NCBI GenBank assembly: GCA_020723325.1 | Contig: DYJD01000010.1 | Span: 1-64,000 of the forward strand | Direction of reading: 5' to 3' | Source of the DNA: Desulfosudis oleivorans | GTDB lineage: Bacteria; Desulfobacterota; Desulfobacteria; Desulfobacterales; SURF-7 | Length of the DNA: 64,000 nucleotides | Shown here: positions 1-64,000 of the stretch, piece after piece | Layout of the letters: the number at the start of each line of letters is the position of its first letter | How positions within the stretch are numbered: the stretch's first letter is position 1 | Notes under the pieces: generated by a model | What the model was told of the DNA's origin: nothing | The model's database searches: none | What the model saw: only the letters and a program-made list of their open reading frames with translations | Translations under genes and position numbers: made by a program

Positions 1-176
1 CGTAATAAAAATTGCTGCCTGACGATGGGCAGTGTAGTTTAATAAGCGCTTACTTGGCTATGGCATGTTCATCATTAAACATCTCATTGGCGGAGCTCGC
101 ATTCTTTTGCGGCACATGAGAAATGCGTTCGGTCCAAGAGACCAGCAAGCGGTAGAACTGCCGAGGAGACACGAAA

Positions 177-1328
177 ATGAAAGTGATACTTCATCCAGTA
201 AACGGGCCGACCACGGTTTCCTTGACCAATCTTTATGATAGGGCCGTATCTGAAGCGGTGGAACTCTTCATCGTCAGTGCTTATTTGACGGAATGGAAGC
301 CAAAAAGAAACATCAACAAAAACTGTGAAGAACTGTCTTTCATTGTAGGAACCGATTTTGGTCTTACGAGGAAGGACGCCTGTAAAGCGGTCCTTTCGTG
401 GCTGCCGAAGGAAATGAAAAGTGACTTCTTGGCGGCAGACAAGATATCAGGCTTTCACCCCAAGTTGGTCCTTTGGAAAACGAGAACCGGCGAATGCCAC
501 TTGGTTCTCGGTTCCTCAAACCTTACACAAGCCGCGTTCTCGACCAACTACGAAGCTAACGCCTTTTTTACAATACCTGAAGGCCAGTACGAGGAGATAA
601 AGGACTGGGTTTACTCGATAAGGTTGCAGTGTTCTCCTATCTCGGAGGATTGGCTTGAGGGTTACAAGGAAGCGGACAAAACGGGACAAGCGCGTGAGGG
701 CAAAAAATCGGCGGTGATCACACTCAGCCTGCCATCCGGGAAAGACATTAACAAAGCAATTAAACGCCGAAAAGCCCAACAGAAAAAGTTCATGGAAATA
801 CGCGATGCGTTGATAGAGTTAATCAACAAATGTGCCGCTGGGAAAACTCCGAACGAGGTTTTTTATGATGATATGATGGCCCTTTGGGGCCACCACCCAT
901 CACGCTTCCAGGGAAGGGGTTTTGAGATTCTTGGAAAGCATAGCGATTGGAAAGACACTTGTGCCTCCCTATATGCAATAGTCGCAAAAGGTAAGTCGGC
1001 GAGCATAGTTGCGTTGGACAATTTGGTCCGTAAAGAAATCGACCGATTGACATCTCTTGAAAACCCTAATCGGGGCGCTTGGCTGTCGGAGATGCTTTGC
1101 CATTTCTTCCCCGATAGGTATCCTATTCTGAACAAGCCGGTAAAGGTTTGGTTGCAGCACAATAGGTTCCGGGGTCCCCGCAAGGCCAGCGAAGGCGCAC
1201 TATACATCGACCTTAGCATGAAAATGCGAGACACTCTTGTTAATAACAAAACGAACACGGCGAAAGACTTATCGGAGTTGGATCACGCAATTTGGCAATG
1301 GTATGATAGAAAATTTGGAGAAAAGTAA
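177..1328 (+). CDS. PLD-like (HKD-type) domain protein
   Basis: Predicted 383-residue soluble protein. Its N-terminal third carries a phospholipase D-like signature: H94-P-K96 followed by GSSNLT at 112-117, the spacing seen in PLD-superfamily nuclease domains of restriction and helicase-type proteins. The canonical Asp of HxKxxxxD is not obvious, so catalysis is uncertain. Residues 195-383 are charged and helical, and I do not recognise them. A GAGGAG ribosome binding site near 162-167 supports the ATG at 177. It stands alone, with no restriction, methylase or helicase partner in view, although a partner could lie left of the window. An inverted repeat follows the stop. Defence or DNA repair is an inference from the domain class only. 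Confidence 0.7.
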   Translation: MKVILHPVNGPTTVSLTNLYDRAVSEAVELFIVSAYLTEWKPKRNINKNCEELSFIVGTDFGLTRKDACKAVLSWLPKEMKSDFLAADKISGFHPKLVLWKTRTGECHLVLGSSNLTQAAFSTNYEANAFFTIPEGQYEEIKDWVYSIRLQCSPISEDWLEGYKEADKTGQAREGKKSAVITLSLPSGKDINKAIKRRKAQQKKFMEIRDALIELINKCAAGKTPNEVFYDDMMALWGHHPSRFQGRGFEILGKHSDWKDTCASLYAIVAKGKSASIVALDNLVRKEIDRLTSLENPNRGAWLSEMLCHFFPDRYPILNKPVKVWLQHNRFRGPRKASEGALYIDLSMKMRDTLVNNKTNTAKDLSELDHAIWQWYDRKFGEK

Positions 1329-1980
1329 CATTACCGAACCCATAAGGATTGAGCTGACCTGAGGCACGAAGGTCAGACTCAATCCAATGTTCAAGAAGCC
1401 CGGACTTAAAGCGACTATATTATAAGGGGATTGCTTTTAAATGAGGAGTGATGGTTGAGAGAGAGTTCCAGTTTTTTGAGCGGATATTAGCGATTTTGAC
1501 ATTGCTACTGAATAAAAAGAGAGAAAACATCTGCTACAAACCAGCGATTTTCAATCCTGGTGAGGGCGCTCTTCTGCTTTAGGGCGCAGCTCACCTCTCC
1601 GCTGGAAACTAAATGTTCAGCGATTTTCAACCTTGCTCTTTGACAAACAAATTCCGCTATCCGCTGTCCTGATAGGGCAGCACCGAATAGCAATATCGCA
1701 GTTCAGAACCGCATGCCGGGCAGCATGGCGGTTTTTTCTCACAACTGCTTGGCTCTTGCTGCACAACCTCAAAGCCGTTCATCATCTCGATTGAGGCCCG
1801 GTGCAAATGGGTCGGGCCACGACAAGTATTTGATACGGAATTGAATGGTGTAAAATTCCACCCCTAAAATGGGTCAATAATCCGTTTTTTTGAGTGCAAA
1901 AAAAGCCATTATTATCGTAAGAGAGTCCTTGGCAAGAGCAAAGCGGCATTATATTCCAGGCTACATCTAGCATATCACAC
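1329..1980. other. Gene-poor stretch with degenerate repeats
   Basis: No convincing gene. After the hairpin at 1346-1385 there are two copies of CAGCGATTTTCAA (near 1541 and 1617) and a GC-rich hairpin around 1708-1736 (AACCGC...GCGGTT followed by T's). A short stretch around 1850-1875 (CACCCCTAAAATGGGTCAA) resembles a terminal repeat of an insertion sequence, but no partner end was found. The short minus-strand open frames here have no recognisable product. Confidence 0.4.
1346..1385 (+). terminator. Inverted repeat after the PLD-like gene
   Basis: GGATTGAG and TGACCT at the left are mirrored by AGGTCA and CTCAATCC at the right around a 9-base loop, 18 bases after the stop codon. There is no clear T-run, so it may be a factor-dependent terminator or another RNA hairpin. 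Confidence 0.4.
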
Positions 1981-2268
1981 ATGGATGCCATAAGAGAGAA
2001 TTTTTTCAAAGGGTGGGTGGAAGAATACTTGGGGAGCGGGGAGAAAGTCCGCATGGAAAAATGGACGGACAGTATCGCCGTGGGGAGCAGGTCATTCGTG
2101 GAGAAGGTGAAAAAGCTGTTGGACTTTCGGGCGAAGGGCAGAGATATAATAGAAGGAGCTGAAGAATTCCAGGTCCTGGAGGGAAAAGTCGTCTATAATG
2201 CATTTTTCAATGCTGAAAAGAGCATTATTGACCTCCAAAACACCTATTCCTGGAACATTAATGATTAA
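1981..2268 (+). pseudogene. C-terminal fragment of REP-associated (IS200-like) transposase
   Basis: The 95-residue frame matches only the C-terminal end of REP-associated tyrosine transposases. It shows the segment WTDSIAVGSRSFVEKVK, then LLDFRAKGRDI and a final aromatic LQNTYSWN, as family members typically end. The N-terminal HUH motif and catalytic Tyr are missing, and no upstream sequence restores them, so this is a decayed remnant rather than a working gene. It matters because REP-like repeats are scattered later in the window (41.4, 49.8, 51.2, 58.1 and 58.4 kb). Recognition is by memory of family sequences; the fragment is short. Confidence 0.65.
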
Positions 2269-2387
2269 TAATCAAGTAAATGCCGCGACCCCATGCAACC
2301 CATGCGCCATGCGGGAAATCCATTGCTGAAAATATCAATGTTTCCAGGCTGAATAGAAGATCGGGTTTAGGCCGACAGCCCCAAAAG

Positions 2388-3389
2388 CTATGTGGCTGCT
2401 GAAGACGGTTTTTGCAGAATCACGTGTTCCAGCACGGGAATCGGCTCCAGAAAATGGGGAATTTGGAACGATTCAGGCTTATCACTGGGAAGCGGTGCGT
2501 CCAGCATGCCTTGGATGCAACGATCCTTTTGTTCCCATAGGGCATTGAGCCAGTTCTGAAAGGCATCCCGGAATGCGTCATCATGAAAATAATCACCGAG
2601 CATCTCTTTGGTTATGGGCAGGGATCGGACTTGAACGCGAACATCGCGAACTTTACCACAGAGGAAGTCCCAAAATGACCGGGCACCGCCGGGGTAGGCG
2701 ATGGTTACGTCCACCAGGCTGTTCAGATGAGTGCCCATTGCCGCCAGGGTAAACGCGATGCCGCCGGCCTTTGGACGCAGCAGGTGCGTATGGGGTGATT
2801 GCTGACGTTCATGTTTGGCCTTGGTGAAGCGGGTCCCTTCAACGAAATTCATGATGGAGACCGGAATCGTTTTGAATTTTTCGCAAGCCTTTTTTGTAAT
2901 TTCAAGATCATGTCCCTTCAGATGGGGGTGCTTTTCAAGGAAACTTTTTGAATATCGTTTCATGAACGGATAGTCCAAAGCCCACCATGCCTGACCCATG
3001 ACCGGAAACCAAAACAGCTCTTTTTTAAGGAAAAACTTAAGAAACGGGATTTTTTTATGCAATACATTCTGTAGGACAAGAATATCGACCCAGGTCTGGT
3101 GATTGGCCACAACAAGGTACCAGTCCTTTGGCTTTACATTTTCCAATCCATGCACATGCCAGCGGATATTGCTGAAAATAAATTGATTTAGATTGTTGCA
3201 CGAAATCCAGTTGTTGGCGATCCAGCTGATCACGCTTTCATTGAATTTTCGAAACGGTTTAAAGGGCGTCAAGAGCTTGAAAATGGCGGCAACATACAGG
3301 AGTGGCACCCAGATCATTGAGTTCAGGACATAAAAGAAAAACGAAACAACTCCCCGCAGATTCGATACAAGTAAATTTGCCATCATCAT
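2388..3389 (-). CDS. PlsC-type (YihG-like) membrane acyltransferase
   Basis: 333 residues in the lysophospholipid acyltransferase superfamily. The catalytic H-x4-D motif is at 97-102 (HQTWVD), and the substrate-binding EGTR is at 184-187 (FVEGTRFTKAK). An N-terminal hydrophobic segment (about 13-40) anchors it to the inner membrane. The overall pattern (NNWISCNN before the motif, PKAGGIAFTLAAMG after it) is closest to YihG/YihC-like 1-acyl-glycerol-3-phosphate acyltransferase relatives that transfer long acyl chains to lysophospholipids. The start is one of three consecutive ATG codons after AGGA. It is monocistronic and lies at the left edge of the glycan island; a link with the island is not shown. 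Confidence 0.85.
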   Translation of the reverse strand: MMMANLLVSNLRGVVSFFFYVLNSMIWVPLLYVAAIFKLLTPFKPFRKFNESVISWIANNWISCNNLNQFIFSNIRWHVHGLENVKPKDWYLVVANHQTWVDILVLQNVLHKKIPFLKFFLKKELFWFPVMGQAWWALDYPFMKRYSKSFLEKHPHLKGHDLEITKKACEKFKTIPVSIMNFVEGTRFTKAKHERQQSPHTHLLRPKAGGIAFTLAAMGTHLNSLVDVTIAYPGGARSFWDFLCGKVRDVRVQVRSLPITKEMLGDYFHDDAFRDAFQNWLNALWEQKDRCIQGMLDAPLPSDKPESFQIPHFLEPIPVLEHVILQKPSSAAT

Positions 3390-3521
3390 GATCCTGTTGC
3401 TTTATCACTGTTTTTAATACAAAAAGACGCAAATAAACTTAAGCGATATCGGTCGAAAATTCAAGAATGGACATAGTGTTTTACAAAAGTTTTACAAAGC
3501 AGGGGGCGATTCCCGAAAACG

Positions 3522-3704
3522 TTAGGGTTCCCGTACTGGGATGGTGGTATTTTTTTGGGCAGTTTTAATCAGGCTTTTATCAAATGTTATAAATGCTTCT
3601 GCTTTTTCTGATTGAGCCAAATGAATGTGTAATGGCAAATGGCGGCGACACGCGACCTCAATGAGGCATGGACTCAAACCAAAAAGAAGGCAGCAAACCC
3701 GCAA
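3522..3704 (-). pseudogene. VapC-type PIN-domain toxin remnant
   Basis: A 60-residue frame whose second half reads like the end of a PIN-domain ribonuclease: an HIHLAQSEKAEAFITFDKSL core with the conserved TFD acid, then a VREP tail. The first half of the domain with its other acidic residues is absent, and the frame opens with a TTG lacking a ribosome binding site. No VapB antitoxin gene is visible. Most likely a fragment of a former toxin-antitoxin locus at the island edge. Confidence 0.5.
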
Positions 3705-3735
3705 ATTCAGCCGACGCCAAGGACCGCACCACTGA

Positions 3736-5712
3736 TTAATGAGTTTGGTTTTGAAGCAACTTCAATTCATCCAGTCGTTTTTGAATGCTGAGGTTGTCCG
3801 GGGCATATTTTTCGGCGATTAGATAATTGGAAATCGCGCCTGAAATATCACCTTTGTTGAGCAAGGCTTCTGCTAGATTGGCGTAAAATACGGGCTGGTT
3901 GGGGGATATTTGAATTGCTTGCCGATAATGGGTAATCGCTTCCTCCAGGCGATGCAGAGCCAGGAAAGTATTGCCGATATTGTTATGAATTTCCGGTATA
4001 CCGTTATCTATCCGTAATGCTCTCTGATAGAATTGGAGCGCCTCATCCAATCTTTTTTGCATTTTTAAGATATTGGCGATATTATTGTGGGCATCCGTGA
4101 AGTAAGGATCCAATTGCAGGGCTTTTTCAAAGCATTCACCGGCCCTGTCCAATTTTCCCATTTTTTTATAGGCCACCCCAAGATTATTGTGTGCCAGGGC
4201 CACATTTGGATTGATCCGCAAAGCGATCTGGAGTTGCTCGATTGCCTGTTCAGGCTTGCCGGATTCCGCCAGTATACCTCCAAGTGTTATTCGCGGGGTG
4301 TTATATTGGGGACCGATCTTTACAGCTTCATATACATGTTTAATTCCTTCCGTTTTTTGATCCTTGGCCAACAGTGCCAGACCGAGTAGATGATGCGCCA
4401 CATGATTTTGCCGGGTGACTTTCAATGAATGACCGGCCAAAGATAGATCGTCTTTCCAGAATCCCAATTGGATTCTGGTCTGGAAAGCCATAAATAACAG
4501 CGAGAGTATAGCAAGAGGCAGAAGGATTTGTTGTGGTGAGCGGGTCTTGCTGTAGATCTGATGAAGTCCCCAGGCAATCATGATAAATATGCCTACGGCC
4601 GGCAGATATGTCCAGCGGTCTGCCATGGCCGGCCATAATCCTTGCTGTTTTATACCCAAAACAGGAACGAGAGTGCCCAGGAACCAGCACCAGCCTGTAA
4701 AAAGATATGGTGCCGATCGTATCAAGCCTATGATTGAAGAGGTAATAAGCAGCACAAAGAGCAGCGCGCCCAGAAGTTGCCATACTGGATATGCTTGAGC
4801 CGGGAACGGATAAAAAACCGCCAAATCAAAAGGGAAGAAAATTTTTAGGATATATGCAAAATAAGAATACAGGGCATTTTGAATTCGAAGGGTCAGGGGA
4901 AAGACCTGGGTCGATATGATCTGACCGGCTTTCTCCGCTGAGAGGGTAGCAATATATACCCAGGCGGCTGACAACAAAAATAGGGGTATTTTTTCTTTCA
5001 ACAAAATGGCGATGGAATGAATCAGGGTGGGAGACAGCCCGGCCTTGACCAATCGGGGCGATATATCAGAAACAGAAAATTGAATCCGCTTTAAGGGCCA
5101 GAAATCCATCAACAGGAAAGCGAAAGGCAGGGTCACCAGCATGGGTTTGGCAAGAAGACCCAACAGCATCCCCACGAATACCGGAATGTAGTTTCTTATG
5201 GTAGATCTGCGCGAATAATGGACATAGGCAAGGCAAGAAAGGAACCAAAAGCCGGTGCTGATCAGGTTTTTTCGTTCGGCAATCCATGCCACTGATTCGA
5301 CGTTCAGGGGATGCAGTGCAAAGAGAATGGCTACCATTGCGCTTCTATAAACCGCTCCGGTGGCCTGTTTAAGAAAGAAAAAAAGCAATATGCTGTTGAG
5401 AATGTGATAGATCACATTCATGAGGTGATGAGCGGTCGGCTTCAAGCCGAATAGTTGCACATCCAACATGTGCGACAAGATGCTGAGAGGATGATAGTAA
5501 ACCTTCTCACTCGCAGTGGTAAAGGAAAATGCCGCTTTGATTCCTTCTATTGTGATACCGGATCTTACATGATGGTTTTTAGTGACATAGATATTGTCAT
5601 CCAATTCGAGAAACGGATATGTCGTTACCGGCCAATATGCAGCCAGGGTAGCTGTTATGAGCAAAAGCAAAAGGAGGAGAGTAACCGGCGGCTTATATTT
5701 CATACCCACCAT
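3736..5712 (-). CDS. TMTC-like multi-pass membrane protein with TPR tail (copy 1)
   Basis: 658 residues. About ten membrane segments (1-420) carry the signature of the bacterial TMTC/DUF1736-like family: DDNIYVTKN at the first periplasmic loop, [30 protein letters not shown] and LAKPMLVTLPF. A C-terminal block of tetratricopeptide repeats runs from about 430 to 650. Eukaryotic TMTC proteins with this plan are GT-C-fold O-mannosyltransferases; a glycan-transfer role here is an inference. The ATG overlaps the stop of the upstream GT2 gene by one base (TAATG), indicating translational coupling. It is the last gene of the minus-strand glycan arm. Confidence 0.85.
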   Translation of the reverse strand: MVGMKYKPPVTLLLLLLLITATLAAYWPVTTYPFLELDDNIYVTKNHHVRSGITIEGIKAAFSFTTASEKVYYHPLSILSHMLDVQLFGLKPTAHHLMNVIYHILNSILLFFFLKQATGAVYRSAMVAILFALHPLNVESVAWIAERKNLISTGFWFLSCLAYVHYSRRSTIRNYIPVFVGMLLGLLAKPMLVTLPFAFLLMDFWPLKRIQFSVSDISPRLVKAGLSPTLIHSIAILLKEKIPLFLLSAAWVYIATLSAEKAGQIISTQVFPLTLRIQNALYSYFAYILKIFFPFDLAVFYPFPAQAYPVWQLLGALLFVLLITSSIIGLIRSAPYLFTGWCWFLGTLVPVLGIKQQGLWPAMADRWTYLPAVGIFIMIAWGLHQIYSKTRSPQQILLPLAILSLLFMAFQTRIQLGFWKDDLSLAGHSLKVTRQNHVAHHLLGLALLAKDQKTEGIKHVYEAVKIGPQYNTPRITLGGILAESGKPEQAIEQLQIALRINPNVALAHNNLGVAYKKMGKLDRAGECFEKALQLDPYFTDAHNNIANILKMQKRLDEALQFYQRALRIDNGIPEIHNNIGNTFLALHRLEEAITHYRQAIQISPNQPVFYANLAEALLNKGDISGAISNYLIAEKYAPDNLSIQKRLDELKLLQNQTH

Positions 5713-6455
5713 TAATCAAATAAGTCGTAGCGGGATAATCCGGATTTGGCTAAACGGTACTTGATAGCCGTATCCAGGCATCCGAAACCATACTGAATAC
5801 TGCGAGTCAGATTGATGGAAGATGCTTCGGGAAAATATTTGGTCGGGCAACTGATTTCAGCTATTGAATAGCCGAGCCAAATGATCTGGGCCAGCATTTG
5901 GTTGTCGAACACAAAATCATCTGAATTTTTGGATAGGGGTAGTTGTTCAAGCAAATGTCTGGAAAAGGCCCGATATCCGGTATGGTATTCGGAAAGTTTA
6001 GCCCCGAAGAAAAGATTCTCAATGAAGGTCAGGATCCGATTGGAAATATATTTCCAAACAGGCATACCGCCTTTCAGGGCATATCCGCCAAGAATTCTGG
6101 AACCGAGGACGCAGTGATAAAGGCCGTTGCCGATCATGGAAGCCATGGCCGGTATGAGTTTGGGGGTATATTGATAATCCGGATGAACCATAATGACGAT
6201 ATCGGCCCCTTGCTCTATGGCAATTCGGTAGCAGGACTTCTGATTGCCGCCGTATCCTAGATTCACCGGATGCAGGTGTACAAGGGTCTGGGGGAGATCC
6301 TTGGCAATGTTGACGGTTTGATCCTGGCTTTTGTCGTCCACAATCACCACCAAATCTACAATTTCCTGCGCCATTACTTCATCATAGGTTTGACGCAGTG
6401 TTTTTGCGGCGTTGTATGCCGGCATCACCACAACTACTTTCTGATCTTTGAACAT
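5712..6455 (-). CDS. Family 2 glycosyltransferase (polyprenyl-phosphate sugar synthase-like)
   Basis: 247 residues with a complete GT-A GT2 fold and no membrane tail. It shows [13 protein letters not shown] at the start, IVDDKSQD near 38-45 and the metal/nucleotide site HPDYQY at 91-96, resembling dolichol-phosphate mannose synthase-type enzymes that load a sugar from an NDP donor onto a lipid phosphate. A strong AAGGAG site precedes the ATG. It is sandwiched between two TMTC-like genes, overlapping the upstream one by 22 bases and the downstream one by 1. That fits supplying a lipid-linked sugar donor for the TMTC-like proteins; the coupling is an inference. Confidence 0.88.
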
Positions 6456-8563
6456 CCTGAATCGCTCCTTTCCAATTTCCAGAGCATGTTGCGTTTTTCA
6501 CGGGCATCGGCAAAGTCGGGGCTAATCTCCAGCACCTTTGAATAGTACCGAACGGCCTCATCAATGCAATTCAATTTTGAATACGATACAGCCATATTGT
6601 AATAGGTTTGGGCCTGATTCGGGTTTATTCGCAGCGCGGTATCAAAATACCGGAAGGCCTCATCCACATTCCCGTTTTTAAAAAACATCACGGCAATATT
6701 GTTGTAAGCCTCAATGGTTGAAGGGGCAAGCCGGATGGCCTCTGAATAATATTTAAGGGCGTTATTGAAATCGCTCTTTTTTTCATAGGCAGCGCCCAAA
6801 TTATTATGGAACAAAGGCGAAACAGGGTTATTCCGAATCGCCTCCAAATAATACCGGATGGCCTCATCGGGCTGATTTTTGCGCATATATAGATTGCCCA
6901 GGGAATTAAATGCTTCCGCATCATTCGGTCGGATGGATAAAATTGTATGAAGCTCTTTTTCGCTTTCATCCCATTTCCCAGCCTTGATAAGCAACTGGGA
7001 CAGGTTTAAACGCGCTTCGGCCATATCCGGTTTTTTGGCAAGGACTTTTTGGTAATAAGCCATGGCCTCAGTCGTTTGATTCATTTCGCTGAGAAAAAGT
7101 CCCATGAAAAAGTTCGCCTCAGCAAAATCCGGAGACATGGCAACAGCCCTTGAAAAATACTGAAACGCTTCAATCCGTCTACCCTCTCTCCTGAGGGCAA
7201 CGCCCATATTGTAATAGGCAAGTGTATAGTTGGGCGAAATTTCAATAACACGTTCAAATAAGGATAGGGTGTTTCGCCAATAGCGGGTTTGCAACCAAGT
7301 TCCCATGGTTAGTGAAAGTATCAGAATGATGGTTGCTGAACCGATTATTTTTTTTTGATGGAAGATGCCCTTGGTCCAAGGTGCGAATGTCCAAGCGATC
7401 ATGATGAAAATGCCGATGAGGGGGACATAAACATAGCGGTCGGCCATGGCTTGATGGCCCAATTGGATAATCCCGATGACCGGAACAAGCGTACCTAAAT
7501 ACCATAGCCAGCCGACTGCAAGCCAAGGTCTTTTTTGAAAGCCTTGCAGTATGACAAAGCTAACGGCGGATAGAAAAAGAACTGCCGAAAAAATCGTCCA
7601 CATGGACAGATCTTTGTTCAAAGGGTAGTTTAGAGATAGATCAAAGGGCCAAATGGTTTTTATCAAGTAAGATGAATATGATATCAGTGCATTGGCGATC
7701 CTGAAATGCAAGGGGAGACTATCTGACGGCATCAGGCCGCCGATACCGGGGGCTCCGCCGGTATTTTTGGCCGCAATCATGGTCAGATAACTGGCCACAA
7801 TGGAGATCACCATCAAAGGAAGCTTTTCAAGAATGCAGACTTTGATGGAATTTATGGGCAAAGGTTCTGAGGAAAGGCGGTGCCCGGTTTGTTCTGGTGC
7901 AGTATCCGGCAGGTCCTTATTGTTTTTTGCGTTTTGAAAGTTCAGGCTAATTCGTTTTAGCGGCCAGATATCAAGGAGCAGCAAGGTAAAGGGAAAAGTG
8001 ACCAGCATGGCTTTTGACAACAGGCCGAAAATAAAGAGCGCGGTCATGAGAAGATAAGGGATCATGCCACGGTTGCGGATATATCGAATGTAGACCAGTG
8101 TCGCCAGCAACCAAAAAAAGGTGCTGAGCACATTCCTGCGCTCCGCAATCCAGGCTACCGACTCCACATTCAGGGGGTGAACGGCAAAAAGCGCCGCCAG
8201 AAAAGCGCTGGGCCAAAGAGTCCCAGTCATTTTGTTTACAGTATAGAACAGTAAAAAAATATTTGCGAAATGGAAGATAAGATTGGTCAAGTGATGTTTT
8301 CTGGGATCGAGCCCGAATAGCTCGCAGTCCAGCATATGCGACAAAACCGACAACTGCATGCAATAATAGTCTGGATTGGTAAAAACCTGTCTGATTGCCT
8401 GCCGACTGATACCCCTGTTTATAAGATTGTTTTCAGTGGTAAAGGCCGGATCATCAAAACCGACAAAATCAAAACCCATCACCTGGCCATATGCGGCCAT
8501 GGTGATCGCTGCCAGGCTTACATAAACCCAAACAACAGTGCGGTCTTTGCCGATAGCCGCCAT
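6434..8563 (-). CDS. TMTC-like membrane/TPR protein (copy 2)
   Basis: 709 residues, the longest of four paralogues. Its membrane half has [44 protein letters not shown] and [12 protein letters not shown]. The C-terminal half (about 440-690) holds roughly seven tandem TPR units. Unlike copies 1 and 3 it lacks the His-Pro just before the SHMLD motif and has CMQ there instead, a feature shared with copy 4. The inner-membrane glycosyltransferase-C role is inferred from family architecture. The gene starts 56 bases after the TPR lipoprotein stop, with a modest GGAAG site, and overlaps the following GT2. Confidence 0.85.
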
Positions 8564-8619
8564 TCTTCACATTTCTTCCATCTCGCATCGGTTAGTATAT
8601 TTTTGTTGGATTTGCAGCC

Positions 8620-9690
8620 CTATTTCTCATTTTGTTTTTCTTTGGGCGGCGTGACTAACTTTTGAAATTCTTCCGTGTCACGGATGCTTGCCAGCCTTTG
8701 ATCGGTTTTAATTCTATCCAAATTGCGATACCCTTTTTGAATGGCCTTTTGCAGCCATTCCAAAGCAGCCTTTGTCTCCTTTTTTTGAGCAAAAAGTGTT
8801 GAAACTTGGAACATGATATCCCCGCGTTCAGGCTGGAGATTGGCGGCTTTTTGAGTCAAAGCAAGGGCCTGATCAAGATCTTTTTTCTGTTCATGCAGGG
8901 CCGCCAAATCCAGCAAGGCTTCTAGATAATCAGGCTTCAGCGAGATAGCCTTTTGATATTGCTTAATGGCCGCATCCAACTCGTTTTTTTCAAGATGGAA
9001 ATTCCCCATCTTCCAATTTAAATACGCATTGTCTGGATTTTGTTTTATTTTTTCATTGAGTTGGCTTATTGCAGAATCCATCTGGGCCCGGGCTTTATCT
9101 AATTCCTCCTTGTTTTTAAGCAAGTTTTTTTCTTCGGGTGTAATTTGAAGGGCAGTGTTATAAAACTGATCCGCTTTTGTATATTTCCCTTGTGAAACAT
9201 ATACTGCCGCTATATTGCTGAATACGGTGGCGACTTTTGGATCTTTATTGCCGTATAACTTCAAGCTGATGGATAAAGCATCACGATACAGCCCTTCGGC
9301 TTCATGATTTTTATCCTGCAGTGAATAAATATTGCCTAATAGATTGAGGAGGTCCGCAACCTCAGGGTGCATGGGACCAAAAGCTTTTATTTTTATCCGC
9401 AAAGCTCTTGAAAAGAGCGGTTCTGCTTCGGCAAATTTTTTCTGGATGTAATAGCATCCGGCCACGTTATAAAGGGTCTTGGCGACGTTTGGATGGTCCG
9501 GTTCAAAAGCTTTTTCTGCAACCTCAACGGCTTTTTTGCCAAGCTGTATGGCTTCTTCATATTTGCTTTCCTGATAAAGCGCCGCCACTTGATTGTTCAA
9601 ATCATTCCATTCAATTTTGGGGTCCTTTCCACAGCTCATCATGAGGGGGGTAAGTATTATTACCAGCAGGACGGCGGTGATTTTTTTCAT
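8620..9690 (-). CDS. TPR lipoprotein
   Basis: 356 residues. A lipoprotein signal peptide ends at LMMSC (Cys20), after which the protein should be lipid-anchored. The mature part has kinesin-light-chain-type TPRs (about 30-185, e.g. HPEVADLLNLLGNIYS) followed by classical TPRs (about 210-330, e.g. AYLNWKMGNFHLEKNELDAA). An AAGGAGGAGAGA site directly precedes the ATG. It sits among TMTC-like genes and is probably a scaffold for periplasmic or outer-membrane partners. The 168-base gap upstream of it may hold a separate promoter. Confidence 0.82.
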   Translation of the reverse strand: MKKITAVLLVIILTPLMMSCGKDPKIEWNDLNNQVAALYQESKYEEAIQLGKKAVEVAEKAFEPDHPNVAKTLYNVAGCYYIQKKFAEAEPLFSRALRIKIKAFGPMHPEVADLLNLLGNIYSLQDKNHEAEGLYRDALSISLKLYGNKDPKVATVFSNIAAVYVSQGKYTKADQFYNTALQITPEEKNLLKNKEELDKARAQMDSAISQLNEKIKQNPDNAYLNWKMGNFHLEKNELDAAIKQYQKAISLKPDYLEALLDLAALHEQKKDLDQALALTQKAANLQPERGDIMFQVSTLFAQKKETKAALEWLQKAIQKGYRNLDRIKTDQRLASIRDTEEFQKLVTPPKEKQNEK

Positions 9691-9858
9691 TCTCTCCTCC
9701 TTGTGTAAACATATTAATGACCCGACTTGGCAGTCGCCCTTGTTTTAATTATGAAAAAATCATAAGTTTATGTCTTTGGTTTTCGTCTTGCCCGATTTGC
9801 CAAGACAAATCAGCCGGCGGACTTTGAGCAGCATCGACTTATAATATCAATCAATTAT

Positions 9859-11565
9859 TTATTCAACCATTTTTTTATTTTTTAGCTGTTGGATTCGCCT
9901 GGAAACAGCGACCAGCGTTTTAGGATCATATTGTATTGCCTGGTTATAGTGGTACAATGCTTTTTCAGACATATGTTGTTTCTCATAAGCCATGGCTGTA
10001 TTAAAATGCGCCTTGGCATGAAAAGGGTTAATGGTCAGGGCTTTTCTAAAATAGTCCATGGCGATCTCGAAATTCCCAAGCTCTGATTGCACCACACCCA
10101 TATTGATGTGGGCGTCTATAAAATTAGGCATGGATTGGATTGCATGCCGGAAAGCTTCAGCGGCTGAAGTAAGTCTCCCTTCTCGAAAAAGTGCAATTCC
10201 AAGATTGTTGAACGGTTTGCCATTATCGGGTTTTAGGTATATAGCCATTGAAAAATGCGCGATGGCTTCTTTCGTGCGATTTTGATCAAGCTTGGCAAGA
10301 CCGATGAGATTCTGGATTACACCGTTGTTCCCATCCACCCTCAATGCATGCTCATACAGATCGATGCTGCTGCGCCAATGTCGGATTTGAACCCATGTCA
10401 AGGGTAGGAGACAGGCGAACAAAACGAGGCCAAGGGCCGCCGGAACCATCCTGCTGACGGAACAGTTTTTTAGTCGCAGATCGATTTCCCAAATAATGCT
10501 GATAAATAATCCAATAAATGGGATATAAGTATATCGATCAGCCATGGATTGGGCTCCGATTTGGACGAGACCGATAACCGGTATTAGGGTGCCGAGATAC
10601 CATAACCATCCCACAATCAACCAGGGGCTGAGGCGATGCCTGATAATGCCGATGACGCTCGTACTGACAATCGCTAAAGCAGCCAGTATAGGCTTCCACA
10701 TTGGAATTACTTGTGGAAATGGATAAAAAACAGCCAGGTCAAACGGCCAAATCATTTTTAACAAGTAAAGACCGTACGAAACAAGGGCATTAAATATTCT
10801 GGATTCGAGGGGGATTAAATCCACCGGTGCCACCGCACCTTCAATCTTTTGCACCTGAAAGGTAATGATGCAAAATAAAACAACAATCAGAAAGAATGGC
10901 GTTTTTTCAAGGACAAGGTTGAGAGAGGATTTCGATTTAAAATCCATCCGCATAAAAGGCCAAAAATCAAAAAGTATCAAAACAAAGGGTAAAGTAACCA
11001 ACATGGGCTTGGCCATCAGGCCGATAGTGAAAAATACTAGTGACAGGAAATAGCTTAAGTAATTTTGCTTTTCAACGAAACGGGCATATAGGAGCATGGT
11101 GATCAACCAGAAAAAAGTGCTGAGAACATCCTTGCGTTCAGCCACCCATGCCACGGATTCCACATGGGCAGGGTGGAGGGCAAAGAGGGCGGCGACCAAT
11201 ACGCTGGGCAGGCCATGCCCTGTAGCGCGGTTCAACAGACCAAAGAGCAACAATGTGTTCAACAGGTGGAAAAACAAATTGGTTAAATGGTGCCAGCCGG
11301 GATTCAACCCAAAGATCTGCACATCAAGCATATGGGAAAGCATGGTGACTGGATGCCAATTGGCGCCCACTAGAGATGAAAAAGCCCAGGTAAAATTTTT
11401 AAAAGTTAAGCCCTTGGTGACATACTCATTTTCGTAGACGTATAGGTTGTCGTCATAATTAATGAACTGATGCTCGATGACTTGTCCGTATGCTGCCAGC
11501 GTTATTAGCACAAGGCTGACAGAGATCCATGTTTTGGGGCTTTGAAGTGGAGATACGATATTCAT
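9859..11565 (-). CDS. TMTC-like membrane/TPR protein (copy 3)
   Basis: 568 residues. It carries the full family signature: NYDDNLYVYENEYV, ANWHPVTMLSHMLD, ALHPAHVESVAWVAERKD and LMAKPMLVTLPF, then about four TPRs (400-560, e.g. AHINMGVVQSELGNFEIAM). It belongs with copy 1 to the HP-containing subtype. No clear ribosome binding site precedes the ATG, which lies 28 bases after the stop of copy 4, so coupling to upstream translation is possible. Predicted inner-membrane GT-C-type protein with TPRs facing a soluble partner; the substrate is unknown. Confidence 0.85.
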   Translation of the reverse strand: MNIVSPLQSPKTWISVSLVLITLAAYGQVIEHQFINYDDNLYVYENEYVTKGLTFKNFTWAFSSLVGANWHPVTMLSHMLDVQIFGLNPGWHHLTNLFFHLLNTLLLFGLLNRATGHGLPSVLVAALFALHPAHVESVAWVAERKDVLSTFFWLITMLLYARFVEKQNYLSYFLSLVFFTIGLMAKPMLVTLPFVLILFDFWPFMRMDFKSKSSLNLVLEKTPFFLIVVLFCIITFQVQKIEGAVAPVDLIPLESRIFNALVSYGLYLLKMIWPFDLAVFYPFPQVIPMWKPILAALAIVSTSVIGIIRHRLSPWLIVGWLWYLGTLIPVIGLVQIGAQSMADRYTYIPFIGLFISIIWEIDLRLKNCSVSRMVPAALGLVLFACLLPLTWVQIRHWRSSIDLYEHALRVDGNNGVIQNLIGLAKLDQNRTKEAIAHFSMAIYLKPDNGKPFNNLGIALFREGRLTSAAEAFRHAIQSMPNFIDAHINMGVVQSELGNFEIAMDYFRKALTINPFHAKAHFNTAMAYEKQHMSEKALYHYNQAIQYDPKTLVAVSRRIQQLKNKKMVE

Positions 11566-11593
11566 AAATATTTGGCTTTTGTGCTATCATACA

Positions 11594-13306
11594 TTAAGGA
11601 GACTCTTTCGACTTATTTGCCAAAAGAATATTTAAATTATGTCGTGCATCCTGATAGTCTGGAGCTATCCGCAAAGCTTGCTGCAAATGCCAAATGGCTT
11701 TATCGATTTGCTTTTGGCTGTATAATGCAATTCCAAGATTGTTGTGGGCCTCGGCATAGTTTGGATTGATTTGCAAGGCGGTTAAATAGCGAGCAATGGC
11801 CTCATCATTTGCGCCTTTAGCACTGAGCACGTTTCCCAAATTGTTATAGGCTTCGGCAAAATTGGGATGAAGCCGGATGGACTTATGGATATGTGGCAGA
11901 GCCTCATCAAGCCTGCCGTTTTCAGCTAACGCCATACCGAGATTGTTGTGGGCCACGGCATAATCCGGAGTTATGCGGACCGTGTATTCAAACAATGTCA
12001 AACTGTTTTGCCAATGTCGTACTTGTGTCCAAGTAGCGATGGATAGGAGAATGCAAGCAATTATTGCAAATGCGGCTACAATTTTCAATTTTACTTCACT
12101 TCTTGTCCAAATAGCTTCCAGCCCCCAAACCATTATGATTAGGATACCGATCATTGGAACATAAATGTACCGGTCTGCCATGGCCTGGCCGCCAAGTTGG
12201 ACAAAACCGATAACAGGAACAAGGGTCCCCATGAACCAGAACCAACCCACACTTATAAAAGGCGCTGTACGTATATAACGTAAACTCACTATCATTGTTA
12301 TCAGGAGCAGCAATACGGAAACAATCACTTGCCAAATAAATAATGATTGAGGATATGGGTAGTAGACCGACAGTTGAAACGGCCACAATATTTTTAATAT
12401 GTATTTTATATATGCAATGGCGGCATTGGCCATGCGAATATCGAATGGGATGGCTTCAAATGAAACAAGACCGCCGATTCCTTTAACACCGCCTTTATTC
12501 TGGGCGGAAATAAGTGTCAAATAACAAGCCAAGGCGGAAATGATCATAAGGGGTATTTTTTCCCCGAGCACGCGGAGAGGAAAATATAACCGATATGGCA
12601 ATTTTTTTGAACGATCGGAGTGATTGATAACTTCGCGTTCATTCAACTGTATTCTTTTCAAGGGCCAGAAGTCCAATAAAAGCAGTAAGAATGGAAAGGT
12701 AACCAGCATGGATTTGGCCATCAATCCCAGGATGAATAAAAAGAATACAGACAAATAATTGAGCAAACCGCGTTGTTGCGTATATCGCCAATAGGCTGAT
12801 AGTGCTGCAAACCAGAAAAACGTGCTGAGCACATTACGCCGTTCAGCTATCCAGGCCACGGATTCGATATTGAGCGGATGAATTGCAAACAGGACGGCGA
12901 TGATGGCACTTTTATAAATGGCGCCGGTCATACGATTCAAAAGATGAAACAGCAGCAAGGTATTCAATAAGTGCAGTATAAGATTGGAAAGGTGATGTTT
13001 GCCGGCGCTCAATCCATAAAGCTGACAATCCAGCATATGGGAAAGAAAGGAAATTTGCATGCAAAAATAATCCGGGTTGGAAAATATTTCCTGGACACCT
13101 TGCCAGGTGAGACCTTTTTGTACCAAATGATTTTGGGTTGTAAAAGTAGGGTCGTCGTAGTTTAAAAAATCAAAATGAATAATTTGTCCATACAGTAAAA
13201 GAACCAGGCAGATAAGGATAGCAACAATGGCCGGGATTGATCTGCAATGGTAGTCGATCGAATTATTGGGAAGATGGCCGAGGGGCATGATTTTATCAAT
13301 AGTCAT
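11594..13306 (-). CDS. TMTC-like membrane/TPR protein (copy 4)
   Basis: 570 residues. The signature is [47 protein letters not shown] and LMAKSMLVTFPF, and about four TPRs occupy 440-560. It is the closest relative of copy 2: both have PDY[YF]CMQ in place of the His-Pro segment and both contain a short charged insertion after WPLKRI. It starts 22 bases after the neighbouring large membrane protein, within an AT-rich spacer without an obvious ribosome binding site. Confidence 0.85.
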   Translation of the reverse strand: MTIDKIMPLGHLPNNSIDYHCRSIPAIVAILICLVLLLYGQIIHFDFLNYDDPTFTTQNHLVQKGLTWQGVQEIFSNPDYFCMQISFLSHMLDCQLYGLSAGKHHLSNLILHLLNTLLLFHLLNRMTGAIYKSAIIAVLFAIHPLNIESVAWIAERRNVLSTFFWFAALSAYWRYTQQRGLLNYLSVFFLFILGLMAKSMLVTFPFLLLLLDFWPLKRIQLNEREVINHSDRSKKLPYRLYFPLRVLGEKIPLMIISALACYLTLISAQNKGGVKGIGGLVSFEAIPFDIRMANAAIAYIKYILKILWPFQLSVYYPYPQSLFIWQVIVSVLLLLITMIVSLRYIRTAPFISVGWFWFMGTLVPVIGFVQLGGQAMADRYIYVPMIGILIIMVWGLEAIWTRSEVKLKIVAAFAIIACILLSIATWTQVRHWQNSLTLFEYTVRITPDYAVAHNNLGMALAENGRLDEALPHIHKSIRLHPNFAEAYNNLGNVLSAKGANDEAIARYLTALQINPNYAEAHNNLGIALYSQKQIDKAIWHLQQALRIAPDYQDARHNLNILLANKSKESP

Positions 13307-13328
13307 AAATTTAAAGTATTTTTTATAT

Positions 13329-15119
13329 TTATTTTATAACAAGATGGTAAAAGACGAATCCGATTCCTTGCTGGTTTCTATTATCAACAAATGGCTGAAA
13401 ATGAGCTATTTTATCCGTAACAATATATTTATTAAAATAATTTTCAATCAGGCGGAGTCGAGTGACATCGGTCTGATCGCGGAATAATTGGAACCAGATA
13501 ACCCGCTGATTATCAACGGCCCATTGGATGAAAGGATTTTTTTCTGAAATTCCAAAAGATTTTAATATCTGAAAATATTGTGGTGAGTTGACTTGCCAGC
13601 CAAAGGGCAAAATCTTGAAGCTAGTAAAGTCCTTTCTTTCCTTGAGTGGATGGACGGTTTCAATCATCAAATTTTGCAAGGGATTCAGCGATACCAGGAG
13701 TGTGTTCTCTTTATCAATGCCTTTTAGATCTGTATGATTGAATTGGCTTTGTACATATTGTTTAATTGTATAGGATGTCTCCATATCTTTCAACAGGTAC
13801 TTGCCGATTGAATAGGCCAAGCAGTAGGTTATTACTATGGCCGGGATCATGAGGAAAATGATCCATTTTTTTAAAAACGGTGAAGCATTTTTAAATTTGG
13901 TCGGCTTTTCATTATTGAATAAAAGAAAAGCTAAGCCGATCAGGTACGTATATAGCGGTAGAAAAATTCTAGGTTCAAAGCGATAGTAAATGAAAAAGAG
14001 AATTCCGAATACAACCATTGAAATGGATAAACGCTTTCTCCATTTCATTGAATTTCTTGATCCCAAGGGATGGAGGGTCGTAAACAGAAGAATGAGCGAT
14101 AATGTCCCGAGACTGAAATTTGTATATTGGCTACTTTTAATATAAGCATCTTTTATTCGTTTGCCGGCATGGTCGATTAGGGAGTTGTTTTGGAGGGGTG
14201 AATTCGCTTTTAAAAATTGAGATAATTTTTCCGAATTAAAACTGTTCAGGTCGTATAAAAACCAGTAATCCCTGAAAAGTAGATAATCTTCATAGGACCA
14301 ACCGACTTTTTTTAACGCAGGAGGAGTGGATTGTTCATAAAAATCGCCTGCTTCAGTATCGTGGAATTTTTTTCTTAGCATGCTATATTCATTATAAAAT
14401 TTATTGTCCTGAGCATCCAAATAAAAAACGAAAAATGGAACCAGGAGCAAAAGGCAGACAAGGATATGAATGAAGGACTGATATGGCCTTGCTATGCTTT
14501 TCTGATAAAAAAGCAAAACAGGAAAAGAAAAAACCAAAAAGTATGATACCAGCTCCCATCTTAATAGAAATCCCATGAACAATGCTATTTGAAGAAAAAG
14601 CTGAAATGCTTTTGAATTAAAAGGCGTGAAAGCAGAAGATATATACCACTGCAAGAAGCTTAAAAAAACAGCAAATAGTAACAACAGAGATGCGAAGGTC
14701 AGACCGGGAAATGCATATGCGCGAAAGAAAACGATGAAAAAAAAAGGTCCGATAAAAAATAATATGATCGGCTTTTCAGCTCGAAGAAGTACATTTATTA
14801 ACAAGGCCACAGCTAGAAATGTACAAAAATATATCAGAAGGCCGTACCATGGTGCAGAAGGAAACTTCTGATATAGATAATAGAGGGAGTGGCTGGTAAT
14901 CGGATTGAGAATAAAACTCACAGGCGTTGAAGAATATCCGGACAGTTCGGTAACTATAGCAAAATCATCATTGGTTTCATACCGAACGTGAAATACGACC
15001 AAGACAAATAACAGTAAAACTGCTGATATGCCAAATGCAAGCAGAAGTGCTCCTTTCCCACTGTTATTCAGATCGGCTGCCGAAGAGGTTTTGAGATCAG
15101 CTTTCATCCGGAACTTCAT
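13329..15119 (-). CDS. Large multi-pass membrane protein, family A (paralogue of 18469-20274)
   Basis: 596 residues, about ten predicted membrane helices, function not recognised. Diagnostic stretches shared with the paralogue are RYETNDDFAIVTELSGY after the first helix (an acidic NDD loop reminiscent of GT-C enzymes), LNPITS, and near the end ETVHPLKE, GWQVNSPQYF and WFQLFRDQ. The start overlaps the end of gtrA by 23 bases; a second ATG four codons in is also possible. The context (GtrA, GT2, TMTC-like genes) suggests a polymerase or glycosyltransferase of the surface glycan, but this is unproven. Confidence 0.75.
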   Translation of the reverse strand: MKFRMKADLKTSSAADLNNSGKGALLLAFGISAVLLLFVLVVFHVRYETNDDFAIVTELSGYSSTPVSFILNPITSHSLYYLYQKFPSAPWYGLLIYFCTFLAVALLINVLLRAEKPIILFFIGPFFFIVFFRAYAFPGLTFASLLLLFAVFLSFLQWYISSAFTPFNSKAFQLFLQIALFMGFLLRWELVSYFLVFSFPVLLFYQKSIARPYQSFIHILVCLLLLVPFFVFYLDAQDNKFYNEYSMLRKKFHDTEAGDFYEQSTPPALKKVGWSYEDYLLFRDYWFLYDLNSFNSEKLSQFLKANSPLQNNSLIDHAGKRIKDAYIKSSQYTNFSLGTLSLILLFTTLHPLGSRNSMKWRKRLSISMVVFGILFFIYYRFEPRIFLPLYTYLIGLAFLLFNNEKPTKFKNASPFLKKWIIFLMIPAIVITYCLAYSIGKYLLKDMETSYTIKQYVQSQFNHTDLKGIDKENTLLVSLNPLQNLMIETVHPLKERKDFTSFKILPFGWQVNSPQYFQILKSFGISEKNPFIQWAVDNQRVIWFQLFRDQTDVTRLRLIENYFNKYIVTDKIAHFQPFVDNRNQQGIGFVFYHLVIK

Positions 15120-15516
15120 CTCGTTTCAGTGACCAGAATTTCATTCCGAAAAAATTGATTAGAACAATAATCGGCAAAATGAATATTTGTACCACCAGCG
15201 GATCCCATTCTGTTTTTTCTGTTAGCAGTTTTAGGGCGAAAAAGTTCAGGAAAAAAGAAGCAATGTAAACGATGAAATACTTGGTAAGACGGGTGCGAAA
15301 AACTAATTGCTTTTCAGGTTTGAATACCCAAATAAAATTAATTATATAAGTGAATAAAACACCGGCCAGCCAGGAAATGGAATAAGCTGTCAAATAATGG
15401 GAATTCAATAATTTTAAAAATATAAAATAAACGGCCAAGGTAAAAAACAGATTCAAGAGGCCGACGATTAAATATTTTTCAAATTGTATAAAACCGGTAT
15501 GGTATGTCGATCTCAT
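15097..15516 (-). CDS. GtrA-family membrane protein
   Basis: About 139 residues with four membrane helices of the GtrA family, which is thought to help flip or present polyprenyl-phosphate-linked sugars for glycan modification. Seen: FEKYLIVGLLNLFFTLAVYF near the start, a typical FTYIINFIWVF third segment and a C-terminal FFGMKFWSL. The frame is open further upstream, but the ATG at 15516 (MRSTYHTGF) is preferred because it lies 7 bases after the GT2 stop and gives the normal family length. GtrA next to a GT2 with two C-terminal helices (GtrB-like) is a classical pair. Confidence 0.85.
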   Translation of the reverse strand: MRSTYHTGFIQFEKYLIVGLLNLFFTLAVYFIFLKLLNSHYLTAYSISWLAGVLFTYIINFIWVFKPEKQLVFRTRLTKYFIVYIASFFLNFFALKLLTEKTEWDPLVVQIFILPIIVLINFFGMKFWSLKRDEVPDES

Positions 15517-15523
15517 CTGCCGT

Positions 15524-16468
15524 TCATTCCAATATTCGGTCAATGATATATGGCTGTCTACCCCTGACTTGATCCAAAGTCCGCCAAAGGTATTCGCCAA
15601 TAATACCGAGCATCAGCATTTGAATTCCTGATAATACCAATATGGCAATCATGATGGGCGCCCAACCTTTAACCGGTAAATTGACAAAAAGCCAGGATAT
15701 GAAGATGAACAGGGCATAACCGAATCCGATTAAAGCAGTAATGGCGCCGATAACTGACATCATGCGGATCGGGAAATATGAATAGCTCAAAACCCCATCG
15801 ATGAGATATTTTATTTTTTTTCCAAAGGTCCAACGGGACTTTCCGATCTCACGCCTTCTCCTGACGTAGGGGATAAATTTAATTGGAAAACCGGTCCATA
15901 AAATTTGGCCTTGAAAAAAGGCGTTGGCTTCCCGGCTAGCCAAGATGAGGTTTTTTACCTGTTCGCTTAACAGCACGAAATCGAAGCCCTTTTGCGGCAT
16001 ATTGGGAAAACTCAAGCGTTTCATGATGGCATAGAAAAGTTGGGATGTTAGCCGCCGAAAGAAGGATTCGTCACGGGCTTCCCGGGTACAGATCACAATT
16101 TCACAGTTCTCATGAAAATGATAGTGGATCATCTCATTGATTAATTCAGGCGGATCCTGCAAATCTGCCGAAATGTTGATAATACATTTCCCGCTGGCAT
16201 GTTTGAAACCGGCCATGATTGCCTGGAGTTGGCCGAAATTGCGTGATAGCTTAATGACCTTTATAAGATCCGGATTGCTTTGCCACAAGCCGAGGAGTTC
16301 CTGGAAAGAGTTGTCACCTGAACCGTCATCGATGAAAATGATTTCACAACTCCGATTTGTATTTTGGGCGATGACTTCCTGCTGGAGGATATCAACTGTT
16401 TTGGTGAGACTGCCTTCATTATAGTAAACCGGAATGATGATTGAATAATCAATGGATGGTTTTATCAT
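15524..16468 (-). CDS. GtrB/ArnC-like family 2 glycosyltransferase
   Basis: 314 residues. A GT-A domain with IIPVYYNEGSL, FIDDGSGD (46-53), LSRNFGQLQAI and ADLQDPPELI (101-110) is followed by two C-terminal membrane helices (about 235-300). This is the architecture of GtrB and ArnC enzymes, which make polyprenyl-phosphate-linked sugars. It lies 4 bases downstream of the DegT aminotransferase, with an AAGGG site, and immediately upstream of gtrA, so the three genes form one unit. The sugar transferred cannot be read from the sequence. Confidence 0.9.
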   Translation of the reverse strand: MIKPSIDYSIIIPVYYNEGSLTKTVDILQQEVIAQNTNRSCEIIFIDDGSGDNSFQELLGLWQSNPDLIKVIKLSRNFGQLQAIMAGFKHASGKCIINISADLQDPPELINEMIHYHFHENCEIVICTREARDESFFRRLTSQLFYAIMKRLSFPNMPQKGFDFVLLSEQVKNLILASREANAFFQGQILWTGFPIKFIPYVRRRREIGKSRWTFGKKIKYLIDGVLSYSYFPIRMMSVIGAITALIGFGYALFIFISWLFVNLPVKGWAPIMIAILVLSGIQMLMLGIIGEYLWRTLDQVRGRQPYIIDRILE

Positions 16469-16472
16469 TTGA

Positions 16473-17696
16473 TCATACCCTTAGTCGCAATTCACCAGCG
16501 TTGCGGATGATATCTTGCAACACACCGCTGATTTTAAGAATATGCTCTTCGGAGATGGATAAACCAGTTGGGAGTGAAATTACTCGTTTCAGCAATTTTT
16601 CTGTTTCCGGCAGCAAAAGCCCCGCATGGGGGAAATAGGATCGATACGGTTCCATTCGATGGCAACCTGGGTAAAAATAGCGCCTGGCGATGATATTTTC
16701 CCCATTAAGAACGGTCACAATCTGGTCTCGTGTAATCCCAAGTTTTTCTTCATCGACTTCGATGATGATGTATTGATAATTCATCCGTTCATTTGCATTA
16801 TAACGGATCAACGAGATTCCAGGTATATTCCCAAGTAATTCGCCGTACAAAGTGTAATTGCGCTTATTGGCGGCAATAATTTGATCCAGATACTCAATGG
16901 AGGTCAAACCCATGGCTGCCGAAATTTCGGGCATTTTCCCGTTGGTGCCGATATAGATGACATTGTCGTATCCCGCAAACCCGAAATTTTTCATCAAACG
17001 GATTTTTCCCGCCAATTTTTCGTTATTGGTAACCACTGCGCCGCCCTCAAACGTGTTGATGAATTTGGTGGCATGAAAACTGTATATTTCGGCATCTCCG
17101 AAGTTACCGATCATCTTTCCCTTGTATGTGCAGCCGAAGGCATGGGCAGCATCGAATATCAGTTTCAACCCATGTTGTTGGGCAATATTACTCAATGAGT
17201 CGATATCACAGGGGCGGCCCCAAAGATGGACGCCGATGATACCGGTTGTCCGGGGCGTAATCATTTTTTCAATTTTTTTACAATCCAAATTATGGGTAGT
17301 GATATCGATATCGCAGAAGATCGGCGTGATTCCTTGCCATTGAAGAGAATGGGCCGTAGCAATAAATGTGGCCGATGGGATGATTACTTCACCGGTCAGT
17401 TCAAGAGCACGTATGGCAATTTCAAGTGCAATAGTGCCATTACACATGGCAATGCAATGTTTTGCCCCGGTCAATTCGGAAATTTTTCCTTCAAATTCCT
17501 GAACAAGAGGACCATTATTGGTCAGCCAACGTCTAGTTAAAAGATCATGAATACGGTCAATGAGGTGCTCTTTATTGACAATATTAGGGCGGCCCACGTG
17601 AAGCTTATCAGGAAAAACAGGTGCACCCCCTAGAATAGCAAAATCATGAATATTGTTTTTTATCATAAGTTCATCATCCGAAACGATTTGTTTCAT
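16473..17696 (-). CDS. DegT/DnrJ/EryC1/StrS-family sugar aminotransferase
   Basis: 407-residue PLP-dependent sugar aminotransferase. The Schiff-base Lys is K211 in SFHATKFINTFEGGA, the ring-facing Asp is D182 in FDAAHAFG, and HLWGRPCDI and NGKMPEISAAMG are typical of the family. Such enzymes convert a nucleotide-linked keto-sugar into an amino sugar for surface glycans. The N-terminal GGAPVFPDKLHVGRPN stretch resembles VioA-like members, but the position aminated cannot be decided. It is the first gene of the minus-strand arm and diverges from the hexapeptide acyltransferase across a 228-base AT-rich gap. A second ATG at 17666 is an alternative start. Confidence 0.9.
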   Translation of the reverse strand: MKQIVSDDELMIKNNIHDFAILGGAPVFPDKLHVGRPNIVNKEHLIDRIHDLLTRRWLTNNGPLVQEFEGKISELTGAKHCIAMCNGTIALEIAIRALELTGEVIIPSATFIATAHSLQWQGITPIFCDIDITTHNLDCKKIEKMITPRTTGIIGVHLWGRPCDIDSLSNIAQQHGLKLIFDAAHAFGCTYKGKMIGNFGDAEIYSFHATKFINTFEGGAVVTNNEKLAGKIRLMKNFGFAGYDNVIYIGTNGKMPEISAAMGLTSIEYLDQIIAANKRNYTLYGELLGNIPGISLIRYNANERMNYQYIIIEVDEEKLGITRDQIVTVLNGENIIARRYFYPGCHRMEPYRSYFPHAGLLLPETEKLLKRVISLPTGLSISEEHILKISGVLQDIIRNAGELRLRV

Positions 17697-17924
17697 AACA
17701 AAATGTCAAATACTCAGGTGCCCCTGCATTTACGGCTTGTTTATTAGTCGTTGCGTCTCTAAAATGCATTTGTTACAATTTCATGAAATATTCAACCATG
17801 TCAAGTGAAATAAAACTGACTTATTCATATAATATGCTGGATTATCAAAATTTATAATGGTTGATGTTTGATGTGGGAATTCTATTTCGTGTTGCGGAAT
17901 AATCAAAAAACATGGTGAAAAAAT

Positions 17925-18479
17925 ATGAGCGGCTATAACATTCCTTTTGTTAAAATTTTCGATTCAACCAAAATCATTGGAATTGAGAATATTCAATTCG
18001 GAAAATATATCATCATCGATGATTTTGTTTTTATCAGCGCTAAAAAGCAAATGAAACTGGGTGATTACGTCCATATTGCAAGCCATTCATCGATTACAGG
18101 CATGGAGCGGTTTGCGATGGAGGAATTTTCCGGCTTGAGCCAAGGCTGTCGAATCTTTACAGGATCGGAGGACTTTATTAATGGCGGCTTTGGAAATCCG
18201 ACCATTGCAACCAGTTTTCGAAACTTAAAAATCGGTCCGATTAAAATTGAAAGATTCGCATGCATAGGGGCCAATAGTGTGATACTGCCGGGAGTGACTG
18301 TAGGAGAAGGCGTAACCGTCGGTGCAAACTCGGTGGTCAGCAGGAATTTGGAGCCTTGGGGAGTGTATCTCGGCAATACTAAAATCAGAACAAGAAATAA
18401 AGAAGAAGTCCTTAAGACCTACGACAGGTTTATTAAAACCCCCCCCGCGGAAAGAATCGGAAACCTATTCATTCGCTGA
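17925..18479 (+). CDS. Left-handed beta-helix (hexapeptide repeat) acyltransferase
   Basis: 184 residues with hexapeptide repeats, e.g. IGANSVILPGVTVGEGVTVG near 122-141, and ending in a short helical tail. These trimeric enzymes use acetyl-CoA (or another acyl-CoA) to acetylate sugars. An upstream GGTGAA site supports the ATG. It diverges from the DegT aminotransferase, a pairing that often makes an N-acetylated amino sugar, although O-acetylation is equally possible. Its 3' end overlaps the convergent membrane-protein gene by 11 bases. Confidence 0.85.
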   Translation: MSGYNIPFVKIFDSTKIIGIENIQFGKYIIIDDFVFISAKKQMKLGDYVHIASHSSITGMERFAMEEFSGLSQGCRIFTGSEDFINGGFGNPTIATSFRNLKIGPIKIERFACIGANSVILPGVTVGEGVTVGANSVVSRNLEPWGVYLGNTKIRTRNKEEVLKTYDRFIKTPPAERIGNLFIR

Positions 18480-20274
18480 ATTCGGCAGCAGCTTGATTAT
18501 TGCTCAGATTTGAGGCCGCAAAAAAGACCAACCCAAGGCCTTTTTCATTTCGAAAATCATTGGCGATTTCTAGTTTTGTCTCTTTTCCCGGAGTAATATG
18601 TTTTTTAAAATATGTTTCAATTAGATTCGCTAAATATGCGTCCCTTTGATCTTCAATATATTGAAACCAGAGCGCTTTTTTGTTGTTGACGGTCCAGTGC
18701 AGCAATTCATTTCCATCCTGCATGCCATAATGTTTCAGGAATCTGAAATAGCGTGGTGAATTGATTTGCCAGCCGCCAGGAAGGATATTGATGGCAGGAA
18801 AATCTGAAAATTCTTTGAGCGGATGAACTGTCTCCTGCAATAAATTGTTATTTGGATTTAATGGGATGAGCAGCAGATCATCCGGATGAGTATGCAGGTT
18901 TTTTACTTGAAGCAAACAAGTCATAATTATTTTTTTTTCCATATTCTTGGCCCGCAAATATTCTATTAGAGCTTTGCTTTTTATCCAGGTCAGCCAGCAT
19001 AAGGACAATATGATGATCATTGTGAATATATTTTGCGACCAATATTTAATGCGGCTCAGGTTCACATTTTTAGCTGAGGAGGATTGATACAGCATCAGGA
19101 ATGTAGCCCCTAGGATATAGGCATAGAGAGGCAAATAAACCCTTGGCACAAAACGATGATACATTAGGAAGAGAGCGATGGCGCTGATGATGCAGAGGGA
19201 GATTAATATTTTGGCAATGTTCAAATTGGGCTTGCTTAACAATGATTTCGGCTGAAACATAAAAATAGCAATAATTGTTATAAATAGGATCAAACTTATC
19301 GATTGGTTTCCTTTGAGATGAATATAAGCCCTACTTGCAATCTGTCGGATCATCGTGCGCTTTTCCAGCGGGTCATTTTCTTGTAAAAAAACCGATAGGG
19401 TCTGGGTGTTAAAGCGCTTCTGGTCGTGTAAAAACCAGTAATTTCTGAAAAGGATAAAATCGTTCCAATCCCAACCGGCTTTTTGGATGGCCTTTAGGGT
19501 AGTGCCTTTATAATACTCACCTTTATCGCTGTCATGGAACCTGGAGCGCAATCGGTTATATTCAGCGAATGAAAAATGCTTCTCATCGTTTGCGTGAAAT
19601 GTAAAATAAGCGGATAAAATCAAGACCGCAATTAATCCAGCAGCAAAAGGCCAGAACCTTTTATAAAACGTTCCCCGGGCAAATAGAAAGACAGGTACTG
19701 AAAGAATGGATAAATAGAGCACAAGTTGCCATCGCAAGGAAAAGGAAATGAACAAGCAGATGGTTAAAAAGGTAATATATAAGTACTTGCATTCGAATGG
19801 GCATTTGTCAGTAACAGCCCAATCCAGCAAACACAAAAAGACGCCGAAAAGCAAGAGTAAAGAGCTGGACGTAAAACTAGCAAAGGCGAAACAGTGGAAA
19901 AAAATAATGAAAAGGCATGGACCACAAAGGAGCAAGGGCAATCCTCTATTCCGTCTAAAAAAAACACTTGTCGTCATTGAAAACCCCAAATAGGCGGCTA
20001 AATAAATCCAAAGACCATACCAGGGGATGTTCGGAAAAATCTTATAAAGAGCATGCAAACATTTGCTGGTTAAGGGGTTTAAAAAAAAGCAATCCGTCCC
20101 TGGCAAAAATCCGTTCAATTCCGATATCATGGCAAAGTCGTCATTTGATTCATATCGAAGCGGAAGAGACAGAAACATGGTGTATAACAGCACAGCCATC
20201 AATAACAGGGCTACCGGCAGTGAACAATCCCTATGAAATGAATTTTTTTTGATTTGTAATCGCTGGAGCGCCAA
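18469..20274 (-). CDS. Large multi-pass membrane protein, family A (paralogue of 13329-15119)
   Basis: 601 residues with about ten predicted membrane helices. It aligns end to end with the 596-residue protein at 13.3 kb: RYESNDDFAMISELNGF, LNPLTSKCL, PWYGLWIY, then ETVHPLKE, GWQINSPRYF and WFQYIEDQRDA at the C-terminus. I do not know the family by name. It lies in antisense orientation inside the plus-strand arm and has its own transcription start. Conserved periplasmic acidic residues and the glycan context suggest a GT-C-like enzyme or polymerase, but that is inference. Confidence 0.75.
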   Translation of the reverse strand: MALQRLQIKKNSFHRDCSLPVALLLMAVLLYTMFLSLPLRYESNDDFAMISELNGFLPGTDCFFLNPLTSKCLHALYKIFPNIPWYGLWIYLAAYLGFSMTTSVFFRRNRGLPLLLCGPCLFIIFFHCFAFASFTSSSLLLLFGVFLCLLDWAVTDKCPFECKYLYITFLTICLFISFSLRWQLVLYLSILSVPVFLFARGTFYKRFWPFAAGLIAVLILSAYFTFHANDEKHFSFAEYNRLRSRFHDSDKGEYYKGTTLKAIQKAGWDWNDFILFRNYWFLHDQKRFNTQTLSVFLQENDPLEKRTMIRQIASRAYIHLKGNQSISLILFITIIAIFMFQPKSLLSKPNLNIAKILISLCIISAIALFLMYHRFVPRVYLPLYAYILGATFLMLYQSSSAKNVNLSRIKYWSQNIFTMIIILSLCWLTWIKSKALIEYLRAKNMEKKIIMTCLLQVKNLHTHPDDLLLIPLNPNNNLLQETVHPLKEFSDFPAINILPGGWQINSPRYFRFLKHYGMQDGNELLHWTVNNKKALWFQYIEDQRDAYLANLIETYFKKHITPGKETKLEIANDFRNEKGLGLVFFAASNLSNNQAAAEFSE

Positions 20275-20416
20275 TTGCTCGTCTTTCCGAAGTTACGTGG
20301 GCCATACTTCTAAGCAGGCATTGTTGCATATTTCCAGGTTGATAAACTAAATATTGACTGGAAAACATTGTTTGTAATATGATAATTTGTTATTTATTTT
20401 ACACGAGAGATAAAAT

Positions 20417-21370
20417 ATGACAAGAGATAATATTGAGATTTCTGTTGTTGTTCCCGTATACAATAGTTACGCCACCCTGCCGGATTTGTTCAGACGACTT
20501 GAAAAGGTATTGCATGAACTAACGGGCAATCGCTACGAAATTATTTTTGTTAATGACGGGAGTCGTGATGAATCCTGGGAGCTGTTGACGAATATATCTC
20601 TGCAAAATGAAAAAACCATTGCCATTAACTTGACACGTAATTTCGGCCAGCACAATGCTATTATGTGCGGTTTCAGCAAGGCTTCTGGAAAATTCATTGT
20701 CACTATTGACGATGATTTACAAATTCCGCCGGAAGAAATTGCTGCCCTTTATCAGGAAATTCAAAAAGGGCATGATATTGTTTACGGACTTTATAAGAAT
20801 AAGAGACACTCGGTCTTTCGAAATTTAGGTTCTGAATTCGTGCAGTTTGTTTATATGAAGACCTTTGATACCGATATCCGACTGACAGCTTTTCGCATCA
20901 TCCGCCGGGAGATAATTGTAAACATTCTATCTTATGAAAAAAGCTTTACATTTATTGACGGCCTTATTTCTTGGTATACATCCAAAATCGGAAAAGTATA
21001 TGTTGAACACTATGAGCGAAAAATCGGAAAGAGTGGGTATTCGTTGAAACGCCTGATTGTTTTATCCCTGAATATGCTGACAAATTTCAGCATCGCTCCG
21101 GTTCAGATTGCCTCCCTGATTGGTATCATTTTTTCACTAACAGGATTTCTTTTTGCCATCTTTTTTTTCTTGAAGAAGATTTTCTTCGGTGTACCGGTTT
21201 CCGGTTTTACTTCTTTGATCGTCGCCGTCACCATTTTTGCTGGAGTTCAACTTTTAACACTAGGCATTTTGGGAGAATATATCAGCCGAATTCATATCAA
21301 TGTGAATAAACGTCCGCAATATGCAATCAGGGAAATCGTGACCTTGAAAAGAAAGATCGAGGTCGGATGA
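20417..21370 (+). CDS. Family 2 glycosyltransferase with C-terminal membrane helices
   Basis: 317 residues. The GT-A core has VVVPVYNSYATL, FVNDGSRDESW, LTRNFGQHNAI and TIDDDLQIPPEE, and two membrane helices lie at about 228-300. It is GtrB/ArnC-like and should charge a polyprenyl phosphate with a sugar. A GAGAG site precedes the ATG. The stop codon overlaps the following GNAT start as ATGA (at 21367), so these two genes and the WecE-like one downstream are probably one operon and act on the same amino sugar. Confidence 0.9.
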   Translation: MTRDNIEISVVVPVYNSYATLPDLFRRLEKVLHELTGNRYEIIFVNDGSRDESWELLTNISLQNEKTIAINLTRNFGQHNAIMCGFSKASGKFIVTIDDDLQIPPEEIAALYQEIQKGHDIVYGLYKNKRHSVFRNLGSEFVQFVYMKTFDTDIRLTAFRIIRREIIVNILSYEKSFTFIDGLISWYTSKIGKVYVEHYERKIGKSGYSLKRLIVLSLNMLTNFSIAPVQIASLIGIIFSLTGFLFAIFFFLKKIFFGVPVSGFTSLIVAVTIFAGVQLLTLGILGEYISRIHINVNKRPQYAIREIVTLKRKIEVG

Positions 21371-22482
21371 GATTCCCGGAAATACTACAATTTGCTCCCA
21401 TCGAAAGCAGTCGCTTCAATTTGCGGGCATATCGGGGGATGCTTGAAAATGTCGACCCCGAGCAATTGCTATCCGATATATTGGAAAAAGAAATCGATTT
21501 GCTTATTCTGCGCATTCCGGCGAAAAATCAGTATAAGCTTGCTGCTCTCAATGAACTCGGAATTCCCTTCATCATGGCGGATACGCTGGTATATTACCAA
21601 GCGGATATGCAAACCATTAAACCAAAATCGCTTCGTAATAAGAATCTGCAATTTATCCAATTTACATCCGAGCAATTTGATATCGTGGATCAAATGGTGG
21701 AAGTCATATTTGCAGACTATAATAATAATTATTCCGCAAACCCGGTCTTAGAAGCTGATTTGGTCGAGATTTACAAGGAGTGGGCAAGAAGCTATGCGAC
21801 AGACCATTCAAAAGGAAAAGTGTCCTGGCTTGCCGGCCATGAAAATATTTATTTCGGTTTTATTACTTGCCTAATGGAAAATGGCGGCCTGGAAATCGTA
21901 TTGAACGGTGTAATGCCCTATAAAGCCGGGCAGGGTGTTTACGGCGATATGATCCGCTTTGTCCAAACCTATTGCATTGAAAAGAGAATCAATAACATCA
22001 CCATATCGACCCAGGTCAACAACTATGCTGTTCAAAAGGTGTGGGCAAGGGAAGGCTTTCATATTAAGCAGGCTTTTCTGACAATACATATGAACAGTTT
22101 AATGCAAAAATCGCACATTGCTAAGAAGGAATTTGATTTTCATATTTCTACAGAGGAATTCCTTCAATTTTCTACCGGCATGACCTATTCTAATTGCGAA
22201 AAGAAATCTGCTTTGGACACAGGCGGGAGCATGGACGCGTTTCTTTTAAAAAAACTGGTGCTGGCGAAATATTATAGAGAAATTATACCAGTCAAAAAAG
22301 CGGCGGTTCAAAAAATTTCAATTCGTCATATAAAACAGCTACAAGCAGAGAAACGCTACCGGATAGTAATTAGTTACCCGTATATGAATTCCAGTGGAGG
22401 GAGGTATATGTCACTCCTGAAGCTTTTTGATGAATCTGGAACGGTTTATCTGTTTGCGTATTTTGATTTTACCATTAAATAA
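21367..22482 (+). CDS. GNAT acyltransferase (WecD-like) with extra C-terminal domain
   Basis: 371 residues. The middle (about 95-245) is a GNAT N-acyltransferase related to dTDP-4-amino-4,6-dideoxygalactose acetyltransferase (WecD): GVYGDMIRFVQTYCIEKRINNITISTQVNN is reminiscent of the acetyl-CoA-binding region, and WAREGFHIKQAFLTIH is the usual end. The C-terminal 110 residues (about 262-371, ending YMSLLKLFDESGTVYLFAYF) are not part of standard WecD and I do not recognise them; a hot-dog-type fold is one guess. Immediately followed by a WecE-like aminotransferase, it likely acylates that product. Confidence 0.8.
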   Translation: MRFPEILQFAPIESSRFNLRAYRGMLENVDPEQLLSDILEKEIDLLILRIPAKNQYKLAALNELGIPFIMADTLVYYQADMQTIKPKSLRNKNLQFIQFTSEQFDIVDQMVEVIFADYNNNYSANPVLEADLVEIYKEWARSYATDHSKGKVSWLAGHENIYFGFITCLMENGGLEIVLNGVMPYKAGQGVYGDMIRFVQTYCIEKRINNITISTQVNNYAVQKVWAREGFHIKQAFLTIHMNSLMQKSHIAKKEFDFHISTEEFLQFSTGMTYSNCEKKSALDTGGSMDAFLLKKLVLAKYYREIIPVKKAAVQKISIRHIKQLQAEKRYRIVISYPYMNSSGGRYMSLLKLFDESGTVYLFAYFDFTIK

Positions 22483-22504
22483 GTATATCGGAGGGATGAG
22501 CTTA

Positions 22505-23644
22505 ATGCGAATACCTTTTAATCGGCCTTTTCTAGTGGGTAAGGAGCTTTATTACATAGCCCAATCCGTATTAAGCGGCCACACTGCCGGAGACGGCATG
22601 TTCACTAAGAAATGCCATCAACTGCTGCAAGACAAATTCGGGGCTAAGAAAGTGTTGCTGACCCATTCTTGTACGGCGGCATTGGAAATGGCGGCAATTT
22701 TATGCGGTGTTACCCAGGGCGACGAAGTAATTCTACCTTCCTTCACCTTTGTATCAACAGCCAATGCCTTTTATCTTAGGGGAGCCAAATTGGTATTTGT
22801 TGATATCCGTCCTGATACTTTGAATATTGACGAGACCAAAATCGAACAGGCTGTATCCGAACAGACGAAAATTATTGCACCGGTTCATTATGCCGGAATC
22901 GCCTGTGAAATGGATAAGATTATGGACGTTGCTCAGAGGAAAGAATTGTTGGTTGTTGAGGATGCCGCTCAAGGGGTGAATGCGAAATATCATGAAAAGT
23001 ATCTTGGGACCATAGGTGATATAGGCGCCTATAGTTTTCATGAAACCAAGAATTTCATTTGCGGAGAGGGCGGAGCCATTGTCATTAACAACGACCAATT
23101 TATTGAACGCGCTGAAATAATCAGAGAGAAAGGAACCAATCGAAGCAAATTTTTTAGGGGGGAAGTAGACAAATATACATGGGTGGATATCGGTTCCTCC
23201 TATTTACCTTCTGATATTTTGGCTGCATTTCTTTACGCTCAACTAGAAAACATGGAGACAATCAACATCCGCCGCGCTGAAATTTTTTCCAACTACCTTG
23301 TGGCACTCAAGCCACTTGCAGATGAAGGCAGGTTGCAATTACCATTTATTGCGCAAGGGTGCCGCAGCAACAATCATATGTTTTACATTCTTTTAAATGA
23401 TGAGAATACCCGCAATGGATTAATGGATTATTTGAAATCAAAAGGTATTTTGGCCGTTTTTCATTATTTGCCTTTGCATCTATCACCCATCGGACGTTCC
23501 TTTGGATATTACGATGGGGATCTTCCACAAACCGAATCCATCAGTCGACGTTTGTTACGATTACCATTTTTTTATGATTTGAAGCAGGATGAGCAGGATG
23601 AGATTGTGGAATGTATATACGCGTATTTAAAGGGCAAAGCATGA
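22505..23644 (+). CDS. wecE: dTDP-4-amino-4,6-dideoxygalactose transaminase (WecE/RffA-like)
   Basis: 379 residues from the chosen start, the same size as WecE. PLP-binding K182 lies in SFHETKNFICGEGGA and D153 in VEDAAQGVNA; HYAGIACEMDKI and GTNRSKFFRGEVDKYTWVD are hallmarks of the WecE branch. It uses glutamate to aminate dTDP-4-keto-6-deoxyglucose, giving the 4-amino-4,6-dideoxy sugar that WecD-type enzymes then acetylate. Several in-frame starts exist; the ATG at 22505 is preferred because GGAGGG lies 9 bases before it and the protein then begins MRIPFNRP like the family. dTDP-glucose synthesis genes are not in the window. Confidence 0.88.
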   Translation: MRIPFNRPFLVGKELYYIAQSVLSGHTAGDGMFTKKCHQLLQDKFGAKKVLLTHSCTAALEMAAILCGVTQGDEVILPSFTFVSTANAFYLRGAKLVFVDIRPDTLNIDETKIEQAVSEQTKIIAPVHYAGIACEMDKIMDVAQRKELLVVEDAAQGVNAKYHEKYLGTIGDIGAYSFHETKNFICGEGGAIVINNDQFIERAEIIREKGTNRSKFFRGEVDKYTWVDIGSSYLPSDILAAFLYAQLENMETINIRRAEIFSNYLVALKPLADEGRLQLPFIAQGCRSNNHMFYILLNDENTRNGLMDYLKSKGILAVFHYLPLHLSPIGRSFGYYDGDLPQTESISRRLLRLPFFYDLKQDEQDEIVECIYAYLKGKA

Positions 23645-24459
23645 CTAAAAATGAAAAAATTAAGAAAATTATAGATTGGAATCAGGCCTATACGATTCAG
23701 AATAATACAATTTGTTTTATTCCGGCAGAAAAAACTTCCCATCAAACAGCCGGAACCGGACTTTTGGGAACCATCCAGAACATGCTAAAAAAGCATGGCG
23801 GGTTATATTATACTCTTTTGAATATTTTCGGACCGGTACTATTATCAACCGATTATCATAGCACAGCCAAAAACTGTCTTGAAAAATATAATGACGAACA
23901 TGTGATAATTAATCTAGGCAGCGGTCCTTCGTATTTTTATGGAAGAAAGGATATCATCAATATCGATGTATTTTCTTTGGATGAAGTCGATATTGTAGCA
24001 GATGCCGCAAAATTACCCATTGCAGATGAATCGGTTGATTTTATCATTACTATTGCCATGCTGGAGCACGTAATAGATCCTTATCAAGTTGTTCAGGAAA
24101 TGCATCGAATACTTAAACCTCATGGAGAAATTTTTACTTATATTCCTTTTATCCAACCCTATCATGCTGCCCCGTATGACTACTCTCGTTGGAACCATCA
24201 AGGTATAAGAAGATTGTTTGCTGATTTTGCCGACCATCGCATTTTCATAGGCAGTGGCCCAACTTCCGGAATGTTGTATATTTTAGAAGAATGGTTATCC
24301 ATTTTATTGTCTTTCGGCATTAAACCACTGCATGACTGTTGGTTTTTGCTGTTAATGTTATTGCTGTTTCCAATAAAATATTTGGACTTAATATTAAATA
24401 AATTCGAGTTTGCCGCAAATGCTGCAAGCGGTTTTGGAATTGTGGCTAGAAAAGGTTGA
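23641..24459 (+). CDS. SAM-dependent methyltransferase (class I)
   Basis: About 272 residues. The Rossmann SAM-binding core is visible as IINLGSGPSYFYGRKDIINID (motif I region) and ADAAKLPIADESVDFIITIAMLEHV, typical of methyltransferase type 11 enzymes in glycan loci. Hydrophobic stretches near the C-terminus suggest membrane association. The ATG at 23641 overlaps the stop of wecE as ATGA, so the longer open frame starting upstream is unlikely to be used. The target (sugar, lipid or glycan end) is not determinable. Confidence 0.85.
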   Translation: MTKNEKIKKIIDWNQAYTIQNNTICFIPAEKTSHQTAGTGLLGTIQNMLKKHGGLYYTLLNIFGPVLLSTDYHSTAKNCLEKYNDEHVIINLGSGPSYFYGRKDIINIDVFSLDEVDIVADAAKLPIADESVDFIITIAMLEHVIDPYQVVQEMHRILKPHGEIFTYIPFIQPYHAAPYDYSRWNHQGIRRLFADFADHRIFIGSGPTSGMLYILEEWLSILLSFGIKPLHDCWFLLLMLLLFPIKYLDLILNKFEFAANAASGFGIVARKG

Positions 24460-24461
24460 AA

Positions 24462-25913
24462 ATGATGAATCGCTGCATAGATAGCCGCAGACAAAAATAT
24501 CTGCATGAACGGATCTCCCACTGGGATAAGGTTGTCAAGCAAAAGATAAGAAACGATCGCTGGAGTGCCTTTTATCATGAGCTGCTGCAACAATATTATC
24601 TGTTTTTAGTTCCACCTGGGTTAAAAGTACTCGAGATCGGTTGCGGAACTGGTGATCTGCTGGCAGCGTTGAAACCACGAGTAGGAGTGGGAATCGATTT
24701 TTCCATTGAAATGCTCAAACATGCGAGGACTAGATACCCGCATTTGACTTTTATTCAGGCTGATGCCCATAGTATTCCGCTGCATGAATCCTTTGATGTC
24801 ATTATTCTTTCAGACCTTGTAAACGATCTATGGGATGTTCAGGTCGTTTTTGAGATGGTGCGAAAATTCTGCCACCCCCACACACGCTTGATTACAAATT
24901 TTTTCAACAATATATGGCGAATACCCTTGGCGCTTGTGAAAGGATTGGGACTGGGGGCCGATGTCCTTGAGCAAAACTGGTTTTCTCCCCATGATGTGGC
25001 TAATCTATTGGAGTTGAGTGGATTTGAGGTGATTGATGTCTCGCCCCGTATACTTATACCTTTGCGAATCAAATTTTTGGCAAAACTAGCCAATCGATAC
25101 CTGGTGAATTTAATCCCGTTCAATTGGTTCGGCCTCACCAATATCATGATTGCCAGACCGATTTCCACAAAAGAGGAGATCATCAAATTCCGTGGCACAA
25201 AAGTATCCGTCATCATTGCCGCCAGGAACGAAGCAGGAAATATTGACAACATTTTGAAAAGGGTACCTGAGCTAGGAACTGAAACCGAATTGATTTTTGT
25301 TGAGGGTCATTCCACCGATAACACCTTTGAAGCCGTTGAGGCGGCGATTAAGCGTTTTCCTAGCCTAAAATGCAGGTTATATCGTCAAACCGGCAAAGGC
25401 AAAGGCGATGCCGTAAGGCTTGGCTTCCAAAAGGCGGTAGGAGATATTCTATTGATACTGGATGCGGACCTGACCGTTCCTCCGGAAGATCTTCCTCGCT
25501 TTATCCAAGCCTTGATATCCGGTAAAGGGGATTTTATTAACGGCGTGCGACTTGTTTATCCAATGGAAGACAAGGCAATGCGTTTTTTCAATATCATTGG
25601 TAATAAATTTTTTAGCTTAGCGTTCACATGGCTTTTGGGCCAGCCCATAAAAGACACTCTTTGCGGTACAAAGGTGTTCTGGAAACAAGATTATGATTTG
25701 ATAGAGGCCAATCGCAGCTATTTCGGTGATTTCGATCCGTTTGGCGATTTTGATTTGCTGTTTGGCGCTGCCAAATTGAATCTGAAAATCGCTGAGTTGC
25801 CGATACGATACCGTGAAAGGACCTATGGTGAGACCAATATCAGCAGGTGGTCCCATGGATGGCTGCTGTTGAAAATGGTCCTGTTTGCCGCTAAAAGAAT
25901 CAAATTTATTTAA
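24462..25913 (+). CDS. Methyltransferase-glycosyltransferase fusion
   Basis: About 483 residues with two complete enzymes. Residues ~1-220 form a class I methyltransferase (VLEIGCGTGDLLAALKPRVG, ADAHSIPLHESFDVIILSDL). Residues ~240-480 form a soluble GT2 (VSVIIAARNEAGNID, EGHSTDNTF, GKGKGDAVRLGF, ILDADLTVPPEDL, RYRERTYGETNI), resembling dolichyl-phosphate glucosyltransferase-type enzymes. The start follows the previous stop by 2 bases with an AAAGG site; a TTG upstream is rejected. The fusion suggests that one glycan residue is both added and methylated. Confidence 0.88.
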   Translation: MMNRCIDSRRQKYLHERISHWDKVVKQKIRNDRWSAFYHELLQQYYLFLVPPGLKVLEIGCGTGDLLAALKPRVGVGIDFSIEMLKHARTRYPHLTFIQADAHSIPLHESFDVIILSDLVNDLWDVQVVFEMVRKFCHPHTRLITNFFNNIWRIPLALVKGLGLGADVLEQNWFSPHDVANLLELSGFEVIDVSPRILIPLRIKFLAKLANRYLVNLIPFNWFGLTNIMIARPISTKEEIIKFRGTKVSVIIAARNEAGNIDNILKRVPELGTETELIFVEGHSTDNTFEAVEAAIKRFPSLKCRLYRQTGKGKGDAVRLGFQKAVGDILLILDADLTVPPEDLPRFIQALISGKGDFINGVRLVYPMEDKAMRFFNIIGNKFFSLAFTWLLGQPIKDTLCGTKVFWKQDYDLIEANRSYFGDFDPFGDFDLLFGAAKLNLKIAELPIRYRERTYGETNISRWSHGWLLLKMVLFAAKRIKFI

Positions 25914-25920
25914 GCCTATC

Positions 25921-26892
25921 ATGGAAAATACTATAACACAGATCATTATTTGCATCCCAATTTATAAAGACTGGGATTCCGTAGCAAGGCTGATCATGGA
26001 TTTGGATCACGTTTTGCTGAGGTTTACAGAAAAGATTGCCGTAAAAATTTTATTGGTTGATGATGGTGCTGAGGAAGACGGAAAGCCGATTTTTAAAAAT
26101 CCAATAAAATTTATTGAGAAGGTCAGCATATTGCGTTTGCGTCGCAATCTCGGCCACCAAAGAGCCATCGCAGTTGGATTGAGCTATATTCAAGCCGAAA
26201 TGACAGTGGATGCCGTACTTGTTATGGATGGTGACGGTGAGGATACCCCTGAGGGCGTAGCCGCATTGCTTCAGGAGTTTATTGGGAGTGATGGTCGCTC
26301 CATGATTTTTGCAAAAAGGCAGCGACGAACAGAAACGGTCGCATTTAGGGGTTTTTATCAGCTTTATAGATTGTTACATTGGATTCTGACTGGTCGAAGT
26401 ATACAAGTCGGCAATTTCAGTATTCTACCGTTTCAACACGTCGAATGTCTTGTTACTGCTCCAGAGCTTTGGAATCATTATGCTGCTTCTGTAGTTAAAT
26501 TAAAACTGGCCAGCAAGCTGATCCCAATAGATCGAGGATATCGGATTGCTGGGCGTTCCACCATGAATTTCATATCATTTGTAATCCATGGCTTGAGTGC
26601 AATTTCGGTCTATGCAGAAGAGGTCGGTGTGCGTTTAATGGTTTTTTGCGCCGGGATGATAGCTTTATTATTATTTAGTCTATTCGGAATTATTTTGATA
26701 AGATTTTTTACGGATTATGCAATTCCTGGATGGGCCACCAATGCATTTGGCCTGTCTTTTAGCATGATTTTACAATTATTGGTCATATCAATGATCATCG
26801 TTGTAATAATACTGAAGAATCGTTCTTCCGCCGATTTCTTACCCATGAGGGATTATCAATATTTCATCAAGGGAATTGAGATGGTCATGTAA
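25921..26892 (+). CDS. Family 2 glycosyltransferase with C-terminal membrane helices
   Basis: About 323 residues. GT-A motifs are IIICIPIYKDWDSVARL, LLVDDGAEEDG, LRLRRNLGHQRAIAVGL and VMDGDGEDTPEGV; two membrane helices lie near 235-310. It is a member of the polyprenyl-phosphate sugar transferase group but divergent from its neighbours. The ATG at 25921 is 8 bases past the previous stop. Its TAA overlaps the next start as TAATG, showing operon continuity. Confidence 0.85.
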   Translation: MENTITQIIICIPIYKDWDSVARLIMDLDHVLLRFTEKIAVKILLVDDGAEEDGKPIFKNPIKFIEKVSILRLRRNLGHQRAIAVGLSYIQAEMTVDAVLVMDGDGEDTPEGVAALLQEFIGSDGRSMIFAKRQRRTETVAFRGFYQLYRLLHWILTGRSIQVGNFSILPFQHVECLVTAPELWNHYAASVVKLKLASKLIPIDRGYRIAGRSTMNFISFVIHGLSAISVYAEEVGVRLMVFCAGMIALLLFSLFGIILIRFFTDYAIPGWATNAFGLSFSMILQLLVISMIIVVIILKNRSSADFLPMRDYQYFIKGIEMVM

Positions 26893-27608
26893 TGACAGAC
26901 AATCAGTATAAATATATCGGCGGTGAGCTTGAGTTGTTCGCAAGAGCGCACAATTGGAAGACATATATCAGACAAACCATCGCTCCGTTTATTTTTGGTG
27001 ATGTTCTGGAAGTCGGTGCCGGAATTGGAGAGACTACACGGTTATTATCTCAAGTTGCTCACAAGAGCTGGTTGTGTGTTGAGCCGGATGAATATCTTTT
27101 AGAGGGATTAGCAAGAATGCTTTCATCCCTCTCAGGCCATAAGACCATTGAATGGCAACATGGCTTTCTGTCGGATTTGCCGAAAACCAGACGCTTTGAT
27201 ACGATTCTGTATATTGATGTCCTTGAGCATATTAAAAATGATTTCCAGGAATTGGAAACGGCATATCACTTTATACGGCCAAACGGATTTTTAGTTGTTG
27301 TTTCTCCTGCCCATCAATGGTTGTTTACACCATTTGATGCAGATATCGGCCATTTCCGGAGGTATGACAGAACTAGTCTTGTTGAGATATTGCCAGAGGG
27401 ACTAAGGATTTATAAGTTATTATATCTGGATAGTGTGGGTATGTTGGCTTCATTGGCTAACAAGCTGATATTGAATCAAAAAATGCCAAATTATAAACAA
27501 ATATTAACTTGGGATCGCATATTGGTCCCTTTATCTAAATGCTTTGATCCGATTATCGGTTATCGATTGGGTAAGAGTGTTGTAGGCGTATTTCAAAAAA
27601 TTGAATGA
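26892..27608 (+). CDS. SAM-dependent methyltransferase
   Basis: 238 residues, class I methyltransferase: VLEVGAGIGETTRLL is motif I, FDTILYIDVLEHIKNDFQEL the acceptor-proximal motif and RPNGFLVVVSPAH the later strand. It shares one base with the upstream GT2 stop. Similar small methyltransferases accompany GT2 genes in bacterial glycan loci; the acceptor is unknown. Confidence 0.85.
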   Translation: MTDNQYKYIGGELELFARAHNWKTYIRQTIAPFIFGDVLEVGAGIGETTRLLSQVAHKSWLCVEPDEYLLEGLARMLSSLSGHKTIEWQHGFLSDLPKTRRFDTILYIDVLEHIKNDFQELETAYHFIRPNGFLVVVSPAHQWLFTPFDADIGHFRRYDRTSLVEILPEGLRIYKLLYLDSVGMLASLANKLILNQKMPNYKQILTWDRILVPLSKCFDPIIGYRLGKSVVGVFQKIE

Positions 27609-27666
27609 TTTTTTTTCGATGTAACATAGGAATTAATTAGAAGGATATTCAAAGCAAGGTATCTAA

Positions 27667-29244
27667 ATGGAGATTGTTGTTTTTGCTTTAACAGCCATTC
27701 TTTTTACCGGATGGGGGTTTTTTTTATATCTCAAGAACACCCAGTGCCTTCAAGAACATCGTTATTTATATATCATCACGCCGGTATTGTTTTATATTGT
27801 ATTTCTACTATATCTAAATCATTCCATTCATTTATTGAATAATTATTGGCATGGCGCGAGGCTGGCATTTTCTAGCTCGTTGGTGCATGGCTACAATCTT
27901 TATTACCCCGTAGATCATGGGCCTATATTAGGCATGATCTATGGGCCGATTGCACCCATTTTATGGCTACCGGCGATCATTTCTGCCAGCTCAATCAATA
28001 TGCAAGTGATTCTGGCAGCCTGGATAACAAATGCGTCTGTATTGATACCGCTTTTTATACTACTGACTACTGCGCATTGGCGTTTCTCTAGAAATCGTAT
28101 CGTGCCCTTGGCGGGATTTCTTTTGGTAAGCATTTTATTATACCTAGTCCAAGCCAGCAAATATATAACCACATGGATTCATGTTGATAGCGCGGCTGTC
28201 GGTTTCGGAATATGGGCCGCTAGTTTGTTGATGACGGCCAATGGACAACCAAGCTGGAAAAGATTGACACTTGCGGCGGTTTTTTCTTTTGCCGCAGCTT
28301 TTTCCAAACAAAATGAAGTAATGATCATAGCCGCCCAAATGATTTATTTATACATTGCATTTGGTAGGAAAACAGCCGTTCGTTTTCTTATCTGCCTTGT
28401 ATCGATCGGTTTGGTAATCAGTATCATTTTATTGCTTTTTTATCGCGATCAAATCATGGCGATGTTTTTAAATATGGTCATTATTCCTTCCAAACATCCG
28501 TCACAAGAAAAAGGCATCGGTTTTATTTTGGAACTTGCAATAAAATCAGGTGTCAAGCACTCCTTATGGCTGGTTTTAATTACTTGGATTTTAGCCATAA
28601 ATGGAGATATTTTATTGTGGTATAAAAAGCGAGAAACGTGGCGTGACGAATCCGCCTGGATTTTACTGGTTTTGACGGCGATAATAATGTTCCCCATATC
28701 TATTATAGCTGAACGCAAGGTTGGAGGCTATGTCAACAGCCATCATTTTGTCTGCTACTTTATAGCGGCAGTTGTTTGGGTTTTAACTCATTATGAAATG
28801 AAGAAGATATCTGCCGGAAAAAAGGGAATACCTGGCTTGATGATTGCAGTCGTTGTCGCTTGCTTCGCATTGCTTCCGCTTGAAGAACTATCTTATAAAT
28901 CCTCGTTGCGAATTTTTAAAAAAAATCCTCAAAAACAAGCAGTTGAATTTATGCATAAGCATCCAGGTGAGGCCTACTTTCCATGGTACCCACTTGCAGC
29001 ATTAAATGCGGAAGGGAAACTATATCATTTTTCAGACGGCATTTTTTCCCGAATTATCGGTGGGCAGAATGTCACCCAGAAACATTTTATTGAGAATATT
29101 CCGGAAAAGATAAAGTATATTATTTTTCGAAAACAAGATCATGATTTTCAACAAAAAGATTATGCTTTGCAATATCTGCCCGATTATCGCTACCTGATTC
29201 ATTTAGAAGAGCTTCCGGATTGGGTTGTTTTTACTAATCAATAA
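27667..29244 (+). CDS. GT-C-like multi-pass membrane protein
   Basis: 525 residues, about eleven predicted membrane helices and a ~100-residue C-terminal soluble tail. The first large loop, YWHGARLAFSSSLVHGYNLY followed by GPILGMIYGPI, has the look of polyprenyl-phosphate-dependent GT-C glycosyltransferases (small residues and acidic or aromatic groups after helix 1 or 2), but no exact family match comes to mind. It begins 58 bases after the methyltransferase in the same direction. A role in transferring a lipid-linked sugar on the periplasmic side is inferred from context. Confidence 0.65.
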   Translation: MEIVVFALTAILFTGWGFFLYLKNTQCLQEHRYLYIITPVLFYIVFLLYLNHSIHLLNNYWHGARLAFSSSLVHGYNLYYPVDHGPILGMIYGPIAPILWLPAIISASSINMQVILAAWITNASVLIPLFILLTTAHWRFSRNRIVPLAGFLLVSILLYLVQASKYITTWIHVDSAAVGFGIWAASLLMTANGQPSWKRLTLAAVFSFAAAFSKQNEVMIIAAQMIYLYIAFGRKTAVRFLICLVSIGLVISIILLLFYRDQIMAMFLNMVIIPSKHPSQEKGIGFILELAIKSGVKHSLWLVLITWILAINGDILLWYKKRETWRDESAWILLVLTAIIMFPISIIAERKVGGYVNSHHFVCYFIAAVVWVLTHYEMKKISAGKKGIPGLMIAVVVACFALLPLEELSYKSSLRIFKKNPQKQAVEFMHKHPGEAYFPWYPLAALNAEGKLYHFSDGIFSRIIGGQNVTQKHFIENIPEKIKYIIFRKQDHDFQQKDYALQYLPDYRYLIHLEELPDWVVFTNQ

Positions 29245-29295
29245 AAACGATTCAAATAAATAAAAGCCGATACTTCGCAAGAAGAGAAATCGAAA

Positions 29296-30402
29296 ATGAA
29301 TCAAAATGAATCAATTGAAAACTACCTGCCAGAATTGGATGGTATCCGTGGTGTTGCTATATTATTTATTCTACTCTTTCATTGTCTTCCTTTCGAGATT
29401 ATTGCAAATCATAGAATCCTATCTTTTTTAAAGATTTCTTTATGGATAGGTGTGGATTTGTTTTTCGTTCTTTCCGGTTTTCTTATTACCAGAATCCTTA
29501 TAGGCTTGAAAGGAAGAAACAATAAATATATTGTATTCTATGGAAGGCGATCATTGCGGATTTTTCCGTTATATTATTTTACTTTAGTCATTGTTTTTTT
29601 CTTTCTATCAAAAAATTATCAAGTAAAAGAGGCTCTTTTATATACAGCACCCAAGCAGTATTTTTTTTTGTACGGTTACAATTTATACATTTTAATCAAT
29701 AACTCATTTGCCATTAGTGATTTTTTGAATCATTTCTGGAGTCTCTGTGTTGAAGAGCAGTTCTATCTGTTCTGGCCATTTGTAATATTTTCCTTTAAAA
29801 CTCAAAAATTACCATATGTAATGACTGTTGCAGTAATTATTTCTGTTATATCCAAAATTCTATTTTATTTTTTGGGGTTGGATTGGTCAGTAATATTTAC
29901 GAATACGATTACCAGGATGGATTGCTTTGCGTTAGGTGGACTATCGGCATATGGTTATATAAATCGCTCATATCGAAGATCTATTTATATAATTAAAATT
30001 GTGTTTTATTTATCAGCCGTTGTATTATTTATTTATGCTTTTGTTGCAAAAGGTTTAAGAATTGATTCAATCACCACACAGGTACTGATTACGCCCCTAA
30101 TTGCTCTTTTATTCTCCACTTGTATATATCTAGTTGTCGTTGATCGCTTTAAATTATTAAAAACATTATTTTTATGCTATTGGCTTAGACAAATTGGAAA
30201 ATATAGCTATGGCATTTATATTTATCACTGGCTTATATATGTAACCATTGTTCAATACAATATATTAAGGCTAAAAAATATGAATTCGTGGATAAGTTTT
30301 GGGGTAATAATTGGAGGAACATTTATCATATCTATACTGAGCTATCATTTTCTGGAACGGCCATTTTTAAATTTGAAGAAATATTTATTCTCGAGGGCTT
30401 AA
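29296..30402 (+). CDS. OafA/YrhL-type acyltransferase 3
   Basis: 368 residues, ten-helix acyltransferase-3 domain. Seen: ELDGIRGVAILFILLFHCLP with the conserved catalytic-region His, WIGVDLFFVLSGFLITRIL, YGRRSLRIFPLYY and SLCVEEQFYLFWP. Such inner-membrane proteins O-acylate surface sugars using cytoplasmic acyl-CoA. It lacks an SGNH domain. This is the last gene of the very AT-rich island; the next gene downstream has a clearly higher GC content. Confidence 0.92.
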   Translation: MNQNESIENYLPELDGIRGVAILFILLFHCLPFEIIANHRILSFLKISLWIGVDLFFVLSGFLITRILIGLKGRNNKYIVFYGRRSLRIFPLYYFTLVIVFFFLSKNYQVKEALLYTAPKQYFFLYGYNLYILINNSFAISDFLNHFWSLCVEEQFYLFWPFVIFSFKTQKLPYVMTVAVIISVISKILFYFLGLDWSVIFTNTITRMDCFALGGLSAYGYINRSYRRSIYIIKIVFYLSAVVLFIYAFVAKGLRIDSITTQVLITPLIALLFSTCIYLVVVDRFKLLKTLFLCYWLRQIGKYSYGIYIYHWLIYVTIVQYNILRLKNMNSWISFGVIIGGTFIISILSYHFLERPFLNLKKYLFSRA

Positions 30403-30491
30403 ATCAAGACTTTTTCAGGACACTCGGAAGGCCAGGAGCGTGCAAAAATCCTTGTATCAATGCACTGATTAGCAGCATTGGGCAAACGAAA

Positions 30492-31223
30492 ATGACACGA
30501 GACTCGTACGAAGACTTTGCTGAGCGTTACGACTGGATGAAGCTGGATAATCCCACCCGGCAGGAGTTCTTTCGATCGATCTTTAATATGTACGGCGTGA
30601 AATCAGTTCTCGATTGTGCCTGTGGCACCGGACGAGACCTGATCATGTTTCAATCCATGGGACTCAGGGTCTTCGGGTCCGATTTGTCGGATTCAATGCT
30701 GACCGTGGCTCGAAGAGATATTTGCGAAGCCAATATCCCCCTCCGGAAGGTAGATTACCGCGAACTCCAGGAGAACTACAACAGGGAGTTTGATGCCGTC
30801 GTATGCCTCAGCAACTCGATCAATGAGGTGCTTGAAGACGCAGAGACCCTCCGGGCTTTGTGCAGCATGAGAGCCGTTCTTTGTGCTGGTGGAATTCTCG
30901 TTTTCGATCAAGGACAAACCGACGCTTCCATGCGTACCCCACCGGAATTCGCCCCTGTTCTCAACAATCGAGATTTCACCAGATTTTTCACCATGGCATA
31001 CACTGGTGATATCCAGACGGTGCACATCTTCGACTTCATTCACACAAAGGACATTTGCGAATTCAAACATTCGTCCGTTCGGATTCGTATCCGTTTGTTG
31101 GATAGCTGGTGCCAGATTCTGCGTGATGCAGGATTTGTCAGCGTCGAGTTCTTCGGTGATTGGGATTTGACTCCCTACCACAAGAACTCAAGTCAGAGAT
31201 TGATTGCTGTGGCACAGAAATAG
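30492..31223 (+). CDS. SAM-dependent methyltransferase (glycine N-methyltransferase-like)
   Basis: 243 residues from the ATG at 30492 (MTRDSYEDFAERYDWM). Motif I is VLDCACGTGRDLIMFQSMG, with FDAVVCLSNSINEVLED and AVLCAGGILVFDQGQ following, as in small-molecule and sarcosine/glycine-type methyltransferases. The open frame reaches back into the acyltransferase gene, but that part is not protein-like. Base composition is markedly more GC-rich than the preceding glycan genes, so it may not belong to the same acquired block. The substrate is unknown. Confidence 0.82.
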   Translation: MTRDSYEDFAERYDWMKLDNPTRQEFFRSIFNMYGVKSVLDCACGTGRDLIMFQSMGLRVFGSDLSDSMLTVARRDICEANIPLRKVDYRELQENYNREFDAVVCLSNSINEVLEDAETLRALCSMRAVLCAGGILVFDQGQTDASMRTPPEFAPVLNNRDFTRFFTMAYTGDIQTVHIFDFIHTKDICEFKHSSVRIRIRLLDSWCQILRDAGFVSVEFFGDWDLTPYHKNSSQRLIAVAQK

Positions 31224-31266
31224 GATTGCCCAAGGCGTAAGACGGCAGGACTGGACTAACTGCCGT

Positions 31267-31302
31267 GCGAAAAAAAGCGGGAGCGGCTTGAACCGCTCCC
31301 GC
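31267..31302 (-). terminator. Rho-independent terminator of the hcp-ferredoxin operon
   Basis: On the minus strand GCGGGAGCGG pairs with CCGCTCCCGC around a 6-base loop (31277-31302) and is followed by eight T's. It lies 78 bases after the ferredoxin stop codon. Confidence 0.85.
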
Positions 31303-31379
31303 AGGGGATGAGGTGTGAATCGTTGTCACTGTGGTTGACTCGGTGACATGATCCCACCGTTGGTAGGCTCGTTTTGGGG

Positions 31380-32141
31380 TCACATGGCCTGGCGGCACCC
31401 GCAGTCATCCATAACCGCCCCGCGGCAGGTGATGATAACTTCCGTGTGGGGGATCTGCTTGCCGGAGGCCTCAAGAGCCCTTTGGACGATCATGGGCAGG
31501 CCGCCGCAGCAGGGCACTTCCATGAAGACCGTGGTGATGCTCTTGGGACTGGCGGTTTTGAAGATGGCCGTGAACTTCTCAATATAGGCCTCGGCATCGT
31601 CGAATTTGGGACACCCCAGGAGCACGACTTTGCCTTTTAAAAAATCCCGGTGCAGATTGGGGTAAGCCACCGGCGCGCAGTCCGCCAGCACCAGCAGATC
31701 GGCGTTTTTCAAGAAAGGCGCGTTGGGCGGCACCAGGCGGATTTGGACCGGCCAATGGGTCAGGGCCGAAGCCTCGTTCTGAAAGCCCTTGGGGGCATTA
31801 GCCGCCTGACAAGGGGAAACCGGTGCAAAGGTTTGAATATTGGCCGACGGGCAGCCACAGGCCATGGCCGGTTCAGCCTTATGATGGGCTTTTTTTGAAT
31901 GCGCCAAATGGGCCTCCACTGCGGCCTCGTCAAATTCTTCCGCTTCTCTTTCGATGACCTGCAAGGCGTCATTGGGGCATTCACCCAGACAGGCGCCCAG
32001 TCCGTCGCAAAAACGATCTTCGATCACTTTGGCTTTGCCGTCGATTATCTTGATGGCGCCCTCGGCGCAGGCCGGCACGCATTGGCCGCAGCCGTCACAA
32101 CGTTCTTCATCGATTTGAATTATTTTCCGGATGGTTTTCAT
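31380..32141 (-). CDS. 4Fe-4S ferredoxin-type protein linked to hcp
   Basis: 253 residues. Two N-terminal cluster motifs are seen: CDGCGQCVPAC (residues ~15-25) and the unusual CDGLGACLGEC (three Cys with C-x5-C-x3-C spacing), as in ferredoxins that accompany hybrid cluster protein in anaerobes. The C-terminal ~140 residues contain more cysteines (VADCAP-type, LLGCPKFDD, VPCCGGLP), suggesting an additional metal or thiol site. It is the last gene of a minus-strand operon with the HD protein and hcp, and likely delivers electrons to Hcp. A strong terminator follows. Confidence 0.85.
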   Translation of the reverse strand: MKTIRKIIQIDEERCDGCGQCVPACAEGAIKIIDGKAKVIEDRFCDGLGACLGECPNDALQVIEREAEEFDEAAVEAHLAHSKKAHHKAEPAMACGCPSANIQTFAPVSPCQAANAPKGFQNEASALTHWPVQIRLVPPNAPFLKNADLLVLADCAPVAYPNLHRDFLKGKVVLLGCPKFDDAEAYIEKFTAIFKTASPKSITTVFMEVPCCGGLPMIVQRALEASGKQIPHTEVIITCRGAVMDDCGCRQAM

Positions 32142-32163
32142 CGTGGTTTTCCTCCTTCTCCCT

Positions 32164-32895
32164 TTATTGTCCAGCCAATCGGCTCATTGCTTCTTGCTTA
32201 CCGGTTTCAGTAAGAAAGGATTTCTCGATGATACTGTTCAATTTTTCCGAATCCATGGGATGCTCCTTGCGGCCTTCTTCCAGGTTCGTAATCAGATCCG
32301 CATCGAACAGCACCTTAAAATTTGGGGTTTCTTCCGGCCGGGGATGATGATGATGGGCCACGATATCGCAGACTTCTTCAATCAATTCCGGTCTGGCCCC
32401 CAGCTTTTCCAGGATGGCGCGGGCAATGGGGGGGCCTTCCAATTCCTGGTAGGCGGCGGCCGTGCTGTTGTGCTTGCGTTCGGCCTCGTGAATGCCGATA
32501 TCGTGCAGATAGGCTGCCGCCAGCACCACGGCCAGGTTGGTGCCTTCTTTTTTTCCGATATTTTCGGCATGGCGCGCCACCCGCATGGCATGGCCGATAC
32601 GTTTAAAATCGGATTTAAAATATTTCTTCATTTCCACCGCCACCCGCTCCTTCAAAAGGTTTTCCTTTTGGGCCATAAGCTCCGGCGGCAGGGAGCCGAT
32701 GCATTGCTCGGCGAATTCACAATAGGAGGCGCAACCGAAATCCATATTGGGGTTCAGGAAACGGTGGCCGCAATGATTGCATTTTCTGGCCGGATCATCC
32801 TTGAAAAATTCCACTACATGATTGCATTTGGGGCAGTTGGATTCAAAAATGGCCCCTTTTTTCCAGTATCGGCTATCCTGTCCGGGACATTTCAT
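32164..32895 (-). CDS. HD-domain protein with N-terminal zinc ribbon
   Basis: 243 residues. The N-terminus has CPKC and CNHC pairs (zinc-ribbon-like, about residues 20-42) and a further CASYCEFAEQC stretch. An HD phosphohydrolase domain follows, with H...AAYLHDIG and AHHHHP metal-ligand residues (about 100-190). HD enzymes hydrolyse phosphomonoesters or nucleotides. It sits between hcp and the ferredoxin and belongs to the same operon (22 bases from the next gene). The substrate is unknown; a redox- or NO-responsive function is suggested by the Cys-rich region and the position. Confidence 0.82.
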   Translation of the reverse strand: MKCPGQDSRYWKKGAIFESNCPKCNHVVEFFKDDPARKCNHCGHRFLNPNMDFGCASYCEFAEQCIGSLPPELMAQKENLLKERVAVEMKKYFKSDFKRIGHAMRVARHAENIGKKEGTNLAVVLAAAYLHDIGIHEAERKHNSTAAAYQELEGPPIARAILEKLGARPELIEEVCDIVAHHHHPRPEETPNFKVLFDADLITNLEEGRKEHPMDSEKLNSIIEKSFLTETGKQEAMSRLAGQ

Positions 32896-32919
32896 AATGC
32901 ACCTCCTTTACTTCCTTTC

Positions 32920-33006
32920 ATTCCGCGTTCCGCCTTCCGCGTTCCGCGTTCGCCAAGGCTTTCTGATGGGTGCCGGGGTCTAACCGCGGCAGCCATCAGA
33001 GCCTTG
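32920..33006. repeat. TTCCGCG tandem repeats and a hairpin between hcp and the HD gene
   Basis: 32920-32952 is a run of TTCCGCG/TTCCGCC units. It is followed by an inverted repeat (CAAGGCT at 32954-32960 with TCTGATGG, against CCATCAGA and AGCCTTG ending at 33006). On the minus strand this lies just after the hcp stop and could attenuate read-through into the two downstream genes. Confidence 0.5.
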
Positions 33007-33038
33007 TATCCTCAGCCTCCTTGGGATGGTGGGGGGGG

Positions 33039-34667
33039 TTATCCCAGGATGGCTTTCAGATCTTCCTCCGCTGTCTTGATGGGCATGATGTTGAAATTCT
33101 GCACCAGCACATCCAGCACATTGGGGGTGATAAAGGCCGGCAGAGACGGCCCCAGGCGGATGTCCTTGATTCCCAGGTACAGCAAGGTCAGCAGGATGAC
33201 ACAGGCCTTTTGCTCATACCAGGACAAGACCATGGACAAGGGCAGATCGTTCACGCCGCAGTTGAAGGCATTGGCCAGGGCCACGGCGATCTGGATGGCG
33301 GAGTAAGCGTCATTGCATTGGCCCACATCCAACAGCCTGGGAATTCCGCCGATGTTGCCCAGATCCTGGTCAAAGAAGCGGAATTTTCCGCAGGCCAGGG
33401 TCAGCACCACACAATCTTTGGGCACTTTTTCCACAAATTCAGTGTAGTAGTTGCGGCCCGGCTTGGCGCCGTCACAGCCGGCCACCAGGAAGAAATGACG
33501 GATGGCTTTGCTTTTCACCGCGTCGATGACCTGACCGGCCACCCCCATGACCGTGTTGCGGGCAAAACCCACCATGACGGATTTGCCGGGTTTGTCCTCG
33601 CTGAAGCCCGGCATGGCCAGGGCTTTATTGATCACCGGGGTGAAATCCTTGTCGGCGATGTGGGTGAGGCCGGGCCAGCCGACGAGACCGGTGGTGAAAA
33701 TATTGGCCTGGTAGCTTTCCTTGGGTTTCTGAATGCAGTTGGTGGTCATCAGAATGGCGCCGGGGAAAGCCTCGAATTCCTTGGCCTGATTCTGCCAGGC
33801 CGTCCCGTAGTGGCCGTAGAAATGAGGGTATTTCTTGAGTTCCGGGTAGCCGTGGCAGGGTAGCATTTCGCCGTGTGTGTAAACGTTGATGCCTTTGCCG
33901 GCGCTTTGTTTCAGGATCAGTTCAAGGTCCTTGAGGTCATGACCGGATACCAGAATGGCCTTGCCCTTTTTGGCTCCCAGGGGCACCGATGTAGGGACCG
34001 GATGACCGTAGGTGCCGGTATTGGCCGCGTCCAACAGTTCCATGGCGCGCAGGTTGATTTCACCGCATTTCAGGGCCAGGCCCACCAGGTCGTTTACACC
34101 CAGGGCATTGTTCAAGGTTCCGGCCAGGCCTTCATAAATAAAGGCATAGACTTTGGGGTCGCTCTGGCCCAAAATGGCCGCATGGTCGGCATAGGCAGCC
34201 AAACCTTTGATACCGTAAATGAGCAGCTCGCGCAGGGAACGGATGTCCGCATTCAGTGTGGCATCGGCCATAATTCCGACTTTTTCCCCCTGGGCGATCA
34301 GGCCCGGCAGGGAATTGTCCGGTTGATAAACCACGGCCGGTTCGGCAAAGTCGGTTTTGCCGCCGGCTTTTTTAACTTTATCCGCCAATGCATTCCGCAT
34401 TTCGACTGTTTTGACGATGAGTTTGACAAAACGGTCCGGATCAAAATCCACATTGGTTAAAGTGGAAAAAACCGCCTCGCAAGCAAAGCGATCAACCGCC
34501 GGGTCAATCAAACCAACCCGCCGGCCTTCATGGGCAATCACCGCCAGACCTTTGACCGCATAGATGAGGGCATCCTGAAGAGCCGCCACTTCCGGTTGTT
34601 TTCCGCATACGCCGATTTTGGTGCAGCCTTCGCCTTTTGTCGTTTGTTCGCATTGATAACAAAACAT
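33039..34667 (-). CDS. hcp: Hybrid cluster protein (hydroxylamine reductase), class I
   Basis: 542 residues, normal length. The N-terminal Cys spacing C-x2-C-x8-C-x5-C (CYQCEQTT...GCTKIGVC) is that of class I Hcp of anaerobes, binding a 4Fe-4S cluster. Hybrid-cluster ligands are visible in VAGCDGAKPG, LACGKFRFFDQ, VGQCNDAYSA and SWYEQKA. Hcp reduces nitric oxide to nitrous oxide (and hydroxylamine in vitro) in the cytoplasm under nitrosative stress. An AAAGGAG site precedes the ATG. It is divergent from an HcpR-like regulator and probably controlled by it through the palindrome at 34764. Confidence 0.97.
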   Translation of the reverse strand: MFCYQCEQTTKGEGCTKIGVCGKQPEVAALQDALIYAVKGLAVIAHEGRRVGLIDPAVDRFACEAVFSTLTNVDFDPDRFVKLIVKTVEMRNALADKVKKAGGKTDFAEPAVVYQPDNSLPGLIAQGEKVGIMADATLNADIRSLRELLIYGIKGLAAYADHAAILGQSDPKVYAFIYEGLAGTLNNALGVNDLVGLALKCGEINLRAMELLDAANTGTYGHPVPTSVPLGAKKGKAILVSGHDLKDLELILKQSAGKGINVYTHGEMLPCHGYPELKKYPHFYGHYGTAWQNQAKEFEAFPGAILMTTNCIQKPKESYQANIFTTGLVGWPGLTHIADKDFTPVINKALAMPGFSEDKPGKSVMVGFARNTVMGVAGQVIDAVKSKAIRHFFLVAGCDGAKPGRNYYTEFVEKVPKDCVVLTLACGKFRFFDQDLGNIGGIPRLLDVGQCNDAYSAIQIAVALANAFNCGVNDLPLSMVLSWYEQKACVILLTLLYLGIKDIRLGPSLPAFITPNVLDVLVQNFNIMPIKTAEEDLKAILG

Positions 34668-34763
34668 GATGTTTCTCCTTTCAGTTGATATGTAATCCTG
34701 TTAAATGGTTGTTGCTGATCGTCAGTTTTGGTCTATTTCTACATCTTATCTGTCCAGGTGACC

Positions 34764-34777
34764 TTGACTTAGATCAA
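34764..34777. promoter_or_regulatory. FNR/HcpR-type operator between hcp and its regulator
   Basis: TTGAC-TTAG-ATCAA, a 14-base near-palindrome of the FNR/HcpR class, in the 157-base gap between the hcp and regulator starts. HcpR proteins are known to activate hcp from TTGAC-type sites. Confidence 0.7.
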
Positions 34778-34824
34778 ATTCGCGTGCTAATTCATATTTT
34801 TTTAAAAAAAAGGTGGAGTGCGTC

Positions 34825-35514
34825 ATGAAAAATACACTTGAGATTCTCGCGGGCACATCCCTGTTTCACGGTTTACCGCAAAACCAACTGAATGATATCG
34901 CCGCCATAGCCGTTTTGAAGGAATTTCAAAAAGGCGAAATGATTTTCACGGAAGGCGACCAAGGCGACGGTTTTTATGTAGTAATAGAAGGATTGATCAA
35001 AATATTCAAGGTATCCACAGAAGGAAAAGAGCAGATCCTGCATATTTTCGGCAGCGGTGAGCCCATCGGCGAAGTGCCGGTCTTTTCCGGACAGAAATTC
35101 CCGGCTTCGGCCTTGACGCTGAAAAAAAGCCAGGTGTTGTTCTTCCCGCGCCGGGCCTTTGTTGAGTTGCTGGCTGCCCACACTTCCCTGGCCTTGAACA
35201 TGCTGGCGGTTCTATCCATGCGGCTGCGCCAGTTTACGGTCCAGATCGAAAATCTGTCCCTCAAGGAGGTGCCGGGCCGTTTGGCTGCATACCTATTATA
35301 TCTTACGGAAGAGCAGGACAATCGCAAGGTGGTTACACTCTCAATCTCAAAAGGCCAATTGGCAAGTTTGCTGGGCACCATCCCGGAGACGCTTTCCCGT
35401 ATTCTCACAAAGATGAGCACCCAGCAAGTGATCAGCGTCAAAGGTCGCAATATTCAATTGCTTGATCTGGAGGGCCTGCAGGGACTTGCTGAACACGGCA
35501 AGTTGATGGAGTAG
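34825..35514 (+). CDS. hcpR: Crp/Fnr-family regulator, HcpR-like
   Basis: About 229 residues. A cyclic-nucleotide-binding-fold sensor (residues ~10-125, GDGFYVVIEGLIKIF and SGEPIGEVPVFSG) is followed by a long dimer helix and a winged helix with recognition segment TIPETLSRILTKM. There is no FNR-type Cys cluster, consistent with heme- or NO-sensing HcpR/DNR proteins. The ATG at 34825 has AGGTGGAG upstream; a GTG at 34813 is less likely. It is divergent from hcp and therefore likely senses nitrosative stress. Confidence 0.85.
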   Translation: MKNTLEILAGTSLFHGLPQNQLNDIAAIAVLKEFQKGEMIFTEGDQGDGFYVVIEGLIKIFKVSTEGKEQILHIFGSGEPIGEVPVFSGQKFPASALTLKKSQVLFFPRRAFVELLAAHTSLALNMLAVLSMRLRQFTVQIENLSLKEVPGRLAAYLLYLTEEQDNRKVVTLSISKGQLASLLGTIPETLSRILTKMSTQQVISVKGRNIQLLDLEGLQGLAEHGKLME

Positions 35515-35518
35515 AAAA

Positions 35519-35605
35519 ACAGGCTGAAGGCTGTCAGGCTTAAGGTCCAAGCCAAACATGGTAACGGCTTCCATACCTTCATTACCTTCAGCCTTCAGAC
35601 TTAAG
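35519..35605. terminator. Imperfect inverted repeat between convergent genes
   Basis: TGAAGGCTG near 35524 is mirrored by CAGCCTTCA near 35591, with further GGCTTAAG/CTTAAG similarity. It sits between the convergent regulator and rubrerythrin genes and probably serves as a shared terminator; the units belong to a family of short repeats. Confidence 0.4.
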
Positions 35606-35609
35606 TCTA

Positions 35610-36086
35610 TCAACCTTTCAGTGCCACCAGGCGTTTGCTCAGGACGCGGATATGGCCCATTTCCTCTTTGATGACAGTATCAATTCTGCTGCGGCCCAGT
35701 TTTTCCGGCACCATGTCTTTTAAACCCAGATAAAAAACAATGGAATCCTTTTCCGCTTCAATGGCGGATTTAAGGATGTCCCGCAAGGAATCGCCTTGAA
35801 TTTCCTTTTTATAAAAGACGCGGATATCGGTCAAGGCGCGGAGGTACTGGCCGGCTTCCCCTTCCGGATCAAAAACCGTGGATTGCTTTTCACTATCCTT
35901 GAGGTCTTTTTGAATGGCTGTAAAGGTTTTTTCATGTTGATCTTCCATTCCCGCCAATTCCAGCAGGAGTGATTTGGCTTCCGGATCGGAAATTTTTTGG
36001 GCGGATGCGCGATAAAAAGCGGCTCCATTACGTTCCATTTGTACAGCCATTTCCATGATGTCGGCAGCATTAAAATCGTAGCTCAT
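35610..36086 (-). CDS. Rubrerythrin-type ferritin-like diiron protein
   Basis: 158 residues from the ATG at 36086 (MSYDFNAADIMEMAVQMERN), which has an AAAGGA site; the ATG ten codons earlier is rejected. The four-helix ferritin-like fold is indicated by EMAVQMERNGAAFYR, LAGMEDQHEKTF, AIEAEKDSIVFYL and VIKEEMGHIRVL, each supplying Glu or His ligands of a diiron site. There is no C-terminal rubredoxin domain. In anaerobes such proteins help remove peroxide. Neighbouring the Hcp module, it fits an oxidative/nitrosative stress block. Confidence 0.9.
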   Translation of the reverse strand: MSYDFNAADIMEMAVQMERNGAAFYRASAQKISDPEAKSLLLELAGMEDQHEKTFTAIQKDLKDSEKQSTVFDPEGEAGQYLRALTDIRVFYKKEIQGDSLRDILKSAIEAEKDSIVFYLGLKDMVPEKLGRSRIDTVIKEEMGHIRVLSKRLVALKG

Positions 36087-36472
36087 TGTTTGGTCCTTTC
36101 CTTTCTTCAGGTACAAATTATATCAAAAGAATCTGAAACAGATGGCATATCACGAGCGTGCATCCACAACCCCACTACAGCGGTTACCATAACGGCTTTC
36201 ATTGGGATTGTAAAGAGGGAAGGTGGCTGGACTTTTCAATCTTCAAGCGTCCATTATTTCAGGATTTTTGTCCAATAGGACAAAACATGTACACTCCCAT
36301 ACAATCTTCCGGCAATTCAAAATTCCTTTGTAAAATTCTGCTATTTACAGTTAATATTTTGAAATAATTATATTATATATATTTTATATATCGAATCGGC
36401 TTGATTGGCCTGGTTTTTGAATAATTTTTCTGTAAGAAAGCTTGAAAAGCAGCAATTAAAAAGAGGTTTGTT
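36087..36472. other. AT-rich divergent promoter region
   Basis: No gene. It holds a perfect palindrome at 36266-36285 (separate entry) and long A/T runs near 36345-36395, suitable for promoters of the divergent rubrerythrin and pseudo-receiver genes. Confidence 0.5.
36266..36285. promoter_or_regulatory. Perfect 20-base palindrome, candidate operator
   Basis: TTTTGTCC-AATA-GGACAAAA is fully symmetric and located between two divergent genes. No regulator is identified. The size and spacing fit a dimeric helix-turn-helix protein, possibly of the Crp/Fnr class. Confidence 0.45.
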
Positions 36473-36871
36473 ATGATCATGGAAAATGAAAACATTTTGT
36501 TGCTGTTGAATTCCGCCCACCGTAGCGGCGCCCGACTGCAAAAAATCATTGAAGGGGTTGCCGTGAACAAAAACATCATTGTTGTGCGCAGTGTCAAAAA
36601 TTTGATACGCATTCTCAGAAATCCCCAACATGGCATCGCCGCCACCGTTATATTCGAATCCAAGGACGGTGATCTGCGCGATTTATTGCCCTTCCGTGAT
36701 CTTTTGCTGCGTACCAATGTCATCATCATCCTGCCGGATCATGAACAGCATACCATTGCCCAGGGGCATGCCCTGCGGCCGCGCTATGTGAGCTATGCGG
36801 ACAGTGATTTTTCCGATGTGCGGGATGTGTTGCACAAAATGATGGGACATATGCCCGCCGTTCTGCACTGA
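36473..36871 (+). CDS. Small protein with receiver-like fold pattern
   Basis: 132 residues, not recognised by name. The alternating beta/alpha pattern (NILLLLNSAHRSGARL, KNIIVVRSVKNLIRILR, AATVIFESKDGDL, NVIIILPDHEQH, RYVSYADSDFSDV) resembles a response-regulator receiver, but the phospho-acceptor Asp and acidic pocket are not evident, so it would be a pseudo-receiver. An AGAGG site 7 bases before the ATG supports the start. It may be a signalling partner of the GAF protein downstream, though 368 bases separate them. Confidence 0.65.
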   Translation: MIMENENILLLLNSAHRSGARLQKIIEGVAVNKNIIVVRSVKNLIRILRNPQHGIAATVIFESKDGDLRDLLPFRDLLLRTNVIIILPDHEQHTIAQGHALRPRYVSYADSDFSDVRDVLHKMMGHMPAVLH

Positions 36872-37239
36872 TCCTCGCTTTTCTCTACTCCGAGTCATAC
36901 TCAGCGCTGCATTATCGCTCATCGCAAGCGAAAAAGAACGCACTTCCAGTTTTTGACATGATCTTCGCTTGACATACCTGGCTTGTTATCTATATAGTGG
37001 AATCATCAACGCTATATGACTTTCAGCTTGGATCTGATTGTCGGGCCTCACCTTTTCAACTGAACGCACTTTTTAAAACTATTCTTGTTGAACTTGTCCA
37101 TACGGGTATCATCTGTTCGACTCGTTGAATTGCATTTGCTTTTGTCGCCTGTGCCTTTTGTTTCCATTGAAACGCGGTGACTCGGCGCTTTTGGAAGATC
37201 AGGTCAGATAAACCACTATTTCTCATAAAGGAGGACAGT
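36872..37239. other. Intergenic region with promoter upstream of the GAF gene
   Basis: No gene seen. A good promoter candidate lies at 36969-36998, leaving a leader of about 235 bases without a recognisable riboswitch. Confidence 0.5.
36969..36998 (+). promoter_or_regulatory. Sigma-70-type promoter
   Basis: TTGACA (36969-36974) is followed after 18 bases by TATAGT (36993-36998); TATATA two bases earlier is an alternative -10. Confidence 0.55.
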
Positions 37240-37854
37240 ATGAGCCAGCATGCCATGCATTATGACACACTTCTACGGCTCACCAGAGCCATTACCATGA
37301 GCAAAGATCCGGAAGAGGTCGCCCTGATGACGGTGGAGGGCGTTACGACTTCTTTGCATGCAAAAGGTTGCGCCTTGTTTATGATCAACAACAAGACCGA
37401 TGAACTGGAGATTGTTTCTTCTTTTGGATTGAGTCGGGAATATTTGAGTAAAGGTCCGCTCAGTGTGATGAGTTCCATCGCCCAATCCTTGAAAGACGGG
37501 CCCATCGCGATTGACGATGTCAATGATGATCCCCGGATTCAATATCCCGAGGCTGCCAGAAAAGAGGGCATTAAATCGATCCTGGCGGTTCCCATCGTGA
37601 TCCATGGTAATATCATCGGCGCATTACGGGTTTATACATCCGACCACTGGGAATTTACCATGAACGATGTCAATCTGGTGCAAGCCCTGGCCCAAATCGC
37701 CGGAATGGCCATTGATATGTGCCGGCTCCACAAGGGGTATAAAACCAGTATTGAAATTCTAAAGGAAATGCGTGATCCGCATGGTATCAGAAGCAATAAA
37801 TGGACGCCTTATGAGGGCGTGCCCGCGAGTGTAGGCCTTAGAGCGACGAATTAG
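37240..37854 (+). CDS. GAF-domain sensor protein
   Basis: 204 residues from the ATG at 37240 with a strong AAAGGAGG site. Residues ~8-168 form a GAF domain (DTLLRLTRAITMSKDPEEVA, KGCALFMINNKTDELEIV, GIKSILAVPIVIHGNIIGALRVY). The last 30 residues are not conserved-looking. No output domain is present, so it probably binds a small ligand and acts on a partner. GAF ligands vary widely and none can be assigned. Confidence 0.85.
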   Translation: MSQHAMHYDTLLRLTRAITMSKDPEEVALMTVEGVTTSLHAKGCALFMINNKTDELEIVSSFGLSREYLSKGPLSVMSSIAQSLKDGPIAIDDVNDDPRIQYPEAARKEGIKSILAVPIVIHGNIIGALRVYTSDHWEFTMNDVNLVQALAQIAGMAIDMCRLHKGYKTSIEILKEMRDPHGIRSNKWTPYEGVPASVGLRATN

Positions 37855-37911
37855 GGTTTGTTTTCAAGGCAAGGCCCCCCCTGGATTTCCACCTTTTCGT
37901 TTCCCCTTGAG

Positions 37912-37976
37912 AGGGGGCAGAGGACATAAACGCTAATTTTGGAAGCGATAAATAATTATTTATGCTCTCTGCCCCT
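37912..37976. terminator. Long imperfect hairpin after the GAF gene
   Basis: AGGGGGCAGAGGACATAAA (37912-37930) is mirrored by TTTATGCTCTCTGCCCCT (37959-37976), with an inner AAATAATTATTT at 37950-37961. It lies 57 bases past the GAF stop. The rest of the 37855-38158 gap holds no gene. Confidence 0.45.
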
Positions 37977-38158
37977 GACCAGCCGTTTTGTCTTTTCTGC
38001 GAATGATTGGCAATTATGGACCAATATGGTATTGGTTGACGGCGTCGAGAAAGAAAGCAATCATCTCGACTGCGCGGAATGAGCCCAACATGAGATGCTT
38101 ATGTAGATTGGGTTTGAACTCAATATGATTTTGAAATGATTTGAACGATAGGTGAATA

Positions 38159-38752
38159 TTGAGCGCTAACAATACCGTCATCCGGCCACATAATCGGACG
38201 GGATTTCGTTTTGCCCTGGTCATTCTGACAATCGTTATGCTGGTGGTAGTCGGGAAATATTTCGACCTGCAGCAATATTTTGATTTACACGCCCTGCGCC
38301 GGTCCATCGCGGCTGCCGGGGCATGGGGTTATCTACTTTATGTTGTTCTATTTATCCTTGGGGAGCTGATCCATATTTTCGGTCTGATTTTCGTGGCTGC
38401 CGGCGTGTATGTTTGGGGCCAGAAAACCGGTTTCCTACTTGCCATGATCGGCGGAACAGCTTCCGTTTGCGTCAGTTTCCTGCTGGTGCGCGCCATCGGC
38501 GGAAAGGCCTTTGCCGGAATCCAAAAACCCTGGGTGCAGCGGGTATTGTTGAAGCTGAATCAGAAACCCATCCGCAGCGTCATTGTATTGCGGACTTTTT
38601 TGCTTTTGCATCCATCCCTGAATTATCTGCTGGCCCTTACCAATATCCGTTTCCGGGACTATGCCATTGGTTCTGTCATGGGATTGGTGACGCCCATTGC
38701 CTTGTTTGTCCTTTTTTTTGACTGGCTGATGAAAAAACTGCCGTCGTTTTAG
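38159..38752 (+). CDS. TVP38/TMEM64 (VTT/DedA-like) membrane protein
   Basis: 197 residues. Five or so membrane segments carry a VTT (SNARE-associated) domain: VYVWGQKTGFLLAMIGGTAS, FLLVRAIGGKAFAG and the re-entrant-loop segment VLRTFLLLHPSLNYLLALT. VTT proteins are proposed lipid scramblases or transporters; DedA relatives help recycle undecaprenyl phosphate. The start is a TTG with AGGTGA upstream, so the first residues are somewhat uncertain. It appears monocistronic. Confidence 0.82.
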   Translation: MSANNTVIRPHNRTGFRFALVILTIVMLVVVGKYFDLQQYFDLHALRRSIAAAGAWGYLLYVVLFILGELIHIFGLIFVAAGVYVWGQKTGFLLAMIGGTASVCVSFLLVRAIGGKAFAGIQKPWVQRVLLKLNQKPIRSVIVLRTFLLLHPSLNYLLALTNIRFRDYAIGSVMGLVTPIALFVLFFDWLMKKLPSF

Positions 38753-38775
38753 TCCAGTATTCAGAATCCTGAATA

Positions 38776-39144
38776 TTAGTTGGTTTTTGCATAGTTTGAA
38801 AAAATGGGCAAAGTTGCCTGGCCGCCGGCCTGAATGTTTTTATATTGGGCTTCCAAATCCCGGGTAAAGCTTTCTGTATCAAAGGTCATGTTGGTTGCCT
38901 GCACAGTCACAGGAACGGCTTCAACCCGGTGCTCAAACCCGGTGAGTTCCTTTTGATCCGGTCCGATGATTGTCGGGATTTGCGAAGGACGCTTGAAATC
39001 ATTGAAGTAGACTGCTTTCATTTCCTTTTCCTCCATCGGCTGCAAGCCTGCCAGGCTGGTTGAGGGCAGAACAAGCAAGCAGACAACGGCACCGATGATT
39101 TGATAAAATTTCATTTTCCGGGTGTGACGTGTGATTGTTACCAT
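38776..39144 (-). CDS. Small secreted protein of unknown function
   Basis: 122 residues. A signal peptide (KFYQIIGAVVCLLVLPSTSLAG) ends near residue 33, followed by the short motif LQPMEEKEMKAVYF, similar in style to small secreted proteins with an M-x-E-x-E-M-x-x-V start. The rest is polar. AGGAGG sits 8 bases before the ATG. It stands alone, convergent with the VTT gene. Function unknown. Confidence 0.7.
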   Translation of the reverse strand: MVTITRHTRKMKFYQIIGAVVCLLVLPSTSLAGLQPMEEKEMKAVYFNDFKRPSQIPTIIGPDQKELTGFEHRVEAVPVTVQATNMTFDTESFTRDLEAQYKNIQAGGQATLPIFSNYAKTN

Positions 39145-39440
39145 GGCAATTACCTCCTTGATGATATTGTGGTGATAAATTGTTTTCTCTGAACTTGTTA
39201 TTCAGCAAGGGGTGTGCCGTTTTACAATTTGATTATAACACGCTTGTATGATTGTATTATTTGTAAATAGGGGGCGCTCCTGGCAAAATCCAATACCTGA
39301 AACCAAAGTTGCCCTGGTGCCGCATGTTTGCTGAATGGTTGGGAAGGGGCGCAGGTTTATGGTTGTGGAAAGACTGTTGACCGGGAAATGAAAGTTGCGG
39401 GGATTGGTTGATAAGCGCTTGTCAGAACTTTCATATACGG

Positions 39441-40316
39441 CTAGTCGAATTTTTGGCTGATCAGCACACCGGTAAAAACGATGATGACGGCAAGGTACTG
39501 GGAAAAGGTGAGTTGTTCGTTTAAAATCAGCCGGCCGAGCAATACGGTAAACGCCGGAATCAGATTGACAAAGGCTGAGGCCCGGCTGGCTGGAATGCGG
39601 CTCACGCCATAATTATACAGGCCATAGGCGCCCAGGGTGATGACAGCCCCTAGATAAACAATCGCCGCGGCGGGAATCAATTCGAAGGTATTGGGCAGCG
39701 GGGTCCAAGGCAGAAATAGAAAAGGGAGAAAGAACAAACAGCCCACATAGGCCTGAATTGCGGTTAAAAAAAGGGGCGGAAACCGTTTTGTCAAGCGCTT
39801 GAGGGTTATGATATAGCCCGTGGCGCATACCATGGCCATGAATTCCATGAAATTGCCCAAGGGCGGATTGGGGGCCGACGCTGAAGCTTCACCGCCGATG
39901 CTGAGCCAGCAAACGCCCAAAATGGCCAAAGCAAATCCGAGCCAGGTTTTTCTGTCGATCCGTTCCAGCAGCACAAAATGGGCGGCAATTGCCACCATCA
40001 GGGGCAGCAAAGCCGTGATCATACCGGCCTGGGAAGCAGTGGTGTTTTGAATGGCTTTGGCTTCAAAGAGAAAATACAAACAGGGTTCGAAAAAAGCCAT
40101 CAGCAGAAGATACTTGATATCCCGGCCTCTAATGGAAACATTTTTAAAGCGCCGCCAGAAAAATATAAAACAGATGCCGGCCACCAGCATGCGGCCGAAG
40201 ATCACCACCATGGGATCATAGGTGCGGAAAGCCACTTTCAGGGCGATGAACGAACTGGCCCAGAGGATCATGGCCAGGATCAGGCAATACAGGGGAAAGA
40301 AGACGGATTGGCGCAT
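39441..40316 (-). CDS. EamA-family (DMT) transporter
   Basis: About 291 residues with ten membrane helices and two EamA repeats: ILWASSFIALKVAFRTYDPM starts the first and VCATGYIITLKRL the second, which ends with GRLILNEQLTFSQYLAVIIVFTGV. These inner-membrane proteins usually export amino acids or other metabolites. The start is uncertain: ATG at 40316 (MRQSVFFPLY) directly precedes helix 1 and has GGAG upstream; ATG 40334 and GTG 40382 are also in frame. No neighbour indicates a substrate. Confidence 0.85.
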   Translation of the reverse strand: MRQSVFFPLYCLILAMILWASSFIALKVAFRTYDPMVVIFGRMLVAGICFIFFWRRFKNVSIRGRDIKYLLLMAFFEPCLYFLFEAKAIQNTTASQAGMITALLPLMVAIAAHFVLLERIDRKTWLGFALAILGVCWLSIGGEASASAPNPPLGNFMEFMAMVCATGYIITLKRLTKRFPPLFLTAIQAYVGCLFFLPFLFLPWTPLPNTFELIPAAAIVYLGAVITLGAYGLYNYGVSRIPASRASAFVNLIPAFTVLLGRLILNEQLTFSQYLAVIIVFTGVLISQKFD

Positions 40317-40429
40317 GAGGGCTATTAACTCCATTAGGGGGTCATTGCAAGACAAATTCGGCGAATATGCTTGATTCTTCACGGTCAGCCGTGCTTTAAG
40401 GCAGATAAACGACTGAGAGGGAGGGATTC

Positions 40430-41422
40430 ATGCGCAAGTTGGTTGAAGCAGACGGCACCATTCCATTCGGCATCTATCCGGAGGCCATCGAGGAGCTGAA
40501 CTACGGTGATTATGCCTTGCGGACCCCCATGGGGCTGCCGGTGCCCGGTTTCATGAAAAAGATCAAGTTCAATCAGTTTCATTTTTTCGGCCTGATGGGC
40601 CCGGAATGGATGGCCGGAATGGCGGTTGTGGATCTGAAGATCCTGACCAACGGTTTTTTCTATTTGTATGACCGCAAGCAAAAGGTATTAATCGAAACCA
40701 AAAAGCTCAGCAAGCCCGGGGGCAAAACCCGTATCGGCCTGAACCCTGCCGCGGTGGACAGCCGGTTTGAAGCCGGTGATTTTGTCATCGCCATGCAGGG
40801 CAATACGGTCACGGCCCAGGGCCGGGACATTAGGCTCAATATGGAAGTGAATCTGCAAAAGAGCAATCCCCTGCGCATTTGCACACGGGCCGGGTACCGG
40901 GGCTGGGTCTACACTCAGAAAACGAGTCCGATTCAAATTAAGGGTGAAATCCTTTGTCAGGGCAAGACCTATGCCATTGCCTCCCCGGAATATATGGGCC
41001 TGATGGACTGGACCGGTGGCTTCATGCGCAAATATACTTGCTGGAACTGGGCTGCCACGGCCTGTACCCTGGCGGACGGCCGTTCATTCGGCTTGAATTT
41101 GTCCTGCGGCGTGAATGAAACCAGTTTCACCGAAAACGCCTTCTGGTTGGACAATGTCATGACCAAGGCGAGCACGGTGCATTTTGCATATGACCTGAAG
41201 GACCTGTATCGGCCCTGGCGGATCACATCCGCGGACGGCAAGGTTGAGCTCAGCTTTTATCCGGAAAGGGAACGGGGGGAGAAGATCCATGCCGGCATTG
41301 TCGCCTCGCGGTTCACCCAGTTGATGGGCACCCTGGAGGGCGAGCTCAGAACCGATGCCGGGGAAAAGGTGACCATCGCCGGCTGTCCGGGATGGGCCGA
41401 AGATCATTATGCCAAGTGGTAA
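40430..41422 (+). CDS. DUF2804 protein
   Basis: 330 residues matching DUF2804: the N-terminus LVEADGTIPFGIYPEAIEEL, then FFGLMGPEWMAGMAVVDLK, PEYMGLMDWTGGFMRKYTCW and the acidic end CPGWAEDHYAKW. The family has a beta-sandwich look related to lipocalin-like or carotenoid 1,2-hydratase-type proteins; its function is not established. An AGGGAGGG site supports the ATG. It lies 155 bases upstream of the SCP2-E1 fusion in the same direction, separated by a REP-like repeat. Confidence 0.88.
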   Translation: MRKLVEADGTIPFGIYPEAIEELNYGDYALRTPMGLPVPGFMKKIKFNQFHFFGLMGPEWMAGMAVVDLKILTNGFFYLYDRKQKVLIETKKLSKPGGKTRIGLNPAAVDSRFEAGDFVIAMQGNTVTAQGRDIRLNMEVNLQKSNPLRICTRAGYRGWVYTQKTSPIQIKGEILCQGKTYAIASPEYMGLMDWTGGFMRKYTCWNWAATACTLADGRSFGLNLSCGVNETSFTENAFWLDNVMTKASTVHFAYDLKDLYRPWRITSADGKVELSFYPERERGEKIHAGIVASRFTQLMGTLEGELRTDAGEKVTIAGCPGWAEDHYAKW

Positions 41423-41441
41423 TATACAGCCTTAATCAACG

Positions 41442-41492
41442 TTTCGGCCATCCACCATGGTGGGAGCGGCTTCCAGCCGCGCTAGGGCCGAA
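41442..41492 (+). repeat. REP/BIME-like element, copy 1
   Basis: TTTCGGCC-spacer-CACCATGGTGGGAGCGG-CTTCCAGCCGCG-spacer-GGCCGAA. The core TGGGAGCGGCTTCCAGCCGC starts at 41461. The same unit recurs near 49771, 51219, 58136 and 58376. Confidence 0.7.
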
Positions 41493-41577
41493 GGGGCGGC
41501 CAAGATCTGATGGGCGAGTCGGTTAATAGCCACGAAACGGCACAAAAGCACACGAAAAAAATTATAAGGGTTAAGCG

Positions 41578-44109
41578 ATGGGACCATTTCAAAGCAAGGC
41601 GGAACTGGTTGAGGTTTTATCGGCTTTGTGGACTGGGATTTTCGCCGATGAGGAAATTGTCCGGTCGGTTTCCGGCGCCAAACTTGTGGCCAAATTCCGC
41701 TACACGGATTTCGATACTGCGCTGTTCATCGATATCAGCGGGACAAGCCCGCGCTTCTACTGGGGTGGACCGGAAGAAGGGGGCTTTGATGTGGAGATGA
41801 TCCTTTCCTCGCAGACCAGCCATCTGTTCTGGATGGAGCGTCTCAATGTACCCCTGGCCCTGGCTTCCCGCAAAATCGTGGCCAAGGGGTCGGTCCAAAA
41901 GGCCTTGAAACTGCTGCCGGCCTTGAAACCGGCTTTTGCCCTGTATCCCCGCATCCTGGAACGCCTGGGCCGGACGGATCTGTTGCCGGTCGAAGTTCAG
42001 AAATCATCAAGAGCGCGCCGGCGCTGGTTCTTCGGCCGGGCCAAGGGAACGTTTGATCTCGGCCTTTTGCCTGAGTTGGCTTTGACTTTCAAATCCCCGG
42101 AAGGGGGCGGCGCGGTTACTGTAAATACCGAGCAGAAAAAATCGGTCACTTCCATGGATTTGCTCAAGACCATGTTGACCATCCGTTTTTTTGAGCAGCA
42201 TTTGGCCCAAGCCTTTAAAGACGGGCATCTGCCCACGGAAGCGATTCATTTGTCCATCGGCCAGGAGGCTGTGGCTGCCGGTGTCTGTCTGAATCTGAGG
42301 GCCGGGGATTACTTGAACACCACCCATCGGGGCCATGGCCACATCATTGCCAAGGGCGCGGATGTGAATGCCATGATGGCGGAGATTTACGGCAAGGCGG
42401 AAGGATTGTGCAAGGGCAAGGGCGGTTCCATGCATGTGACCGATGGTCGCATGGGCGTGTTGGGGGCCAACGGCATTGTGGGCGCCGGATACCTGCTGGC
42501 CCTGGGGGCAGGTTTTTCCATCAAGGCCCTTCATAAGAACGCCTGCATTTCCGTGGTGATCGCCGGTGACGGTTCCGTAAACCAGGGCATGTTTCACGAA
42601 GCCATGAACATGCTGGCCGTGTTTGCATTGCCGGTGCTGGTGGTGGTGGAAAACAACCGCTACGGCGAATTCACGGCCATCGAGCGTCATTCGGCGGTAA
42701 CGCAAGTATATCGCAGGGCCCAAGCCTATGGCCTGGAGTCCTATCGGTTTGACGGCAATAATGTTCAAACCGTATATGCCGAAGTGGGCAAAGTCATCGA
42801 GAAAATCCGATGGGACGGAAAGCCCCGGCTGGTGGAGCTCATGACCCATCGCTGGCACGGCCATATGGAAGGAGATCCGCAAACCTATCGCGGACCAGAA
42901 GAAAAGGAAGTGCATGCCAAGGAGGATCCGATTTTGCGCCTGGAACAGGAACTCATCAGTCAAGGCGAGCTGTCTCTGGAAGCCCTGTCGGCACTCCGTT
43001 CTGCTGTAGAAAAAAGCATTGCTGAAGCGGTTGAATTCGCGCAAGCAGCACCAGATCCAAGGGCCGAGGAACTGCTCCGGGATATTTACAGCCCAGAGGA
43101 CCCCGGCCTTTTTGAGGGCAGTTTCGATCTGTCGGGGCCTTTTGTGGAAATGTCCATGTCCCAGGCCGTCAATGGGGCTCTGGCCCAGGAAATGGACCGG
43201 GACGAGCGCGTTTTCCTCTGGGGCGAGGATGTGACTCTTGGCGGTTATTTCAATGTCACCGAGGGGCTAGTGGAGCGTTTCGGCCCCGGGCGGATCATTG
43301 ACACACCCATCTCGGAGAACGGTTTTGTAGGCGGCGCCGTGGGCGCGGCCATGACCGGCATGCGGCCGGTGGCGGAGATTCTGTTCGCCGATTTCTTGAC
43401 CTGCTGCATGGACCCCATCCTGAACCAGGCGGCCAAATTGCGCTATATGACCGGCGGCCAGGTATCCGTGCCCCTGGTCATCCGCACGCCGGTGGGCTCC
43501 GGCATCGGCATGGCGGCCCAGCATTCCCAGTCCATGGAAAAGTTTTTCTGCGGCATCCCCGGCCTGATGGTGGTGGCCCCCAGCGACGCCTTTACAGCCA
43601 AGGGCTTGCTGGCCGCGGCCATTCGTTCGGAAAATCCAGTTTTATTCTTTGAGCATAAGCTATTATATGCGGAAAGCGGCCCGGCCCTGGAAAGGGCCTA
43701 TACCCTGCCCATGGGCAAGGCCCGAGTGGTCCGGTCCGGTCAGGATGTCACCATTGTCACCTATTTGCTGGGAGTGGGAATTGCCAAGGCTGCTGCGGAA
43801 TTGCTGTCGGCCCGGGGAATCCAGGCCGAAATCATTGATCTTGTAACCCTCTATCCCCTGGACAACCGGACCATTCTATCGTCGGTGGCCCGCACCGGTC
43901 GTCTCGTAACCCTGGAGGAGGGGCATTTCAGCTACGGCATCGGTTCGGAAATCATCTCACGGACGGCCTTGGCCGGCTTCAGTCTGCTGAAAGCCGCACC
44001 CATAAAAATTGCCGCGCCGGAATGTCCCATACCCTATGCCAAGAACTTGGAAAATGCCATGCTGCCTACAGCGGAAACAGTCGCCGCCGCAATTGAAAAA
44101 ATGTTCTGA
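41578..44109 (+). CDS. SCP2-E1alpha-E1beta fusion, thiamine-diphosphate 2-oxo acid (or acetoin) dehydrogenase
   Basis: 843 residues, three parts. Residues ~1-140 resemble an SCP2 sterol-carrier-type lipid-binding domain (ALFIDISGTSPRFYWGGPEE, MILSSQTSHLFWM). Residues ~195-510 are an E1alpha with the thiamine diphosphate site GDGSVNQGMFHEAMN (~329-343) and VVENNRYGEF (~355-364), plus the HRWHGHMEGDPQTYRG loop. Residues ~525-843 are an E1beta with ISENGFVGGAVG and AAQHSQSMEKFF. E1 normally decarboxylates a 2-oxo acid or cleaves acetoin and passes the acyl group to a lipoyl E2. No E2 or E3 gene is adjacent. The AAGGG site fits the ATG. The substrate is unknown; the SCP2 part hints at a hydrophobic one. 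Confidence 0.88.
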   Translation: MGPFQSKAELVEVLSALWTGIFADEEIVRSVSGAKLVAKFRYTDFDTALFIDISGTSPRFYWGGPEEGGFDVEMILSSQTSHLFWMERLNVPLALASRKIVAKGSVQKALKLLPALKPAFALYPRILERLGRTDLLPVEVQKSSRARRRWFFGRAKGTFDLGLLPELALTFKSPEGGGAVTVNTEQKKSVTSMDLLKTMLTIRFFEQHLAQAFKDGHLPTEAIHLSIGQEAVAAGVCLNLRAGDYLNTTHRGHGHIIAKGADVNAMMAEIYGKAEGLCKGKGGSMHVTDGRMGVLGANGIVGAGYLLALGAGFSIKALHKNACISVVIAGDGSVNQGMFHEAMNMLAVFALPVLVVVENNRYGEFTAIERHSAVTQVYRRAQAYGLESYRFDGNNVQTVYAEVGKVIEKIRWDGKPRLVELMTHRWHGHMEGDPQTYRGPEEKEVHAKEDPILRLEQELISQGELSLEALSALRSAVEKSIAEAVEFAQAAPDPRAEELLRDIYSPEDPGLFEGSFDLSGPFVEMSMSQAVNGALAQEMDRDERVFLWGEDVTLGGYFNVTEGLVERFGPGRIIDTPISENGFVGGAVGAAMTGMRPVAEILFADFLTCCMDPILNQAAKLRYMTGGQVSVPLVIRTPVGSGIGMAAQHSQSMEKFFCGIPGLMVVAPSDAFTAKGLLAAAIRSENPVLFFEHKLLYAESGPALERAYTLPMGKARVVRSGQDVTIVTYLLGVGIAKAAAELLSARGIQAEIIDLVTLYPLDNRTILSSVARTGRLVTLEEGHFSYGIGSEIISRTALAGFSLLKAAPIKIAAPECPIPYAKNLENAMLPTAETVAAAIEKMF

Positions 44110-44130
44110 TCCGGCAGTGGTTTCATGGAA

Positions 44131-46323
44131 TTACCAACCCCTTGATAAGGACGCCGACATGGCTTGCTGATCGCGCCGCAAGGCTTCTTCGCCGGGGAGA
44201 CGAACACCGAATGCATCGCTGTGGCTGGGCAGGGCAAACAATTTGGTGAGATGCCGCCCGTCGTAGCGCAGGCTCAATACCAGGCGATTGAACTGATTTT
44301 CAATTAATCTGGCTGCCTGGTGGGCCACATCCGTGGTCAGAAATTGATGAATGAGCTGTTCCAGTTTGGCATCGATGGTGGCCACATTTTCCCGGAGAGC
44401 CATTTTACGAAGAAGGTTTTGGATCACCTCCCGGTCGTTCTTGTTTACAAAGGCCGGAATCCTGGTCATTAGCTCTTCCACATCCGCTTCGGTAAGGGAT
44501 GTCTTCCCGCCGAGCAATTCCAACATTCGGTTTTTTAAATGGTCCTTCTCATCCTTCAGCAGATAATAAAACCAGTTTAAAGCATCTGTCTGGGTAACCG
44601 GTGGCATGCGTTTGATTTTCAGGTTTTCAACGGCGATCCAGTTGGCGGCGATATCCGCCGGCTTGATTTCAACCACATCACCGATCAGCCATTTGAAATT
44701 TTTGCGGCGCAGGGCTGTATTGAGCTGGATGGTCAACAACTGCAAAAGGGATTGCTCCGGTGATTCCAGAAAATTGCGAATGGTTATGCCCGGTAGCATC
44801 TGTTGGTCCAGGGCGAGCAGGATCTCTCCCAATTCCGCCTGCCGATCCAGCAACGATTCAATGGCCGAAAGGTTTCCGGCCAGGGCTTGGCTGAGATCGC
44901 TTTCCAAATCCGTCAGTTTCGCGGAGAACCGCTGGAACAGGGAATGAACATCCACAGGTATTGCAAAATGTCTGGACAGATCCACCAGGGATTGAAGTTG
45001 CTCCACCTGCGAGCCCGTTTTTTCCAGAAGTTTCATGAAATCCGGGTTGAGGGTCTTGTGGGCATTGAGATAATCGATCTCTTTTCTCAGCCGGACCGCA
45101 ATCTGGTTCAACTGATGGGCAAAATCCGTGAGCAAGGTATGGGTTTGCAGGATTTTGAGATGATTTTCATCCAGAATGATTTTTTCCCGGCAACTGGCGG
45201 TCTGGTCTGTTTCAGTTTCTATTTTGGACCGTGATCCGCCCCATTGGAATTGAATCTTGAGACCGATGGTCTGATTCAGAAGTTCCGGATTGCCGTATTG
45301 ATATCTTTCAACTTTGAAGTAGGGGCCGAGGAACAGATTTTTTAAGCGGCCGGCCTTGTCCATGTTGACGCCTGCTTGAAGCAAGAACTCACGGTCAACG
45401 AACCACTTGCGGGGAAGGGTTGAGCGTTCCTCCAGGTAGCCGCTTTCAATAAACAAGCGCATGCCGCCATGGATGGGGGTGCTTTTAACCGATACATTCA
45501 GTTTGGTCAGCAGGGAGGTTTCAAACCAGCCCAGGGTTGAACTGCATTCGAGCTGGTCAACCCGGTGGCGATCCCAGCGTTTGGTGGTGAAAGCGGTTCG
45601 AAAAAGGGTGCCGTAAGCCGGTACGGAAAGATTAAAGATGCCGTCCTTGCCGGGCGCCACTTCCACATTCATGGCCCCTTGAAACATGGGGGTTACCCCC
45701 CAATAGAAGGTTTCATCCCGGGTCGGTTCATAATAAACACCCAGGCTGGGTCCAACGGAAAGCAGCGGAAATACATAATAGGATTTGAGGTCGAGGTATC
45801 GGCCCAGGCAGAAATACAACGGTCTGTTCAGAAAGCGATAGGGCCCCCAGGTGGTGGTGGCGCCATAGGACAAATGCGCCGTCACCCGGGCCAGGTCTTC
45901 CTTGTAATCGCTCATGGAATAGACAGGGTTGATGGTGCTTTCATAAAAGCTGAAAGCCGCGCCGCCCCAACGCACATTGTGGCCGCCGAGCCAGCGGGAA
46001 GTCCATTGACTTTCCCAAGCCAGTCCACCGAAAGCAGCCCGCTCGACCAAGCTGCTGGAGGTGCGGAAATCCCCGCCCCGTAAAGTGAACTGTCCATTTG
46101 GAAGAGAAATGCTGAAATGATGGGCATTGTCTTCCAAATAGGTTTTTCCTTGCCATTGTTGATCGCCTGGATAATGGTCAAAATGATTCGGATCAGCCGC
46201 GGCGGAATTGTTGATATCCATCATTAAAACGGCAAGGATGAGCTGAACCAGAATTTGAGGATGGATGGTCCGCTGCCGGGTGCATCCCGGAACCGGGTCA
46301 TGGGTATTCCTTGAAGCGGCCAT
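44131..46323 (-). CDS. Predicted outer-membrane beta-barrel protein with helical tail
   Basis: 730 residues, family not recognised. A signal peptide (hydrophobic IHPQILVQLILAVLMM, cleavage near NSAAA) is followed by ~330 residues rich in alternating aromatic/Gly strands (e.g. WESQWTSRWLGGHNVRWGG, YWGVTPMFQGAMNVEV) ending in QIGLK/IQFQW-like strands. A C-terminal ~330 residues are helical and charged, rich in Leu/Glu heptads (DHL...LTDFAHQLNQIAVRLRKEI). A GGGGG site lies 6 bases before the ATG. It is convergent with the E1 fusion (21-base gap) and divergent from the VTT-reductase. Confidence 0.7.
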   Translation of the reverse strand: MAASRNTHDPVPGCTRQRTIHPQILVQLILAVLMMDINNSAAADPNHFDHYPGDQQWQGKTYLEDNAHHFSISLPNGQFTLRGGDFRTSSSLVERAAFGGLAWESQWTSRWLGGHNVRWGGAAFSFYESTINPVYSMSDYKEDLARVTAHLSYGATTTWGPYRFLNRPLYFCLGRYLDLKSYYVFPLLSVGPSLGVYYEPTRDETFYWGVTPMFQGAMNVEVAPGKDGIFNLSVPAYGTLFRTAFTTKRWDRHRVDQLECSSTLGWFETSLLTKLNVSVKSTPIHGGMRLFIESGYLEERSTLPRKWFVDREFLLQAGVNMDKAGRLKNLFLGPYFKVERYQYGNPELLNQTIGLKIQFQWGGSRSKIETETDQTASCREKIILDENHLKILQTHTLLTDFAHQLNQIAVRLRKEIDYLNAHKTLNPDFMKLLEKTGSQVEQLQSLVDLSRHFAIPVDVHSLFQRFSAKLTDLESDLSQALAGNLSAIESLLDRQAELGEILLALDQQMLPGITIRNFLESPEQSLLQLLTIQLNTALRRKNFKWLIGDVVEIKPADIAANWIAVENLKIKRMPPVTQTDALNWFYYLLKDEKDHLKNRMLELLGGKTSLTEADVEELMTRIPAFVNKNDREVIQNLLRKMALRENVATIDAKLEQLIHQFLTTDVAHQAARLIENQFNRLVLSLRYDGRHLTKLFALPSHSDAFGVRLPGEEALRRDQQAMSASLSRGW

Positions 46324-46779
46324 ACAATCCCCCAGGTCCGAACACTTTTAATCAAGAGGCCCTATAATCCAAGGCAAGGCCGGGCACTTGTCGCGCAACA
46401 AGAGCTTTAGGCTTCATCTTTCGTGTTTACCACTGAATTCTATGGAAGTACGACACAAGGAGGGCAGGGAATTGAGGTGAATACGGCCCAGGACAGGACC
46501 AACCGCATCGTTTTAAAGTAGAGTCAAAATAATTACCAGTCGTTATCATCTTAAAAAGATCTACTGTTTCGGACCATTTGTCCTGATGAATACTATGCCA
46601 CTATTCAAGGCGGAAGTCAATTGTCCAGCTTTGACTACAATTCACGGCGCTGGTCTGCCAGACTTGTGGCCGACCAAATTTTTCATTGCGAAACCCAATC
46701 AGATCAGGTTATCTACCCAAAGCAATCGGCGATCAACCGTTATGACTTTGTGCAACAGATTGGAAAAAGACACCTGCCT
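46324..46779. other. Gene-free divergent region
   Basis: No convincing gene or strong promoter. Open frames running upstream of 46780 lack protein-like sequence. An AAGGAGG followed by a 14-codon GTG frame occurs near 46455-46520; probably chance. Confidence 0.4.
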
Positions 46780-48921
46780 ATGAACTCCAACCGCATGAAA
46801 ATCGGGCTGATTCTATTAATCGGGCTGTCGGCCTATGTCTTTGTGGCATATGATTTCAAGCAATATCTGACCCTGGCCTATTTAAAAACACAACAGCAAT
46901 CTTTTTCACAATTTTATAACCAGCACCCGATTGCAACCCCGGCCATATATATGGGAATATATATTCTGGTGACGGCCCTATCCCTGCCGGGTGCAACGGT
47001 CATGTCTTTGGCCGGCGGCGCCCTGTTCGGTCTCGGGTTCGGCATGCTTTTAATTTCCTTTGCCAGCAGCATCGGGGCCACCTTGGCTTTTCTCGTGTCG
47101 CGCTTTTTATTGCAAGACATTGTGCAGCGCAAATTCGGCGATAAACTCAGCCTGGTCAACCAGGGGATTGAGCAGGAGGGCGCCTTTTACCTGTTCACCT
47201 TGCGGCTTGTGCCCTTGTTTCCTTTTTTTGTCGTCAATCTGGTCATGGGCTTGACTTCCATCCGCGCCACCGTATTTTATTTGGTAAGCCAGGTCGGCAT
47301 GCTGCCCGGCACCTTGGTGTATGTGAATGCCGGCACTGAGCTTGGGAAAATCGAATCGGTCCAAGGCATTCTTTCACCAGGGCTGCTGTTTTCATTTGCG
47401 TTGCTGGGACTTTTTCCCCTGTTGGCCAAAAAAGGCGTGGATTGGCTTAAAATCCGAAAGCAATTGTCCGGCTTCGGGAAACCCAGGCGTTTTGATTACA
47501 ATCTGATTGTGATCGGTGCTGGTTCAGCCGGCCTGGTGACTGCCTATATCGCGGCGGCTGTGCGCGCCAAGGTGGCCCTAATCGAAAAACACCGCATGGG
47601 TGGCGACTGTCTGAACACCGGTTGCGTTCCCAGCAAGGCCCTGATCCGCTCGGCCAAGGTGTTGTCCTATGGCCGTCGTGCCCGGGAATTCGGATTGCAA
47701 TCCGGCTGTTTTGATTTTGAATTCAAGGAAGTGATGGAGCGGGTGCGGCAAGTGATTCGCAGAATCGAGCCCCACGATTCCATTGAGCGCTATACCCGCT
47801 TGGGGGTTGAAGTCCTCTTCGGTGAGGCGCGTCTGGTTTCCCCTTATGCAGTGGAAGTGCAGGGCCGGCGTCTGACTGCTCGCAATATCGTCATTGCCAC
47901 CGGTGCTAAGCCGTTGATACCGCCCATCAAGGGGCTTGCGCAGGTGAATTATCTGACTTCGGACACGCTCTGGGATATTCAAAGCCTGCCCAAACGTTTG
48001 ATCGTCCTGGGGGGCGGGCCCATCGGCTGCGAGCTGACCCAGGCCTTTGCCCGATTTGGGTCCCTGGTCACCCAGGTGGAAATGCTTTCCCGCCTGCTGA
48101 TCCGGGAAGACCCGGAAATCAGCGTCATGGTTCAACGCCGACTGGAGGCGGAAGGCGTGCGGGTGCTGACCGATCACCGGGCTGTGGAGATTCTTGTGGA
48201 AAACGGTTGCAAGCGTTTGGTGTGTGTTCACCAAGGCCGGGAAGTCCGCCTGGAATTTGATGAAATTCTGGTGGCTGTGGGCCGTGCAGCCAATACCAAA
48301 GGCTTTGGACTGGAGGAATTGGGCGTTAAAACCACCCCAAACGGAACCCTTACAACCGATGGCTTTTTGCGCACCAATTTTCCGAACATTTTTTGTGCCG
48401 GCGACGTGGCCGGGCCCTATCAGTTCACCCATGCCGCGGCCCATCAGGCCTGGTATGCGGCGGTGAACGCGTTGTTCGGCAGCCTGAAGCGCTTTAAAGC
48501 GGATTACCGCGTCATGCCCTGGTGCACTTTCACGGACCCGGAAGTGGCCCGGGTGGGGCTCAATGAAAGCGAGGCCCGGGAAAAGGGCATTGCCTATGAA
48601 ACCACAGTGTTCGGCCTGGATGAACTGGATCGGGCCATTGCCGATTCCGAGGACCAGGGTCTGGTAAAAGTCTTGACGCCGCCGGGCAAAGATAAGATTC
48701 TGGGAGTCACCATTGTGGGGCCCCATGCCGGCGACATCATCGCGGAATATATTCTGGCCATGAAACACGGCCTGGGATTGAATAAAATCCTGGGAACCAT
48801 CCACATCTATCCGACCTTGGCCGAGGCCAACAAATATGCTGCCGGCGCCTGGAAAAAGGCCCATGCGCCGGAGAGGCTTTTGGATTGGGTGGAAAAATAT
48901 CATGACTGGCGGAGAGGGTGA
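46780..48921 (+). CDS. VTT-domain/flavin disulfide reductase fusion
   Basis: 713 residues from the ATG at 46780 (a longer TTG frame is rejected). Residues ~10-215 are a TVP38/VTT membrane domain (LSLPGATVMSLAGGALFG, RLVPLFPFFVVNLVMGLT). Residues ~240-713 form a complete class I pyridine nucleotide-disulfide oxidoreductase: VIGAGSAGLVTAYIAA for FAD, redox pair GGDCLNTGCVPSK, GGGPIGCELTQAFA for NAD(P)H, and the terminal HIYPTLAEA catalytic His/Glu. It resembles mercuric reductase without a metal-binding domain. Related fusions exist in other bacteria; substrate unknown. The membrane attachment suggests handling of a lipid or quinone. Confidence 0.9.
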   Translation: MNSNRMKIGLILLIGLSAYVFVAYDFKQYLTLAYLKTQQQSFSQFYNQHPIATPAIYMGIYILVTALSLPGATVMSLAGGALFGLGFGMLLISFASSIGATLAFLVSRFLLQDIVQRKFGDKLSLVNQGIEQEGAFYLFTLRLVPLFPFFVVNLVMGLTSIRATVFYLVSQVGMLPGTLVYVNAGTELGKIESVQGILSPGLLFSFALLGLFPLLAKKGVDWLKIRKQLSGFGKPRRFDYNLIVIGAGSAGLVTAYIAAAVRAKVALIEKHRMGGDCLNTGCVPSKALIRSAKVLSYGRRAREFGLQSGCFDFEFKEVMERVRQVIRRIEPHDSIERYTRLGVEVLFGEARLVSPYAVEVQGRRLTARNIVIATGAKPLIPPIKGLAQVNYLTSDTLWDIQSLPKRLIVLGGGPIGCELTQAFARFGSLVTQVEMLSRLLIREDPEISVMVQRRLEAEGVRVLTDHRAVEILVENGCKRLVCVHQGREVRLEFDEILVAVGRAANTKGFGLEELGVKTTPNGTLTTDGFLRTNFPNIFCAGDVAGPYQFTHAAAHQAWYAAVNALFGSLKRFKADYRVMPWCTFTDPEVARVGLNESEAREKGIAYETTVFGLDELDRAIADSEDQGLVKVLTPPGKDKILGVTIVGPHAGDIIAEYILAMKHGLGLNKILGTIHIYPTLAEANKYAAGAWKKAHAPERLLDWVEKYHDWRRG

Positions 48922-48923
48922 AA

Positions 48924-48956
48924 GAATTTGAGATTTCAGATTTGAGATTTGAGATT
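48924..48956. repeat. GAGATTT tandem repeat
   Basis: Several units of (A/T)TTGAGATT/TTCAGATT in tandem between the VTT-reductase stop and the DUF547 start. Confidence 0.5.
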
Positions 48957-48976
48957 ATTGGAGAGGGGAGGGGGTT

Positions 48977-49732
48977 GTGAATTGGAATGGTACCATGGTA
49001 GTTATCGCCCTGATGGCATTGGGGATGGGGCTTTCAACAGGTAGGCAGGCCTTTGCCCAGGCACCGGACCATGGGTTGTTTGACCGGTTGTTGAAGAAAT
49101 ATGTCCGCAATGGGGTGGTGGAGTACCAGGGTTTCAAGCAAGAGGAAGCGGTTCTGGATGAATATCTCAAGCTGCTGGAAGCAGTACCGCCGGACCGGCT
49201 CACCACCCAGGAGGGATTTGCATTTTATATCAATGCTTACAATGCCTGGACCATCAAATTGATTCTCTCCGGGTATCCAGGGGTGGGCTCCATCAAGGAT
49301 CTGGGCGGATGGTTTCAAAGTCCCTGGAAAAAGAAGTTCTGCCGCCTCAAGGGGGCCGTGGTCAGTTTGGATGAAATCGAACATGGCATTCTGCGGCCGC
49401 GCTATCAAGACCCACGGGTGCATTTTGCCATTAATTGCGCTTCCAAGGGGTGTCCACCCCTGCGCTCTGAAGCTTACAGCGGGGCGCGCTTGGAGGAACA
49501 ATTGGATGCAGCCGCCGCAGGCTTCATCAATGACTCGCGCTTCAACTACTTCCAGGATGACACGCTTTATGTCAGTAAAATATTCGACTGGTTTGCTGAA
49601 GATTTCAAGGGGGGGATCGAAGGCTTTTTCAAGCGCCATGCTGATGCGGGCCTGAAAACCAAACTGGAGCTAGCCGGCAGCGGGGTCAGGATCAAGTATT
49701 TGGAATATGATTGGAGTTTGAACGGAAAATAA
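48977..49732 (+). CDS. DUF547 secreted protein
   Basis: 251 residues. A signal peptide (VIALMALGMGLSTGRQAFAQ) ends near 28. The DUF547 domain has GVVEYQGFKQEE, FYINAYNAWTIKLIL, the VSLDEIEHGILRPRY segment, and the conserved HFAINCASKGCPPLR with its Cys pair. The family is possibly cysteine-peptidase-like, but no reaction is established. A GTG start after GGGGAGGGGG is chosen; the ATG six codons later is possible. Confidence 0.88.
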   Translation: MNWNGTMVVIALMALGMGLSTGRQAFAQAPDHGLFDRLLKKYVRNGVVEYQGFKQEEAVLDEYLKLLEAVPPDRLTTQEGFAFYINAYNAWTIKLILSGYPGVGSIKDLGGWFQSPWKKKFCRLKGAVVSLDEIEHGILRPRYQDPRVHFAINCASKGCPPLRSEAYSGARLEEQLDAAAAGFINDSRFNYFQDDTLYVSKIFDWFAEDFKGGIEGFFKRHADAGLKTKLELAGSGVRIKYLEYDWSLNGK

Positions 49733-49770
49733 ATCATCAACCTTGATCATCGTTTTGGCCGGCCTCCATT

Positions 49771-49804
49771 GTGGGAGCGGCTTTCAGCCGCGATTCGGCC
49801 GAAA
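49771..49804 (+). repeat. REP/BIME-like element, copy 2
   Basis: GTGGGAGCGG-CTTTCAGCCGCGAT-TCGGCCGAAA, preceded by CTTGATCATCGTTTTGGCC as in the extended unit. Confidence 0.7.
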
Positions 49805-49844
49805 CAACAACCAAGGCCGAAGCATCAAGAAGCAGGAGAAAAAA

Positions 49845-50177
49845 ATGGATACCTATTACAATCCCGCCGACCTTGCCAAGTTCGCCGATATCGGCCGGCA
49901 GGCTCCGGAAGCGGCCCGCAAATTTTTTGATTACTATAACCATGTGTTTGCCGAAGGGGCCCTCACCGAGCGAGAAAAAGCCCTCATTGCCCTGGCCGTG
50001 GCCCATGCCGTGCAATGCCCGTATTGTATCGACGCCTATACCAAAACCTGCCTTGAAAAAGGCTCCAATGCCGAGGAAATGACCGAAGCCCTGCATGTGG
50101 CCGTGGCCATCCGTGGCGGGGCTTCCCTGGTGCACGGTGTTCAGATGCAAACCATTGCCGGGCAACTATCCCTCTAG
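49845..50177 (+). CDS. Arsenosugar-associated peroxidase-like (CMD/AhpD family) protein
   Basis: 110 residues of the carboxymuconolactone decarboxylase/AhpD fold: LTEREKALIALAVAHAVQCP, then the redox motif CPYC (with downstream ID) and GSNAEEMTEALHVAVAIRGG. The specific form MDTYYNPADLAKFADIG is that of the small peroxidase-like partner of ArsS in arsenosugar-type clusters. AGGAGAAAAA precedes the ATG. It is followed after 12 bases by arsS. The exact role is unproven; it may supply reductant or peroxide protection. Confidence 0.88.
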   Translation: MDTYYNPADLAKFADIGRQAPEAARKFFDYYNHVFAEGALTEREKALIALAVAHAVQCPYCIDAYTKTCLEKGSNAEEMTEALHVAVAIRGGASLVHGVQMQTIAGQLSL

Positions 50178-50189
50178 GAGGATGGCGCA

Positions 50190-51167
50190 ATGACGAATAC
50201 GGGCGCGCCGCTGCCGGCCCCGGGAAAAGAAGGCGGCACGTATTCCTTTGGGGAAACACTGGGGAAAAACGGGCTGAGCCTTGAACGGGAAGTCACCCGC
50301 ACCCTGCAGATCAATGTGGGCTTGATGTGCAATCAGACTTGCAGTCATTGCCATCTGGAGGCCGGACCAGCGCGCAGGGAAATGATGAGCCTGACCACCA
50401 TGCAACAGGTGGTGGAATTTGCCGGCCGGGGGAATTTTCAGCAGGTGGATATCACCGGCGGCGCGCCGGAGTTGCATCCCCGGTTGCCGGAATTTATCGA
50501 GGTCTTGAGCGGAAAGGAAAAGCAATTGATTCTGCGCTCCAATCTTTCCGTGCTCGGACAAAAGGGGCCGCCCTTTATACACCATTTGAAAAAACATGGG
50601 GTCCGGATCATGGCTTCCTTTCCTTCCTTGAATGCAAGCCAGACCGAAGCCTTGCGTGGTCAGGGCATGTTTACAGCCGGCCTGGATGCCCTGGTGATGC
50701 TGAACCAAATGGGATACGGCCTGGCTGATTCAGGCTTGGGCCTTGACCTGGTGGTGAATCCCACCGGCGCCTTCCTTGCCCCGGCCCAGGCCGGCCTTGA
50801 AAAACGCTTTCACACTGTTCTGGCCCAAAAATGGGGCATCCATTTCAACCGGTTACTGAGTTTCAGCAATGTGCCCCTGGGGCGATTCCGGCAATGGCTC
50901 CAGCAGTCAGGCAATTATCAGGCCTATATGCGGAAACTCAGCAGCGCCTTTAACCCGGCGGCCGTGGCCGGCCTCATGTGCCGAACCCTCTTGTCCGTAT
51001 CCTGGGACGGCCATTTATATGACTGCGATTTCAACCAGGCCGCCGGCATTTTTAAAGGTAACCGCAAGGTTCACATCACTGCCGCGGATTCCTTGCCTGC
51101 GCCGGGGGACCCCATTGCCGTGGCCGACCATTGTTTTACCTGCACTGCCGGCGCCGGATTCACCTGA
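50190..51167 (+). CDS. arsS: Radical SAM protein ArsS (arsenosugar biosynthesis)
   Basis: 325 residues. The radical SAM cluster Cys are C47, C51 and C54 (CNQTCSHCH), with ITGGAPELHPRL as the second motif; a C-terminal DUF3641-type region with further Cys (LMCRT, LYDCDFNQAAG, CFTCTAG) likely binds another cluster. ArsS acts with ArsM on methylated arsenic, joining a sugar-derived radical to it. No arsM is in the window, so the host pathway is incomplete here. The C-terminus ends CTAGAGFT, without the final Ser-Ser-Cys-like residues I recall for the family. Confidence 0.9.
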   Translation: MTNTGAPLPAPGKEGGTYSFGETLGKNGLSLEREVTRTLQINVGLMCNQTCSHCHLEAGPARREMMSLTTMQQVVEFAGRGNFQQVDITGGAPELHPRLPEFIEVLSGKEKQLILRSNLSVLGQKGPPFIHHLKKHGVRIMASFPSLNASQTEALRGQGMFTAGLDALVMLNQMGYGLADSGLGLDLVVNPTGAFLAPAQAGLEKRFHTVLAQKWGIHFNRLLSFSNVPLGRFRQWLQQSGNYQAYMRKLSSAFNPAAVAGLMCRTLLSVSWDGHLYDCDFNQAAGIFKGNRKVHITAADSLPAPGDPIAVADHCFTCTAGAGFT

Positions 51168-51218
51168 AGCGGTGCCATTACCGCCTGAGGACCAGGCGGC
51201 AAGCGACCATCCTCCGTT

Positions 51219-51252
51219 GTGGGAGCGGCTTCCAGCCGCGATACGGCTAAAA
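51219..51252 (+). repeat. REP/BIME-like element, copy 3
   Basis: GTGGGAGCGG-CTTCCAGCCGCGAT-ACGGCTAAAA between arsS and the convergent aldo/keto reductase. Confidence 0.7.
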
Positions 51253-51273
51253 ACTAACCAAGCCGATTCAAGA

Positions 51274-52527
51274 TTATTTTTTGCGGGCAACTTTTTTGGC
51301 CCGGCGGATGGAACTGCTGCGCTGGAAGCTGAAAAAAACCTGGATGATCCAGGCCGTTATTTTCAGGCCGCGGCCTTCAAAGGTGGCGGCCACATCTTCC
51401 AGCAAGGTCTGAATGGGCAGATGCTGGGGGCAGGCTTTTTCGCACTGGCCGCATTTTTGGCACAAGGAGGCCTGGGCCGGGATGCCGCCGAATCCACCGT
51501 ATAAACGGCTTAAATAAAATAAACGCGCGGTTTTCTGATCACCGAACATGTGAAAGCTGTTGTAAATTTCAAAGCAGCCGGGGATGTCCACGCCGGAAGG
51601 GCAGGGCAGGCAGTAACGGCAGCCGGTGCAGCCAGCTTTCATGAGCTGGCGATAGGTCGCCTCCACCCGCTCCACCAGGGCCAGCTCCTTTTCGGAAAGG
51701 GAATGGGGCTGCGCTGCCGCGGCAATGCGGATGTTTTCCTGGATATGCTCCTCCTGGTTCATGCCGGAAAGCACCATGGTGACCTCCGGATGGTTCCAGA
51801 TCCAGCGCAAGGCCCATTCCGCCGGAGAACGCCGGAGATCGGCTTCATTCCAAACCGCAGCCACATCCCGGGGCACGCGGCCGGCCAGATTGCCGCCCCG
51901 CAGGGGCTCCATGATGATCACCCCCAGGTTTTTGGCGGCAGCGTATTTCAATCCTTCCAGGCCGGCCTGGGAAAAGCGGTCCAGGAAATTGTACTGAATC
52001 TGACAGACCTGCCAGTCATAGGCATCCACGATGGTTTTAAACGTATCGAGATCGCCGTGGAATGAAAAGCCGGCATGGCGGATGCGGCCGTCGCGCTTGG
52101 CCTGGTTCAAAAACTCCAATACATGGAGGGACTGGAGTTTTTTCCAGTTTTTCGCTTCCAGGGCATGCAATAAATAATAGTCGATGCGGTCTGTGCCCAG
52201 GCGGTCGAGTTGGGCATTCAACAGGCTGTCCAAATCTTCCTTTTTTTTCACCGACCAGGGTGGAAGTTTGGTGGCCAGGCGGATTTTATCCCGCAGGCCG
52301 CTGCCAAGGGCTTTACCAAGAAAAGGCTCACTGTCACCCATATGGTAGGGCATGGCCGTGTCCAGATAATTGATGCCTTGATCCATGGCCGATTCAATTT
52401 GCCGGACAGCGCGTTGATAGTCGATCTTGCCATCGCCGGGTTTGCCTTTTTTTTGGGGCAAGCGCATGCAACCGAAACCTAAAATCGAAAGTTCATCACC
52501 GGTTTTGGGAACTTGACGGTATAGCAT
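51274..52527 (-). CDS. Aldo/keto reductase with C-terminal 4Fe-4S domain
   Basis: 417 residues. The AKR barrel carries the tetrad D-Y-K-H: D and Y in YLDTAMPYHMG, K in RLATKLP, H in YYLLHALEA. Residues ~290-400 have two cluster motifs, CTGCRYCLPC and CQKCGQCEKACP, as in ferredoxin-type oxidoreductases of anaerobes. The substrate is unknown. The ATG lies 3 bases before a GGAGACCTCC stretch on the opposite strand, giving a GGAGG-type site. A GGAATGA palindrome at 52544-52561 sits just upstream, probably a repressor site. Confidence 0.9.
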   Translation of the reverse strand: MLYRQVPKTGDELSILGFGCMRLPQKKGKPGDGKIDYQRAVRQIESAMDQGINYLDTAMPYHMGDSEPFLGKALGSGLRDKIRLATKLPPWSVKKKEDLDSLLNAQLDRLGTDRIDYYLLHALEAKNWKKLQSLHVLEFLNQAKRDGRIRHAGFSFHGDLDTFKTIVDAYDWQVCQIQYNFLDRFSQAGLEGLKYAAAKNLGVIIMEPLRGGNLAGRVPRDVAAVWNEADLRRSPAEWALRWIWNHPEVTMVLSGMNQEEHIQENIRIAAAAQPHSLSEKELALVERVEATYRQLMKAGCTGCRYCLPCPSGVDIPGCFEIYNSFHMFGDQKTARLFYLSRLYGGFGGIPAQASLCQKCGQCEKACPQHLPIQTLLEDVAATFEGRGLKITAWIIQVFFSFQRSSSIRRAKKVARKK

Positions 52528-52543
52528 GGGAGACCTCCGTTGT

Positions 52544-52561
52544 GGAATGATTATTCATTCC
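52544..52561. promoter_or_regulatory. GGAATGA-N4-TCATTCC operator, copy 1
   Basis: GGAATGA at 52544-52550 and TCATTCC at 52555-52561 with TTAT between. It lies 17 bases upstream of the aldo/keto reductase ATG. The symmetry is typical of TetR-family operators. Confidence 0.65.
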
Positions 52562-52772
52562 GGAAATATTGTATAAATTTTAATCCCGGTTCAGTACCCA
52601 GAAGTCAGAATTTAGAATCTAAAAGAATGCAGTTTGTAAGGACCGGCAATTCAGCAATAAATTCATTCGTCTTTATAATGTATATGGGAAAAATTTAAAA
52701 ATTATATTTATTTATTCTATTTTTAATTCCGGCTACCGCCTCCAGACAGAGCAATTTTACAATACCATTTTA

Positions 52773-52790
52773 GGAATGAACATTCATTCC
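52773..52790. promoter_or_regulatory. GGAATGA-N4-TCATTCC operator, copy 2
   Basis: GGAATGA at 52773-52779 and TCATTCC at 52784-52790; spacer ACAT. It lies upstream of the histidine-kinase promoter. Confidence 0.65.
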
Positions 52791-52832
52791 GCTTGTATTT
52801 CAAAGCGGAATGAATGTCAAGGGAAAATTGGA

Positions 52833-52862
52833 TTGACATAAAAACATGCTTTCCTTTAGAAT
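52833..52862 (+). promoter_or_regulatory. Sigma-70-type promoter of the hybrid kinase
   Basis: TTGACA (52833-52838) and TAGAAT (52857-52862) with an 18-base spacer, giving a very short leader before the ATG at 52882. Confidence 0.65.
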
Positions 52863-52881
52863 ACATAAGAGGGATGCCCAT

Positions 52882-54408
52882 ATGACCCAGCAATTATCCA
52901 TTCTGTTTGCCGGTAATGATCAAGCCGTCCAGGCTGAGATCAGCCGGTATATTCAACAGGCAAACCTTCCTTATCTTTTTCAAGTCGTGGGCTCTAAAAA
53001 TGAATTACAAGATCGATTGAAAGATCAACGAGTGGATGTGATCTTGTTGAATCATCCCCTGTCCAACGTCTCGGCCGAAGAAATCATGCCCCTTGCATCC
53101 GGAACACCGGTTATTTTGCTGATTCGCGCGGGCAATGAGGAAACCGCGGTCCATGCCATGCAGGCCCAGGCCATGGATTTCCTGATTCAGGATTCCAAGG
53201 GAAACTATCTGGTGTTGTTGCCGCTCACAATCCAGAATGCATTTCTTCGGCAGCGGCATTCCGATTATCTGCTCAAGGTCCGGAAGATGAAGGCCATCAC
53301 TTCTTTGGCCGGCGGCATCGCCCATCAATTCAACAACAAACTGGTGGGTATCTCCGGCAACCTGGAACTTATGGAAATCGCCCTGCCGAACAATCCTGCT
53401 GTGGAAAAATACGGGGGGCGCATTAAAAACGCCATCAGCCAGATTTCCCAGCTTACCGAACAGTTGCTTGCCTATTCCCGGCAGGGCAAGTATCATCCGA
53501 AAAAGATGCCGCTGAACGTGTTTGTCAAAGATACCCTGGCCCTGATCCAATCCTTGAGCAAACCTTCCATACAATTGGAAGTCACGCTTTCGGAAAAGGA
53601 TATATTCGTGGAAATCGATTATCCGCAGATGCAAATGGTTCTGAAAGCAGTGGTCAACAACGCTGTGGAAGCCATTATGGATAAAGGTGTGATCCGGGTC
53701 GCCACCGGCAGCCTTATTGCCAAAACACCGGAAGGTGTGGAGCGAACCCCTTGGAATAAAGGCTTGCATGCTTTTATTACTGTACAAGACTCCGGCAAAG
53801 GCATGGATTCGGAAACCATGGAACGTATATTTGAACCTTTTTTTACCACCAATTTTCAGGGACGCGGGCTTGGCATGGCGGCCGCTTACGGCATTACCGC
53901 CCATCACAACGGCTGGATCACCGTGAATTCAAAAAAAGGTTCAGGAAGTTCGATTTCCATATTTTTACCGGCCCATTCCTCAATTGAAACCACGCCCACC
54001 AGTACCCGGAAGGGAGAAAAGCCCATGCGCGTTGTTCTGATCATTGATGATGAAGAGATCGTGATCGATGTCGGCACCGAAATGTTGAAACGGATGGGGT
54101 ATAAAGTATTTGTGGCCAGAACCGGTAAAGAGGCCATCGACTTTGTGGGTTCCCATAACGGCCCCATTGACTTGGCTTTGCTGGACATCGGTTTGCCGGA
54201 TATGAGCGGTGAGGAAATCTATCCCTGTTTGATGCGCATCCGGCCGGACTTAAAGGTCGTCGTTTGCAGCGGTTATTCCTTGGAAGGCAAAGCCGAACAA
54301 ATCCTGCAAGCCGGAGCCCAGGATTTTATTCAAAAACCCTTTGCCTATTCGGTCATGTCGGAAAAATTGGAATCCCTTTTTCAAGCCGAAGCGTCTACTA
54401 TCCTATAG
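52882..54408 (+). CDS. Hybrid histidine kinase with N-terminal pseudo-receiver
   Basis: 508 residues from ATG 52882 (GAGGG seven bases upstream; the ATG at 52846 lies inside the promoter). Residues ~5-120 form a receiver-like fold in which the phospho-acceptor is replaced (VILLNHPLSN), hence a pseudo-receiver. A dimerisation domain has H in GGIAHQFNNKLVG, and the ATPase has NNAVEAIMDKG and GLGMAAAYGI. The C-terminal receiver (~385-505) is intact: IIDDEE, LLDIGLPDMSG, QKPF. No cognate DNA-binding regulator is nearby and there is no transmembrane sensor, so it is cytoplasmic. Confidence 0.88.
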   Translation: MTQQLSILFAGNDQAVQAEISRYIQQANLPYLFQVVGSKNELQDRLKDQRVDVILLNHPLSNVSAEEIMPLASGTPVILLIRAGNEETAVHAMQAQAMDFLIQDSKGNYLVLLPLTIQNAFLRQRHSDYLLKVRKMKAITSLAGGIAHQFNNKLVGISGNLELMEIALPNNPAVEKYGGRIKNAISQISQLTEQLLAYSRQGKYHPKKMPLNVFVKDTLALIQSLSKPSIQLEVTLSEKDIFVEIDYPQMQMVLKAVVNNAVEAIMDKGVIRVATGSLIAKTPEGVERTPWNKGLHAFITVQDSGKGMDSETMERIFEPFFTTNFQGRGLGMAAAYGITAHHNGWITVNSKKGSGSSISIFLPAHSSIETTPTSTRKGEKPMRVVLIIDDEEIVIDVGTEMLKRMGYKVFVARTGKEAIDFVGSHNGPIDLALLDIGLPDMSGEEIYPCLMRIRPDLKVVVCSGYSLEGKAEQILQAGAQDFIQKPFAYSVMSEKLESLFQAEASTIL

Positions 54409-54596
54409 CATGTGGTTTCGTCACTTCTAATAAAGTCCCTACCGATTTGTTATTGAAGCAGTCAATAAAATTTCTTTAAGGCTATCCCCCCCCTGCAAAA
54501 AAGTTGACTCTGCATTCAATTTTTATTATGTTGTAAAAATAATATTTTGTTTATAATTATACATATATTGACCAGAAAGGATGCAACCCATTTGTC

Positions 54597-55442
54597 ATGC
54601 GCGAACAAATCAAAAAACGTTTTGCCGTCAATGCCCGCAATTGGAACCGTTTTGCCGTTCTTTTCCAAGCCATCAACCGCTTTGCGCCGTACAGTGAACA
54701 TCCTGTATTGGGACCTTTCTTAAAGCGCCTTCTGAAATTCGACCGGCCGGCGAAAAATTTCACCCAAGGCTATGCCTTGACCATCAACCGCTCCCTGGAA
54801 AGCAAATATCACAATATGGTTCTGCCGGTGCAGATCATCCGCAACAGTTTGATGAAATCCTCCTACCGGGCTTTGATGCACAAATGTCTTTGCCGCGATG
54901 GTGGAAAATGCCGACATTTTCCGGTTGATTTCGGTTGCATCTTCATCGGCGAAGGTTCCCGGATCACCGTGGAACGCGGAATCGCCCGGGAGATCAGTGT
55001 GGAAACCGCCCTGGCCCATCTGGACAGGGCCGCGGATCTTGGGCTGGTTTGTCAAACCATTTGGGTGGAAGCTGAAGAGTTTGTCTGGGGCGTTCATCGC
55101 AAAGACATGCACCGTTTTCTAGAAATTTGTTTTTGCTGCCCCTGTTGCTGCATTGCCTTGCGTAATCTCAAACATGTGGGCGCGGAAATCCGGAAGCGCT
55201 TCAATTCCGTGGGCTGGCAGTCCGTTCCGGTGAAAAGCTGCAGCCTTTGCGGGACCTGTGCAGGCGCCTGCCCGACAGGCGCCGTCAGCATCAAACCGGA
55301 AGGTGTCTTCATATCCAGGGATTGTATCGGCTGCGGGATTTGCATGGCCCGCTGTCCGGAAGGGGCAGTGGAGGTTGTTCGCACCGGTGAAACAAAAGCC
55401 CATATTGAAGATTATTTCTGGGGGTTTTCGCCGGAAGTCTAA
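54597..55442 (+). CDS. Cys-rich 4Fe-4S ferredoxin-like protein
   Basis: 281 residues. The C-terminal ferredoxin domain has CSLCGTCAGACP (about 217-228) and CIGCGICMARCP (about 244-255), each with the CxxCxxCxxxCP pattern. Upstream, a striking FCCPCCCIAL cluster (about 178-187) and CLCRDGGKC/DFGC add seven or more Cys. The N-terminal ~80 residues are basic and helical. It resembles anaerobic ferredoxin-like proteins of unknown role. The ATG lies 16 bases past AAAGG, so the start is not certain. Confidence 0.8.
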   Translation: MREQIKKRFAVNARNWNRFAVLFQAINRFAPYSEHPVLGPFLKRLLKFDRPAKNFTQGYALTINRSLESKYHNMVLPVQIIRNSLMKSSYRALMHKCLCRDGGKCRHFPVDFGCIFIGEGSRITVERGIAREISVETALAHLDRAADLGLVCQTIWVEAEEFVWGVHRKDMHRFLEICFCCPCCCIALRNLKHVGAEIRKRFNSVGWQSVPVKSCSLCGTCAGACPTGAVSIKPEGVFISRDCIGCGICMARCPEGAVEVVRTGETKAHIEDYFWGFSPEV

Positions 55443-55729
55443 GTGTCTGGGAATACGCTGATTATATTATAATCGGCCGGCGCGGCGAGTTTTCCAATCC
55501 CGAAGGCAGCTAAAATATTGATATACGGCGTAACAGGAGCGATAAAGCGCGAATTCCCGCCGGCCCCAGCGACCAACATGTGCAGGCCGATCAGTAGCAC
55601 CAGTGAGAAACCCCACAGGCGAAGTCGTCGTTCTGTTTTATATCCCATGAGTGCGCAAAATCCGATTCCAGACAACAGTACCAGGATTCTCCTGATACTT
55701 GAAGAATATTTGGAGATCAAGGCAATCAT
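55439..55729 (-). pseudogene. C-terminal remnant of a membrane glycosyltransferase (GT39-like)
   Basis: 96 residues with three membrane helices. The segment LHMLVAGAGGNSRFIAPVTPYINILAAFG looks like the end of dolichyl-phosphate-mannose-type (GT-C) membrane proteins, which typically have an aromatic-Arg-Pro-x-x-P near the last helix. The rest of such a protein (about 400 residues) is missing, and the upstream frame closes at TAG near 55750. Likely a decayed fragment. Confidence 0.35.
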
Positions 55730-55782
55730 GGGATTCAGCCAATGATCATACTATTTATCAACGATTAAAACCTTGTTTTAAT

Positions 55783-56541
55783 TCAATCAATATCTAGAGA
55801 TACTACTTTATATTTGTAAAAAATTTTCTTATAGGCCTTTGTTTTCTTGAGATTTTTAATGGCCGTATCCAGTTGTTCCGCCAGCTTCTGATGACCTTTG
55901 GCCCTGGAAAAGGCGAGATATAAGGGTTCCTTGGAATATAGCGGTTTCAGAAAAACGATTTTGTTCTGCATGCCTAGCTTGTCGGCAAAGTATCCAAGAA
56001 CGTAAGGATTCCCAAGCCCTACTTTAAATCGTTTTCCTCTGAATTTTTTCATTAATTTTTCTTCATTTTTGGCATAGTCTCTTTTAAGATAAATCGCTTC
56101 ATCAAACTCTTTTCCATAGCTATAGCCGCTGATGACTCCAATGGAAAGATCTTTGAACTGCTGCAATGTTCCAGAATATTGCTTAATCGAACTCTCATTA
56201 TCAACAAAGAAAGCAAATGGATCTAAAGCTAAAGAGGTTGGAACAAAATACAGGAATTTTTCCCGTTCTTCGGTTTTATAAACAGGCATGACCCCATCAA
56301 TTTCGCCGTTTTCCGCGAAATACATCATCCTTTTCCAGGGATAATCCTTAAAGACAACTTGAATTCCTAGAGCTTGAGCCGCTTCTGTGATAATATCCGG
56401 GCAGATTCCGACTAGTTTGTTGTTTTCCATAAAATAATAAGGCGGGGAATCACCTTGCCCTCTTCCGATCACGATTTCTTGCGCATTGCCAGTTGTAATC
56501 AGAAAAACAAAAATGAAAAACGATAGTTTCATTTTTTTCAT
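55783..56541 (-). CDS. Periplasmic solute-binding protein (SBP_bac_3), copy C
   Basis: 252 residues. The signal peptide is MKLSFFIFVFLITTGNAQ. Mature-domain hallmarks are SPPYYFMENNKLVGICPDII, YPWKRMMYFAENGEIDGVMPVYKTEEREKF and the C-terminal LDTAIKNLKKTKAYKKI. The binding pocket of family 3 proteins usually accepts polar amino acids or related small acids. GGAGT precedes the ATG. It is the third of three tandem paralogues; no permease or ATPase follows, so it could be an orphan SBP or act with a sensor kinase or chemoreceptor. Confidence 0.9.
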   Translation of the reverse strand: MKKMKLSFFIFVFLITTGNAQEIVIGRGQGDSPPYYFMENNKLVGICPDIITEAAQALGIQVVFKDYPWKRMMYFAENGEIDGVMPVYKTEEREKFLYFVPTSLALDPFAFFVDNESSIKQYSGTLQQFKDLSIGVISGYSYGKEFDEAIYLKRDYAKNEEKLMKKFRGKRFKVGLGNPYVLGYFADKLGMQNKIVFLKPLYSKEPLYLAFSRAKGHQKLAEQLDTAIKNLKKTKAYKKIFYKYKVVSLDID

Positions 56542-56620
56542 AACTACTCCATGTTTTTTAACTACTGAATATATCCTGAAGCCTGCATTTGTAGGGTATA
56601 TTTTGTCCGTTCCACAATTT

Positions 56621-57217
56621 TCAGGGAATATATTTCTTCAAGATCTGTTCCAGCTTCCCTGATTTTTTCAGGTCCCCAATGCCTTCATCGATTATTCTTT
56701 TTAATTCTTTTGAATGTTTGTGATTTTTGCCGCATACACTGTACTTTTTCAAATCCGCCATATTTTTGATATCCAAGCCGTTTGGATTGTGCTTTTTGGA
56801 GTAGAAATAATAACTCGAAGTACTGTAATAAGGGAGGGAAAGATAATATTTTTCAGCCCGCTCTTGATTGTATGAGGCATTGAGCGCCAGTTGAAAATCT
56901 TCTCCCAATTCAACTTCTTTCTGGCACCTTGCCCACGGTCTCAGCTCCACAGTGAAGCGGATGCCCTGCTTGTCAAAGATTTCACGAAGCAGATCAACAG
57001 AAATCCCGATGAGCTCCTTTGTTTTTTCACCTGTGGTGTCGCGTTTGTAGAAGATATAGGGAGGCCATTCTGCGGCGTCGTCGCAGATATTGACGATTTC
57101 TCCTTCCAGGTTCTTGGCCTGCAAGGGTATGGCAGTGAAGAAAAGCCAGACTGCTGCGACCAGCATGGCGGCTTTCTTCACCACCTCGGTATTGAAAAAA
57201 AAAGCTACTTTAGCCAT
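56621..57217 (-). CDS. Periplasmic solute-binding protein (SBP_bac_3), copy B, internally shortened
   Basis: 198 residues, about 50-60 shorter than the neighbours. A signal peptide (AAMLVAAVWLFFTAIPLQAKN) and the N-terminal lobe (EWPPYIFYKRDTT, ELRPWARCQKEVELGEDFQLALN) are present. After KKYSVCGKN, however, the sequence jumps straight to the terminal IIDEGIGDLKKSGKLEQILKKY helix, so the middle of lobe 2 is missing. An in-frame deletion is likely, and ligand binding is doubtful. Its start overlaps copy A's stop by 13 bases. Confidence 0.75.
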   Translation of the reverse strand: MAKVAFFFNTEVVKKAAMLVAAVWLFFTAIPLQAKNLEGEIVNICDDAAEWPPYIFYKRDTTGEKTKELIGISVDLLREIFDKQGIRFTVELRPWARCQKEVELGEDFQLALNASYNQERAEKYYLSLPYYSTSSYYFYSKKHNPNGLDIKNMADLKKYSVCGKNHKHSKELKRIIDEGIGDLKKSGKLEQILKKYIP

Positions 57218-57999
57218 TTTTGTAGTATCTTATCATATTCACCGCTGCGTTTCATCTCCGCCAGTTCCCGGCTGAATTTGTCGCAGAGGGCTTGAATGTC
57301 GGGATAGGAGGAATTTTTTGCAAATGGCATGGGATAGCCTTTGGAAAACAGCACGGTATCATAATACGTGACTTCGTCTTGCAGGCCCAGTTTTTTCAAA
57401 CCATGCAAACCCACGATACGATCGACGATATAGAGATCGGTCCGGCCTCTGGCAGCCAGTTTCTTCAGGTTGATCTCCATATCAACAGCTTCATCCAGTT
57501 GGGCATTGAGCACTTTTTTTTCAGCATCCTGATAAGGAAAGGCATTCCAAAAACTGTCATGGTAGGAATTGCCGCGGATGATGCCGATTTTCAGATTGAG
57601 TTTCTTGGCATCTTCATAGCCGTTGAAGGTTTCTTTCTTGTTCTCTTTTCTGACAAAAAAGACGAATTCGCTTTTCCACATATCTTCCTGGGGGTAGTAA
57701 AGATACGCTTCCCGTTCCGGCTTTTTAGAGGTGGACAGGCAGGCATCGGCCTTTCCATCTTGAATCATCTGCCAAACCCGGGCCCAGGGATGGATTTGGA
57801 ATGTACAATTCACCCCCAATTTGGCGAAAATGTGCTTGGCGATATCAATATCTATGCCTACCACATTGCCGCTCTCATCGGTGAATTCAAAGGGCGGGAA
57901 GCCCTCACCGACAATGAGGAGTTTTTTGTCTTCGGCCTGGACCAGGTTAGTTGTTAAGCAAAAAATTGCTAAAAATAATAAGCAGAATATTTTTTTCAT
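57205..57999 (-). CDS. Periplasmic solute-binding protein (SBP_bac_3), copy A
   Basis: 264 residues from the ATG at 57999 (AGGAGG eight bases upstream; a 27-codon upstream extension is rejected). The signal peptide is KKIFCLLFLAIFCLTTNLVQA. Domain features are GEGFPPFEFTDESGNVVGID, IHPWARVWQMIQDGKADACL and the final REL..MKRSGEYDKILQKW helix. First gene of a three-paralogue minus-strand run. The ligand is unknown. Confidence 0.9.
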   Translation of the reverse strand: MKKIFCLLFLAIFCLTTNLVQAEDKKLLIVGEGFPPFEFTDESGNVVGIDIDIAKHIFAKLGVNCTFQIHPWARVWQMIQDGKADACLSTSKKPEREAYLYYPQEDMWKSEFVFFVRKENKKETFNGYEDAKKLNLKIGIIRGNSYHDSFWNAFPYQDAEKKVLNAQLDEAVDMEINLKKLAARGRTDLYIVDRIVGLHGLKKLGLQDEVTYYDTVLFSKGYPMPFAKNSSYPDIQALCDKFSRELAEMKRSGEYDKILQKWLK

Positions 58000-58135
58000 G
58001 ATTTCCTCCTGATGAATGTATGAATGAGGCACATAGTAGGAATAGCATACGCGTTTTTTTGCAACATCAAGCCCCCTCACTTTTCAATGCAATTATAGGA
58101 AAATCACCTTGAATTATCAGGGACTTGATTATCGC

Positions 58136-58176
58136 TTGGGCCGTATCGCGGCAGAAAGCCGCTCCCCCAATGGGGG
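58136..58176 (-). repeat. REP/BIME-like element, copy 4
   Basis: On the minus strand GGGGGAGCGG-CTTTCTGCCGCGAT-ACGGCCC; the opposite orientation to copies 1-3. Confidence 0.65.
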
Positions 58177-58375
58177 ACGGTCGAGCCGATGATCAAGATT
58201 AATTTCGGCTTTCTATTCGGTCGGCTCTATTTTTATGCTAATGCTTAAGGATAAGTCGTATTATTGGGTTTCGCAAAAAATATTATCGTTTAGATTGAAT
58301 TTTACCCTAACAAAAATATGTTGGTTTATCAATAATAATTGCAGATGGAGATGGAACCAGCGGCTTTGATTTTCG

Positions 58376-58410
58376 TCTCGGCCGCATCGCGGCTGGGCCG
58401 CTCCCACGTG
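58376..58410 (-). repeat. REP/BIME-like element, copy 5
   Basis: On the minus strand GTGGGAGCGG-CCCAGCCGCGAT-GCGGCCGAGA, followed by CGAAACAAGGATCAAGGCC, matching the extended unit. Confidence 0.65.
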
Positions 58411-58690
58411 AAGGGAAAACCGAAACAAGGATCAAGGCCAAAAACAGTCAAGAGTTATCTGTTGCCTTCTGGAAAAAATCTGCTATAGTATTACCCACTA
58501 TATCAATCACCATCTAATAACACTCAGCACGGCTGCAATTCAGCAAACAGGAACCATCCATAAAAAATTGAGATAGAGTCGGGCAGTCCCATTCGACCTT
58601 TGGCGGATTGCCGTCCGGCCTCAATGCTAAGGGGAGAAGCTGCGATTTTTTAAATTCGATATATCATTAAAAAAAGAAAGGAGCTTTACC

Positions 58691-61684
58691 ATGGTTGGAC
58701 TAAAGGATATCAAAATGAAACCGAAGCTGATTCTTCTGTTCCTCACTGTGGGGCTCATACCCCTGGCTGTGGGCGGCTGGTGGTCCGCCCGGCTGGCCAC
58801 CGAGGGTTTGATGAAGAGCTCGTTTCGGCAACTGGAGTCGGTGCGGGAAATCAAGAAATCCCAAATCGAAAAGTATTTTTCCGAGCGCCAGGGCGATATG
58901 GGTGTTCTGGTGGAAACGGTGGGGACTTTGCAAAAAGAGGCCGGCGATAAGCTGGAAGCGGTTCAGGTCATCAAGAAAAATCAGATCACCAGATATTTCG
59001 AGGAACGCACCGTCGATGTTCAGGTCCTGTCTCAAAGCGCGGATGTCATGCGATTTTACGAAAAACTCGTGGAATATCATGTCCAGACCAACGCGAAGCC
59101 TGATGGGGCCTATGATGTCGCTTCGGATGCCTATCGAGTGCTATGCGACAATTATGCCGGCTATTTGAAACAATACACCAAACTTTACGGCTATTATGAC
59201 ATGATGTTGATCTGTGCGGCCCATGGCCATGTCATGTACACGGATGCCAAGGAAAAGGACGCGGGCACCAATCTGGTGCACGGTCCGTACAAGAACAGCA
59301 ATCTGGCCAGGCTGTGGCGCAACGTACTCCAGAGCGACAAGGTTTGCCTTCAGGATTTCGAGCCCTATGCGCCCTCCGGCAACGAGCCGGCGGCCTTTAT
59401 CGGCGCTCCCATCAAGAAAGGTACGGATACGGTGGGGGTTGTGATTCTGCAGCTTTCCATCGAAGCCATCAATGCCATCATGCAGGAACGCAACGGGCTG
59501 GGCAAGACCGGGGAAACTTACCTGGTGGGGCCTGACAAACTCATGCGTTCAGATTCCTTCATAGATCCCACCCATCATTCGGTGAAAGCCTCCTTTGCGG
59601 ACCCGAAAAAGGGCGCGGTGGACACCATGGCGGTTCAGGAAGCCCTGGCAGGCCGGGAAGGGCAGCGCATCATCATGGACTATAACGGCAATCCGGTGAT
59701 ATCCCATTATGATCCGTTGAATCTGTTCGGGCTGAAATGGGTGCTGATTGCCGAGGTGGATGTGGCCGAGGCCTTTTGCCCCAAGGATGAAAAGGGAGTG
59801 GAATTTTTTGCAAAATATAAGGAAATGTATGGGTATTACGATTTGTTCCTGATCAATCCGGACGGGTTCGCTTTTTACACAGCGGCCAAGGAGGCCGACT
59901 ATCAAACCAATCTGATCACCGGTAAATATAATGATTCCAACCTCGGCACCCTCATCAAACAAGTGAGCCATACCAAAAAAATCGGAATGGCGGATTTCAA
60001 ACCTTATGCACCCAGCAACAATGAACCCTGCGCCTTCATCGCCCAGCCGGTACTGAGTGCAACCGGAGAAATCGAGGCCATCGTGGCCTTGCAACTCTCC
60101 CTGGATTCCATCAACCAGATCATGCAACAGCGGGAAGGCATGGGCAAGACAGGTGAGACCTATCTGGTGGGACCGGACAAACTCATGCGCTCGGATTCGT
60201 TCCTGGACTCGGTGAATCATACGGTAAAAGCCTCCTTTGCCAACCCCAACCAGGGCAGTGTGAAAACCGTGGGTACTCAGGAAGCCCTGGCCGGCAAGAC
60301 CGATACCAAAATCATCATGGATTACAACAACAACTCCGTGCTGTCGGCTTATACTTCCGTCAAGGCCGGTGATGTTGTTTGGGCGGTCATGGCGGAGATC
60401 GACGAGGCCGAGATTATGGAGCCTGTACATCAGGTGACCCGCGCTATTCTGATCATCGCCGCTGTAATCGCCGCCCTGATCGTGCTGATCGCCTTGTTCA
60501 TCGCCGGTTCCATTGCCAATCCCTTGCTCAAGGGGGTCGATCTGGCCCGGGCGGTTTCACAGGGGGACCTGGATGTGGATGTGGATGTAGTGCAAAAAGA
60601 TGAAATCGGTGTACTAGCCACTTCCATGAATAGCATGGTAAGCAATTTAAAGGATACGGTGGCAGTGGCGGAAAAAATCGCCAAAGGCGATCTCACGGTT
60701 CAAGTGAAAATGCTTTCAGAACGTGATAAACTGGGTAGAGCCCTTACGGAAATGATCGAGAAACTGCGCAATGTGGTGGCGGAAGTCATCAGCGGTGCAA
60801 GCAATGTGGCCTCGGGCAGTCAGGAGATGAGTTCCACGGCCGAGCAGATGTCCCAGGGCGCCACGGAACAGGCTGCCGCAGCGGAACAGGCATCTTCCTC
60901 CATGGAGGAAATGAGCGCCAGCATCCGCCAGAATGCTGATAATGCCCTGCAAACCGAGGCCATTGCCGTCAAGGCGGCCCAGGATGCGGAACAGAGCGGT
61001 GCGGCCATGACCCAGACGGTAACCGCCATGCGCTCCATTGCCGAGAAGATCAGCATCATCGAGGAGATCGCCCGGCAAACCAACATGCTGGCTTTGAATG
61101 CCGCCATTGAAGCGGCCCGGGCCGGAGAGCACGGCAAGGGTTTTGCCGTGGTGGCCGATGCGGTGCGCAAATTGGCGGAAAGGAGCCAGACCGCTGCCAA
61201 GGAGATCAGCCAGCTTTCCAATTCCAGCGTGCAGATCGCCGAATCCGCCGGGGAAATGCTCAACCGCATTGTTCCGGACATCCGTCGGACCGCGGATCTG
61301 GTCAAGGAGATCAGCGCCGCCTCTTCCGAGCAGAACACCGGCTCTGAGCAGATCAACCAATCCATCCAGCAATTGGACCAGGTCATCCAGCAGAACGCTT
61401 CGGCCTCGGAAGAAATGTCTTCCACCGCCGAGGAGCTGGCGGCCCAGGCCGAGCAATTGCAAAGTCTGATCTCCTTTTTCAATGTCGGCGAAGAACAGGA
61501 AAACTATATTCCATCGACTCTGAAAAAAAGAGCGAAAATCGGGCATGTCAAAGCAAAAACCGCTGATGCCTCCCCCAAGGCCGCCTTGCTTCATCCAAAC
61601 AAAAGCAAAGAGAAAGGTATTGAGTTGAAAATGAGCGACGGGAGCGGGGAAGATGCTGTGGATCATGAGTTTGAAAAATTTTGA
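58691..61684 (+). CDS. Methyl-accepting chemotaxis protein with duplicated sensor module
   Basis: 997 residues. An N-terminal helix ([19 protein letters not shown]) is followed by a large periplasmic region. That region contains two near-identical ~170-residue units (~175-345 and ~385-555), each with [35 protein letters not shown] and a conserved VKASFA, indicating tandem duplication of a Cache-like sensor. A second helix (~595-615), a HAMP domain and the signalling hairpin with [20 protein letters not shown] follow. There is no C-terminal CheR-docking pentapeptide (it ends EFEKF). AAAGGAG precedes the ATG. The REP-rich leader sits upstream. Confidence 0.93.
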
Positions 61685-61686
61685 CA

Positions 61687-61722
61687 GAATTCCTCAACTT
61701 TAATCACTTTAGTTCACTTTAG
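61687..61722 (+). repeat. Cassette-flanking repeat, left copy (ACTTTAG-type)
   Basis: GAATTCCTCAACTTTAATCA... repeated at 63678-63713 with one mismatch in 36 bases (the match extends to 42 with two mismatches). It starts right at the MCP stop codon. Confidence 0.8.
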
Positions 61723-61794
61723 CGCACTTAAAATTTTTTCCCTGGTTCTTGACAGGACCTGAAAAATATGAAATGAATCCCCAAAATTGATCTT

Positions 61795-61978
61795 GATGTG
61801 CCTGCAGTACCTCGGAACACGGTGAAATTCCGTGGCGGTCCCGCCGCTGTAATCGGGGATGGGCATTTGCCGGGAGCGCAAGCTCGGCCACTTTCAGGGT
61901 TCAACCTGGAGGGAAGGCTGCAAATGTTTAATTGATCCGAAAGCCAGAAGACCTACCGCAGTGCATGAATCGGGATCC
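61795..61978 (+). promoter_or_regulatory. Cobalamin riboswitch
   Basis: Aptamer of the adenosylcobalamin class. The core GGTGAAATTCCGTGGCGGTC with CCCGCCGCTGTAATCGGG (from ~61824), GCCACT (61887-61892), GGGAAGGCTG (61911-61920) and the B12 box AGCCAGAAGACCTACCGC (61942-61959) occur in the canonical order and spacing. The box deviates slightly from consensus. It is followed by a terminator and controls the peptide and radical SAM genes. Confidence 0.92.
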
Positions 61979-61992
61979 GGATGGTAAAAAGG

Positions 61993-62036
61993 ACCCGAAT
62001 CCGCCTTGATTAAAGAGGCGGGTTCGGGTTTTTTTG
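61993..62036 (+). terminator. Riboswitch expression platform terminator
   Basis: ACCCGAATCCGCC pairs with GGCGGGTTCGGGT across an 11-base loop and is followed by T7. It lies 39 bases before the peptide ATG, so cobalamin binding would be expected to end transcription here. Confidence 0.88.
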
Positions 62037-62074
62037 TGGACAACTGTAAACACCAAACAAAAGGAGAAATCATC

Positions 62075-62179
62075 ATGAAGAAAATGAAAATCATTTCCTA
62101 CCGTCGTCGTTGCCGTAAAATCGGAACCGGCTTGTCCCATTACATCCTGCTTGCGCCCCAAAAAGCAGCTAAAAAGTAA
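62075..62179 (+). CDS. cbpA: Riboswitch-controlled modified-peptide precursor (CbpA-type)
   Basis: 34 residues. It starts MKKMKIISYRRRCRKIG, with Cys13 as the only Cys, then GTGLSHYILL and a Lys/Ala tail. It is too short for routine gene finding but has an AAGGAG site 9 bases before the ATG, and the radical SAM gene begins 12 bases after its stop. The pattern (YRRxC, GTGLSHY) matches my memory of the predicted family called modified peptide precursor CbpA, always paired with radical SAM enzyme CbpB. It is presumably the substrate of the neighbouring enzyme; the product is unknown. Confidence 0.8.
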   Translation: MKKMKIISYRRRCRKIGTGLSHYILLAPQKAAKK

Positions 62180-62191
62180 AGAGGGAAATCC

Positions 62192-63610
62192 ATGTTCACT
62201 GCTCAAGAAGCAAATGCAGACAGCCGGAATATACGTTATGCCAATACCGGTTATGGCCCCAATCTGGCGGTGTTGGATGTGGGGCTGGCGGATAAAGTCG
62301 CGGTGGTGGAGGCGGATACAGCCTTCTGGGCCCTGGTGGAAAAAGACGCCATCCAGGAGGCTTTGGCCGGTGAGTTGGTGCACGGTTTTCAGGTCCGGGC
62401 TGCGGAACTCCAAGAGGAGATGGCGCATCTGCGTTTCGGTCTGAAGCCTTCCGCAGTGTATCTGAATCCCACGGATCGCTGCAATTTCAACTGTTCTTAC
62501 TGCTACCTGCCGGCGGAAATGCGCGCCGAAGGCAAGACCATGACGGCAGAGGAATTATGCGCGGTGTTGGGACAGTTGGCCGTTTTTTTTACGGAAACCC
62601 TGCCGCCGGCGACCAAGCCCCAGATCATTTTCCACGGCAGCGAGCCGTTGCTGGCCCGGCAGGCTGTGTTTGCAGGTATAAGCTGCTTCAGCGACATTTT
62701 TCATTTCGGCTTGCAGACCAATGCCATGCTGCTGGATGATGACGCCATTTCCTTTTTGAAGGAACATGGGGTAGGCATCGGCATTTCCCTGGACGGGCCC
62801 ACGGCGGAAATCGCCGACCGTACCCGCAAAAACTGGGGGAATGAAGGCGGTTTCAGCCAGGTTACGGCGGTGATGGAAAAGCTTGCGGATTATCCGGCCT
62901 TTAATGTGATCACCACCGTCACGGCCGCCAATGTGCGGACCTTGCCGCAGATGGTTGATTTTTACCATCAGCATGGAGTGAAAACGGTCATGTTCAACCC
63001 GGTGCGTTGCACCCAGGCCGGTGGGCGGGAATTGAAGCCGGACAATGCAGAATTGGCCCATTATTTTTTCCAGGCCCTGGATAAAACCTGGGACTACTAT
63101 GAAAAAACCGGCCAAAAACTAGTCGTGGCCAATTTCGCCAATGTCCTGGCCGGCATTGCCGGGCCCACCAGCCGGCGTCTGATGTGCGACATCTCGCCCT
63201 GCGGCGGGGGCCGGTGCTTTTTTGCCGTCTCCGCTGCCGGCGATGTTTTCCCTTGCAGTGAATTCATCGGTTTTGATGAATTCAAGGGCGGGAACCTGCA
63301 TGCGCAAGATCTTGGCACCATATTGGTCTCCAAACCGTTTAAAGATGTTGTTACCCGCAGGATCGAAAAAATCGTGCCCTGCGGCAACTGCGTGATCCGT
63401 CATTTCTGCGGGGCCCCCTGCCCGGCAGAAGTAAAGGCGGTATACGGAACCCTGGATGCACCCAGTCCCTATTGTTCCTTTTATGAGGAGCAGGTGCGCT
63501 ATGCCTTTCGCGTAATTGCCGCCGGCCGGGAAGAGGCTTATCTGTGGGATGGGTGGCGGGAGGAAACGGAAGAGGTGCTGAAACAGAAGGGAGCTGAAAC
63601 AAGTGACTAA
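62192..63610 (+). CDS. cbpB: Peptide-modifying radical SAM/SPASM enzyme (CbpB-type)
   Basis: 472 residues. The N-terminal ~85 residues are family-specific and may bind the peptide leader. The radical SAM cluster is C97-x3-C101-x2-C104 (CNFNCSYCY). A C-terminal SPASM domain supplies further Cys: CDISPC, RCFF, FPCSEF, CGNCVIRHFCGAPC and PYCSF. Such enzymes make thioether, C-C or epimerised links in small peptides. GAGGGAAATCC precedes the ATG. It is co-transcribed with cbpA under the cobalamin riboswitch. The stop lies within a repeat-rich terminator region. Confidence 0.92.
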   Translation: MFTAQEANADSRNIRYANTGYGPNLAVLDVGLADKVAVVEADTAFWALVEKDAIQEALAGELVHGFQVRAAELQEEMAHLRFGLKPSAVYLNPTDRCNFNCSYCYLPAEMRAEGKTMTAEELCAVLGQLAVFFTETLPPATKPQIIFHGSEPLLARQAVFAGISCFSDIFHFGLQTNAMLLDDDAISFLKEHGVGIGISLDGPTAEIADRTRKNWGNEGGFSQVTAVMEKLADYPAFNVITTVTAANVRTLPQMVDFYHQHGVKTVMFNPVRCTQAGGRELKPDNAELAHYFFQALDKTWDYYEKTGQKLVVANFANVLAGIAGPTSRRLMCDISPCGGGRCFFAVSAAGDVFPCSEFIGFDEFKGGNLHAQDLGTILVSKPFKDVVTRRIEKIVPCGNCVIRHFCGAPCPAEVKAVYGTLDAPSPYCSFYEEQVRYAFRVIAAGREEAYLWDGWREETEEVLKQKGAETSD

Positions 63611-63616
63611 AATTTT

Positions 63617-63730
63617 AAGTGACTAAAGTGAGCTAAAGTTGAGGTGTCGCTGCGCTCCATCAATTTGTAAATTGATAGAATTCCTCAACTTTAGTCACTT
63701 TAGTTCACTTTAGTCACTTTAGCTCACTTT
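63617..63730. repeat. Inverted and direct ACTTTAG repeats (right flank), terminator-like
   Basis: 63617-63644 is an inverted copy (AAGTGACTAAAGTGAGC...GTTGAGG). 63678-63713 is the right direct copy of the flanking repeat. Further CACTTTAG units and a T-run to ~63732 follow. The arms can pair (12 or more bases from CCTCAACTTTAG), so it may also terminate cbpB and the convergent ferredoxin-like gene. Confidence 0.65.
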
Positions 63731-64000
63731 TTTTGTCTTTTCAGAGTGTTGAAGTCAGGATGTCGCATGGCGGGCGCCTGAATGGACCGCAGCCGCAGGG
63801 CGAATTCGGAATCAGAAAGGCGGCCTTGCCAATAGCCGGAAATGTTGGCCGTAAAAACAATGCCTATGTAGAGCAGCAAAATTGTTGTGCCAAGAGCCGG
63901 CGCTGTCCAGCCAAGGCCCGTCAAGCCTTTTGTGGATAGATCTAAGGCGCCTTGCGCGGGGCAGGCGACCACGCAATCCATGCAGCCTGTGCATTCAGGG
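63724..64000 (-). CDS. Membrane 4Fe-4S protein, C-terminal part (truncated by window edge)
   Basis: About 91 residues visible. At the right edge, in frame, lies a 4Fe-4S motif ECTGCMDCVVACPAQGAL (CxxCxxCxxxCP). One membrane helix follows (APALGTTILLLYIGIVFTANI) and then a cytoplasmic tail ending KRQKK. It resembles the end of NapH/YccM-like polyferredoxins that pass electrons at the membrane. The start is outside the window. It is convergent with cbpB. Confidence 0.8.
   Translation of the reverse strand, partial: PECTGCMDCVVACPAQGALDLSTKGLTGLGWTAPALGTTILLLYIGIVFTANISGYWQGRLSDSEFALRLRSIQAPAMRHPDFNTLKRQKK

Follow-up and report, generated by a model that had tools for sequence, protein, structure and literature searches.

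The question raised by this locus is which acceptor would be served by four related TMTC-like membrane proteins that are encoded side by side with a glycosyltransferase. We analyzed their cluster within a window of 64 kb, i.e. the whole stretch of DNA studied here. The ORF check confirmed six ORFs, all on the minus strand. These were: the TMTC-like GT-C and TPR protein 1 (3736..5712, 658 aa, pocket motif YHPLS), a Dpm1-like family 2 glycosyltransferase here named GT2a (5712..6455, 247 aa), the TMTC-like protein 2 (6434..8563, 709 aa, altered pocket motif YCMQLS), a TPR lipoprotein (8620..9690, 356 aa), the TMTC-like protein 3 (9859..11565, 568 aa, motif WHPVT) and the TMTC-like protein 4 (11594..13306, 570 aa, altered pocket motif FCMQIS). 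GT2a overlaps the 709-aa gene by its first 22 nt. At its other end, the TAA stop and the start codon ATG of the 658-aa gene have one base in common (TAATG). The original prediction of a single cluster with four paralogues and a GT2 gene of overlapping ends was thus confirmed by the ORFs. The TPR lipoprotein that it had placed there was found as well. TPRs scored far above the Pfam cut-offs in the 356-aa protein and in all four paralogues, and the N-terminus of the former resembled, by eye, a lipoprotein signal with a lipobox ending in MSC. A role of this lipoprotein as conserved partner was not retained, with one clear neighbouring relative in the mapped loci (L159, 170 bits).

The operon-like run extended further upstream on the same strand, a continuation that the original prediction did not mention. 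Next upstream was a membrane protein of 596 aa (13329..15119), which matched no family, has a paralogue at 18469-20274 and is possibly a further GT-C. It was followed by a GtrA/DPMS membrane domain protein of 167 aa (15097..15600; PF04138, 76.8 bits, cut-off 26.1), a GtrB/ArnC-type GT2 of 314 aa (15524..16468), presumed to be a second polyprenyl-phosphate-sugar synthase, and the first gene of the run (16473..17696, 407 aa), whose product we take from its sequence to be a DegT-like aminotransferase. The widest intergenic gap in the run was 168 bp. Out to about 30 kb the surrounding island was rich in sugar-modifying genes, namely acyl-, methyl- and aminotransferases (partly assigned by eye). 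Additionally, a methyltransferase and GT2 fusion of 485 aa was located on the plus strand (24456..25913), and its homologues were recurrent neighbours of TMTC-like genes at other loci.

Structural models were computed for protein 3 as a whole (pLDDT 94.1, pTM 0.92) and for the first 420 residues of protein 4 (pLDDT 88.7, pTM 0.89). With VIA-align, the model of protein 3 matched the yeast oligosaccharyltransferase chain 8agb_A (Z 20.4, 325 residues, 4.5 Å) and the Pmt1-Pmt2 chain 6p25_B (Z 19.6, 345 residues, 4.5 Å), and its residues 412-568 matched TPR superhelices. The GT-C domain of protein 4 matched 8agc_A (Z 17.9, 328 residues, 5.1 Å), 6p25_B (Z 17.7), Pmt4 9i5k_A (Z 17.5) and ArnT 5f15 (Z 15.4). 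It reached Z ≥ 8 for 53 of 991 chains compared, and the best 50 were GT-C-fold proteins. Four of these 50 rows were subunit U of the GPI-transamidase, which has a GT-C fold though it is not a transferase. The fold was assigned by VIA-align and not by Foldseek, which returned only TPR matches among the top 50 for the whole model of protein 3 and, for the GT-C domain, nothing at E 0.001, with GT-C enzymes heading the list. By sequence, the GT-C profiles found no solved structure (E up to 1 and 10), and the best 60 rows of the full-length profile were TPR proteins. A human TMTC structure was absent among the structure matches listed, which is no evidence of absence. As judged from the two models out of four, the paralogues belong to the GT-C superfamily, in line with the GT-C/PMT fold that had been predicted. 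The GT-C domains of the other three paralogues shared 39, 41 and 42% identity with that of protein 1, and those of proteins 2 and 4 were 49% identical to each other. For protein 3 the predicted topology comprised 11 TM segments with the TPR domain outside, as expected from the earlier claim of a periplasmic TPR scaffold. Its short cytoplasmic loops carried 7 K/R among 45 residues, the periplasmic ones 6 among 128.

The label TMTC-like was upheld only in part. Animal TMTC1-4, the cadherin O-mannosyltransferases, are described with an N-terminal GT-C domain whose first outer loop carries DD, with 11 TM segments and with C-terminal TPRs outside the cytoplasm (PMC7801869, in part). The GT-C domain, the acidic DD (first D in 151 of 151 aligned relatives, second D in 149 of 151) and the C-terminal TPRs (by Pfam and in one model) were present in the window proteins. 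However, DUF1736 (PF08409) was found in none of 72 members including the four window proteins (E 0.01), and in this genome nothing exceeded its cut-off, the best score being 22.3 bits on contig C78. Moreover, the window class does not retain the metal ligands proposed for human TMTCs. The motif M4, KE(T/Q)xxT with its metal-binding Glu (PMC7801869, in part), was missing throughout the window class, where all 151 sequences showed KP, KS or KA instead. At M2 the window class has HP, and two window proteins have MQ, which differs from the animal enzymes as well. Since both PF08409 and M4 failed, we rejected strict TMTC membership. A second, distant class of bacterial TMTC-like proteins was nearer to the animal motifs, with KE in 29 of 38 sequences. 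TPRs above the Pfam cut-off were detected in 9 of 10 scanned proteins of this class, that of L222 being the one without; the scan left out three proteins at pilA loci (L214, L215 and L218). Near full-length prokaryotic TMTC homologues, one of them deltaproteobacterial, have already been published without a function (PMC7801869, in part), and the statement of the original prediction that bacterial versions have no known function agrees with the published literature found. The TMTC-like proteins might conceivably transfer O-mannose from polyprenyl-phosphate mannose.

In proteins 2 and 4 the W-H-P motif was changed into C-M-Q. Only these two of 151 aligned relatives lacked the pocket P, which the other 149 retained, and a pattern scan of the position counted 168 P versus 2 Q (n=170). 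Both were sisters with a branch support of 100 in a tree of 226 proteins. The loss of a near-invariant residue in this pair only, together with the sister placement, would fit inactive or scaffold paralogues. We regard this as doubtful, since both proteins retain the DD, the Arg of M3, the Lys of M4 and ADRY, the fold of protein 4 is intact in the model, and an altered sugar preference would account for C-M-Q equally well.

The embedded GT2a carried a GT2 catalytic domain (PF00535, 73.5 bits, cut-off 23.3), and no NCBIfam model exceeded its cut-off. Among solved structures a single relative was found by sequence at E 0.001, the dolichol-phosphate-mannose synthase 5mlz; residues 2-133 matched (E 3.5e-7, 33.4 bits), a weak match covering about half of GT2a. 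GT2a is presumed to be a polyprenyl-phosphate-sugar synthase. The genome has no further copy of this type (the next best match shares 31% identity). In relatives GT2a was conserved (70-78%), and 11 of 18 genomes had it at most 5 kb from a TMTC-like gene. A relative was present at 8 of the 80 named loci. At 1e-50, GT2a was absent from 7 of 24 TMTC-carrying relatives and present in 4 of 15 relatives without TMTC.

The family itself was abundant. With a four-row profile, 8 strong homologues were detected in this genome, counting the four of the window, plus 4 weaker ones. The same profile gave at least 577 relatives in the species-wide collection, from 591 candidate stretches. At least two TMTC-like ORFs (E 1e-20) were found in 35 of the 80 named loci kept, and 13 loci contained 4 to 8, some of which were fragments. 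Such clusters are common, and four TMTC-like genes in a row are unremarkable.

What was new in our analysis was the genomic context, namely pilin genes beside TMTC-like genes. Of 21 genomes carrying both, 16, the present one among them, had a major type IV pilin gene no more than 5 kb from a TMTC-like gene, where 0.19 were expected. With a radius of 1 kb the count was 9 of 21, and with 10 kb it was 16 of 21; the pilin cut-off (45 matches, E up to 2.7e-20) and the 5 kb radius were chosen after inspection of the lists. When the distant TMTC class was added, the linkage was found in 25 of the 32 genomes that had a major-type pilin, a count taken from gene maps at looser TMTC scores (E 1e-8, 1e-4) and without a computed expectation. 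At the 80 named loci a PilA-type pilin was present within 2.4 kb at 13, with 0.31 pilins expected. These expectations treat genomes as independent, and kinship leads to overstated significance. However, adjacency to a pilin changed at least 32 times on the tree of 226 proteins and is therefore not a single inherited event. A frequent gene order was an NtrC-type regulator, pilA, one or more TMTC-like genes and a GT2. In Desulfonema magnum 4be13 (L039), for instance, the pilin gene was 2.2 kb away from the first of four TMTC-like genes. For flagellin, which served as control, the same 5 kb radius gave 0 of 12 genomes, and flagellin was rejected as client. Minor pilins were rejected likewise, as 0 of 72 weaker pilin-like genes among the matches listed were that close to a TMTC-like gene; an MSHA-like pilin on contig C110 was excluded from this count since its distant TMTC neighbour was below the 1e-50 cut.

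The earlier link to protein glycosylation was supported by these conserved neighbours, the pilin and the Dpm1-like GT2. They also bear on a different reading, in which the TMTC-like proteins, GtrA/GtrB and the 596-aa protein would decorate lipopolysaccharide or exopolysaccharide with single sugars taken from polyprenyl phosphate, with the TPRs docking the polysaccharide machinery. Gtr systems add single sugars from polyprenyl phosphate, and GtrA and GtrB/ArnC-type genes are located in the same run. ArnT, a lipid A enzyme, has the same fold, the sugar-modifying island would fit lipopolysaccharide decoration as well, and GtrB-like genes (77-119 bits) were found in relatives as well, at four mapped loci (L166, L186, L196 and L209). 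Nevertheless we consider this reading rather unlikely in view of the pilin linkage in relatives and of the rarity of GtrA/GtrB in the 80 named loci, where pilin and GT2a recur. Only one GtrB-like match there exceeded 100 bits, six were below 30, and the search for GtrA relatives was negative at 1e-5. A conserved machine that includes GtrA/GtrB was unsupported by the counts in the named and mapped loci.

Pilin cannot be the sole client. No pilin was located within 5 kb of 182 of the 226 TMTC-like proteins in the DNA examined, in which many loci were short. Furthermore, TMTC-carrying genomes had 29 major-type pilins, 11 of which were more than 5 kb away from a TMTC-like gene, one strong pilin (G019, contig C147, L225) had no TMTC nearby, and in a phylum-wide draw a strong pilin was within 5 kb in 4 of 17 TMTC-carrying genomes. 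These data could also reflect a general O-glycosylation in which each TMTC-like enzyme has its own exported clients, pilin being one in some lineages and the window four serving others. The many loci without a pilin are in agreement with this, and so is the present genome, where 2 of at least 12 TMTC-like genes are by the major pilin and 1 is beside an MSHA-like pilin. Animals, too, split client classes among three enzyme families (PMC11292533, in part). We nevertheless judge it unlikely, as pilin was the only exported candidate recognised by eye among neighbour families present in at least 3 loci (±3 genes).

Within the 64 kb neither the pattern scan nor the profile scan detected a pilin. The pilA of this genome has two TMTC-like genes around it, besides an NtrC-type gene, and the TMTC-like gene that follows pilA is of the distant KE class. 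A different Dpm1-like GT2 of 312 aa, 29% identical to GT2a, was located about 1.3 kb behind these TMTC-like genes, so they need not depend on the window. The idea that the window supplies their GT2 was dropped for this reason. In the tree, protein 3 was grouped with a TMTC near this pilA, with a support of 31 that is too weak for use.

Our preferred reading, held with about even confidence, is that the window cluster is an extracytoplasmic protein-glycosylation cassette and that in this bacterial order the major type IV pilin is most likely the main client of the family. The TMTC-like enzymes would probably glycosylate pili or other exported proteins. We infer that GT2a, and perhaps also GtrB, would load a single sugar onto polyprenyl phosphate at the cytoplasmic face of the membrane, and that the lipid-sugar would be flipped by the GtrA-type protein or another one. 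In the periplasm the GT-C enzymes may then pass the sugar to exported proteins gripped by the C-terminal TPR superhelix. The window would represent a pilin-less expansion of the cassette, acting on a pilin encoded elsewhere or on other exported proteins. A multi-step machine, as originally proposed, is only suggested by the copy number, the two enzyme classes and the two altered-pocket proteins. More tentatively still, bacterial TMTC-like proteins might form a further, widespread family of type IV pilin glycosyltransferases with a built-in TPR clamp for the substrate and a dedicated Dpm1-like synthase, sharing ancestry with the animal cadherin O-mannosylation enzymes. Here, the window cassette would have left pilA and multiplied, with the C-M-Q pair adding a second sugar in trans.

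Membrane glycosyltransferase genes at a pilin gene are known from TfpO, TfpW and PglL. TfpW, which belongs to the GT-C enzymes, adds arabinofuranose (PMC11841053, in part), and pglL of A. baylyi adjoins the pilin-like comP, PglL having been proved by a mutant to be its enzyme (PMC3643930, in part). By analogy, TMTC-like enzymes may add a sugar to pilin. In contrast to these systems, the TMTC-like proteins have TPRs, tandem copies and often a Dpm1-like GT2. The position beside the cognate pilin that marks pilin-accessory genes was found for homologues in relatives but not at the window locus, which has no adjoining pilin. The literature searched, with many subscription papers and preprints outside it, contained no paper joining TMTC and pilin. 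For prokaryotic TMTC homologues, which are in print without a function (PMC7801869, in part), the pilA-TMTC-GT2a linkage offers a specific candidate client, the type IV pilin, which the original prediction had missed. In cable bacteria (Ca. Electrothrix), the TPR proteins of the pilA cluster have been interpreted as protein-protein interaction proteins.

The six ORFs originally predicted between 3736 and 13306 were all confirmed at their positions. These were four paralogues composed of a GT-C domain and TPRs, here named TMTC-like 1 to 4 (3736-5712, 6434-8563, 9859-11565 and 11594-13306), a TPR lipoprotein (8620-9690) and the Dpm1-like family 2 glycosyltransferase GT2a (5712-6455), which overlaps its flanking genes by 22 nt and 1 nt. 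The gene run extends beyond these ORFs, with a widest intergenic gap of 168 bp. Orientated consistently on the minus strand, it starts with a DegT-like aminotransferase (17696-16473), a GtrB/ArnC-type GT2 (16468-15524), a GtrA-type protein (15600-15097) and a 596-aa membrane protein without family match (15119-13329), followed by TMTC-like 4, TMTC-like 3, the TPR lipoprotein, TMTC-like 2, GT2a and TMTC-like 1. A further island rich in sugar genes, assigned partly by eye, reaches to about 30 kb. The 596-aa protein is paralogous to a 601-aa membrane protein (18469-20274), and each is located near a GtrB-type GT2. Neither had a Pfam or NCBIfam match over the cut-off, and both are candidates for a possible new GT-C family.

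Structure prediction against TMTC and PMT folds, proposed as a check of the original prediction, gave a GT-C fold for TMTC-like 3 and for the modelled part of TMTC-like 4 (its first 420 residues). The TMTC-like 3 model, based on a 99-row alignment (pLDDT 94.1, pTM 0.92), matched the yeast oligosaccharyltransferase chain 8agb_A with residues 5-405 (Z 20.4), the Pmt1-Pmt2 chain 6p25_B with residues 4-411 (Z 19.6) and TPR superhelices with residues 412-568. For the TMTC-like 4 model (pLDDT 88.7) all 50 listed matches were GT-C-fold proteins, with oligosaccharyltransferase and Pmt chains at the top (Z 17.5-17.9) and GPI-transamidase subunit U accounting for four; Z 8 was reached by 53 of 991 chains. 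At E 0.01, Pfam PMT_2 was matched by 51 of 72 GT-C domains and DUF1736 (PF08409) by none. The helices of the TMTC-like 3 model agree with the arrangement of 11 TM segments that has been published for human TMTCs (PMC7801869). With TM borders set by hand from the model, its short cytoplasmic loops carried 7 K/R in 45 residues and the periplasmic loops 6 in 128. The TPR domain is therefore predicted to be periplasmic, as had been proposed.

In an alignment of 151 relatives, three residues did not vary: the first D of DD, the M3 Arg and the M4 Lys. Animal TMTCs carry Glu after the M4 Lys, whereas this residue was absent from all 151 (P in 141, S in 7, A in 3). A second, distant bacterial class kept the Glu in 29 of 38 members; as judged from sequence, two bacterial TMTC-like classes thus exist, one with animal-like motifs and one to which the window proteins belong. 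Both are found side by side at four loci (L158, L160, L164 and L184), and a distant-class gene lies directly behind pilA of this genome. The sugar-pocket motif W-H-P of M2 was replaced by C-M-Q in TMTC-like 2 and 4, sisters on the tree and the two exceptions to a pocket proline kept in 149 of the 151 relatives.

When this 7.2-Mb genome was searched with a profile of the four window GT-C domains (A2), eight genes matched strongly and four others more weakly. Matches were present in 24 of 39 relatives (E 1e-50), in 19 of 118 genomes drawn across the phylum, this one included (1e-100), and, in a species-wide collection, in at least 577 of 591 candidate stretches. Between four and eight TMTC-like ORFs, fragments among them, were found in 13 of 80 named loci; the cluster in itself is ordinary for the family. 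A second cluster in this genome (L137, G000:C78:143000-162000) carried three TMTC-like genes of both classes amid acyltransferase-like genes, with no pilin in the mapped stretch. At L088, a 1165-aa ORF (8156-11650) adjoining two pilins scored 946 bits, about twice the usual TMTC score, and apparently comprises two TMTC-like units.

The TMTC-carrying genomes comprised this one and 24 relatives, and 21 of these 25 also encoded a pilin of the major type, defined by E up to 3e-20 against a 13-row PilA profile. In 16 of those 21, the distance from such a pilin to a TMTC-like gene was 5 kb or less, where random placing expects 0.19; the pair of this genome is on contig C18, outside the window. In none of 12 genomes did flagellin, another commonly glycosylated filament protein, lie this close to a TMTC-like gene. 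No weaker pilin-like match near a TMTC-like gene was among the 72 listed. At nine pilA loci of the remaining genomes a distant-class gene lay within 5 kb, so that with this class counted a TMTC-like gene was that close to the pilin in 25 of the 32 genomes that have one of the major type. Of the other seven, G008 and G027 have the pilin at or near a contig end, G012 and G026 carry another large membrane protein nearby, GT-C enzyme-like by eye, and G001, G017 and G021 show neither, a GtrB-like gene adjoining pilA in G017. Across the phylum the link was weaker: by hand-measured distances to window-class genes only, a strong pilin lay within 5 kb in 4 of 17 genomes, besides one genome with a weak pilin and one with a pilin at 6.5 kb.

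A frequent, though variable, gene order was NtrC-type regulator, pilA, TMTC-like gene(s), GT2a (L156, L174, L176, L178 and L179); the L174 stretch is without the regulator and at L156 GT2a precedes the TMTC-like gene. In this genome an MSHA-like pilus operon (by eye; L140, G000:C110:121000-140000) ends in a pilin followed by a convergent distant-class gene, a second pilus type with a TMTC-like association. A VKOR-like membrane protein (388-420 aa, named by eye) recurs beside pilA at L138, L213, L216 and L221, a hint of disulfide formation in these pilins.

We clustered the genes up to three places from TMTC-like genes in the window and in each of the 80 named loci, naming families by eye. The recurrent families included a methyltransferase-GT2 fusion (14 named loci; window homologue 24456-25913), TPR proteins (11, mostly TMTC-like pieces), type IV pilins (10) and GT2a or a close GT2 (9, window counted), that of L073 being a weak relative (35 bits). 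Methyltransferases, other large membrane proteins, NtrC-type regulators and single enzymes were found in 3-5 loci. A direct scan found PilA-type pilins within 2.4 kb in 13 of the 80 loci; 0.31 pilins are expected from the density in relatives, determined with a different detector. A fourteenth locus with a different pilin-like protein (L083) was excluded. GT2a exceeded 400 bits in 8 of the 80.

GT2a is the only protein of its kind encoded in this genome (the next closest match has 31% identity), and its one relative by sequence among solved structures is dolichol-phosphate-mannose synthase. It was found in 21 of 39 relatives (1e-50); 20 of the matches were full-length, at 70-78% identity. Both TMTC-like genes and GT2a were present in 17 of the 39, TMTC-like genes only in 7, GT2a only in 4 and neither in 11 (Fisher p 0.01, genomes treated as independent despite kinship). 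In the GT2a-only genome G015, GT2a lies directly behind a distant-class gene (L201). Of the 18 genomes that carry both, this one included, 11 have GT2a no more than 5 kb from a TMTC-like gene.

GT-C enzymes use polyprenyl-linked sugar donors. Since a conserved Dpm1-like synthase, GT-C enzymes with outward TPR domains and a major pilin gene share these loci, the simplest account is a pilin-glycosylation cassette, where the outward TPR domain would act as a clamp. Precedents are TfpW and TfpO (PMC11841053) as well as PglL, for which the same reasoning from gene neighbourhood was confirmed with a mutant (PMC3643930). A 2021 paper mentions prokaryotic TMTC homologues of essentially full length, in a passage that assigns no function (PMC7801869). 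In cable bacteria, a pilA cluster described in 2023 as conserved also contains sugar-modifying enzymes together with TPR proteins, the latter interpreted as protein-interaction proteins (PMC10580974). Our literature search found no paper linking prokaryotic TMTC homologues with pilA clusters.

For the window, the case for pilin glycosylation is one step weaker than for the pilA loci, because GT2a and four TMTC-like enzymes are present but no pilin was found in the 64 kb, and because the pilA locus of this genome has two TMTC-like genes of its own and its own Dpm1-like GT2, unlike GT2a. The window enzymes may act in trans on the pilin of that locus, or their target may be surface polysaccharide or other exported proteins.

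Two fusions were observed elsewhere in the window. At 41578-44109, E1 alpha-type and beta-type (transketolase-like) dehydrogenase parts are joined in a single chain with an additional N-terminal region, and at 46621-48921 a VTT-domain membrane protein is fused to a pyridine nucleotide-disulfide oxidoreductase.
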